DNA of 64,000 nucleotides from Anas platyrhynchos (lineage: Eukaryota; Chordata; Aves; Anseriformes; Anatidae): contig NC_092603.1 in NCBI RefSeq assembly GCF_047663525.1, positions 227,501-291,500 of the forward strand, given 5' to 3'. Shown here in pieces: positions 1 through 64,000 of this stretch. The notes below the pieces were generated by a model. It did not search any database. It saw only the letters and a program-made list of their open reading frames with translations, and was not told the DNA's origin. The first letter of the stretch is position 1. The number at the start of each line of letters is the position of its first letter. A program made the translations under genes and the position numbers.

Positions 1-189
1 GATTTGTGTTTGGGGGGGGCCGCGGCAGCTGGGGAAGGGGGCGTGGGGGGTGATCGGGTGCCGGGAACGCGGCGCTTTTGGGGCGAATTCCTCCCTTTTC
101 GGGGCCGCGGCAGTTGGTCCTCCAACACCCCCCTCCCCCGCCCTCCGGGACGCGGCGCTCTGTCCTCCCGCCTCTCTACTGCTCCCCGC

Positions 190-278
190 CTCTCCGCCAA
201 TCAGCGCCGGCCGCGTCACGTGGTGCGCGCATGCGCAGCGCCCCCCCGGCCTTTCCTTCCGGGCTCCGGCAGCGGCAG
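190..278 (+). promoter_or_regulatory. VARS1: VARS1 CpG promoter and noncoding exon 1
   Basis: A CpG-dense stretch holds a CCAAT box (197-201), an E-box CACGTG inside a CRE-like TCACGTGG (216-223) and an NRF1-type palindrome GCGCATGCGCAG (227-238). This is a usual housekeeping promoter combination. A strong donor, CAG|gtgcgg, follows at 278/279, so the start of transcription is probably just upstream and exon 1 is noncoding. The matching acceptor is at 1095-1096, before the VARS1 ATG. The exact start site is inferred. Confidence 0.7.
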
Positions 279-1096
279 GTGCGGGGGGCGCGGGGGGGGC
301 AAAAAAAACACCAAAAAAGGCTTTTTTTGCCCAGTTTTGCCCATTTTTGCCCAGTTTTTGCCCATTTTTGCCCCATCCAAGCTCTCTGGCGGGGGCTCGG
401 GGCCGTTCGCGGCCGCTTTCCCCCAGTCCCGCCCCCCCCCCGGGCGCCCCCCCCCCTTTGGGCCCCGTTTGCGGCGCTTTAAAAGAGATTTAAAAAAAAA
501 CCGAGCCCGAATTGGGGGCGAATCGGGGCGGTTTCGGCCCATTTTACCCCCCCCTCCCCCCACGTGCTGTGCAGGCCGCGCTGTGCTCCCTTTAATTCCT
601 TCCCCCCCCCCCAGCCCGCGTTTTCCCCGATTTCAGCCCAGTTTTGCCCGATTTCCCCCAATTTCACGCGTTTAAGCCCCAATCCCAGGCGGCTCGGGGC
701 GACTTGAGCCGATTTGGGCCGATTTCCCCCCGTTTTAGCCCCCCCCAACGCCCATTTACACCGATTGAACCCCCCCTTAAACCGTTTGAAGCCCGATTTA
801 ACCAATTCCGCACCAATTTGCCCCAATCTGACCCCATCGCACCCCAACCTGCCGCGCTCTGACCCAATCCGTCCGATTTCCCCCCATTTTGCCCCAATTT
901 TCCCCCCATTTCCCCCCATTTTCCCCCCATTTCCCCCCATTTCCACCAATAGAACCCTGATTTAAACCATTTTCCCCCCGATTTCACCAATTTCGCCCCA
1001 ACTTACCCCAATCTGACCTCACCCAGCCTCGCTCTGACCCAATTCCTCCCGATTTTGCCCCAATTTTCCCCCCTTTTTCCCCCTTTTCCCCCCCAG
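279..1096 (+). other. 5'-UTR intron of VARS1, T/C repeat
   Basis: This stretch runs from a donor at 279 to an acceptor (cccccag) ending at 1096. It is filled by degenerate short repeats of the type TTTTGCCC and GATTTCCCCCCA, with almost no G runs on the plus strand. This composition differs from the G-rich introns further on. No gene is visible in it; the open frames on both strands are low-complexity. Confidence 0.6.
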
Positions 1097-1179
1097 GCCT
1101 GTGCGCTCCCGTCTCCGCTCCCCCTGGGTCCCGTCCCCCGCTCTCTTCAGTTCCGGCTCCCTTTGGTTCCCCCCCCCCC

Positions 1180-4100
1180 ATGGCCCCCCCCCAGCTGTTC
1201 CTGGCGCCCCCACCCGAGGCCCCCCCCTCCCAGCGGGTGCTGATCGCGGCCCGCTTCGGGGGGGGGGTCCCCGAGGTGCTGCGGGTGCCCCCCGCCGCCC
1301 CCCCCGGGGGCCCGGGCCCGCTGCCGGCCCTGCTGAGCGCGGGGGGGGCGCTGGTGGCGGGGGCGGGGGCGGCCGCGCTGCTGCTCGCCCCCCCGGAGAT
1401 GCTGGGGGGGGGCCCCGGGGGGGGGCCCTCGTGCGCCAGTGGGAGGCGTTCGCCGACGGGGAGCTGAGGACGGCGGGGGCCATCCTGGGGGCGGGGGGGG
1501 CCGAGAAGGTGAGTGGGGGGTAATGGGGGGGGGCAATAAGGGGGAAAGGGGGGGGTAACAGGGGGGTGGGGGGGGCAGAAAGGGGGGAGGGGGCAATAAG
1601 GGGGGGGAGGGGGGGAGAAAGGGGGGAGGGGGGAGAAAGTGGGGAGGGGGGGCAATAAGGGGGGAGGGGGGGCAGAAAGGGGGGGGGCAAAAATGGGGGG
1701 GAGGGGGGGCAATAAGGGGGAAAGGGGGGGTAACAAGGGGGTAGGGGGGGGCAATAATGGGGGGGAGGGGGGGTAATAAGGGGGGAGGGGGTGATAAGGG
1801 GGGAGGGGGGGCAGAAGGGGGGGCAAAAACGGGGGGGGAGGGGGGGCAATAAGGGGGTGGGGGGGCAGAAAGGGGGGAGGGGGGGCAATAAGGGGGGAGG
1901 GGGGTGATAAGGGGGGGAGGGGGGGCAGAAAGGGGGGAGGGGGCAATAATGGGGGGCAGAAATTTTGGGGGGGGGAAATTGGGGGTCCGATGGGGAGGGG
2001 GGGGGGAGAAGGGGAGGGGTTGGGGGGGCAGAGAAACCCCCCCAGTGGCATTGGGGGGGGGGGGGGGGCGAGCGGATTTGGGGGGGGCTGGGCAGACCCG
2101 GGGGGGTTCCCCCCACCTTGGGGGGGGTTCCCCAAATTTTAATTTATTTCCCCCCCCCCCCCCCCCCCAGGAGCGGGCGCTGGGGGCCTGTGCCGGGCGC
2201 TGGGGGCCCTGCAGCAGCACCTGGCCCCCCCCGGGGCCCCCCCCCGGCCCTTCCTGGTGGGCGCCGCCGTCACCTTGGCCGACGTGGCCGTGCCTGCGCC
2301 CTGCTGCAGCCCTTCTGCCAGGTCAGGAACCCCCCCCCGGCCCCCCCGGACCCCCCCCCGATTAATTAATGAACTAACGAGCCCCCCCCGCAGGCGCTGC
2401 CCCCCCCCCGCCCGCGCCCCCTTCCCGGCTGTCGCCCGCTGGCTGCGCTCCTGCCTCTGCCTCCCCCCCTTCCAGGCCGTTTTGGGGCCCCCCCCCGAGG
2501 CACTGCTGGAGGAGAATTTTGGGGGGGGGCCCCCGAAGCCCTCCCGAGGTGGGGGGGGGTGGGGGGGGCAAAGAGGAGGCGGCCCCCCCCCAAAAGAGCG
2601 CGGCGCAGCTGAGGAAGGAGGCGAAGAAAAAGGAGAAGATGGAAAAATTCCGGCTGAAAATGGAGAAGGGAGAAGGCGAGGGGGAGAAGGTAACGGGGGG
2701 GGGGGGGGCAGAAATAAATGGGGGGGGGGGAAAAATACACCGGGGGGGGGCTGAAAAATGGGGGGGGGCAAAAAGAGGCCCAGGGAGGGGCGAAAAGGGC
2801 AAAAGGAGGTGAAAATGGGGCTGGGGGGGGCAAAAAAACGGGGATGGGGGGGGGAATAAAGGGGCTGGGGGGGGGCATGGGGGCATTTGGGTGCCCCATG
2901 GACCCCCCCCTGATATTTTGGTGCCCCCCCCCCAGCCGAAGCCCCCCCCGCAAGGAGCGGCGCGAGCCGGGGGTGCTGAGCTACGACCTGCCCACGGCGC
3001 CGGGGGAGAAGAAAGGTGAGGGGGGGGGAGCCAAAAATGGGGCAAAAAAAGCCCAAAAAGGGTCCGCAGAGACGCGGGGGGGGGGGCGCTGACCCTCGTG
3101 GCCCCCCCCCCAGACGTGTCGGGGCCCCTGCCCGAGGCCTACAGCCCCCGCTACGTGGAGGCCGCCTGGTACAGCTGGTGGGAGGCACAGCGCTTCTTCA
3201 GCCCCGAGGGGGGGGTGAGTGGGGGGGGCTGGGGGGGGATTTGGGGGGGGTTGGGGGGGTCATGGGGGGCTGGGGGGGTCACAGGGGGGTTGGGGGGGGG
3301 TCAGGGGGGGTCACGGGGGGGTTGGAGGGGGCTGTGCGGGGATTTGGGAGGGGTTACAGGGGGCTGGGGGGGGATCCGGGGGGGTCACAGGGCTCATGGG
3401 GACTGGGGGGGGTTTGGGGGCGCAGGGCCCCCCCCTGATGTCTGTGCCCCCCCCCCCAGAGCTGCGGCGCGGAGCCCCCCCCCCGCGGGGTGTTCGTGAT
3501 GTGCCTGCCCCCCCCCAACGTCACAGGCTCCCTGCACCTCGGCCACGCGCTCACCGTGGCCATCCAGGACTGCCTGGCGCGATGGTGCGACCCACGGCGG
3601 GACCCACGGCGGGACCCAGAGCTGCCCTATAGCTGCCCTATAGCTGCCCCATAGCTGCCCCATAGCTGCCCCATGGCTGCCCTATAGCTGCCCCATGGCT
3701 GCCCCATGGCTGCCCCATGGCGGCTCCAGAGCTGCCCCACATCCCCAGCCCCACATCTCCTGTCCCCATCTTGCCCATAGCCCTGCCCCACACCCTGCCC
3801 CCCATCTCCTGCCCCATATCCCTGCCCCACACCCCACCCCATATCTCCTGCTCTATATGCCCTGCCCCATATCCCCGTCCCATAGCCCCAGCCCCACACC
3901 CTGCCCTATAGCCCTGGCCCCCCTGCCCCATATCCCCACTCCATATCCTCACCCTACAGCCTGCCCCACATCCCCGCCCCACACCCCGCCCCACATCCCC
4001 TGCCCCATATCCCCACCCCACACGCTGCCCCGTATCCCCTGCCCCACACCCCGCCCCACATCCCCTGCCCCACATCCCCTGCCCCACATCTCCTGCCCCA

Positions 4101-7100
4101 CATCCCCTGCCCTATATCCCCTGCCCCACATCCCCTGCCCCATATCCCCGCCCCACATCTCTCCCCGCAGGCACCGGATGCGGGGCGAGGCCACGCTGTG
4201 GGCCCCGGGCTGCGACCACGCCGGCATCGCCACGCAGGTGGTGGTGGAGCGGCGCCTCTGGAGGAGCTCCGGGCTCAGCCGCCACCAGCTCGGCCGCGAG
4301 CGCTTCCTGGGAGAGGTCTGGAAGTGGAAGGAGGAGTGAGTGCCCCATGGACCCCACAGAGACCCCACAGAGACCCCACAGCGCCCCACGGACCCCACAG
4401 AGACCCCACAGAGCCCCATGGACCCCACAGAGAACCCACAGAGACCCCACAGCGCCCCACGGACCCCACAGAGCCCCACAGAGCCCCACAGAGACCCCAC
4501 AGAGACCCCACAGAGCCCCACAGAGACCCCACAGAGACCCACAGAGACCCCACAGTGCCCCACAGAGCCCCCACAGAGACCCACAGAGACCCCACAGACC
4601 CCACAGAGACCCCACAGACCCCACAGAGCCCCACAGAGCCCCCACAGAGACCCCACAGAGCCCCACAGACCCCACAGAGCCCCACAGAGCCCCCACAGAG
4701 ACCCCACAGCGCCCCACGGACCCCACAGAGACCCCACAGAGCCCCATGGACCCCACAGAGAACCCACAGAGACCCCACAGCGCCCCACGGACCCCACAGA
4801 GCCCCACAGAGCCCCACAGAGACCCCACAGAGCCCCACAGAGCCTCACAGATCCTACAAAGCACATATCCTGCCTTATAGACCTTACAGCCCCTATGTCC
4901 TGCTCCATAGATCCTACAGACCCCACATCCTGCCCTATAGATCCTACAGATTTTACGTTTTACTGCACAGACCCCATATCCATCCCCACAGCACCCCATA
5001 GCACCCCCCAGGACCCCATAGAGCCCCATAACATCCCATAGCACCCCATAACGCCCCCCAGCACCCCATAGCGCCCCATAACGCCCCCCAGCACCCCACA
5101 GACCCCCCCTGTCCCCAGGAAAGGCGACCGCATCTACCAGCAGCTGCGCTGCATGGGCGCCTCGCTGGACTGGGAGCGCGCCTGCTTCACCATGGACCCT
5201 GTGAGTGGGGCGGGAGGGGGCTGGGGGGGGGGGGTTGCGGGGGTCCCGGGGGGGCCCTGACCCCTTTTTTTTTTTCCCCTTTTCCCCCCCCCCAGAAAAT
5301 GTCGCGGGCGGTGACCGAGGCGTTGTGCGGCTGCACGAGCAGGGGCTGATTTATCGCAGCACCCGGCTCGTCAACTGGTCCTGCGCCCTCAAATCCGCCA
5401 TCTCCGACATCGAGGTGGGGGGGGCTGTGGGGTGGGGATGGGGGGGGGCATGGGGGGCTGGGGGGGCTATGGGGTGGGGATGGGGGGATATGGAGGGGGG
5501 TATGGGGGGGCTGGGGGGGTTATAGGGGGGGTATTGGGGGGTTATGGGGGGCTGGGTCGCTATGGGGCAGGGCTATGGGGCAGGGCCGTGGGTCGCCGTG
5601 GGGCAGCCCTGACCCCCCCGGCCCCCCCAGGTGGACAAGAAGGAGCTGAGCGGCCGCACGCTGCTGGCGGTGCCGGCTACGAGCGCCCGGTGGAGTTCGG
5701 GGTCCTGGTGGCCTTCGCCTACCCCCTGGAGGGGCCCGGTGGGTGCGGGGGGGGGCGGGGAGGTGTGGGGGGGGTCCCGGGTGAGGCCCCGCCCCCTCTG
5801 ACCCCGCCCCTTCCCTCGGCCCCGCCCCCAGGGGGGGAGGTGGGCCCCGAGGAGGTGGTGGTGGCCACCACGCGCCTGGAGACCATGCTGGGGGACGTGG
5901 CCGTGGCCGTGCACCCCGAGGACCCCCGGTACCAGGTGGGCGGGGCCGGGGGGAGGGGGCGGGGCCTGGGGGGGTGGGAGGGGCCTGGAGGGAGGGGGCG
6001 GGGCCTAAAGGGTGGGAGGGGCTGAGGGGGAGGGGCCTGGAGGGGAGGGGGAGGGCTAAAGGGGGTGGGAGGGGTTAAAGGGGGGGCTAAAGGGGAGGGG
6101 GCGGGGCCTGGAGGGAGGGGGCGGGGCCTGGAGGGGGTGGGAGGGGCCTGGAGGGGAGGGGGGCGGGGCCTGGAGGGAGGGGGAGGGGCCTGGGGGGCGG
6201 GGGAGGGGGAGGGGCCCAGAGGGGAGGGGGCGGGGCCTGGAGGGGAGGGGGCGGGGCCGGGGCCTAAAGGGTGGGAGGGGCCTGGAGGGAGGGGGGAGGG
6301 GCCTAAAGGGGAGGGGCAGGGCCTGGAGGGGGTGGGAGGGGCCTGGAGGGGTGGGAGGGGCTAAAGGGGAGGGGGGCGGGGCCTAAAGGGTGGGAGGGGC
6401 TGAGGGGGAGGGGCCTGGAGGGGAGGGGGTGGGGCCTGAAGGGGTGGGAGGGGCTAAAGGGGGGGAGGGGCTAAAGGGAGGGGGCGTGGCCTGTGAGGGT
6501 GGGCGGGGCTTACGGGGCAGTGGGCGGGGCTTCTTGTGGGCGTGGTCCCAGCGAGGCTCCGCCCACAGCACCTGCGGGGGCGCCGCGTGCGCCACCCCCT
6601 GACCGGCCGCAGCCTCCCGGTGCTGCAGGACCCCTTCGTGGACCCCGCCTTCGGCACGGGTAAGGGGCGGGGCCTGAGGGAGGGGGCGGGGCCTGAGGGA
6701 GGGGGCGTGGTCCCTGATGCCCCGCCCACCGTCTGGCCCCGCCCCCAGGCGCGGTGAAGCTGACCCCCGCCCACGACCCCACGGACTTCGAGGTGGGGCA
6801 GCGCCACGGCCTGCCCTGCCTGGGGGTCCTGGGGGAGGACGGGCGCATGGAGAACGTGCCCCCCCCGTACCTGGTGAGGGGGGGGGACGGGGGGGTGGGG
6901 GGGGTATGAGGGGGGGGATTGGGGGCATGGGGGCGGGATTGGGGGGATGGGGGGGGGCATTGGGGGGGTGTTGGGGGGGGATTGGGGGGGTGTGGGGGGG
7001 GATTGGGGGGGGATTTGGGGGCAGGGGAAATGGGGGGGTCACGGGAGGGGCCACGGGGGTGGGGGCACAGGGGGACGGGGGATTCGGGGGTGGGAAACAG

Positions 7101-10100
7101 GGGCAGGAGGTGGGGGGGGGTTGCGGGGGGGCTGCGGGTGACCGATGTGTGCCCCCCCCCCCCCCCCCATTGTACCCCCCCCCCAGGGCATGCGGCGTTT
7201 CGATGCCCGCGCGGCGCTGCTGCAGGAGCTGCAGGAGCGGGGGCTGCTCAGGGGGGTCAGCGACAACCCCATGGTGGTGCCCATCTGCAGGTGGGGGCTG
7301 GGGGGCTGCTATGGGGCGGCTATGGGGCGGGGAGATGGATATGGGGCGGCTATGGGGCGGGGGGGGCATGGGGGGCTGCTATGGAGCGGGGGGCTGCTAT
7401 GGGGCGGCTATGGGGCGAGGGGGCTGCTATGGGGCGGCTATGGGGCGGGGGGCTGCTATGGGGCTGCTATGGGGCGGGGGGGGCATGGGGGGCTGCTATG
7501 GGGCCACTATGGGGCTGGCAATGGGGTGGCTATGGGGCAGTTACAGGGCGGTTATGGGGTAACTGCGATGGCTGTGGGGCAGCTGTAGGGTGCGTGTGGG
7601 GTCGCTGTGGGGCGGCTGTGGGCTGGCAATGGGGCAGCTCCTGGGCCTGTTATGGGGTGTGTAGGGGGCAGGTGTGGGGCGGCTGTGGGGTGGTTACGGG
7701 CTGGCTACGGGGCGGCTATGGGGCGGCTATGGGGTGTCTGTGGGGCGGCCGTGGGGCAGCCGTGGGTCACGGCCCCCCCGCCCCCCCCCCCAGCCGCTCC
7801 AAGGACGTGGTGGAGCCGCTGCTGCGGCCGCAGTGGTACCTGCGCTGCGCGGGGCTGGCGCGGGGGGCGGCCGACGCCGTGCGCCGGGGGGAGCTGCAGA
7901 TCCTGCCCCACAACCACACCCGCACCTGGTTCCAGTGGATGGACAACATCCGGTGAGGGCCGGGGGGCGGGGGGGGGGACCCATAGCATGGGAGGGACCC
8001 ATAGCTGGGGGGTCCTGCCCCATAGCTGGGGGGTCCTGCCCCATAGTGGGGGATGACCCATAGTGGGGGGTGTGTCCCATAGTAAGGGGTGCCCCATAGC
8101 ATCGGGATCCTGCCCCATAGCAGGGGGGTTCTGCCCCATAGCATCGGGATCCTGCCCCATAGTGAGGGGTGCCCCATAGCGGGGGACAGGGTCCTGCCCC
8201 ATAGATCTGGGGTCCTGCCCCAAGTCCCCCAGCCCCATAGCCCCCCAGCCCCATAGCCCCCACCCCAGCCCCACAGCCCCCCCCCCACGAGCTGTGGCCC
8301 CCCCCCAGGGACTGGTGCATCTCGCGGCAGCTGTGGTGGGGGCACCGCATCCCCGCCTACTACGTCAGCATCGAGGGGGAGGACGAGCCCCCCGGGGAGG
8401 TCAGCGGGGCTGGGGGGCTCTGTGGGGCCGGGGGGGGGCTCTATGGGGCTGGGGGAGTCCCTGTGGGCTGGGGGGGGCCAGAGGGTCCCCATGGGGCCGG
8501 GGGGGGATCCCCAGGGGGCCGGGGGGTCCCTATGGGGCTGGGGGTCCCTGTGGGGTGGGGGGTTCTATGGAGCCGGGGGGTCCCTATGGGGCTGGGGGGG
8601 TTGTAGGGGTTCTGTGGGGCCATGGGGGTCCCTGTGGGGCTGGGTGGTCCCTGTGGGTCCAGGGAGGACAAGGGGGGCCCTGGAGTGCTGGGAGCGTCCC
8701 TATGGGTTCGGGGAGGTTCCTGTGGGTCCAGGGGGTCCCTGTGGGGCAGGGGGGGTCCCAGAGGGACGGGGGGTCCCTATGGGGTCAGAGGGGTCCCTGT
8801 GGGTCTGGGGGGATCCTGGGGGGTCCCGGGGGGCCGGTGCCGAGCCGGGCCGTGGCAGGAGGAGGAGGCGCGGCGCTGGGTGAGCGGCCGCAGCGAGGAC
8901 GAGGCCAGGGCCAAGGCGGCCGCAGCCATGGGGGTGGCCCCCGAGCGCCTCCGCCTGCAGCAAGGTGGGCACTGGGAGGGACTGGGAGGGCACTGGGAGG
9001 GTGCTGGGGGGCATTGGGAGGGTGCTGGGGGGCACTGGGAGGGAACTGGGGGGCACTGGGAGGGTGCTGGGAGGGACTGGGGGGCTACTGGGAGGCTACT
9101 GGGAGGCTACTGGGGGCACTGGGATGCACTGGGGAACACCAGGGGAGCTACTGGGAGGGTGCTGGGGGGTTCTGGGGGCTACTGGGGGGGTCCTGGGGGG
9201 GCGGCGGGGGCTCCCTGGTGGGTACTGGTGCTTACTGGTGCTTACTGGTGCGTACTGGTGTGCAGACGAGGACGTGCTGGACACGTGGTTCTCCTCCGGC
9301 CTCTTCCCCTTCTCCATCTTCGGCTGGCCCGAGCCTGTGAGGGGGGGGGAAATTTGGGGGGGGGAGGCTGGGAATTGGGGCAGGGTCCCAGGGACTGGGG
9401 GGGGCTCAGGGAATTGGGGGGGGGGGCTCATGGGTTTGTGGGGGAGCTGGGAATTGGGGGGGGTCCCAATAATTGGGGGGGGAGTTCATGGGTTTGGGGG
9501 GAGGTCCCAGGAATTGGGGGGGGGTCTCAGGGACCTGGGGGGTTCTCAGGATTTGGGGGGGGGTCTCAATGACTTGAGGGGGGTCCCAGGACTTAGGGGG
9601 TGTCTCAGTGATCCGGGGGGGTGGTCTCAAGATTTAGGAGGGGGGGGGGTCTCAGGATTTGGGGGGGGGTCTCAGGATTTGGGGTGTCTCAGGATTTGAG
9701 GGGTCTCAGTGACTCGAGGGGGCTCCCAGGATTTGGGGGGGGCTCTGTGCACCCCGGGGGGGTCTGTGTGCCCCCGGGGGGGGGTCGCTGACCCCGTGCC
9801 CCCCCCCCAGACCCAGGACCTGTCCCGCTTCTACCCGGGCTCGCTGCTGGAGACCGGCCACGACATCCTCTTCTTCTGGGTGGCGCGCATGGTGATGCTG
9901 GGGCTGGCCCTCACCGGCCGCCTGCCCTTCCGCCAGGTGGGGGGGGTCCCAAAAGGTGGGGGGGGGGGGGGGCTGTGGGGCCGGGACCCCCCCATAACGT
10001 GTGTGCCCCCCCCCCAGGTGTACCTGCACGCCATCGTGCGGGACGCGCACGGGAGGAAGATGAGCAAATCCCTGGGCAACGTCATCGACCCCCTGGACGT

Positions 10101-13100
10101 GGTGGGGGGCATCAGCCTGCAGGTGGGGGGGTGTGGGGGGGTATGGGGGCAGGGGGGGGGTTGTGGGGGGGCTTTGGGGCCACCCACCCCCTGTGCCCCC
10201 CCCCAGGGCCTCCACGAGCAGCTGGAGAGCAGCAACCTGGAGCCGGCCGAGCTGGAGCGGGCGCGGGAGGGGCAGGTAACGGGGCCGGGGGGGGGGATTT
10301 GGGGCCGGGGGGGGGATTTGGGGGGGGCACGGCCCTCACGGAGCCCCCCCCCGGCCCCCCCCAGAAGCGGGATTTCCCCAACGGGATCCCCGAGTGCGGC
10401 ACCGACGCGCTGCGCTTCGCCCTCTGCGCCTACACCGCCCAGGGTGAGCCCCCGCACGGCCCCCCCAGACCCCAAATAACCCCCCTGGACCCCAAATAAC
10501 CCCCCTGGACCCCAAATAACCCCCCTGGACCCCAAATAACCGCCCCTCACACCCCAAATGCCCCCCCTGGCTGCCCCAGTGACCCCAAATGACCTCTCAG
10601 ACCCCAAGTGACCCCTCCGTACCCCAAACGCCTCCCCCAGACCCCAAAGACTTCCCCCAAACCCAAATGCCCCCTCCCCCGGCTCCCCCAGCAAACCCAA
10701 ATGCCCCCCCTAGACTGAATAACCCCCCCAAACCCCAAATAACCCATCCCAAACGCCCCACACACCCCCCCCAGACCCCAAACGTCCCCCCAGACCCCCA
10801 AACGTCCCCCCAGACCCCAAATCCCCCCCCGACCCCAAATAACCCCCCTGACCCCAAATCCCCCCTGACCCCGCTGCCCCCCAGGCCGGGACATCAACCT
10901 GGACGTGGGGCGGGTGCTGGGGTACCGCCACTTCTGCAACAAGGTCTGGAACGGCGCCCGCTTCACCCTGCGCGCCCTGGGGCCCCGCTACCAGCCCCCC
11001 CCCGGCCTGCAGGTGGGTGCCCCCCCGTGCTGTGGGGCTGGGAGCGATCTGTGGGGCTGGGAGCGATCTGTGGGGCTGCCCCATGGCCGTGGGTCCCTCT
11101 ATAGGTCCATGGCCGCATGGGGCTGGCGGAGCGCTGGCTGTGGGGCTGTGTGGGGCCGGCTATGGGGCTGTGTGGGGTTATGTGGGGCCAGCTATGGGGC
11201 TGGCTATGGGGCGGTGTGGGTCCATGTGGGGCTAGCTATGGGGCTGCCCCATAGCCGTGGGTCCCTCTATAGGTCCATGGCCGCATGGGGCTGGCGGAGC
11301 GCTGGGTGTGGGGCTGTGTGGGGCTGGCTATGGGGCTGTGTGGGGTTCTGTGGGGCCAGCTATGGGGCTGCCCCATAGCCGTGTCCCCCCCCATAGGTCC
11401 GGGGCCGCCTGGGGCTGGCGGAGCGCTGGGTGTGGGGCTGTGTGGGGTTATGTGGGGCTGTGTGGGGCCCTGTGGGGCTGTGTGGGGCTGGCTGTGGGGC
11501 TGCCCCATAGCCGTGTCCCCCCCCATAGGTCCGGGGCCGCCTGGGGCTGGCGGAGCGCTGGGTGTGGGGCTGTGTGGGGCTGGCTATGGGGCTGTGTGGG
11601 GTTATGTGGGGCCCTGTGGGGCCCTGTGGGGCCGGCTGTGGGGCTGTGTGGGTCCATGTGGGGCTGGCTGTGGGGCTGCCCCATAGCCGTGGGTCCCTCT
11701 ATAGGTCCATGGCCGCCTGGGGCTGGTGGAGCGCTGGGTGTGGGGCTGTGTGGGGCTGGCTATGGGGCTGTGTGGGGCTCTGTGGGGCCCTGTGGGGCTG
11801 GCTGTGGGGCTGGCTATGGGGCTGTGTGGGTCCATGTGGGGCTGGCTGTGGGGCTGGGTGTGGGGCTGTGTGGGTCCATGTGGGGCTGGCTGTGGGGCTG
11901 CCCCATAGCCGTGTCCCCCCCATAGGTCCGGGGCCGCCTGGGGCTGGCGGAGCGCTGGATCCGGAGCCGCCTGAGCCGCGCCGTGGCCGCCTGCGGGCCG
12001 CGCTCGAGGCCTTCGACTTCCCCGCGGCCACCGGCGCCGTGCACGGCTTCTGGGTCTACGAGCTCTGCGACGTCTACCTGGTGCGGGGGGGGCGTGGGGG
12101 GGGGGCATGGGGGCGTGGGGGGGTCATGGGGGGGTGAGGGGTCATGGGGGCGTGGGGGGGTCGTGGGGGGGTCATGGGGGCGTGGGGGGGTCATGGGGGC
12201 GTGGGGGGGTCATGGGCGTGGGGGGTCATAGGAACCGGGGAGGTAATGGGGGGAGGCACAGGGGGTTATGGGGGGGTTGTGGGGGGGTTACAGAGACATT
12301 GGGGGCATTGTGGGGTCAGGGGGGGTTGTAGGGCTGGAGGTGGGGGGGGGGTGATAAGGATGGGGGGGTTCTGGGGGCATTGGGGGACAGGGAGGGAGGA
12401 TGGGGGGGGGGGGGGATGGAGGGTGAGATGGGCACGGGGGGGGCCATGGGGACCTGGGGGGGGACACATGGGGATGGGGGGGGCACAGGGGGCTGACGTG
12501 GACCCCCCCTTCCCCCCCCAGGAGTGCGTGAAGCCGCTGCTGGCCCGGGCAGCCAAGAGGGGTGAGGGCGGCTCCGGACCCCCCCCCCCGGCTGAGGACG
12601 AGGAGGAGGATGCTGAGGACGAAGGCGCCGAGGAGGAGGAGGAGGATGCTGAGGAGGAGGAGGAAGGCCCGGCCGGGGGGGGGGCGCTGGGGGCGCGGGT
12701 GCTGGCGGTGCGGGACTCGTTGCTGCTGAGCGCCGAGGGGGGGCTGCGGCTGCTGGCCCCCTTCATGCCCTTCCTGGGGGAGGAGCTGTGGCAGCGCCTG
12801 CCCCGCGCCCCCCCCCGCGCCCCCCAGCCTCTGCGTCTGCCCCTTCCCCGAGCCCAGCAGGTGAGGGGGGGCGGGGGGCGACGGGGGGCGGGGGGACCCT
12901 ACTGGGACCCCCCTCAGGGACCCCACACGGCCCCGGCAGCCCCAGGGACCCCCCCACACCCCCAGCACCCCCCCAGGACCCCCCCCCAAGTCCCTGGGAC
13001 ACCCCCCAGTCCCTGCCTCCCCCCCACAAGGACCCCCCCCACCACCCCTGCTCCCCCCCCCAAAAGGGACCCCCCCATCCCTGTACCCCCCCCAGTGACC

Positions 13101-14884
13101 CCCTTCCCCTGACCCCCCCCCCCCAAATCCCTGCTCCCCCCCCCCAAGGGAGCCCCCAAGCCCCCCCCATCCCTATACCACCCCCAATGACCCCCCCCCA
13201 CCCCTGCTCCCCCCCCAGCAGCAGGCTCGGGGGGGGGGGAATGCTTGGTGTCGGGGGGGGTGAGGGGCTGTAGTGCCCCCCCCTCACACCGTGCCCCCCC
13301 CCTGTTGCCCCCCCCCCAGTTCTGCTGGCAGGAACCCCGATGCGGAGGCGGCGATGGAGCAGCTGCTGGGGGCCGCCCGCGCCCTCCGGGGGCTGAGGCA
13401 GCAACACGGGGTCACCCGCGGCCGGCCCCCATGTGAGGGGGGGGCATGGGGGGGGCGGGGGGGTGAATGGGGGGGGTAAGGGGGGGAATGGGGGGGGTAA
13501 GGGGGGGTGAGGGGGCATGGGGGGGGGCTGGGAGGGAGCCTGGGGCTGTTATAGGGGGGCATGGGGGAGTTATGGGGTGTCTGGGGGGGTCCTGGGGGGG
13601 TCCTGGGGGGGTTCTGGGGGGCTCTGGGGGAGTTATGGTGTCTGGGGGGGGTCCTGGGGGGGCTCTGGGGGTTTCGGGGGGTTATGGGGGGTTTTTTGGG
13701 GTGTCTGTGGGGGTGTCCCTGCCCGGGGGGGGCTCTGACACCCCCGTCCCTGTTCCCCCCCCCCAGGCTTCCTGCAGTGCCCCCCCGGGCCGTGGGTGCA
13801 GTGGTTGCAGCGGGGGGGGGCGCTGCTGCGGGCGCTGGGCTCGGTGGGGGCCGTGCGGGTGCTGGGGGAGGGGGAGCGGCCCCCCCGGCTGCGCCGTCGC
13901 CGTCGCCTCCGAGCACTGCACGGTGCACCTCCTGCTGCCGGTGAGGGGGGGCGCGGGGGGGGGCAACCCCTTGGGGGGGGGCTGAGCTCCGGGGGGTCCT
14001 GAACCCCCTTTGGGGGGGTCCTGAGCCCCCTTGGGGGGGGGCTGGGGGGTCCTGAACCCCCTTGGGGGGGCTGGGGGGGGCCTGAGCCCTCGGGGGGGGG
14101 GCTCTGAACAATGGGGGGGGCAAAATGGGGTCTGGGGGGGGCTGAATCCCTCTGGGGGGGGCCTGAACCCTTTGGGGGGGTCCTGAACCCCCTTTGGGGG
14201 GGCCCTGGGGGGGTCCTGAACCCTTTGGGGGGGGGCTCTGAACAATGGGGGGGGGCAAAATGGGGTCTGGGGGGGCTCTGAGCCCTCTGGGGGGGTCCCA
14301 GCCCCATGGGGGGGTCCCAGTCCCTTTGGGGGGGGGGGGTCTCTTTCGGGGGGGGGTGCTCCCATTCCCCTGGGGTCTCCCATCCCTTCTGGGGGTCTCG
14401 CTGCCCATTGGGGGGGGGGGTCTCTGAGCCGTGCCCCCCCCCAGGGCCCGCCGGCCCCCCCCTGGAGCTGGAGCGTTTGGGGGCGCGGCGCCAGGAGCTG
14501 GAGCGGCTGCGGGGGCGGCTGCTGGAGCGCCGGGGGGGGCCGGCTACGCGCAGAAGGTGCCCCCCCACGTGCAGGAGGCCGATGCTGCCAAGGTGGGGGC
14601 CTGGGGGGGGGAATTGGGGGATGGGGGGGGGGGTCCTGGGGGGAATCCTGGGGTTGGGGGGATCCTGGGGGGGTTCTGGGGGGCTGGGGGGGGGCCTGGG
14701 GGGCTGGGGGGGGGCCTGGGGGGGTCCGGGGGGGCTGGGGGGGGGGTCCGGGGGGGCTGGGGGGGTCATTGGGAGCTATGGGGGGGTCCCCAAATCACCC
14801 CCCCTCCCCCCCCAGCTGGCGCAGACGGAGGCGGAGCTGCAGAAGGTTCTGGAAGCGGAGGAGCTGCTGCGGGGGGGGCGCTGA
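1180..14884 (+). CDS. VARS1: Valine-tRNA ligase, cytosolic
   Basis: Class I aminoacyl-tRNA synthetase that charges tRNA-Val; in animals it binds the eEF1 complex through an N-terminal GST-like domain. About 30 exons read by eye: 1180-1508, 2171-2321, 2394-2548, ~2572-2689, 2936-3015, 3114-3214, 3460-3584, 4171-4335, 5119-5200, 5296-5414, 5631-5738, 5832-5935, 6569-6659, 6749-6873, 7187-7290, 7794-7952, 8309-8399, 8859-8964, 9266-9336, 9811-9936, 10018-10122, 10207-10275, 10365-10443, 10885-11012, 11926-12080, 12522-12860, 13320-13432, 13767-13940, 14445-14592, 14816-14884. The GST-like domain is in exons 1-3, a Lys/Glu linker in exon 4, the HLGH signature at 3535-3546 and KMSKS at 10057-10071. 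The anticodon-binding region is in exons 24-26 and a C-terminal coiled coil in the last two. Length and exon order follow the vertebrate gene. Several exons (for example 1, 11 and 29) need a one-base slip at a G run to stay in frame. An acidic insert lies in exon 26. Confidence 0.97.
1515..2045 (+). repeat. G-rich minisatellite in VARS1 intron 1
   Basis: Tandem array of a unit of roughly 20-25 bases with core GGGGGGCAATAAGGGG, alternating with GGGGGGCAGAAAGGGG. The plus strand carries near-continuous G runs, so it is a strong G-quadruplex candidate. The long proline-rich frames on the minus strand here are shadows of the repeat. Confidence 0.85.
3588..4165 (+). repeat. CCCCATAG / CCCCACATCC minisatellite in VARS1
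   Basis: A short array of TAGCTGCCCCA units passes into CCCCACATCCCCTGC units, filling the intron between the HLGH exon and the next exon. The plus strand is C-rich here, opposite to most other VARS1 introns. The TATGGGG core in reverse complement recurs in other introns of the window. Confidence 0.85.
4338..4860 (+). repeat. CCCCACAGAGA minisatellite in VARS1
   Basis: About 500 bases of a repeated 11-12 base unit, ACCCCACAGAG, with higher-order blocks: a segment of more than 100 bases near 4350 recurs near 4700. The donor of the preceding exon abuts the array. From 4860 to 5110 the intron continues with degenerate CATAGATCC- and CACCCCATAG-type sequence. Confidence 0.85.
5936..6568 (+). repeat. 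GGAGGGGCCTGGAGGG minisatellite in VARS1
   Basis: Tandem array of GGGGCGGGGCCTGGAGGGA-like units filling a single intron. The GGGCGGGGC core is the same family seen at 19026-19640, 23890-24540, 51260-51770 and 54900-55150. Confidence 0.85.
7291..7793 (+). repeat. GGCTATGGGGC minisatellite in VARS1
   Basis: Array of GGCTATGGGGCGG-like units of about 14 bases with a TATGGGG core. It occupies the whole intron between the exons ending at 7290 and starting at 7794. The next intron (7953-8308) holds the same core mostly in reverse complement (CCCCATAGCTGGGG). Confidence 0.85.
8400..9810 (+). repeat. Three different G-rich arrays in consecutive VARS1 introns
   Basis: 8400-8858 repeats GGGGTCCCTATGGGGC. 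8965-9265 repeats GGCACTGGGAGGGTGCTGG. 9337-9810 repeats TCTCAGGATTTGGGGGGG. Each intron has its own unit although only short exons separate them, so each array seems to have arisen locally. Confidence 0.8.
10444..10884 (+). repeat. CCCCAAATAACCCCCCTGGA repeat in VARS1
   Basis: A C-rich array with a unit of about 20 bases that becomes degenerate toward 10880. It starts directly after the donor at 10444. Confidence 0.8.
11013..11925 (+). repeat. Exon-edge tandem array in VARS1 (acceptor side)
   Basis: Five copies precede the true exon at 11926. Each carries a polypyrimidine/ATAG acceptor and the first ~36 bases of that exon (GTCC, then GGCCGC..GGGGCTGGCGGAGCGCTGG), then diverges into GGGGCTGTGTGGGGCTGG filler. 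Exon-like starts are at 11105, 11273, 11397, 11529 and 11705, with the real one at 11926. Spacing is 124-221 bases. Only the last copy continues into conserved VARS1 coding sequence. Confidence 0.9.
12081..12521 (+). repeat. GGGGGTCATGGGGGCGTGG repeat in VARS1
   Basis: G-rich array with a unit of about 20 bases. It changes to less regular G-rich sequence after 12240 and ends at the acceptor of the exon at 12522. Confidence 0.8.
12861..14444 (+). repeat. C-rich and G-rich arrays in last VARS1 introns
   Basis: 12861-13240 is C-rich (CCCCCCCAAGGGACCCCC type). 13433-13766 and 13941-14444 are G-rich, the latter with a TCCTGAACCCCCTTTGGGGGG unit. Three short coding exons sit between them. 14593-14815 is a further G-rich GGGGGGCCTGGGGGG run. 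Confidence 0.75.
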
Positions 14885-14935
14885 GACCCCCCCGGACCCC
14901 CCCCCTGTGTGTCCCCCCCCCCCCCATTAAAGGCG

Positions 14936-14941
14936 TTCTCA
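14936..14941 (+). terminator. VARS1: VARS1 poly(A) signal
   Basis: ATTAAA, 52 bases after the TGA at 14882-14884, in an otherwise C-rich 3' UTR. It is the only A/T-rich hexamer nearby, implying a very short 3' UTR. Confidence 0.75.
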
Positions 14942-15039
14942 GCACCCGGAGCTGCTCCTGGGGGCGGGGCCAGGGCGGGGGGGCGGGGCTGGGGGCGGGG
15001 CCTCGTTGCCTGGCAACGGGAGGGGGCGGGGCTTAGGGA

Positions 15040-15485
15040 GGGGCCTGAGGCCCAGTGCTCCCAGTACCTCCCAGTGCCCCCCAGTACCTCCCAGTGCGTC
15101 CTGTACTTCCCAGTACAGCCCAGTGGCACCACCTCCCAGTACTTCCCAGTGCTCCCAGTATGTCCCAGCGCCCCCCAGTACCTCCCAGTATGGCCCAGTA
15201 CAGCCCAATACCCCCCAATACCCACCAGTGCTCCCAGTATGACCCAGTACCCTCCAGTGCTTCCCAGTACCTACCAGTACAGCCCAGTATCCCCCAGTAC
15301 CTCCCAGTGCTCCCAGTACAGCCCAGAGGCACCACCTCCCAGTACTTCCCAGTGCTCCCAGTATCTCCCAGTACCCCCCCAGTACCTCCCAGTGCTCCCA
15401 GTACAGCCCAGAGGCACCAACTCCCAGTACTTCCCAGTGCTCCCAGTATGTCCCAGTAACCCCCCAGTGCCTCCCAGTGCCCCCC
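15040..15485 (+). repeat. CCCAGTACCTCCCAGTGC minisatellite, intergenic
   Basis: About 440 bases of a degenerate unit of 9-18 bases with core CTCCCAGT between VARS1 and DDAH2. Two longer blocks (15120-15160 and 15320-15360) are near-identical. The reverse complement core ACTGGGAGG also builds the VARS1 intron array at 8965-9265, and the same sense core builds a BAG6 intron array at 55490-55970. Confidence 0.85.
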
Positions 15486-16327
15486 CCCCGCTCCCCCTCC
15501 CCCCGCCGCCAGCTGGGACCAGGGGGCGTGGCCCAGGCCCCCCCTGACCCCGCCCCCCGGGGGTCGCCGCCAGGCCCCGCCCCCGCCGCGCAGACAATGG
15601 GGGGGGGGAGGGGGGAGGGGGCGCCGCGGGGGCTGCCGGGAAGGCGGAGGACCCAGGCGGGAGGACCCGGCCCGAGCGCGGTGCGGGGGGGGGGGGGGTA
15701 ATTAACGAGGGGGGGGTAATTAGGGGGGGTAATTAGCGGGGGGGTTAATTGGGGGGGCAGGGGGACTGCGGGTGGCAGCCACGGGGCTCGGGGGGGGGGG
15801 GTGGGGCTGGGGGCGGGGTTGGGGCTGGGTTTTGGGGTTAAAAGCGGGGATTTGGGGGTTTGGGGTCAGAGCCGGGGGGGGGAGGTCAGGGGTCAGGGGT
15901 TGGGGGCGGGGTCAGGGTCAGGTCAGGGGTGGGTTTTGGGGTCATTGTTGGGGTTTTGGGGTTGGGGTCAGGGGTTGGGGTCAGGGGCGGGGCCCTCACC
16001 CCCCCCCCTTCCCCCCCCTCCAGGCCCCGGACCCCCCTGCCCACAGCATGGCGAGCTGAGGACCCCCCCCAGGACCTCCTGAGACCCCCCCCAGGATCCC
16101 CAAAGCCCCTCAGTGACCCCCCAGGACCCCCAAAGCCACTTGGTGACCCCCAGAACCCCCCAGGGACCCCCAAGACCCCCCCAGGACCCCCAAAGCCATT
16201 TTGGGACCCCCTGAAGGACCCCCCAGGACCCCCCAGGACCCCCCAGGACTCCCCCGGGACCCCCCAAGACCCTCCCAGGACCCCCCAGACCCCTCCCAGG
16301 ACCCCCCCCCAGGACCCCCCCAGGGCC
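15486..16327 (+). promoter_or_regulatory. DDAH2: DDAH2 upstream region and 5' UTR
   Basis: 15490-15680 is CpG-rich with GGGGCGTGG and GCCCCGCCCC GC boxes. 15690-15760 is a short TAATTAGGGGG repeat. 15790-15990 is G-rich, followed by an acceptor (ccccctccag, ending at 16022). 16023-16327 is a likely untranslated exon made of CCCCCAGGACCCCCAAAGCC repeats running into the DDAH2 ATG. The promoter is probably in the CpG part; that is inferred. Confidence 0.5.
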
Positions 16328-19645
<3,318 letters not shown>

Positions 19646-20031
19646 CTTGTGCAGGACCCCCCCAAGACCCTCTGGGAGCCCCCCTGGGACCCCTCCCAGA
19701 TCTTGGGACCCCCCCAGGACACTCCTGGCCCCCCCAGATCTTTTCTGCCCCCCCCAGATGTAAAAGACCCCCCTGGAATTCCCCCAGGACCCACTGGTCC
19801 CCCCCCCAGAGCTTTGGGACCCCTCCAGGGCTCCCAGACACCCAGGAGCCCCCCGGAGCCTCTGGGACCCCCCCGAGAAGAACCCTGGAAGCCCCAGGAC
19901 CCCCCCAAGATGTCTGGGACCCCCCCCCAGTCCTTTGCCCCCCCCCCACTGGTGCTGCCCCTCCCTGGGGCTGCTTTTACTTGGGGGGGCCCTGTAGCTG
20001 CCCCCCCCTCATTATTTCAGCTTGGCTCACT

Positions 20032-20037
20032 AATAAA
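20032..20037 (+). terminator. DDAH2: DDAH2 poly(A) signal
   Basis: AATAAA in a locally A/T-richer, non-repetitive stretch (19990-20090) that looks like ordinary 3' UTR. Confidence 0.75.
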
Positions 20038-20160
20038 GGCTGAACCGTTGGGGGGGCACTCTGGCCATGATTTCAAGAATTACCCCTTATTTAACCCCCC
20101 CCCCCTTTTCTCCCCTCTCTGTGCCCCCCCACAGACGCCGTGGCACCAGTACCAAAAATA

Positions 20161-20166
20161 CCTTTA
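20161..20166 (-). terminator. ABHD16A: Possible ABHD16A poly(A) signal (AGTAAA)
   Basis: Minus-strand AGTAAA about 100 bases past the ABHD16A stop. It is a recognised variant hexamer; no canonical AATAAA is nearby on this strand. It would place the DDAH2 and ABHD16A 3' ends within about 130 bases of each other. Confidence 0.4.
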
Positions 20167-20267
20167 CTCCGTGCTGGGGGGGGGGGAATGAGGGATTTTG
20201 GGGCGGGGGGGGCAATGTCTAGGGCGGGGTGCGGGACTGGGGGGGGGGCACGACGGGGGGTGCGGGC

Positions 20268-23200
20268 TCAGGGCAGGCGGAAGGCGTGGGGGGGGAGGGG
20301 GGGTGCAGTGCGAGGCCTCGAAGTTCTGCAGGTGCTTCTGTGCCTGGGGGGGCGATTCAGGGTTAATTACACGGGGGGGTGTAATTAAGGAGGGGGGGGG
20401 TAATTAAGGCAGGGGGGTGCTAATTAGGGCCCCCCCACCCCTTACCAGAAAGGGCAAGGCCTGGCGCTGCTCCACGCCATCTCCTCGCTTTTGGGGGGGG
20501 GGAGCGTTAATTGGGGGCTGTGGCCCCCCCCCCAGCCCCCTGCCCCCCCCCCCCCCCGGTGCCCCCCCCGCGCTCACCCAGGCTCCAGGGGAAGGGAGCA
20601 GCGCGCTGAGCGGCGAAGCCCCCCAGGGTGGCCTCGCACCAGGCCTCGTCCAGCCCCACGCGCCGCAGCACCGCGCCCTAAATGGGGGGGGCGTGGGGGG
20701 GTGGGGGGCACCTCCTGGGTACCCCCCCCCCCGAGGGAGAGGGGGATGGGGGGAGGGGATTGGGGGAAGGGGGGTGAATGGGGGGGGTGGATGGGGGCGT
20801 GTTCCGGTGGGGGAGATTTGTGGTGTGGGGGCTGCAGGAGGCGGAGTTCAAGGATCTGGGAGGTCCAGAGCCAATGGGTCTGGGGAGAGTTAATGGGTGA
20901 GGGGAGAGTTAATGGAGTATAGGGGGGTCCCAAAAGGGGTTGGGGGGCATCCCAATGGCGTGGGGGGGTTAGTGGGGTCTGGGGGGGTCCCAATGGGGTC
21001 TGGGGGGGTCCACAAAGAAGGGGTCCAGGGGGGTCTGGGGGGGGGTTAATGGGGTCCGGGAGGGCTCCTTTCCCCGCGGGGAGAGCAGCTCTCCCTCTCC
21101 TCGGGGCGGGGGGTGGGGAAGAGGACAGCTCTGGCCCACAGGGCGCCCTCATCCGGGCCATGACTCGGTGCCTGGGGGGGGCGGGGTCCGACCCCCACCT
21201 CAAGGAGCCCCCCCGTGCCCCCCCCTCACCGGGTGCTGGGCGCAGCTTCAGCAGGCGTGGCTGCCCGCAGACTGGGAGGCAGGGTGTCCTGGGGACCCTG
21301 GGGGGGGGGGGGTGTGTATAAATTTTGGGGAGGAAGGTCACACAGGGGGGACCTCCACCCCCACACCCAAACTTCACCCCCACCCCAATTTTCCCCCCAC
21401 TAACGTGGTAGTGATGATCTCGTCCGTCGTCCTCCTCACAGCACGGGGCCCTCATCCTTCCTTTAGGAGTGGGGGTTCTGCTTGTTCTGGGAGGGGGGGT
21501 GAGCACAATAGCAGCCCCCAACATCTTGGGGGCCCCACCTGCAGAGCTGCTCCCATTTGTTGAGGTTGAGGTGCTCCCGCACCGTGCGCGTCACCAGCTC
21601 CCCTGCGCCATGACGGGGGGTTAATTAATAATGGGGGGGTTAATTAGCAAAGGGGGGGGGTGATTAATAAATGGGGGGGTCGGGGGGGGGAGGTGAGGGA
21701 CTCGCGCAGCTGCCCGGCAGCACCTTGAGGGCCAGGGGCACCAGGTGATCGAAGGAGGCGTCGAGCACCAGGGCCCCGATCTCGGGGTACGACATCGCCG
21801 CCCACGTGGCTGGGGGTGGGGGGGGGCAATTTTAACCCCGGGGGGGGGTCGTGGAGCCCCCCCCACCTCACGGCCCCCCCTCGTACCGGTGAAGCCGCCG
21901 ATGGACCAGGCGTGTAGCACCGAGGCACGTCGCCCGGGCCGAGCCGGAGGCGTGGGGCGGGTGCTCCACATCCATGGTGGCGTTGGCCTCGCTCTCCGGC
22001 CGCGGCGCCCCCCTCCCTGGGGGGCGGGGGGAGTTTTTGGGGTGGGGGTGGGAAAAAAAATTCCACAGCGGGGGGCGGGAGGGTCCTCACCGTGCTGCCT
22101 GCAGAAGCCGGGTGCCCGGGCCCAGGAGAAGACGGGGTCTCCTCCGGCTGGGCGGGGGGAAGGATTATACCCCCCCCCCGGTGGAGTAGAGCACTAAAAA
22201 ACACCCCCAAATTAAAAGGCCCCCCCGAAAATAGAATCCCAAAAAAAGAAGAATCCCCCAAAAAAACAAAGAGCCCCCAGAAGACAAAGAGCCCCCCTAA
22301 AGAGGAATGCCCCCAGGTGTGGGGGGGGGCATGAAAATAAGGGGGGGCCTATGGGGTGGGGGGGTTGGGGGGATTGAGGGGGCACAATTGGGGGGGGGCA
22401 CAAATATGGGGGGGGCACACAAATTTGGGGGGGGGGGCTGTACCTTCCAGCGGCGTGGCCAGGCAGCCAGCCTCGTAGAGCCGGCGTTGCCCTCGCAGCA
22501 AAAATCACCTGGGGGGGGGTGTGGGGGGTTGGGGGGGGTCACGGTGATCTGCCCCAGCCCCCCCGCCCCCCTGGCCGCAGCTCTGCCCGCGGGGGCCGGG
22601 GGCCGGGCGCCGGTCGATGAACATGGTGTCGATCTCGTTGCCGTCGCAGGCCAGCAGCTTGGCGCGCCGCCCGCCGCACTGCGGGGGGGGGGTCCCCAAA
22701 TTTGGGGGGGGTCCCCAATAAATGGGGGGGGTCCCCACAAATTTAGGGGGTCCCCAATAAATGGGGGGGTCCCAATAAATGGGGGGGTCCCCTATAAATG
22801 GGGGGGTCCCCAATAAATAGGGGGGGTCCCCAATAAATGGGGGGGTCCCCAATAAATAGGGGGGTCCCCAATAAGTGGGGGGGTCCCAATAAGTGGGGGA
22901 GGGGTCCCCAATAAATGAGGGGGGGGTCCCCAATGAATGGGGGGGTCCCAATAAATGGGGGGGTCCCCAATAAATAGGGGGGTCCCCAATAAGTGGGGGG
23001 TCCCCAATAAATGGGGAGGGGTCCCCTATAAATGGGGGGTCCCCTATAAATGGGGGGGTCCCCTATAAATGGGGGGGGTCCCCGAATTTCAGGGGGTCCC
23101 CTATAAATGGGGGGGTCCCCAATGAATGGGGGTGTCCCCTATAAATGGGGGGTCCCCTATAAATGGGGGGGCCTCAATAAATGGGGGGGCCCCCAATAAA

Positions 23201-25925
23201 TGGGGAGGGGTCCCCAATAAATGGGGGGGTCCCCAATAAATGGGGGGGTCCCCAATAAATGGGGGGGTCCCCTATAAATGGAGGGCGTCAATAAATGGGG
23301 GGCCCCAATAAATGGGGGGGTCCCCAATAAACGGGGGGGTCCCAATAAATGGGGAGGGGTCCCCAATAAAGGGGGGGGTCCCAATGAATGGGGGGGGTCC
23401 CCATGAATGGGGAGGGGTCCCCAATAAATGGGGGGTCCCCAATAAATGGGGGGGTCCCCAATAAATGGGGGGGGTCCCCTATAAATGGAGGGGGTCCTCA
23501 ATAAATGGGGGGCCCCAATAAATGGGGGGGTCCCCAATAAACGGGGGGGGTCCCAATAAATGGGGGGGTCCCCAATAAGTGGGGGGGTCCTCAATAAATG
23601 GGGAGGGGTCCCAATAAATGGGGAGGGGTCCCCAATAAATAGGGGGGTCCCCAATAAATGGGGAGGGGTCCCCAATAAAGGGGGGGGTCCCAATGAATGG
23701 GGGGGTCCCAATAAATGGGGAGGGGTCCCCAATAAACGGGAGGGTCCCGGGGGACGACCATCACCTCCTCCACCAGCCGTGCCTGGCCCTGCAGCAGCAC
23801 CGGGAGCAGCGCGCGCTGCAGCAGCCGCACCGAGCCCGAAGGAGACGCCAGCGGCCGCCCCATGCCGGCAGGGAACAGGCTGCGGGCACGCCCAGGGGGC
23901 GGGGTGAGCGGGGACACGCCCACGAAGGGGGCGGGGCGGGGTCACCAAGGGACACGCCCACAGGGGGCGGGGTCAGCGGGGCCCGCCCATAAGGGGCGGG
24001 GGCAGGGAGGTGGACATAGAGGGGGAGGGGGTGGGGCCCCCTGAGGGTGGAGGCCCCGCCCACCAGCCCGCCTGGCCACGCCCACTTCCTTAAAAGGAAG
24101 CCATGGTGCCCCGCCCGTCCCACAGAAGGGGCGTGGCCTCAGGGAGCCCCGCCCACCCCGACCCTTCCAACTCCCTCAAGCCCCGCCCCCAGCTGCCACA
24201 CCCCACCAAGCCCCGCCCACCCACACCAAAGGGGCGTGGCCAGGGGAAACCCCTCCCCCCAATGAACTCCTGACCCCACCCCCGCCAAACGCCCTTTGCC
24301 CCACCTTTGACCCCCGCCCACCAAGACCCGACCCCCCTTCACCACCCACCACCAAGCCCCGCCCACCCACACCAAAGGGGCGTGGGCCAGTACGAAGCCC
24401 CGCCCCTCCACCCGCTCTCCCCCACCCACCCCATTCCCACAAACCCCTCCCCACACAAACCCCTCCCCCTTGGAGCCCCTCCCCTTGCCCACTCTTAGCC
24501 CCACCCCACTCCCATCCCCTCCGGCCCCGCCCGCCCTCTGGCCAACGAGCTGGCACGGCAGCTTCTTGAGGACCCCAGGACGCCGGCGGCCGCCCCTGAT
24601 CCTGCGGCGGGGAGGCGGCGGCCGCGCGGGGCACGGCCCGAGCCCCCCTGCGGGCGGGACGGGTCAGGCGGGGGGGCCCAAATCTCAGAGGAGGGTCCCA
24701 AAAATTTGGGGGGGGTCCCAAAAAGGCGGGGGGGGGGGGCACACCAGGGCCGCCCGGCGCTGTCCCAGCGGAAGTCCACGGGCCAGCTGCGGAAGTCGAA
24801 GGTGTAGGCGGCCAACTCCAGTACCGGAGGACCAAAGGGGGGGGGCGTTTCTAGGGCCCACCCCTCGCCCTCAGGGCCCCCCCCAGCCCCACGACGCCCC
24901 CACCTTGACCTACTGGGGGTGCCCAGGCGGTGGCTGTCCTCCAGCACCGTGATGAACTCCACGTACTGGGGGTTGCAGGCGCCCGGTGCCTCTTTCTGGG
25001 GGGGGGGGGTCTGGGTTGTTTTTTTTTTTTAAGGGGGGGGGGTCCTCAGGTTCGGCCCCCCCCCAGGTAAATTTGGGGTTTGTTGCCCCCCCCCCCCTCA
25101 CCCGCCACCTCGCAGGCAGGCGACGCCGGCCAGCAGCAGCAGCACGGTGGCGGCGCAGTGGGACAGGGGAACCACGCGGGACATGGTCCTGACCCTGGGG
25201 GGGGGGGGGGGGGGGGGGGGTTAACGGGGAGCCCCCCCGGCACGGGGAGACCCCCCACAATAAAAAGCCCCCCCCCCGCCCCCCGGTACCTTTGCGGTAA
25301 GAGGTGAAAGACGGCAAGGGAAACGTAAGCAGGAGGGAGATGGACCACAGCACCGAGGCCTGGGGCGGGGGGGGGTCAGCGGCACGGGGGGGGGCACCGA
25401 GGCCTGGGGGGGCACCGAGCCCCGGGGGGGGTCCCGCAGAGGGGTTTTGGGGGGTTTGGGGGGGTTTATGGGGCTCACCACGCGCCAGCACGCTGTCGTG
25501 CTGGCTTTCTACACTCCAGCCCCCGCGGTTGGTAGTACGAGTCCTGGGGGGGGGCAGGGGGTGAGACCCCCCCCTCCAGTGACCCCCCCCCCGTCCCCTC
25601 CGGCCCCCAGCCTGGTAACGCCCCCCAGACCCCTCCCCCTCCCGGTAACCCCTCCCAGCCCCTCCCCTCCCGTTATTTCCCCCTAGACCCCCCTCCCCAG
25701 TGCCCCCCCCCCTCCTCCCGGTCCTTCCCCAGACCCCCCCCGGTCCCGGTGTCCTCCCCCCGGCCCCTCCCCTCCCGGTGCCCGCCCCCCGGTGCCTCCC
25801 CCCCGGCCCCCCCCGCACCCAGCTGGCTCCCGGGCGCCTCCCCGCCCGGGCCCGACCCCCCCCGCCCGGGCGCGGTGCACGCGGTAGAGGCGCGGCCCCA
25901 GGACGCAGCTCAGCAGCTTCGCCAT
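20268..25925 (-). CDS. ABHD16A: Phosphatidylserine lipase ABHD16A
   Basis: Membrane alpha/beta-hydrolase (BAT5) that makes lysophosphatidylserine from phosphatidylserine in the ER. Exons, 5' to 3' on the minus strand: 25819-25925 (start MAKLLSCVLGPRLYRVHRAR), 25480-25541 (DSYYQPRGLE), 25290-25359 (ASVLWSISLLLTFPL, membrane segment), ~25102-25194 (ATVLLLLAGVACLRG, membrane segment), ~24903-24983, ~24757-24826 (TFDFRSWPVDFRW), ~24544-24650, 23765-23879 (LLPVLLQGQARLVEE), ~22570-22678 (AKLLACDGNEIDTMF), 22444-22508, 22091-22147, 21887-22016 (nucleophile elbow AWSIGGF), ~21701-21809 (LVLDASFDHLVPLALK), 21541-21612, ~21404-21478 (DEIITTT), ~21232-21292, ~21070-21171, 20578-20677, ~20446-20487, 20268-20343. 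Several exons need small slips at homopolymers. The gene is on the strand opposite to that expected from mammalian synteny. Confidence 0.95.
22685..23755 (+). repeat. GGGGTCCCCAATAAATGGGG minisatellite in ABHD16A
   Basis: About 1.07 kb, roughly 45 copies of a 22-26 base unit GGGGTCCCCAATAAATGGGG, with CTATAAATG and AATGAATG variants. It lies in one ABHD16A intron. Most units carry the hexamer AATAAA on the plus strand, antisense to ABHD16A. A higher-order block of about 220 bases repeats (compare 23200-23420 with 23430-23700). Confidence 0.93.
23885..24543 (-). repeat. GC-box-like CCCCGCCCAC repeats in ABHD16A
   Basis: Degenerate intronic array of GGGGCGTGGCC / CCCCGCCCACC units in both orientations. 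It belongs to the same sequence family as 5936-6568 and 19026-19645. No coding potential seen. Confidence 0.7.
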
Positions 25926-26235
25926 CGCCGCCGCCGGGAGCAGCCCGGCGCGGGGCGGCGCTTCCGGGGAGCGCGGGGGAGGAGGGACTTCCGGCCGCGC
26001 CACGGGGGCCGCAGCAGGGACGCCCGGCGGGCGCGGCGTAGGTGCATGGCCACGGGCGCCATCCCTTCGGGGCCGGCAGCGAGATGGACGGCGGCGGGGG
26101 GGGGGCGGTTGCCATGGGGACGGGGGGGGAGGAGGAATTGGCGGCTTAGGTTGCTAAACAGCCGGGAATGAGGGGAAAGGCGTGGGGGCACGGGGTCCTG
26201 GGCGTGGGGGGGGTCAGGGAGGGGCCCCTGCGTTC
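25926..26235 (-). promoter_or_regulatory. ABHD16A: ABHD16A CpG promoter
   Basis: CpG-dense sequence directly upstream of the ABHD16A ATG. It contains an X-box-like GTTGCCATGGGGAC (26108-26121), the motif also found in the GPANK1/CSNK2B and PRRC2A promoters. The start site is inferred. Confidence 0.5.
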
Positions 26236-26239
26236 TAGA

Positions 26240-26535
26240 AGGGGGAATTTACGTTAAATAAATACATTTATTTGCGTGTTTGTTTGCTTCTTTATTAATT
26301 TATTGTTTTAAAAGCAAAAAAATAATTAATTAATTAAAGGTTAAATAAATAAAGGTTGATTAATAAAGGTTAAAGGTTAAATAAATAAAGGTTAAATAAA
26401 TAAAGGTTAAATAAATAAAGATTAAATAAATAAATAAAGATTAACTAAAAAAAGGTTAAATAAATTAGGGTTAAGTAAATTAGGATTAAATGAATTAGGT
26501 ATAAAAATGTTCATTTAAAGGGTTAATTTGATTAC
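26240..26535 (+). repeat. TAAATAAAGGT AT-rich repeat
   Basis: About 290 bases of (TAAA)n and AGGTTAAATAAATAA units between ABHD16A and CSNK2B. It is strikingly AT-rich within GC-rich surroundings. 26590-26770 next to it is a unit of about 45 bases with ACCTGACTAAATGGCCCCAA. No gene is seen in 26236-26900. Confidence 0.85.
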
Positions 26536-26908
26536 AAAAGGAGGATGAAGAAATGGGGGGGGGCTCCCCAAAACACAGCCCCCCCAAAGTGCCCTGACCC
26601 CACAAAACCTGACTGAACACCCCAAAACCTGACTAAATGGCCCCAAAACCTCCCAAATACCCTGAAACTTCACTAAATGGCCCCAAATCCTCCCAAAACA
26701 TCCCCAAACCTGACTAAATGGCCCCAAATCCCCCCCAAAACTCTACCAAATGCCCCCAAACCACCCAAAATTTTGTCCCCCGCCCCCCACTCCCCAACAT
26801 CCCCCCGCCCCCCCTCCCCAGCCCCCCCCCACCATTTTGGGCCCCAGACCCACAAATCCCCCCCCCCAACAAAAACCACGACCCCCATTTTTCCTTTTCC
26901 TCCATTTT

Positions 26909-26914
26909 TTTATT
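26909..26914 (-). terminator. CSNK2B: CSNK2B poly(A) signal
   Basis: Minus-strand AATAAA about 97 bases after the CSNK2B stop codon. Confidence 0.75.
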
Positions 26915-27010
26915 CCCGTGGCCGGGGCCGCGCGGGGGCTGAGGGAGCAGCTCCGGGCCCCAAAATAAAGGGAAGTGGGGGCGCGGGGGGGCGGAGAGTC
27001 GGGGGGGGGC

Positions 27011-30000
27011 TCAGCGGATGGTTTTCACCGGGCTCTTGAAGTTGCTGGCGGCCTGCAGCTGCAGCTGGTACGCCATGGGGTGGATCTTGAACCCGTACAG
27101 CCTGCGGGGGGGCGGCTGGAATGGCCCCGGCCCAAAACACCGCCCAAAACACCCCAAAACACCCCAAAACACCACCCCAAAACACCCCAAAACACCGCCC
27201 AAAACACCCCAAAACGCCCCAAAAACACCCCAAAACACCGCCGAAAAACACCCCCACACTGCCCCAAAAACTCCCCAAAACACCCCCACCCCACCCCAAA
27301 ACCCCCCCCTGGCACCAGGCACCCCACACCGCCCCAAAAACACCCCAAAAACACCCCCATACTGCCCCAAAACACCACCCAAAACACCCCCACACCACCC
27401 AAAATGCCCAACACCGCCCAAACACGCTGAGACACCCCCAAATTGCCCCAAACACCCCAACACCCTTAGACACTCCCCAGATCACCCCAACACCTGGTGA
27501 GACCCCCCCCAAATCCCCCCAAAATGTGCTGAGACCCCCTCAAAACCGCCCAAAACCTGCCCAAAACCCACTGAGACGCCCCCAGCCCCCATAAATACCC
27601 TCCAAGCCCCCCAAATCCCCCCCAAGGCCCCCATAAATACCCTCCAGGCCCCCCAAATCCCCCCAGTGCCCCCCACCTCCCCCCCAAATCCCCCTGAAAT
27701 CCCCTCCAAACCCCCTCCGGATATTGCTCCCAATTTCCCCCCAAATCCCCCCCAATCCCCCGCCAGCTCCCCCTAAATCCCCCTCTAACCCCCCCCAGCC
27801 CCCCCTAAATCCCCCCCAGCCCCCCACAGCCCCCCCATATAAATCCCCTCCAGGCCCCCTGCAACCCCCCAATGGCCCCCACTCCCCCCCAAATCCCCCT
27901 GAAATCCCCTCAGGCCCCCCAAAATCCCCCCAAGGCCCCCCAAATCCCCCCAGTGGCCCCCACTCCCCCCCAAATCCCCCTGAAATCCCCTCCAACCCCT
28001 TCAAATCCTGCCCAATTTCCCCCAAATCCCCCCCAAATCCCCCCCAATCCCCCCCCAGGCTCCTAAATCCCCCTCTAACCCCCCCCAGCCCCCTAAATAC
28101 CCCCCCAAGAGCCCCCATGATCCCCCCAGCCCCCCACAGCCCCCCCATAACCTCCAGAGCCCCCAAATGCCCCCCAAGGCCCCCAATGCCCCCCAAATCC
28201 CCCCCAATCCCCCCAATCCCCCCCCAGCTCCCCTAAATCCCCCTCTAACCCCCTCCAGCCCCCCCCATAACCCCCTTCCAGCCCCCCCAGAACCCCCGCC
28301 ATACAAGGGGCGCGAACTGGTGAGGCGGGGCGCTTGGGCGGTACTCGGGGTGCACCATGAACAGCATGTGGGGGAAGCCGTCTTAGAAGTAGGCGCCGTC
28401 GGTGTGGTGCCGCGACGACTTGGGCGTGTAGACGTCCATGGCCATGGGGCAGTACAGCTTCACCATGGCCTCGCCCGGGATGTCCGACAGCCCTGGGGGG
28501 CCCAAAATATGGATAGAGCCCCCCAAAATGCCCTGACCCATACAACCCCCCTATAAACACCCTGACCCCATAAAAATGCCCCTATAAATGCCCTGACCCC
28601 CAGATAACCCACCATGGTCACAAGTTCACCTTGGCCTGGCCCAAGGGATGCCCGACAGCCCTGGGGGCACGGAGGGGACCCCAAAATATAGAATGCGGCC
28701 CCCCAAAATGCCCCGGCCCCATAAAATAACCCTATAAACGCCCTGACCCCAAAAACCCCCAACCCCATGGGGTGGCACCCCAGCCACCTCCCCCAAAAAT
28801 AGGGACACGGCCCTGAGCCCCCCCACAACCCAGCAGCCCCCAAAATCCCGAACACCCCCAGGACCCCCCCAACCCCCCCCGGACCCCCCCGCCCCCCGTA
28901 CCGATGGGCAGCGCTGGGCTGGTTCTCGCGGGACTGGGCCGGGGGGGCAGTACCCGAAGTCTCCCTGCTGGTACTTCTCCAGCTGGGGGGGGCACAAACA
29001 ATGAGGGGGGGTCCCCAAACAACCCGGGGGGTGCCCCCAAAATTTGGGGGTGGTCTAGAATTTGGGGGGAAAAATTTGGGGCCGCACCACCATCTCAGGG
29101 ATGCCGCTTGGTGAGGATGTAGCGGGCGTGGATGAGGCCGTAGAGCATCTCGGCCGCCTGCTCGATCAGGTCGCTCTGGTTGGGGTTATCCTCCAGCTCC
29201 TCGATCTGGGGGGCGCGGGGGGGTTAACGGGGGTGGGGGCGCCCCAGAACCCCCGGACCCCCCCCCCCCGAGCACACCGGCTCCAGGTCCAGGATCATGT
29301 AGAGGGCCTGGCGATGCGGAAAGGTCTCGTTGAGCCCGGTCAGGTTGAACTTGTCCTGGATGTAATCCTAGTCCTGGGGGGGCTTCACTGTGACCCCCCC
29401 TTAAATTCGGGACCCCCCCTTAAATCCACACCCCCCCGCTTCATTTCAGACCCCTCCCTGTTATTTGGGCTCCCCCCCTTTCATTTGGGGCCCCCCCTTT
29501 GCCACGAAGCCTCCCCTTTCATTTGGGATTCCCTCCTTTATTCACCCCCCCCCCCCCCTTTATTTAGGACCCCCCCCCCACTTTATTCACCCCCCCCCCA
29601 CACTTGGGACCCCCCCTTTCTGTGCCCCCTCCCCTTTAATTCCCATTTCCTCCTTCATTCACCCCCCCTTACCCAGGACCCCTTTTATTCCGGCCCCCTC
29701 CCCTTTACTAGAGCCCCCTTTTATTGGGGAGCCCCCCCCTTTTATGTAGCCCCCCTTTACCGAGGACCCCCCCCCTTACTCAGTGCCCCCCCCCATATCC
29801 CGGTGCCCCCCCTTACCCCAGCCCCTTCCCCTTTACCCCAGACCCCCCATTATCCTGACCCCTCCCCCATTTCCCCTCCCCCCTTACCCCAGGCCCCCCC
29901 CCTTACCGAGGACCCCCCCCCTCCCGCCGCCCCTCCCCCCTCCCCCCGGCCCCTCCCCCACCCTCCCCGTTTCCCCCCTCCCCGCCGCTGCCCCCCCGTT

Positions 30001-30098
30001 CTCCCGGTGTCCCCCCCGCCGCCCCCACCTCGCAGAAGAACTCGTTTCCGCGCAGGCCGCGGACCCAGGGAGTCCGACACCTCCTCGGAGCTGCTCAT
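27011..30098 (-). CDS. CSNK2B: Casein kinase 2 regulatory subunit beta
   Basis: Dimeric regulatory subunit of protein kinase CK2. Exons on the minus strand: 30029-30098 ([15 protein letters not shown]), 29278-29373 ([14 protein letters not shown]), 29091-29205 ([20 protein letters not shown]), 28902-28982 ([13 protein letters not shown]), 28305-28492 ([19 protein letters not shown]), 27011-27101 ([22 protein letters not shown]). Exon structure and length match other vertebrates. The family is nearly invariant in animals, yet this copy differs at fixed places. The second cysteine of each zinc-binding pair is not read: ..YCP is followed by a garbled RVYC, and YCPKC reads YCPMA. Two in-frame stops (D*DY at about 29370; AYF*DG at about 28390) and a few indels occur. 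Sequence error is the leading explanation; a decaying copy is the alternative. Confidence 0.94.
27105..28304 (-). repeat. CCAAAACACCCC and CCCCCAAATCCCCCC arrays in CSNK2B
   Basis: The last CSNK2B intron. 27125-27480 repeats CCAAAACACCCCAAAA-type units. 27490-28300 repeats CCCCCCAAATCCCCC with CCATAAATACCCTCC variants in longer higher-order blocks. On the coding (minus) strand both are G-rich. Confidence 0.85.
28612..28660 (-). repeat. Decoy copy of the start of CSNK2B exon 5
   Basis: On the minus strand an acceptor (cccccag) is followed by GGCTGTCGGGCATCCC and then AGGCCAAGGTGAACTTGTGACCATGG in degraded form. This closely parallels the true exon 5 start at 28492, GGCTGTCGGACATCCCGGGC. The copy lies in the intron just upstream of the real exon. 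The flanking sequence after the acceptor (CCAAAATAT..CCCCCCAAAATGCCC on the plus strand) is also duplicated at 28500-28545 and 28680-28715. Confidence 0.8.
29374..30028 (-). repeat. CCCCCTTTATTTAGGACCC array in CSNK2B intron 1
   Basis: Degenerate repeat of about 20 bases built on CCCCCCTTTATTTGGGACC, C/T-rich on the plus strand. It becomes CCCCTCCCCC near the first exon. No gene is seen. Confidence 0.75.
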
Positions 30099-30676
30099 GG
30101 CCCCGCCGCCTCAGCCCCAGGCCCTGCCCGCGCCGGGCCGGTCCCGCTCCGCCCGCACCGCGCCTGCGCCGCCCGCGCGGGGCCCGCCGGGGATTGTGCA
30201 TCCGTGCCGCGCTCCTGCCGGGCCTCGCGCTGCGCCGCGCCGCCCCCAAGGACTACGGCTCCCCGGCGTGCACCGCGCGAAGGGGGCGCGGGCGTGGCCG
30301 CGGCGGCGCGCGTGCGCACAACCGCGCCTGCGCGCTACCGGGCCGCCCGGTGTGATGACGGCCCGGAGGGAGCCTCGCAGCACAGAGGTGCGCGTCCGCG
30401 CCGTGGCGGTGTTACCATGGTGATCACGGGCTGCGCGTAACGGAGCGGTGCGCATGCGCTGTGCGGACGCTCCCATGGTGACCAAGGGCCAGGTCCTCCT
30501 GCAGCCCCCATGGCAGGCGGGAGCTGCGCATGCGCCCTGCGGCGTTGCCATGGTGACCAGTGCCTGGCGCGAAGAGCTTCGTGTCCCGGCGCGACGCGCA
30601 TGCGCCCTGCGCCGTTGCCATGGTGCTCAAGCCTGCACTCCAGCGCCCGAGCCGAAGCCTGCCGGGCGCCGCCGCC
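30099..30676 (+). promoter_or_regulatory. Bidirectional CpG promoter of CSNK2B and GPANK1, built of repeats
   Basis: The 578 bases between the two divergent start codons. At least three units of about 72 bases each hold an NRF1 palindrome GCGCATGCGC (30450, 30525 and 30596 approx.) followed by an X-box-like GTTGCCATGGTGACCAG or degenerate form (30472, 30544, 30616 approx.). A fourth X-box-like GTTACCATGGTGATCAC is at about 30411. Head-to-head CSNK2B/GPANK1 is also the mammalian arrangement. Confidence 0.8.
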
Positions 30677-32560
30677 ATGGCGCACCTCAGCGCCTTCACC
30701 CGGGCCCGGGTACCGGCGGGCGCTGGAAGGACGGGCTGCGCGCCCCGCCCGGCCCCGAGCGCCCAGCCCCCAGGCCCCCGACACCTCCGCGGGGGCCGAG
30801 GCGCGGCGCTTCTACGAGAGCCTCCTGCGAGACCCCCCCCCCCCACCCCCCCCCCACCCCCACGGCGCCGCCATCGCCCCCCCCCCACAGGGCCCCTTCG
30901 AGGCCCCCTCCCCGCCGGGCCCCGCTGCCCGCGGCCGCCCGGGAGCGTCAGGGCCACGCGGTGCTGCGGGCGGCGCAGGACGGGGACGTGGCGGCGCTGC
31001 GGCGGCTGCTGGAGCGCGAGGGCGGGGACCCGGCCTTCCGCGACGCCTTCGCCTGGACCCCGCTGATGTGCGCCGCCCGCGCAGCCGCGGCCCCGCCGTG
31101 CGCTCCTCCTGCAACGGGGGGCGCCGGCAGGCGCGAGGCCGAGAGGCTGGCGAGGGGGGCCGGGCACCGCGGCGTCGCCAGGGTGCTGAGGGAGTGGGGG
31201 GAGAAGATGGAGGAGGAGGAGGAGGAAGGAGGAGGAAGGTGGGATGAAGGCCAAGGAGGGCAAGGCCGAGGAGGACAAAAAGAAGCCCAAGAAGGAGGAG
31301 GAGGAGGACGAGGAGATGAAGGCCAAGGAGGAAAAGAAGGAGAAGAACAAGGAGGAGAAAGAGGAGGAGGAGGAGGAGCGGTTGAAGGCCAACGGAGAGG
31401 AGGACGACGCCAAGGACGGAGAGGAAAAGAAGCCCGAGGAGGAGGAGGATGAGGAGGGGACGAAGGCCAAGCAGCCGCGGAGGGACCCGGGGCTGAAGGA
31501 CGACGCTGAGGGGCCGAGGAGCGGGGAGAGGAGGAGGGGGAGGCCCAGGAGGGGGCAGAGAGGTGAGAGCACAGCACGGGGCCCCTTGGGGGGGGGCCAG
31601 AACCTTGAGGGGGGGTCCCAGACCCCTTAACGGGGGGGTTGGGGGGGATCCTACACCCCTTGGGGGGGCTCAAACCCTACAAGGGGGGGGCAAAAGCCAC
31701 TCAGGGGGCCCCCAGACCCCTCTGGGGGGGGCCCCCAAACCCTTTGGGGGGGGCTCAGACCCCTTAATGGGGGGGTTGGGGGGGTCCCAGCCCCCTTGGG
31801 GGTGCCCCAACCCCTTAGCGGGGTTCCAGGGGGGTCCCAGCCCCGGGGGTGTTTAACGCCCCCCCGCCCCCTCCCTGCCACCTTCCTGTCCCCGAGGGGG
31901 GGGGCCCGGCCCCCCCCCCCGCCACCGCCGCACACTTTTCCACCGCCCGCAGCGCCACCCCCGTGACCCCGATTCCCCCCTTATTTCCCTTCCCCCCCCC
32001 CCAAAAAAAGAAAAAAAAATCCACTCCCCTTTTTCCCCCCATGCCCCCCCCCAAGCCCGTCTCTGACCCCCCCAAACCCCTCTCAACCCCCCCCATTCCT
32101 TTTCTAACCCCCCCCCCAATTTTTTCTCCCAGCTTCTGCCCTAGCTGCGGCTGCCACTTCCGCGACCCCCCCGGGCGGCACCGGACCTCCACCGCCCACC
32201 TCCTGGCCCGGGGGGGGGCCCCCCGACGCCCCCCCCCCCCCTTCCACATCCCCCCCCAGCAACGTGGGCTTCCGCCTCCTCCTCCGGGGGAGCTGCGGAC
32301 AGCGGGGGGGCTGGGCCCGGCCGGGAAGGGGGTCACAGACCCCCCAAGACCCTCCTCAAACAGACGCCGGGGGCTGGGCTGCCCCGGGGGGCCCCGGCCC
32401 CGCGTCACCCACTTTCGGGCCCCGCGACCCCCGCGCCGTGGCCGGGGGGGGGCCCGAAAAAAGCCCCGGGGGGGGCAAAAAGAAATCGGGGGAACGCATA
32501 AAAAAGGGAGAGACTGAGAGGGCCTGGGAGAGGCGCCTGAGGGCCTACATGGCCCGCTGA
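30677..32560 (+). CDS. GPANK1: G-patch and ankyrin repeat protein 1
   Basis: GPANK1 (BAT4) carries ankyrin repeats, a small Cys/His finger-like motif and a G-patch; its function is poorly known, probably nuclear and RNA-linked. Two exons are read: 30677-31562 and 32133-32560. Visible parts: RWKDGL near the start; ARRFYESLL; ankyrin region [20 protein letters not shown] and [14 protein letters not shown]; then about 110 residues of Glu/Lys-rich sequence (31200-31560). Next come [11 protein letters not shown] and HRTSTAHLL, the G-patch (VGFRLLLRG, then LGPAGKG), PRVTHF, and C-terminal [14 protein letters not shown]. The ATG at 30677 fits the CpG promoter and a Kozak GCCGCCATGG. At least one slip near the start and others in G runs are needed. 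Confidence 0.9.
31565..31860 (+). repeat. CCCCTTGGGGGGGGCCC array in GPANK1 intron
   Basis: Intronic units of AGACCCCTTTGGGGGGGGC type with inverted symmetry (C run followed by G run). 31860-32132 is the C-rich remainder leading to the acceptor at 32131-32132. Confidence 0.7.
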
Positions 32561-32822
32561 GGGAGGGGACGGGGGGGGATTTGGGGGTTAGGAGGAGTCT
32601 GTGGGGGTTTGGGGTTAGGGGTAGGGGGGGCACACACTCATTGCTTCCCCTTCCCCCAGCTCGGATGTGGTTGGGAACAGGAGGGGACAACCAGGAGTCC
32701 CCACCCCACAACTTCCCCCCTTCCCCCGACACCCCCCCGAGGAGGGGGGGCCCGAAACCGCCGCCGAGCCGGGCCCCCCCCCGAAACCACCCCCGGAATC
32801 CCCCAAAACCGCGGGGGGAGGC

Positions 32823-32828
32823 AATAAA
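32823..32828 (+). terminator. GPANK1: GPANK1 poly(A) signal
   Basis: AATAAA about 263 bases downstream of the GPANK1 stop (32558-32560). Confidence 0.7.
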
Positions 32829-33074
32829 CGGCGGGGGGGGGGGGGGCGGGGCTGCCACCCCCCCCCGAAACCCAAACCCGCGGCCTAGGGGGCACTATCG
32901 CTCTGGCTAAAGAGTACGTGGGGGGGGGGGGACCCAAAGCCCCATGGCCCCCCCCTCCGTGGGGGCGGGCGCCCACTTCTGCTTTCGGGGCTGCATCCGG
33001 GGGCGGGGGGGGGCCCGGGGGAGGTGGGGCCCCCCCAGGCCTGGGCGGCGCGCATCCGGCCCTGGGGGGGGGCG

Positions 33075-33400
33075 GCGAGGCCAACTGGGGGGGGGGGATT
33101 TGGGGTGACCTTGGGGGGGGTTGTGGGGCAGAGGAGGGGGGGGTCCTGTGGGGTGGGGGAGCCTTCTGGAGTCAGGGATTCTATAGGATGGGAGGGGACT
33201 TATTGGGCTGGGGGGGCCTTATGGGGTCGGGGGGGGGCCTTATGGAGTTGGGGGGGTCCCTACGGGGCCGGGGGGGGCCCCTATGGAGTCGGGGGGGCCC
33301 AATGGGACGGGGGGGGCCTATGGGGTCGGGGGGGGCCTATGGAGTCGGGGGGGGGCCCTATGGGGCCGGGGGGGGCCCCTATGGGGCGGGGGGGGGCGTG
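33075..33400 (+). repeat. GGGGGGGCCTATGGGGTC array upstream of TNF
   Basis: G-rich repeat of 16-22 bases with TATGGAGTCGGG and TATGGGGCCGGG units. 32829-33075 before it is GC-rich single-copy sequence in which no gene could be recognised. The long open frame across this region is repeat-derived. Confidence 0.7.
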
Positions 33401-33501
33401 TTCCCCACGGGAAAGCCCGGGCGGGGGCGGCGGGGCCGTGGAGGGGGGCCGGGGGCGGGGCCGCGGGCAGAGCCGCGCCCCCCCGCCGCCACCGGGCACC
33501 C

Positions 33502-35015
33502 ATGGGTGCTGCCAGCGCCCCCCCCGCTGCTGCTGCTGCTGCTGCTCTGCGCCGCCGGGACCAAGGCACAGGTGCGACCCCCCCCCAAACCCCAAATCCT
33601 CGTGTCCCCCCGACCCCAAATCCCCAAAACCCTAAAGCTTCCTGTCCCCAAATCCTCGTGTCCCCAAATCCCCCAATTCCCTCGTCCCCAAATCCTCGTC
33701 TTTGTGTCCCCAAATCATCCCCAAATCCCCGTCCCCCCCTCACCCCCCACTGACCTTTTTTCTGCCCCCAGGACCCCACAGCGGTGCCAAGCCCCTCCCC
33801 CTCGGTGAGTCCACCCCCCAAAACCCCAGAATGGCCCCAAAACGGCCCCAAACCCTCCCTGGGTGCCCCCCGACCCCATGACCCCGCTGACCCCATTGTC
33901 CCCCTGTCCCCCCCAGGGCCCCGTCCTGCAGCGCACGGGGACAAACCGGCGGCACACGTCGTGGGTGAGCGGCGTTTATGGGATTTGGGGGTTTGGGGGG
34001 GGATTGGGGTTTGGGGGGGATTTTGGGGGCTTTGGGGATGGGGATGCAGGGGCTATAGGGGATGGGGGCGCGGGGCCGTGTGGGAGGTAGGGAGAGTGGG
34101 GGCTGTCTATAGGGCTGTGTCGTAGCTTATGGGGCCGTGGGGCCGCTTATAGGGTCAGGGGGCGTCTATAGGGTCATGAGGTCATTTATAGGGTCAGGGG
34201 GTATTTATAGGGTCATGGGGCCATTTATAGGGCCATGGGATGTCTATGGGGCGTTTATAGGGTCAGGGGGTGTCTGTGGGGTTGTGGGGCCACTTATAGG
34301 GTCAGGGGGTGTCTATAGGGTTCTGAACCCATTTATAGGGTCAGGGGGCATCTTTGTGGTCAAAGGGTCTTTTTAGGGTCAGGGGGTATTTATAGCGTCA
34401 TGAGGCCATTTATAGGGTCAGGGGGTGTCTGTGGGGTCAGGGGGCATACTTATAGGTTCTCTACGAGGCAACTGCCTGCGGCCCCCAACACCCTGACCCC
34501 TTCCCCTGACCCCCTTTCCCCGCCTCCTCCTCGTCCCCCGAGGGCCGAGGTGTGGGACGACCGCGTGGCGCCCTCGGTGGTCCGCAACGGGGTGCGGCTG
34601 CGGGAGAACAAGCTGGTGGTGCCGCGGGACGGGCTCTACTTCGTCTACGCCGCCGCCGCCTTCCAGGGGGGGCCGTGCCCCCCGCCGCGCCGCCGCCCCC
34701 CCTGCGCGCCTCGGTCAGCCGCTTCTCCGACGAGTACCCCCGCGACGTGCCCCTGCTCACCGCCGTGCGCTGCGTCTGCCCCGGCACCGGGGGCCGCCGG
34801 AGACGCCGGGGGGGGGGCGGAGACTGACGAGACGCCTGGGGGAAGGGGAGAGACACCGGGGGGGGGCGGCAGCTGTGGTTCGAGTCCCTGTACCAGGACC
34901 AGCCGTGTTCCAGCTGCGCCGCGGGGACCAGCTGGCCGCCACCACCACGGCCGCGCGCTTCCTCGACCTGCACGGGGGGGGGCAGGCGTATTTCGGGGTG
35001 GTGGGGGTGGATTAG
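33502..35015 (+). CDS. TNF: Tumor necrosis factor
   Basis: TNF-family cytokine, a type II membrane trimer released by cleavage. Four exons: ~33502-33571 (Leu-rich hydrophobic stretch if read one frame over), 33772-33804 (33 bases), 33917-33964 (48 bases, the same size as mammalian TNF exon 3, reading PAAHGDKPAAHVV), and 34543-35015. The last exon gives the TNF homology domain: NGVRLRENKLVVPRDGLYFV, YAAAAFQGGPCP, VSRFSDEY, DVPLLTAVRC (the Cys pair of TNF), FESLYQDQ, FQLRRGDQLAATTTAARFLD, and ending GQAYFGVVGVD. Small slips are needed in the GC-rich middle (about 34670-34910). The N-terminal exon is uncertain, and the last acceptor reads GAG rather than CAG. LTA was considered; the DKPxAHVV motif, TNF-like Cys pair and ARE favour TNF. 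Confidence 0.9.
34085..34465 (+). repeat. TTATAGGGTCAGGGGGTGTC array in TNF intron 3
   Basis: Units of about 30 bases combining TTTATAGGGTCAGGGGG and TCTATGGGGTC. It fills much of the last TNF intron and shares the TAT(A/G)GGG core with other introns. Confidence 0.85.
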
Positions 35016-35155
35016 GGCGGGGGGGGGCGGATTTGGGGTACGGGGGGGAGGGACCCGAGTGGATGGCCAAGGAGGGAGGTCGGGGGAGGAGGCGTCGGTA
35101 GGGACCAGAGTGAACGCGGAGTGGTGATGGGGGCGGGGGGGGGGGTATTTATGGG

Positions 35156-35315
35156 GGGGGGGGCGGTGGGGGGGGGTATTTATGGGGGGGGGCGTTATTT
35201 ATCCAGTATTTATCTATTTATGGCGCCGCGGCCCTACCGTGTAGGGCCTGAGATGATTTCATTGTTTTGGGGCCAGAAATGTCTATTTTTGTAGGGCTTG
35301 GGGTTATTTATTGCC
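35156..35315 (+). promoter_or_regulatory. TNF: AU-rich element in TNF 3' UTR
   Basis: At least five ATTTA pentamers occur: two spaced TATTTATG motifs, then a cluster TTATTTATCC, AGTATTTATC, CTATTTATGG (35194-35223), plus TTATTTATTG at about 35304. This matches the known instability elements of mammalian TNF mRNA (TTP/ZFP36 binding) and stands out in a region otherwise nearly free of A/T. Confidence 0.85.
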
Positions 35316-35338
35316 CCCTGCTGCGGGGGGGTCAAAGG

Positions 35339-35344
35339 AATAAA
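35339..35344 (+). terminator. TNF: TNF poly(A) signal
   Basis: AATAAA about 325 bases after the TNF stop codon at 35013-35015, directly following the AU-rich element. Confidence 0.8.
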
Positions 35345-35394
35345 GGCTGAAGCCAGCGGAGCGGCTGTGTCAGCGCGTTTTGGGGCGAATCCGG

Positions 35395-36120
35395 GCGGTT
35401 TTGGGGTCTGGGGGGGTGGGGAGGGAGCTGGGGGGGGATTTGCGGTGAATTTGGGGGGATTTGGGAGGGATTTCAGAGATTTTGGAGAAACTTTGGGGGG
35501 AGGTTTGGGGAGAATTTGGGGGGATTTGGGGGAGGATTTGGAGGATTTTGGAGAATTTGGGGGGATTTGGGGGAGTTTGGGGAAGATTATGGGAGGGATT
35601 GGCTTAAAATTCGAGAGATTTGGGGGAGGTTGGAGACTTTCTGTAGATTTGGGAAGAATTTAGGGGATTTGAGGGCATTTCAGGGAATTTAGGGAGGGAT
35701 TTGGGAGGATTTGGGAAGGTTTCGGGGATTTGGGGTAGATTTCGGGGATTTGAGAAGTTTAGGGGGATTGAGGGGAATTGGGGGAGGATTTGGGGGGATT
35801 GGGGAGGGTTTGGGTGAGTTGGTTTTTTTTTCAAATTTGGGAGATTTGGGAGAATTTGGGGGAATTGGGGAAACCCTGGGGGGATTTGAGGAGATTTGGG
35901 GGTCACTGGGGGAATTTGGGGGGATTTGGGGGATTTTCGGAATTTTCAGAAATTTTGAAGAAATTGAGAATTTTGGAGGAATTTCGTGGGGTTTTGGGGA
36001 GGTTTTGGGGTTTTTGGGGTCAATTGGGGGATTTTGGGGAGGTTTTTCGGAAATTTGGGAAATTTGGAATTTTTCAGTGGGCATTTTGGGGGGTTTTAGA
36101 GAATTTTGTAATTGATTAAG
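35395..36120 (+). repeat. GGGGGATTTGGGGGAATTT degenerate repeat
   Basis: About 720 bases of G/T/A units (GATTTGGGGGA, AATTTGGGGG) between TNF and the PRRC2A promoter. The plus strand is almost free of C. No coding sequence for LTB, LST1, NCR3 or AIF1 is recognisable. Confidence 0.85.
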
Positions 36121-36239
36121 AAATTTCGGGGGGGCCGTTTGGAACCCGGGAAATTAGGCAACTGCGGTGAATTCGGGGAACTTTGGCGGTGAATTCGGGG
36201 CGTTTTAGGGGAACTTTGGGCGCGTTTCGCCCCTCCCGC

Positions 36240-37057
36240 ATTTCCCAATCTGGGGGGGGGGGGCGGGAGGGAACAGCGCGGTTGCCATGGGGACGGGACG
36301 GAGGGGGGGGGGGTGATCGCGGTTGCCATGGTGACGGTTGCCACGGCGACGGCGGCCGGAAGGAGGCCGCGGCCCGGTTGCCGTGACGACAGCGGGGAAG
36401 GGAGGGGGGAGCGATTCCCAGGCGAGGGGGCGTGGCCACGGCGGCGCGAACCACTGCGTGCGGGGGGGGAAAGGGCGGGGGGAGCCCTTTTAGCCCCTCC
36501 CCTAAGCCCCAAACCCCCCCGCTTCCCGCCGTGGCCGCGCCCGGCCGGGCCCCACCCAATCACCTCCCGCTCCTCGCCGGCCCCGCCCCACTCCTGGCGA
36601 CGCCGGCGCCGCGCCGCGCATGCGCGCAGCCGCCGGGCGGCCGTTGGCGGGGCGGGGCCGGGGCTCCGCCGCCGGGGCTGGGCCACCGGGAATCCGCCGC
36701 CATCCGCGCCCGCCGCCCCCGTCCGCCACCCCCCGCGCCCTCCCGCGGCCCCTCCCGGAGCCCGCCCCGGCGCCCGCAGGTCGGTATCGGCCGCGGGGAC
36801 CCCGCGCCGGGGCCGCGATGGCCGCCGCCGAGCCGCCCCCCCCCCCGGGGGCCGCCATTCACCGCGCGGCCCAGGCGCGTCTTCGGCCTGGGCCCAGGGC
36901 GGGCGGGAGGGGGAGGGAAGGGGGTTGGGGGGGGGAGGGGAGGGGAGGGGGCGCGCAGCGGAGCCCCCCCCCCCAGGTTCTGACCCCGCTCCCCCCCCCC
37001 CAGGCGCCCAGCCGCCCGCCCGGCGGCCCCCCCCGTGCTCAATGCGCGGCCCCCGCG
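36240..37057 (+). promoter_or_regulatory. PRRC2A: PRRC2A CpG promoter and 5' UTR
   Basis: X-box-like elements lie at 36281 (GTTGCCATGGGGAC), about 36322 (GTTGCCATGGTGAC) and about 36336 (GTTGCCACGGCGAC). An NRF1-type GCGCATGCGCGC is at about 36616, with dense CpG to 36790. A likely 5'-UTR intron runs from a donor near 36780 (gcag|gtcgg) to an acceptor ending near 37003, before the ATG at 37058. The start site is inferred. Confidence 0.7.
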
Positions 37058-49479
<12,422 letters not shown>

Positions 49480-49785
49480 CCCCCCCATAGCGGGGGGAGG
49501 GCCGGGGGCTTCCCTGTGGGGCTGGGGGAGGGGGAATTACAGGAGCAACAACCCCCCAGTGGGGCTGGGGGGGGCTGCGTGCCCCCTCCTGCTCATGGAC
49601 CCCCACCCCATGGGGTCTCTGTCCCCACACTTGTGGGTCCGTGCCCCACACTTATGGGCCTCCCCCGGCCCCACCACCCCTCCCCCCTGTCGGGCTGCGG
49701 CCCCTTTGTTAAAGAGATGCCCGAGCAAGACAAAAAAAAAAAAACATAAAAAAAAAAAAAACTCGTTTGCAGAAAAAAAAAACAG

Positions 49786-49791
49786 AATAAA
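49786..49791 (+). terminator. PRRC2A: PRRC2A poly(A) signal
   Basis: AATAAA within an A-rich stretch (49728-49800) that includes two A runs of 12-14 bases. It is about 310 bases after the PRRC2A stop. Confidence 0.75.
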
Positions 49792-49849
49792 AGTGACGAA
49801 ATCAAGTGGGGCGTGGCGAGAGGCGGGGCTTAGAGCAGGGGGCGGAGCC

Positions 49850-49855
49850 TTTATT
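49850..49855 (-). terminator. BAG6: BAG6 poly(A) signal
   Basis: Minus-strand AATAAA only 30 bases beyond the BAG6 stop and 59 bases from the PRRC2A signal on the other strand. The two mature 3' ends should therefore nearly abut or overlap. Confidence 0.8.
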
Positions 49856-49884
49856 GGGGGGGGGGCCGCGGGGGGGGCCCTCAA

Positions 49885-52800
49885 CTACGTGAAGGCGCGC
49901 TGGGCGCAGGGGAGGCGCCGGGGGGCGCCGAGTCGGGGTCCTCGCGAGGCGGCGCTGGAGGTCGGCCAGGAGCTGGGGGCGGGGCCGGAGGGAGGGGGGC
50001 GGGGCCAGAGGGGTGGGCGGGGCGTCAGCTGGCCACGCCCACCCACCTGCCACACCCGAGTCCCAGGGAACCTCAACACAGGGGGACCCCTCCCCAGACC
50101 CCACCCATGGGAGACCCCCCAGGATCCCTCCCAACAGAGCCCTGTGAGATCCCCACACAGACACCCCCGTCCCCCCGGTTCCCCAAATACCCCCCAAAAT
50201 TCCCCCTAAACCCTTCCCATAGTCCCAAACCCACCCCAAATCCCTCCAAAATCCCCCTAATGCCCCCCAAATGCCCCCCAGGTCCTTTCCTGGACCATCC
50301 CAAGACCCCCAGGACACCTCAGGGCTCCCCCACAGGACAAGACCGCCCCCACAACCCCATCAGGACCCCCAGATCCTTCCCAGCCCCCAGGACACCCCAA
50401 CCCCCTCCATTCCCAGGCCCCCCTGGTCTCCCTCCCATACCCCCAGACCCCAAACTGCTGACACCATCCCTCCCCACCTGCTTGCGACCCCTCCTGCAGG
50501 GGCCCCTCGCTCAGCTCCCGGTTCAGGCTCTCCGGGGACCCCAGGGGCCGGGCACCGGCGGCTGGGCAGGCGCCCACGGCCTCGGCCAGGGCCAGCAGCA
50601 GGAGAGCCCTGGCCTGCATTGTATTGGTCTATGGGAGGGAGGGAGGGGTCAGTGGGAGGCTGTGGGGCAGGCTATGGGTTGAGGGGACATGGGTCAGGCT
50701 GTGGGGCAGGGTTATGGGGCAGGATCTATGGGGCAGGCTATGGGGCAGGCTATGGGGCAGGGTTATGGGGCAGGCTATGGGGCAGGCTATGGGGCAGGGC
50801 TATGGGGCAGGATCTATGGGGCAGGCTATGGGGCAGGGTTATGGGGCAGGCTATGGGGCAGGCTATAGGGCGGGCTATGGAGCAGGCTATAGGGCAGGCT
50901 ATGGGGCAGGATCTATGGGGCAGGCTATGGGGCAGGACCTCCACCTTGCGGCGCTTGGCGGGCATGCCGGTCAGGTAGGCGTCGCTCAGGGGGGGCTGCG
51001 GCTTGCCCTTGCGCTGGGTCTGGACGTCCTCGCGGATGATGAGGGGGACCCACTCCTGGGGGGGGGGGGTCCCGGGTGAGCCCCCCGATACACACATGGC
51101 GTAGGACCCCCCCCCCACGTCGACCCCCGCAGCCGGTCGGCGGCTCCTCCACCGGGGGCCCGCGGCGGCCGCCCACGCCTCGCTCTCATTCGGCGCGCGC
51201 CTCCTCCCGGCCGTGGTGGCGGGGGCGGGGGAGGCGGCGCCCTCGCGCTGCGGGGGAGGGGCGGGGGGGAGGGGGCGGGGTCAGCGCAGGCCACGCCTCC
51301 CACGCCTCCCCACCCGCCGTGGCCACGCCCACCTCCGGCGGCGGCTCCGCCTCCTGGGTCTCCATTGGCTCCTCCGGCAGGGCAGGGGCTGGGGGCAGAG
51401 AGGGGGCGTGGTCAGGGTGAGGTGGGCGGGGCCCAGGGAAAGGGGCGGGGCCTGAGATGGGAGGGGGCGGGGTCATGGAAGGGGCGGGGCCAGAAGGGGG
51501 CGTGGCCAACGAGAAGGGGTGGGGCCTGGCTCGAGAGGGGGCGGGGCCAGGAGACAAGGGGGCGGGGTCAGGGCGAGTGGGCGGGGCTACCCGGGACAGT
51601 GGCAAAGTGGGTGTGGTTAAGGGGCATGGCTCAGGAGGAGGGCGTGGCTAAGGGGAGAAGGGGGCGTGGCTAAAGAAAGGCACAGGTAACATAAAGGGGC
51701 GGGGTTAAGGGAAATGGGGCGTGGTTCAGGAGAGGGGGCGTGGTTAAAGAGAGGGAGTGTTCCTGTCCCGGGGCGCCCACCTGCTGCGGGGGGGGGTCCC
51801 CGAGGCGCCGCACGTAGGGCAGGATCTGCTCGGGGGTACCGGCATCTGCTCCAGCACCCTGCGGGCCAGACATCCCCACCACGGCCGTGAGCCACGACAC
51901 CAGCGGCGCGACGGCGCCACGTCGGCCGACATGCGGCGCTGGGGGGGGGGGGGGAGGAAACCGGGTGCCGGTCTCTCTGTGTGTCTGTGCCCCCCCACAG
52001 TCCCCCCTGACCCCCCCCAGCCCCCCACTCACGATGCGGTCGCTGCCAGTGAGCGCCCCCAGGGCCGCGCGCTCCCCCGCAGGCAGTGCAGGTTCAGCGC
52101 CAGGCACTCGAACAGGGCCCGGTTGCCAAGCTCCGGAGGCAGGGGCCGAAGCTGGCGTCTGGGGGACACGGGGGGGTGCTCAGTACCAAGGGGGGGGTTT
52201 CATGCCCCGCCCCGTGCCCCCCACCCACCCGGAGCAGCGCAGGATGTGCAGGGCAATGCGGCGCTGGAAGTGCTCCTGCAGGAACTCCACGTTGGTGCGG
52301 GTGATGTCCACGCCCTCAGCAACCTGCACCCCGCCTGGGGGGGGGGACACGGGGGGGGGGTGAGGGGACAACCCCCCCACAAACCCCCCAAGTACCCCCC
52401 CAACTTACAGAGCCCCCCCTGCCCAGAACCCAAACCCCCCAACACCCCCCAAAGGACTCCTACTCCCAACTCCCCATCCCCCAAATCCCCCCCAAACCCT
52501 CAATTCCCACCCTAGAACACCCAAATCCTCCCCAAATCCCCTCCAAAGCCCCTCCCCAACCACCCACAACCCCCAAATTCCCTCCCAAATCCCCAATTTC
52601 CCCCTCAAAAACCAAAATTGTCCCCAAAATCTATCCCAAGTCCACTCCCAACCCCCTCCAAACCCCCAAATCCCCTCCCAAATCCCCTCCAAACCTCAAA
52701 TCCCCCTCAAACCCCAGATCCCCACCCAAACCCCCAAATCCCCCCCAAATCCCCCCAAACCCCTTCCCAATCCCCTCTTCACCACCCAATCCCCCCCAAA

Positions 52801-55800
52801 TCCCCTCCTCTACCCCCAATCTGCCCCCAAATCCCCCCCAACCCCCTCCTCACCCCCCAATACCCCCCAAATCCTCCCCAAATCCCCCCCAACCCCCCGT
52901 CCCCACTCACAAAGCTCTCCCTCCAACTCCTCCAGCCCAGCTATGACGTGGGCGGCCGCCTGCAGGGAACCCCCAGAGACCCCCCCCAGACTCAGTCCCT
53001 GTACCTGGGGAGATTCTGCCCCATGCCCCCATCCCCCTCCCCCCACGCCCCTACCCGCACGCTGCCCTCGCTGGGCTCCTGCCCGCCCGCTGTAGAAGCG
53101 GCGCAGGGCGGGCTGCAGGCGCTGCAGGGGCTGGCAGTGGCCGTGCAGCAGGGCCACCACGTCCACCATGGCCACCTGCTGGCACAGCAGCGACAGCAGC
53201 TCCCAAAAAGCCTACAAGGGGTTAAAGGGGCGGGGTCAGGGAGGGACACGCCCCCGGTAAGCCACGCCCCCTGTAGGACACGCCCACTGACCCCTTGACC
53301 TGAAGGACCCCCAAAAAGCCCCACCCCCAGCACAGCAAGAACTTAAAGGGTTAAAAAGGGGGCATGAATCAGGGAACGCCCCCTCGACACGCCCCTTAGG
53401 ACACGCCCACTGAACCCCCCCACCTAAAGGACCCCACCCAAAGGGGACCCCCCAGCACAGCAGCTCCCCAAAGAACTGAAAGGGTGAAAAAGGGGCGTGG
53501 TCAGAAAGGGACACGCCCCCTTGGAGGGCCGCGCCCCCTTAGGACACGCCCACCTGAGCCCACCTGAAGAGACCGCCCCCTGGAACCCCCCAGCACGGCG
53601 AGCTTCCCAACGAAAGGGTTAAAAAGGGGCGTGGTGGGAGGGAGGGACACGCCCCCGGAAACCACGCCCCCCGATAGGGACAGACGCCCATTTAACCCCT
53701 CGACCTGAAGAGCCCCCCAAAAAGCCCCACCCCCAGCACAGCAAAAAGCTAAGGGTTAAAAGGGGGGCAGGGTCAGAGAAGGGAAGGTAACACCCTGGAG
53801 GCCACGCCCCTTGCCTTTTCAAGCCACGCCCCATTAACAAGCCACGCCCCCTGGTACAGGGGCGCGGGGCAACCACTGCCATATATGGAGGGGGAGCGAC
53901 GAAACCGCCACGGGGAGGGGAGGGGCCCCTTGAAACCGCCACAGAGCCCCCCAAATCCCCCCAAAAACCCCCCAAAATATCTCCCCAATTCCCCCCAAAT
54001 CCCCCTGAAATTCCCCAAAATCCCCCCTAAATCCCCCGAACAGCCCCAAACCATTCCCTAATCCCCCCCACAAATCCCTATAAACCCCCCCAAATCCCCC
54101 TAAACCCCCCCAGAATCCCTTTAAGCCCCCCCAACCTCCCCCAAATCCCTTCAACCCCCTCCCAGCCCCCCAAATCCCCCCCATTGTCCCCCAAACCTCC
54201 TCCCACTGCCCCCAAAATCCCCCCCTTTCCCCCAAACCCCCTCCCCATCCCCACAAACTCCCCCAACCCCTCCACTGCCCCCAAACCCCCCAAACCCCTC
54301 CCCCAAAATGCCCCCCCCACCCCCCCCTCACCCGCAGGCCCTCCGGCGCCGTGCTCGAAGCTGGGGGGGGGCCCGCTGAGGCGCTGCAGGAAGGCGGCGA
54401 TGTCTGGGGGGGCGGCCCTGGGGGGCCCCCCAGCGAGCCCAGCATGGAGGCGCCCCCTGCCGCACCACGCTGGTGAAGAACTCGAGGCAGGCAGACAGGG
54501 GGGGGGCCTGGGGGGGCGCCCAGGCAGAGGGCGCTGAGGAGGAGGAGGAGGAAGAGGAGGAAGAGGGGGGAGGGGGAGGAGGGGACGGGGGAGGGGGGCT
54601 GGGGGGGGTGGAGGGGAGGGGGAGGGGCCTCCTAGGCAGGGGGAGGGGTGGGGAGGGGAGGGGGGGCCGGGGGGGGTGGGGGGGATGAGGGGGGTGAGGG
54701 GGTGCGGGGGGGTGGGGGGGAAGGAGGGGACTGGGCGGCCTGGGGGGGGGGAAGGGAGGAGGCGGGGGCGGGCAGCCAGGGGTCTGGGGGGAGGGGCTCA
54801 GCCCTTCCCGTGATTGCCTCAGGCACCCCCCCCCCCCACATGGTCCTCCTCCTTCCCACAATGCCCTGCGCCACGTGTCCCTTAGGCTCCTCCCCCCTCC
54901 CTTAGGCTCCTCCCCCTCCTTTAGGCCCCGCCCCTTTTCTTAAGCTCCTCCCTTCCCCAGGCCCCTCCCCTTTTCTGGGGGCTCCTCCCACTTCCCACAG
55001 ATCCCTGGGTCTTCCCCAGGCCCCTCCCCCTCCCCTAGGCCCCTCCCCCTTTTCTTAGGCTCCGCCCCTCCCCCTAGGCCCCTCCCCCTCCCTTTAGGCC
55101 CCTCCCTTTAGGCCCCTCCCCCTCCCCTAGGCCCCCTCCCCTTCCCACAATGCCCCTCACCTGCAGGAGTCCGGCCACGCCCTGCAGGAAGGGCGCCCCC
55201 GGCATGGCGACGGTGACGGCGGGGGAGGGGGCGCCGCCCCCAGGAGCCCCCAGCAGCGCCGCCAGGGGCGGGGCCTCGCCGGCCACGCCCCCTCCCGGCC
55301 CCCCCGGGGCCCCGCCCACCGGGGACGAGCCCGGGGAGGGCGGGGCGGGCGGGGGCGGGGCCGAGGGAGAGGGTCGAGGCGCTGCTCGCGGGGGGCGGGG
55401 CCGAGAGGCGGGGGGGGCGGAGCCACCCTGGGCTGGGGAGGGGGTGAGGGGAGGACCTTCTCAGCACCCGGGACTCCCAGTGTCCCCAGTGCCCCCCACC
55501 CCAGTGCCCCCCAGTTCCTCCCAGTGACCCCCAGCTCCTCCCAGTTCTCCCAGTATGCCCCCATATGCCCTCCCAGTGCCCCCCCAGGTCCTCCCAGTAT
55601 CCCCCCAGTTCTTCCCAGTTCCCCCCATACGCCTCCATATGCCCTCCCAGTTCCCAGTTTCCCAGTATGCCCCCACATGACCTCCCAGTGCCTCCCAGTG
55701 CTTCCCAGTCCCTCCCAGTGCCCCCCCAGCTCCTCCCAGTTCCCCCAGTATTCCCCCATTTACCCTCCCAGTCCCTCCCAGTGCCCCCCAGTCCCTCCAG

Positions 55801-58800
55801 TGCCCCCCCAGCTCCTCCCAGTTCCTCCAGTATTCCCCCATTTACCCTCCCAGTCCCTCCCAGTGCCCCCCAGTTCCTCCCAGCACCCCCCCAGCTCCTC
55901 CCAGTTCCCCCGGTGCTGCCCCATATGCCCTCCCAGTCCCTCCCAGTGCCCCCAGTCCCGCACTCACCCAGTACCAGTGGCTGCAGCAGCAGGCTGCCCC
56001 ACCAGCCCGCTGATCACCTGCGCCAGCGACGCGCCCCCGGGGGCCTGGGCCGGGGTCACGGCGGGCACCGGGACCCCGGCCCCCCCCATGGACCCCCCAG
56101 GACCCCCACCGCCCCCCGGGACCCCCCCCAAGGCCACCTCCCCCTCCCATAACCCCAATCCCATAACACCCCCCCCATAGAGCCCCCCACCCCTTAACAC
56201 CCCCACACACCCCATAGAGCCCCCCCCTGCCCCATAGAGCCCTCCCCACCCCATAACGCCCCCCCGCCCCATAAGCACCCAATTCTCTGCCCCCTGCCCC
56301 ACTCACGGGAGCGGCCGCCTTGGGGGGCCCCGGGGGTGTGTGGGGCGCGGGGGGCGCCGTGGGGCGGGCGATCACCACCCGCGTGGACCTGGAAGCCGCC
56401 GACCGCCTGGCCTGGGGGGGGCACGGGGGGGTTATGTGGGGCAGGACATGGGGCAGTTGTGTGGGCGGCTATAGGGGCGTTTATGGGGCAGCTATAGGGT
56501 CATTATGGGGCACTATGGGGCAGCTATAGGCTGGGGGTGGTTATGGGGCAGCCATGGGCCACTATGGGGCAGCTGTGGGCAGCAGTGGGGCAGTTATGGG
56601 GCAGCTGTAGGGGCAGTATGGGGTGCTATGGGGCAGCCATAGGGCGCTATAGGGCAGCTATGGGGCACTATGGGGTGGTTATGGGGCTGCAACGGGGCAG
56701 TTATGGGATTGCTATAGGGTGGTTATGGGGCAGTTATAGGGCAGTTATGGGGTCCTTATAGGGCAGTATGAGGCTGTATGGGGCAGCTACATGGGGCAGT
56801 TATATGGGGCAGTTATGGGGCGGCTATAGGGGCAGTTATGGGGCGCTATGGGGCAGCTGTGGGGCAGTTATGGGGCAGCTCTGGGGCACCTATGGGGCAG
56901 CTGTGGGGCAGTGATGGGATTGCTATGGGGTGGTTATGGGGCAGTTATAGGGCAGCCATGGGGCAGCTATAGGGGCGCTATGGGGCACTGTGGGGTGGTT
57001 ATAGGGCAGCTATAGGGCAGCTATGGGGCGGCTCTAGGGCAGCTATGGGGCGCTATGGGGCAGTTATGGGGCGCTATGGGGCGCCGTGGGGCACCCACCT
57101 GTGGCGGCGGAGGCGGCGGCAGCCACTGCCTGCTGGTGATCTGGTGGGCGACCGCCTGCAGGAGCCTGGGGGGCGGGGGGCAGCCACTGCTCCCTGGAAA
57201 AAATGCGCCAACAGAAGGGGGGTCACAGCCCTGCCCCCGCCCCAAAACCCCCCAAAATCCCCCCAAATCCCCCCCAACTCACCCATGCCCAAGCCGTGCC
57301 CGGGGGGGCCGCTCGCGCCCCGGCCGCCTGCGAGCCCCGATCTTGGGGGGGGACAAAAAAGGGGAGGGTTGGGGGAGGTCCCTGGGGGGGGTCCCCAAGG
57401 TGGAGGGGTCCCCAAATTTTGGGGGGGTCCCCAAAATGAGGGGGAGTCGCCGACCACCTGGATGTTCATGTGCATCATCACCACGGCTCCCGTCTAGTCC
57501 GAAATGCGGATCACGCGGGGGGGGGGCCCCGGCTCGGACCCCCGGGGGGGGTAGGGGCCTGGGGGGGGCCTGGGGGGGCCTCGGGGGTGTCCCGGGGGGG
57601 GGGGGGGAGAAGGCGGCGGCGTTTTGGGGAGGGGGGGCCCCGGGGGGGTCTCGGGGGAGGAGGGGCCGGGCGCGCGCCCCATTGCCGGTCATGGTCACCG
57701 TGGTGCCCACGTTGATAGAGAGGGGGGGGGGCAAGGGGGGGGGGGGTTGATGGGGGGGGTCCCTGTCCATAGAGGGAAGGACAGTGGTTGGGGGGGGGCG
57801 GGGGGGGGAATTGGGGCTCCCCCAGCCCCATTTGGGGTGTCCCCCCCCCCCAAATATGTCCTGGGGGCCCCCCCACCTGGATGGGAATTTTGGAGCCCCC
57901 CCACCCCATAAATGTGAATTATTGGAGCCCCCCCCCAGCCCCATAAATATGGAGGTTGGAGCCCCCCCCAACCCCTAAAAGTGAATTATTGGGTTCCCCC
58001 CCCCCCAAAATTAATTATTGGGGTCCCCCCCCGAAATGTGAATTATTGGGGCCCCCCCAGCTGGATAGGGAATGCCCCCCAGCCCCATAGATGTAAGGAC
58101 TTTTCCCCCCAACCCCATAAATGTGATTTGCCCCCCCCACTCCCCGAATACAATTTTTGCCCCCCCAGCCCCATAAATGTGACCTTTGCCCCACCCCCCA
58201 AAACTCAATTTTTCAGTATTCCCCCGTACCTGGATGGGATGGCGGCTGCTGCAGCAGCACGGGGGGGCCGGCCGTGGGGGGGGGGGGGCGGCGCGGAGAC
58301 GTGCAGGTGGGGGAGGGCCCCCCCCAGGGCGCAGCGCAGCTCGGCCAGCGCCAGCAGCGCGTTGTCCACCAGCCGCTGGCTCTCCCCCACCAGCGCAGCA
58401 GGGCCGGAGCCCCTCCTCGCGGGCCTCCTGGGACGGGGGGGTCGGGGGGGGGCCCAAAATGGGGGGGGGCACCCCCATAACAGGAGACCCCCCCCGGAAT
58501 GGGGGGACCCCCCGGATAGAGGAGACCCCACGGAATAGAGAAGACCCCCGGGATAGGAGAGACCCCCCCATATAACAGGGCCCCCCCATATAAAAGGGGA
58601 CCCCCCCAAATGGGAGGGACCCCCCTCAAATGGGGACACCCCCATAAAGGGAGGGACCCCCCCCATATAGGGTGGGACCCCCCCGGGTGAGGGAGACCCC
58701 AACTCACCCCAGAAACCCCCAAAAACGGCTCCAGGGACTCCCCAAATCACCCCAGGGACCCCAAAAATTTACAAGAATGACCCCAAAATAACCCCAAAGA

Positions 58801-61800
58801 CCCCAAAACCACCCCAAAAACCCCCAAATGGCTCCAGGGGACACCCAAAACCACCCAAAGGACCCCAAAAATCCCTGCAGGGGCCCCTAAAATCCCCCCA
58901 GACCCCCCTCATGGCTCCTTTATGGGGTCCTGGACCCACGGCCCCTAACAACCCCCAGCCCATTTTCAACCCCAGCCCCCCAATATTTAGAGCCCCAAAA
59001 TATTTTGTGCCCCCCCCTCACATTAATGCCCCCCTTATGTGATCCCAGCCCCCTGCCCAGCCCCATTATGGGGTCCCAGAGCCCCCAAAAGCCACCTTAT
59101 GGGGTCCTGGACACCCCCATGACCCCGTACCCAGCCCAGCCCCAACATTTGGGCCCCAATATTTCACAACCCCCGTATTTAAAGACCCCCCCATTTGCCC
59201 CCCCCACCTTAATACCCTCCTTGATTTGGGGTCCCACAGCCCCCCACAGCCCCCCACAGCCCCCATTTATGGCTCCTAGACACCCTATAACAACCCCCAG
59301 CCCCCCCATTTTGGCCCCCAGCCCCCCCCAATATTTCAGGACCCCCCCGAATATTTTTGTGCCCCCCCCCTCACATTAATACCCCCCCTTTTATGTGATC
59401 CCAGCCCCCTCCCAGCCCCACGTTAGTGGGTCCCAGAGCCCCCCATGGCCCGTGAGGACACAGCCCCCAGCCCCCCATTTCTGCCCCCAGCCCCCCAATA
59501 TTTCAGGGCCCCCCCCCAATATTTTTGTGCCCCCCCTCACGTCAGAGCCGTAGGAGGCGGTGCCAGCAGCCCCCATTACGGGGTCCCAGCCCCCTCCCCA
59601 GCCCCATTTATGGCTCCCAGCCCCCCATTTTGGCCCCCAGCCCCCCCCAACATTTCAGGACCCCCCCCCATATTTTCGTGCCCCCCCCTCACATCGCTGC
59701 TGTAGGAGGCGGTGGCGGCGGTGGGGGCCAGGAGGCTGAGCTGGCGCTGCTGGAAGGGCTCCAGGCGGCCCTGCAGGCGCCGCAGCTCCCGCAGCACCTC
59801 GGCGAGCTCGGCGGGGCTGGGGGGGCTGGGGGGCCAAAAATCAGGGACCCCCCCCAAATTAAAGGGGGGAGGCCCCACGACCCCCACAACCCCCCGGCTC
59901 CTTTACGGTACCTGGCGCTGCCCTCCGGGGGCTGGGGGGGGTCCGAGGGGGGCGCCGGGGGGGCCTCCGGGTGGACCAAGGAGGGAGGGCGGCAGCAGCT
60001 GGGGGGGGGGTGGGGGCTGGGGGGGGGGGTCGGCGGCGTTGGTGCCCTGTGGGAGGGGGTTGGGGGGGGGGAAAGGGGGCAAGGGGAGGGCCAAACCCCA
60101 TAAATGGGTAAGGGGGGTGAAAAGGGGGTTGAAAAGGGGCAAGGGGGGGGGTGAATTGGGGGGGGGGGGAAATGGGGGGGTGGAAAGAGGGATTAAAGGA
60201 GGGGGGTCTGAGACCCTATAATAGGATAGGAGGGGGGGTAGAAGAGAGACAGAGATGAGAAGAAAGAATAAGGGGGGACAAGGATCCCATAATGGATAAG
60301 GGGGGGGGTAAAAGGGAGGGGGGGGGGAAATGGGGGGGGGTAAAAGGGGGAAGGAGGGTCTCAAGAGACCCTATAATGGGGGTAATGGAGGGGGGGCAAA
60401 AGGGGGGACAAAAGGGGGCAATGAGGGTAAAAAGGGGGAGTAGGGGGGAAAAAGAGGGAGGGCTGAAGGAGAAAAAGGGGTTGGGGGGGTAAAAAGTGGG
60501 TAAGGGGGGGGGTTAAAATGGGGTGGGGGGGGAAAAGGGGGCAAGGGGGGGGGCTGGGACCCATGATGGGAACAGGGGGGTAAGGGGGCAAAAGGGGCAA
60601 TGGGGGTAAAAAGGGGGCAAAGGAGGGTGATCTAAAGAGTACAGAGAAAATATAGTGGGGGGGGGTCATTAAGGGGGGGTCATTAAGGGGGGGTCATTGG
60701 GGGGGTCGTTAGGGGGGGTCATTAGGGGGGGTCATTAAGGGGGGGTCATTAAGGGGGGGTCATTAAGGGGGGGTCATTAAGGGGGGGGGTCATTAAGGGG
60801 GGGTCATTGGGGGGGGTCATTGGGGGGGGTCATTAAGGGGGGGGGTCATTAGGGGGGGTCATTAAGGGGGGGGTCATTAAGGGGGGGGTCATTGGGGGGG
60901 GTCAGTGGGAGGTATTTGAGGGAGGTCATTGAGGGGGGTCATTGAGGGGGGGTCATTGAGGGAGGTGATTGGGGGGGGTCATTAAGGGGGGGTCATTAAG
61001 GGGGTCATTGGGGGGGGTGATTGGGGGGGTCATTAAGGGGGGTCATTAAGGGGGGGTGATTAAGGGGGGGGTGATTAAGGGGGGGGTGATTAAGGGGGAG
61101 TTAATAAGGGGGGGTCATTAAGGGGGGGTCATTAAGGGGGGGTCATTGGGGGGGTCATTAAGGGGGGGTCATTAAGGGGGGGGGTGTAATTGGGGGGGGT
61201 CATTTGGGGGGGGGTGTGATTTGAGGGAGGTGTCATTTGAGGGAGGTGTGATTTGAGGGGGGGGGTCATTAAGGGGGGGGGGTCATTAAGGGGGGGGGGG
61301 GTCATTAAGGGGGGGGTCATTAAGGGGGGGTCATTTGTGGTGGGGTGCATTCGGGGAGGTGTGATTGAGGGAGGTCATTGAGGGAGGTGTCATTGAGGGA
61401 GGTGATTGGGGGGGTCATTGAGGGGGGGTCATTAAGGGGGGGGTCATTAAGGGGGGGTCATCGGGGGGGTCATTAGGGGGGGGTCATTAAGGGGGGGTCA
61501 CTGTAGGGGGGGTCATTAGGGGGGGGTCATTAAGGGGGGGGTCATTAAGGGGGGGTCATTAAGGGGGGGGTCATTAAGGGGGGGGGTCATTAAGGGGGGG
61601 TCATTAAGGGGGTGGTCATTAAGGGGGTCACTGGGAGTCATTAGGAGAGATAATTAAGGAGAAGTAATTAAGGAGGAGTCATTAAGGGGGGGTCATTAAG
61701 GGGGGGGTAATTAGGGGGGGGGTGATTAAGGGGAGGTGATTAAGGGGGGGGGTGATTAGGGGGGGGTCATTAGGGGGGGGTCATTAAGGGGGGGTCATTA

Positions 61801-63889
61801 AGGGGGGTGATTAAGGGGGAGGTGGCTGAGGGAGGTGATTGAGGGGAGGTGATTGGGGGGAGGTGATTGAGGGAGGTGATTGGGGGGGTCGCGGATCGGG
61901 AGAGGTGTCATTCGGGGGGGGTCATTGAGGGAGGTGTGATGAGGGAGGGTGTGGCATTTGGGGGGGTCACTGGGGGGGTCTCACCTGAAGGCGGGCCAGG
62001 AGACCCCCTGCAGGTCGCGGATGATGTGCTGCGCCACCGCCAGCCGCAGGGACCGCGGCTCGCTCTGGGGGGGGGGCGGTGATTGGTGATCTGGGGGTAA
62101 TTGGCCCAGTAACTGCCCCCACACCCCCGCCTGGCTGCCCGGGGGGGGCGCCCCCCACCCACCTGCACCGGGGCCTGGTCCATGTTGATGTGAACGTCCA
62201 CCGAGAGCCGTCCATCTGGGGCGAAAAACGGGGAATTACGGGAAAAGCGGGGGCAGGAGGGGAGGGGGGGTGGGGGGAAATGGGGGGAATGGGGGGGTTT
62301 GGGGGAATTTGGGGGGGGAGGGGAGAATGGGGAAATTTGGGGATTTGGGGGGACAGGGGGAATTAGGGGGAAATTAATGGCGTTTAGGGAAATTTAATTA
62401 ATTTTATTTAATTCATTGATTTTAATTAAATAATTATATAATTAAATAAATTTAATTAATGTTTAATAGCGTTTAGAACAATTTAGGGAAGTTTCAGTGG
62501 TATTTAAGGGGATTTAAGGGAAATTAACGGCATTTCGGGAAATTTTATCAGAATTTAATAGTTTAGAAAAAATACAACAAATGTTAATGGTTTTTGAGAG
62601 AAACCAAGAAGTCAAGGGTATTTAGGAGAAATTTAATGAAAATAGATGATATATATAAAGGGAAATCGAAGGAAATTGATGGCATTTAGGGGAATCTAAT
62701 CAAATTTTAGCGGTGGTTAGAAAAAATAAGGAAATTTTAATAGAAATTTTAAAAAAGAGAAATAATTTAAGGGAAATGTAACGGTGTTTCAAAATTAAAG
62801 AAATTTTTAATGGTATTTAAGGGAATTTAAGGAAAAATAAGGGAAATTTAAGAATTTAATGGTATTTAAATGAAAATTAAGGAAAATTAAACGGTATTTA
62901 AGGAAAATTAATCAAATTTTGATAGTGTTTAGAAAAAATAAGTTTTTTTGTTGTTGTTTTAATAATTTTTTTTATTTTTTTTTGTTTTCATAAGTTTTTT
63001 GTTTTGGGGGGGGCACCCCAAAAAGTCCCCCCAAAACCCCCAACCCCCCCCCGAAAACAGCCCCAAACCCCCCTGGATTTGCCCCAAAAACCCCCAAAAC
63101 GTCCCAAACACCCCCAAATTACCGAATCTGACGGAATTACCCAAAGCACTCACAGACGGGCAGGTTGAAGGTGCCGACGACCATGGCATCCAGCTGTTGG
63201 CGTTGCGCTCGGGGCCCCAGCGCCCACCGCCCCTCAGGGGGAGGCCGCGCGTCCGGGACCCCCCCGGGGGGCGACTGCGTGGGGGGCGCGCCTCCACCAG
63301 GTGGATCACCTTGCCCCCCACATCTGGGGGGGGGGGCGGGGGGGTGGGGGATGAGACCCCCCAGGACCCCCCCGGAGACCCCCCTGGGCCCCCCCAAATC
63401 CCAACAGACCCCCCAGGACCCCCCGAGACCCCCAAACACCCTCGGGACCCCCCAAAGCCCCCCCGGACCCTTCTGAGATCCCCCCAGGACTCCCCAAGCC
63501 CCCAATGCCCCCCCCCGGACTCCTCTGGGACCCCCCCAGCCCCCCCAGGACCCCCCCAGCCCCCCAGAATCCCCCTGAGCCCCCCTTTGCAGACCCTCTG
63601 GACCCCCAGGACCCCCCAAAAGCCCCCCAGGACCCTCCAAGACCCCAATAACCCCCCAGGACCCCATAAAGCCCCCCGAGACCCCAGCCTCCCATGAAGC
63701 CCCCCAGGACCCCCCAAAACCCCATGAAGCCCTCCTGCGACCCCCCAGGACCCCCCAAAAGCCCCCCCAACCCCCTTCAAATCCCCCTTAACCCCCTAAA
63801 GCCCCCCAAACCCCGTTAGGCCCCCCCAGGGCCCTGTTACACCCCCACGAAGCCCCCCCTCACTGTAGTCCTGCAGGCACCGCTGGTCA
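49885..63889 (-). CDS. BAG6: BAG6 chaperone, 5' end outside window
   Basis: BAG6 (BAT3/Scythe) is a ubiquitin-like holdase for tail-anchored and mislocalised proteins. Minus-strand exons seen: 63864-63889 (QDY), 63154-63323 ([15 protein letters not shown]), 62163-62215 ([13 protein letters not shown]), 61985-62064 ([11 protein letters not shown]), 59912-~60050, 59693-59816 ([20 protein letters not shown]), 58230-58427 ([20 protein letters not shown]), 57458-~57716 ([21 protein letters not shown]), 57283-57341, possible 57099-57165, 56307-56411 ([12 protein letters not shown]), 55968-~56082 ([12 protein letters not shown]), 55161-55432 ([12 protein letters not shown]), 54332-~54506 or longer ([19 protein letters not shown]), 53055-53211 ([11 protein letters not shown]), 52911-52959, 52229-52334 ([15 protein letters not shown]), 52033-52158, 51781-51938, 51333-51388, ~51117-51247, 50945-51055 ([19 protein letters not shown] nuclear signal), 50478-50628, 49885-49972 (CAQRAF, BAG-like C-terminus). 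The N-terminal ubiquitin-like domain is mostly beyond 64000. One in-frame TAG sits in the 57458 exon, with several slips elsewhere. Confidence 0.96.
50130..50477 (-). repeat. C-rich BAG6 intron
   Basis: Degenerate CCCCAAATACCCCCCAAA and AGGACACCCCAACCCC sequence on the plus strand (G-rich on the BAG6 strand). Only weakly periodic; no exon was recognised. Confidence 0.55.
50636..50940 (+). repeat. GGGGCAGGCTATGGGGCAGG minisatellite in BAG6
   Basis: Units of 10-11 bases, GCAGGCTATGGG, with GGGTTATGGG and GATCTATGGG variants, filling one BAG6 intron up to the exon at 50945. Confidence 0.9.
51389..51780 (+). repeat. GGGGGCGGGGCCAGG repeat in BAG6
   Basis: Units GGGGGCGTGGTTAAAG and GGGGCGGGGCCAGAAGG, the same GGGCGGGGC family found in VARS1, DDAH2 and ABHD16A introns. 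A short piece of the same family is at 51250-51330. Confidence 0.8.
52335..52910 (-). repeat. CCCCAAATCCCCTCC array in BAG6
   Basis: About 570 bases of CCCCCAAATCCC(C/T)TCC units, C-rich on plus and G-rich on the BAG6 strand. It resembles the CSNK2B array at 27490-28300 and the BAG6 arrays at 53940-54325. Confidence 0.8.
53214..53870 (-). repeat. Exon-edge tandem array in BAG6 (acceptor side)
   Basis: Upstream (on the BAG6 strand) of the exon at 53055-53211, about four units of 115-140 bases repeat CCCCTTTTTAACCCTTT, a CAG-like acceptor in the clearest copy, TTCTTTGGGGAGCTGCTGTG and a GGACACGCCC/CCACGCCCC block. Copies centre on 53330, 53470, 53605 and 53745. The true exon starts GCTTTTTGGGAGCTGCTGTC after TTTAACCCCTTGTAG, so the copies carry its acceptor region and first bases. 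Confidence 0.8.
53935..54331 (-). repeat. CCCCCCAAATCCCCC array in BAG6
   Basis: Degenerate CCCCCCAAATCCCTATAAAC-type sequence in the intron before (3' of, on minus) the EFFTSVV exon. No exon was recognised. Confidence 0.7.
54530..55160 (-). other. Pro/Ser-rich possible exon extension and CCCCTCCCCCT repeat
   Basis: 54530-54780 reads on the minus strand as Pro-rich sequence followed by a run of about ten Ser, directly before SACLEFFTS. It may extend the exon at 54332-54506, since mammalian BAG6 has a proline run at this place. 54890-55150 is a (TAGGCCCCTCCCCCT)n repeat. The exon limit cannot be fixed from sequence alone. Confidence 0.5.
55485..55967 (-). repeat. CCCAGTTCCTCCCAGTGCC minisatellite in BAG6
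   Basis: About 480 bases of units with core CTCCCAGT and longer blocks (for example CCCCCATTTACCCTCCCAGT occurs twice). It is the same core as the VARS1-DDAH2 intergenic array at 15040-15485. Confidence 0.88.
56420..57098 (+). repeat. GGGGCAGCTATAGGGCAG minisatellite in BAG6
   Basis: About 670 bases of units of 10-14 bases: GGGGCAGTTATGGGGC, GGGCAGCTATAGGG. It fills one intron. The core TAT(G/A)GGGC is shared with 7291-7793 (VARS1), 50636-50940 (BAG6) and, reversed, 39693-40623 (PRRC2A). Confidence 0.9.
57720..58229 (-). repeat. CCCCATAAATGTGAATTATTGG array in BAG6
   Basis: G-rich to 57830, then a unit of 25-35 bases, AGCCCCATAAATGTGA.TT..GCCCCCC, from 57870 to 58210. 58428-58700 in the next intron is a GGGGGGACCCCCC-type inverted-symmetry repeat. 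Confidence 0.75.
58960..59692 (-). repeat. Repeat of ~180 bases with a donor-side exon-edge copy in BAG6
   Basis: A unit of roughly 180 bases recurs about four times: CCCCCCAATATTTCAGGACC, then TATTTTTGTGCCCCCCCTCAC, then CCATTATGGGGTCCCAGCC. At 59541-59570 one copy carries, on the BAG6 strand, GCCTCCTACGGCTCTGAC followed by gtgagg. This mirrors the end of the true exon at 59693 (GCCTCCTACAGCAGCGAT|gtgagg). Other copies keep the CTCAC but not the exon piece. Confidence 0.75.
60051..61984 (+). repeat. GGGGGGTCATTAA minisatellite in BAG6
   Basis: 60051-60650 is a degenerate GGGGTAAAAGGGGGG repeat. 60650-61984 is a long array of a unit of 15-18 bases, GGGGGGGTCATTAAG, roughly 75 copies, with GTGATTAAG, GTCATTGGG, GTCATTGAGGGA and GTGTCATTTGAGG variants. 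The whole stretch is one BAG6 intron. Confidence 0.92.
62370..63000 (-). repeat. AT-rich degenerate repeat island in BAG6
   Basis: About 630 bases of AT-rich sequence built on an old unit like GGCATTTAGGGAAATTTAATC / GGTATTTAAGGAAAATTAA, ending in a T-rich tract (62940-63000). It is by far the most AT-rich stretch of the window and lies in an intron next to the GC-rich [10 protein letters not shown] exon. No coding sequence is seen. Confidence 0.8.
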
Positions 63890-64000
63890 CTGCAGCCCAT
63901 AATGGGGACCACCCCCCTAGCCCCTCTGAGCCCCCCAGGACCCCCCCCAGCCCCCATTAACCCCCCCAGGACCCCATGAGCCCCCCCAGGACCCCCCCAG
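63324..64000 (-). repeat. C-rich BAG6 intron to window end
   Basis: CCCCCCAGGACCCCCCAAAGCCC-type degenerate repeat on the plus strand, interrupted only by the small exon at 63864-63889. The remaining BAG6 5' exons lie past the window. Confidence 0.65.

Follow-up and report, generated by a model that had tools for sequence, protein, structure and literature searches.

A probable TNF orthologue, with an AU-rich element in its 3' UTR, in a GC-rich MHC class III block of a bird-like genome

The plus strand of the window (the whole stretch of DNA analysed here, 64 kb) carries at about 33502-35345 a TNF-family gene, which is very probably the orthologue of TNF (TNFSF2) in a bird-like genome. It lies on the PRRC2A side within a GC-rich block of MHC class III genes and is read through a noisy assembly. 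Judged from the sequence, TNF appears to be the best reading of four kinds of evidence, i.e., the sequence scores, a separate 48-nt exon, an AU-rich element (ARE) in the 3' UTR and the linkage to PRRC2A. Avian TNF is already in print since 2017-2018, and the present locus is a further case. Points that may add to what is known are a candidate decay hairpin next to the ARE, a G-rich loop insertion and the N terminus.

Chicken TNF was reported in 2017 (PMC5470226) and was characterised in 2018, with LPS induction, active protein and orthologues in 12 more birds (PMC5913325). For the crow, four exons were described, and the 80-kb contig of that gene carries nine MHC-linked genes (PMC5913325). Chicken TNF was mapped to chromosome 16 together with CSNK2B and ABHD16A in 2019 (PMC6770569), and avian TNF was placed in the Silkie genome assembly in 2023 (PMC10700341). 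By these published descriptions, avian TNF has four exons, high GC content and MHC linkage (PMC5913325, PMC6770569, PMC10700341). The present gene resembles chicken, crow and Silkie TNF in being a GC-rich TNF-domain gene (four exons are given for crow and Silkie) and in its linkage to CSNK2B and ABHD16A (PMC6770569); lymphotoxins were likewise not found.

TNF homology domain and exon plan

The features of the gene are as follows (positions in the window):

33502-33571, plus strand: candidate TNF exon 1 (ATG at 33502; donor CAG/GTGCGA; Leu-rich hydrophobic core at 33524-33556 in the neighbouring frame)
33772-33804, plus strand: TNF exon 2 (33 nt; AG/GTGAGT borders)
33917-33964, plus strand: TNF exon 3 (exactly 48 nt; AG and GT borders; encodes DKPAAHVV)
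34138-34447, plus strand: TTATAGGGTCAGGGGG-type minisatellite in TNF intron 3
34543-35015, plus strand: coding part of TNF exon 4 (TNF homology domain, interrupted by two frame changes and an in-frame TGA; end GQAYFGVVGVD-TAG)
34800-34866, plus strand: G-rich insertion (loop after the second cysteine; three 14-nt repeats; ~20 residues)
35016-35345, plus strand: predicted TNF 3' UTR (stop to poly(A) signal, 330 nt)
35146-35221, plus strand: AU-rich element with five TATTTAT (a sixth at 35305-35311)
35230-35248, plus strand: candidate Roquin-type constitutive decay hairpin (perfect 8-bp stem, CGU triloop, C-G closing pair)
35339-35344, plus strand: poly(A) signal AATAAA

Four pieces of the gene were given to Pfam. 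The uninterrupted piece 34550-34705 matched the TNF family (PF00229) with E=4.6e-9, piece 34905-35014 matched it with E=0.0066, which is under the curated cut-off on its own, and the other two of the four gave no family; NCBIfam gave no match among the TNF pieces. When the pieces were joined by X, the PF00229 match rose to E=2.3e-21. Searched against all PDB sequences, the joined pieces found TNF best (100.4 bits), followed by the best lymphotoxin-alpha (LTA) with 63.3 bits, LIGHT and TL1A with 35.3 bits each, and LTB with 29.4. Piece 34550-34705 alone also put TNF before LTA (TNF 2.7e-9, LTA 9.5e-5, FASL 3.6e-4), while piece 34699-34800 was marginally closer to LTA (15.0 bits vs 13.7 for TNF), both being chance-level scores alone. 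In an alignment of 11 rows, the cysteines of the GGPCPPP and VRCVCPG stretches fall in the columns of the TNF disulfide pair, and the stop TAG at 35013-35015 follows straight after GQAYFGVVGVD.

The four-exon TNF plan with a separate 48-nt exon 3 is present as well. AG/GT signals mark the end of exon 1 (33571), both borders of exons 2 and 3, and the start of exon 4 (34543); exons 2-4 were thus placed by their borders, and the border of exon 1 is plausible. In mammalian TNF, the 48-nt exon 3, the cysteine pair and the TNF homology domain are found likewise. Human TNF exon 2 has 46 nt, and both exon 1 and the 33-nt exon 2 of the present gene, short as they are, depart from the mammalian plan. 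Further differences from mammalian TNF are a shorter segment between VV and W and the G-rich insertion after the second cysteine. The earlier note had proposed a TNF gene with a readable homology domain, the DKPAAHVV exon of 48 bases and the GQAYFGVVGVD end, and all three were confirmed. Its conserved exon plan stands for exon 3 and the domain exon but not for exon 1 and the length of exon 2. The cysteine pair it named is there, although it is weaker as evidence than supposed, as the rows for 7dov LTA, LIGHT and FASL also have two cysteines there.

The C-terminal domain would form the usual trimeric jelly-roll ligand, held by the disulfide, and this trimer would be expected to bind and activate TNF receptors. 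The gene is presumably intact and expressed in the animal.

The surrounding MHC class III block

The genes of the block stand in the order VARS1, DDAH2, ABHD16A, CSNK2B, GPANK1, TNF, PRRC2A, BAG6. The DDAH gene we take to be DDAH2, by position. The neighbours of TNF were recognised as follows:

VARS1, plus strand: PF00133 in all three pieces given (one just under the cut-off); valS models
DDAH, plus strand: DDAH1 chains, 3.7e-14
21523-25028, minus strand: ABHD16A (weak N-domain match, 0.072; otherwise by eye)
27014-30098, minus strand: CSNK2B (5 frame changes, 1 stop)
30677-32565, ends approximate, plus strand: GPANK1 (best ankyrin match 3.5e-4, under the curated cut-off; G-patch-like and C-terminal pieces by eye against the human protein)
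36817-50000, plus strand: PRRC2A (BAT2_N 4.3e-10 and 0.082; N terminus at ~36817; 3' end approximate, by eye)
BAG6, minus strand: PF12057 2.7e-5, just under the cut-off

Pfam gave no family for 6 of 10 (two of them out of frame), 5 of 10 and 4 of 6 pieces in three batches that included pieces of neighbour genes. PRRC2A is the next gene recognised downstream of TNF, on the same strand, and the linkage to MHC class III genes is evident. The human order is TNF (plus), LTB, LST1, NCR3, AIF1, PRRC2A (plus), BAG6 (minus), APOM, C6orf47, GPANK1 (minus), CSNK2B (plus), ABHD16A (minus), DDAH2 (minus), VARS1 (minus). Against this order, the PRRC2A side is kept, i.e., TNF lies upstream of PRRC2A on the same strand in both, whereas the block from GPANK1 to VARS1 is found on the opposite side of TNF and is mostly turned round. 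The expectation that PRRC2A follows downstream was borne out, on the conserved side. The earlier note also counted GPANK1 as orthology support: a plus-strand gene that fits GPANK1 does lie upstream of TNF, but it is not a conserved flank, because in human it is located beyond BAG6. Its position upstream of TNF reflects an inverted or moved block.

No LTB or AIF1 was seen nearby, which is another difference from mammalian TNF; in tblastn, AIF1 gave no match and the LTA and LTB queries matched the TNF exon only (frame noise could mask weak genes). The literature searched, which covered the crow figure of PMC5913325 by its legend, contained no description of the order GPANK1-TNF-PRRC2A in a bird, and we do not claim the order to be unreported.

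Three further observations concern the block. The ABHD16A pieces (mostly recognised by eye) and CSNK2B are on the same strand here, whereas the human pair is convergent, so that a local inversion is possible. On the minus strand at 28600-28690, the intron that precedes the true exon 5 of CSNK2B contains, by eye, a seeming decayed partial copy of the start of this exon (GGGCTGTCGGGCATCCC...). ARAGORN predicted tRNA-Pro genes at 14147-14234, 31716-31806 and 63338-63424, which are probably false; one of them falls inside GPANK1.

Lymphotoxin, pseudogene and N-terminal alternatives

The closeness of TNF and LTA was examined in a maximum-likelihood tree of 11 rows (the window gene, three TNF, three LTA, LTB, LIGHT, FASL and TL1A; mostly mammalian). 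The window gene grouped with TNF with a support of 65/65, a fork left open in the drawing. A constraint to mammalian LTA makes the tree worse by 1.6 log units and was not rejected (p-AU 0.235), and placement of the gene with 7dov LTA (p-AU 0.168), LTB (0.142) or TL1A (0.060) was not rejected either, while the constraint with LIGHT gave p 0.016. By itself, the tree is therefore not decisive between TNF and LTA: the phylogenetic test proposed for this locus returned the grouping with TNF, yet the LTA grouping was not rejected. The window gene is identical to mouse TNF in 45% of columns (62 of 137), to 8kb6 TNF in 41% (55 of 133) and to human TNF in 39% (56 of 142); for LTA the values are 39% with mouse (51 of 131), 36% with human (47 of 131) and 32% with 7dov (42 of 131). 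At the positions of the cysteine pair, human LTA has none, the mouse LTA row one and 7dov LTA both, so the pair fails to exclude every LTA. An LTA orthologue, or a retained TNF/LTA ancestor, would also account for the LTA-like stretches FSDEYPRDVPLL and GDQL, for the slight preference of piece 34699-34800 and for a possible signal-peptide start as in mammalian LTA, with which the gene shares the TNF-family branch. We nevertheless consider this highly improbable. In mammalian LTA a single exon takes the place of exons 2 and 3 of TNF, a plan not found at the locus; the best relative over the domain is not LTA, the whole domain scoring 37 bits higher for TNF, and human LTA lacks both cysteines. 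Furthermore, bird TNF lies outside the lymphotoxins in the published avian tree (PMC5913325). TNF is thus favoured over LTA because of the whole-domain score, the separate exon 3, the 3' UTR and this tree.

As assembled, the TNF reading frame is not intact, a point that the earlier note does not mention. Reading from the hydrophobic part of exon 1 through exon 3 to the start, the middle and the end of exon 4 takes at least four frame changes, and an in-frame TGA stands at 34825-34827, between two pieces of the same frame, which amounts to 4 frame changes and 1 stop in ~624 coding nt. As a yardstick we used CSNK2B, which is expected to be nearly invariant among vertebrates. Human CSNK2B (a query equal to its PDB chain, 215 of 215) was aligned to the minus strand in a frameshift-aware manner; the alignment spans 206 of the 215 residues, with 204 aligned and 2 in gaps. 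Of these, 179 are identical and 19 substituted, and there are 5 frame changes and 1 stop in ~612 nt. All 29 residues of exon 6 were identical, as were 32 of the 33 aligned in exon 3, the damage being mainly in exons 1, 4 and 5. As CSNK2B, which is expected to be intact, is broken about as often as TNF, we read the TNF breaks as assembly noise, which is likelier than a pseudogene. The damage to both genes, together with the decayed copy of exon 5 in the CSNK2B intron (by eye), would fit a true pseudogene of TNF, or a duplicate of the entire block that is in decay; the breaks would then be real and no TNF would be made from this copy. However, near-perfect CSNK2B exons 6 and 3 beside damaged exons 1, 4 and 5 look like patchy sequence quality, and the splice borders, stop, ARE and poly(A) signal of TNF are all in place, making such decay improbable. 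Rohde et al. (2018, PMC5913325) regarded an insertion of 55 G, close to the 3' end in a previous sequence of chicken TNF, as an artefact; the G-rich insertion at 34800-34866 and this insertion could mark the same unstable spot.

With TNF as the preferred reading, its N terminus may be either a long-tailed type II anchor, the form published for chicken, or a short signal peptide. Within 32566-33760, hydrophobicity is highest in LLLLLLLCAAG at 33527 (mean Kyte-Doolittle value 2.94 over 11 residues; best 19-residue mean 1.84). Its frame is free of stops upstream to 32828, i.e., for more than 240 codons; five ATGs stand in this frame between 33188 and 33320, and basic residues directly precede the core, as in a type II tail. 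A 20/21-nt minisatellite at 33210-33397, directly upstream of TNF, makes up much of this open frame. The ATG at 33502, in contrast, immediately precedes the Leu-rich core of ~11 residues with its TKA-Q end, and a short cleavable signal peptide starting there, with no long type II anchor, would let the ligand be secreted directly. The published chicken lengths conflict in a way that leaves room for this variant: the chicken model has 285 amino acids, with an extended intracellular domain variable among birds, while an earlier chicken sequence was 216 nt shorter at the 5' end (PMC5913325) and Silkie TNF has 210 amino acids (PMC10700341). If ATG 33502 is used, the N terminus differs from that of the 285-amino-acid model. 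On the other hand, this ATG and the hydrophobic core are in differing frames as assembled, and Rohde et al. describe RT-PCR across the whole 285-amino-acid coding sequence (PMC5913325). Together with the long open frame, this makes the signal peptide possible but rather unlikely. A bolder version, which we hold to be improbable, is that bird TNF is a secreted LTA-like ligand covering for the missing lymphotoxins, with a signal peptide in place of the anchor and the 'extended intracellular domain' being a 5' UTR minisatellite, while the ARE and a Roquin hairpin still throttle the message. As a point against the TNF reading, neither a TATA box nor a forward strict kB site was found in 32566-33502 among the elements looked for; this stretch has one reverse strict kB match (32795), four loose kB matches and one GGGAAAGCCC at 33409.

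The 3' UTR and its decay elements

The predicted 3' UTR contains six ATTTA, every one within TATTTAT. Dinucleotide shuffles of the UTR had 0.73 ATTTA on average, and none of 2000 reached six, so the cluster of pentamers noted earlier is real. In the whole window, 6 of the 9 plus-strand TATTTAT start in one 200-nt stretch at the TNF 3' UTR. Two of the six ATTTA are contained in a 31-nt tandem duplication, and the full TTATTTAWW nonamer occurs only once in the UTR. The minus strand has a denser AT-rich cluster near 26258-26430, so that the density of motifs does not by itself set this UTR apart. AT-rich islands with many ATTTA on one strand lie at 26239-26430 and 62400-62990 in GC-rich surroundings. 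An ARE with six UAUUUAU sites for TTP-type proteins would be expected to keep the message short-lived.

The candidate hairpin starts 8 nt past the last TATTTAT of the main cluster. According to PMC6294493 and PMC5603727, the constitutive decay element of TNF is a hairpin that carries a YRY triloop and preferably a Y-R closing pair, and Roquin recognises it mostly through its shape. Among triloop hairpins with a YRY loop and a C-G closing pair, this is the single one with a stem of at least 8 pairs on both strands of the window; with stems of at least 6, there are 3 on the plus and 2 on the minus strand. Such hairpins arose in shuffled UTRs in 0 of 3000 cases for stems of at least 8, in 5 of 3000 for at least 6 and in 24 of 3000 for at least 5. 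The human TNF decay hairpin likewise has a CGU triloop. Besides this loop, the C-G closing pair, the single short stem and the position 3' of the ARE agree with the mammalian element, so that, as in mammalian TNF, the ARE is followed by a (candidate) decay hairpin. The candidate differs from the mammalian element in its 8-bp, G/C-rich stem, and its second pair from the loop is A-U, vs Y-R in the first TNF consensus.

Folding depends on the context. The probability of the closing pair is 0.978 in an 81-nt context (35200-35280). It falls to 0.026 when the whole predicted UTR is folded and to 0.003 for 35222-35345, competing pairings being favoured in both; the high-confidence set of PMC6294493 required a folding probability above 5%. 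Because it is outcompeted in the whole-UTR fold (P 0.03), we designate 35230-35248 as a candidate decay element only, with the motif present and its folding context-dependent. Folding of the whole UTR was no better than that of shuffles (z 0.01; 50 of 100 shuffles at least as stable). Rfam at gathering scores gave no match over the window, and by E-value a single chance-level match (E 0.97) on 35016-35400. In longer folds, the 5' arm of the candidate hairpin can pair instead with a second GUAGGGC-like stretch 3' of the hairpin (within 35230-35300), which may be a switch or simply noise. If folded in the full message, a Roquin-type hairpin behind the ARE would perhaps add to message decay.

With this locus there is one more genomic copy, 3' UTR included, of an avian cytokine that was once considered 'missing'. 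That even CSNK2B reads broken here gives a measure of the trust due to gene models in such regions. The form of the N terminus matters, as membrane-bound and directly secreted TNF would signal differently. Finally, both mRNA-decay elements of mammalian TNF, the ARE and the Roquin-type hairpin, may persist in what are now G-rich surroundings.
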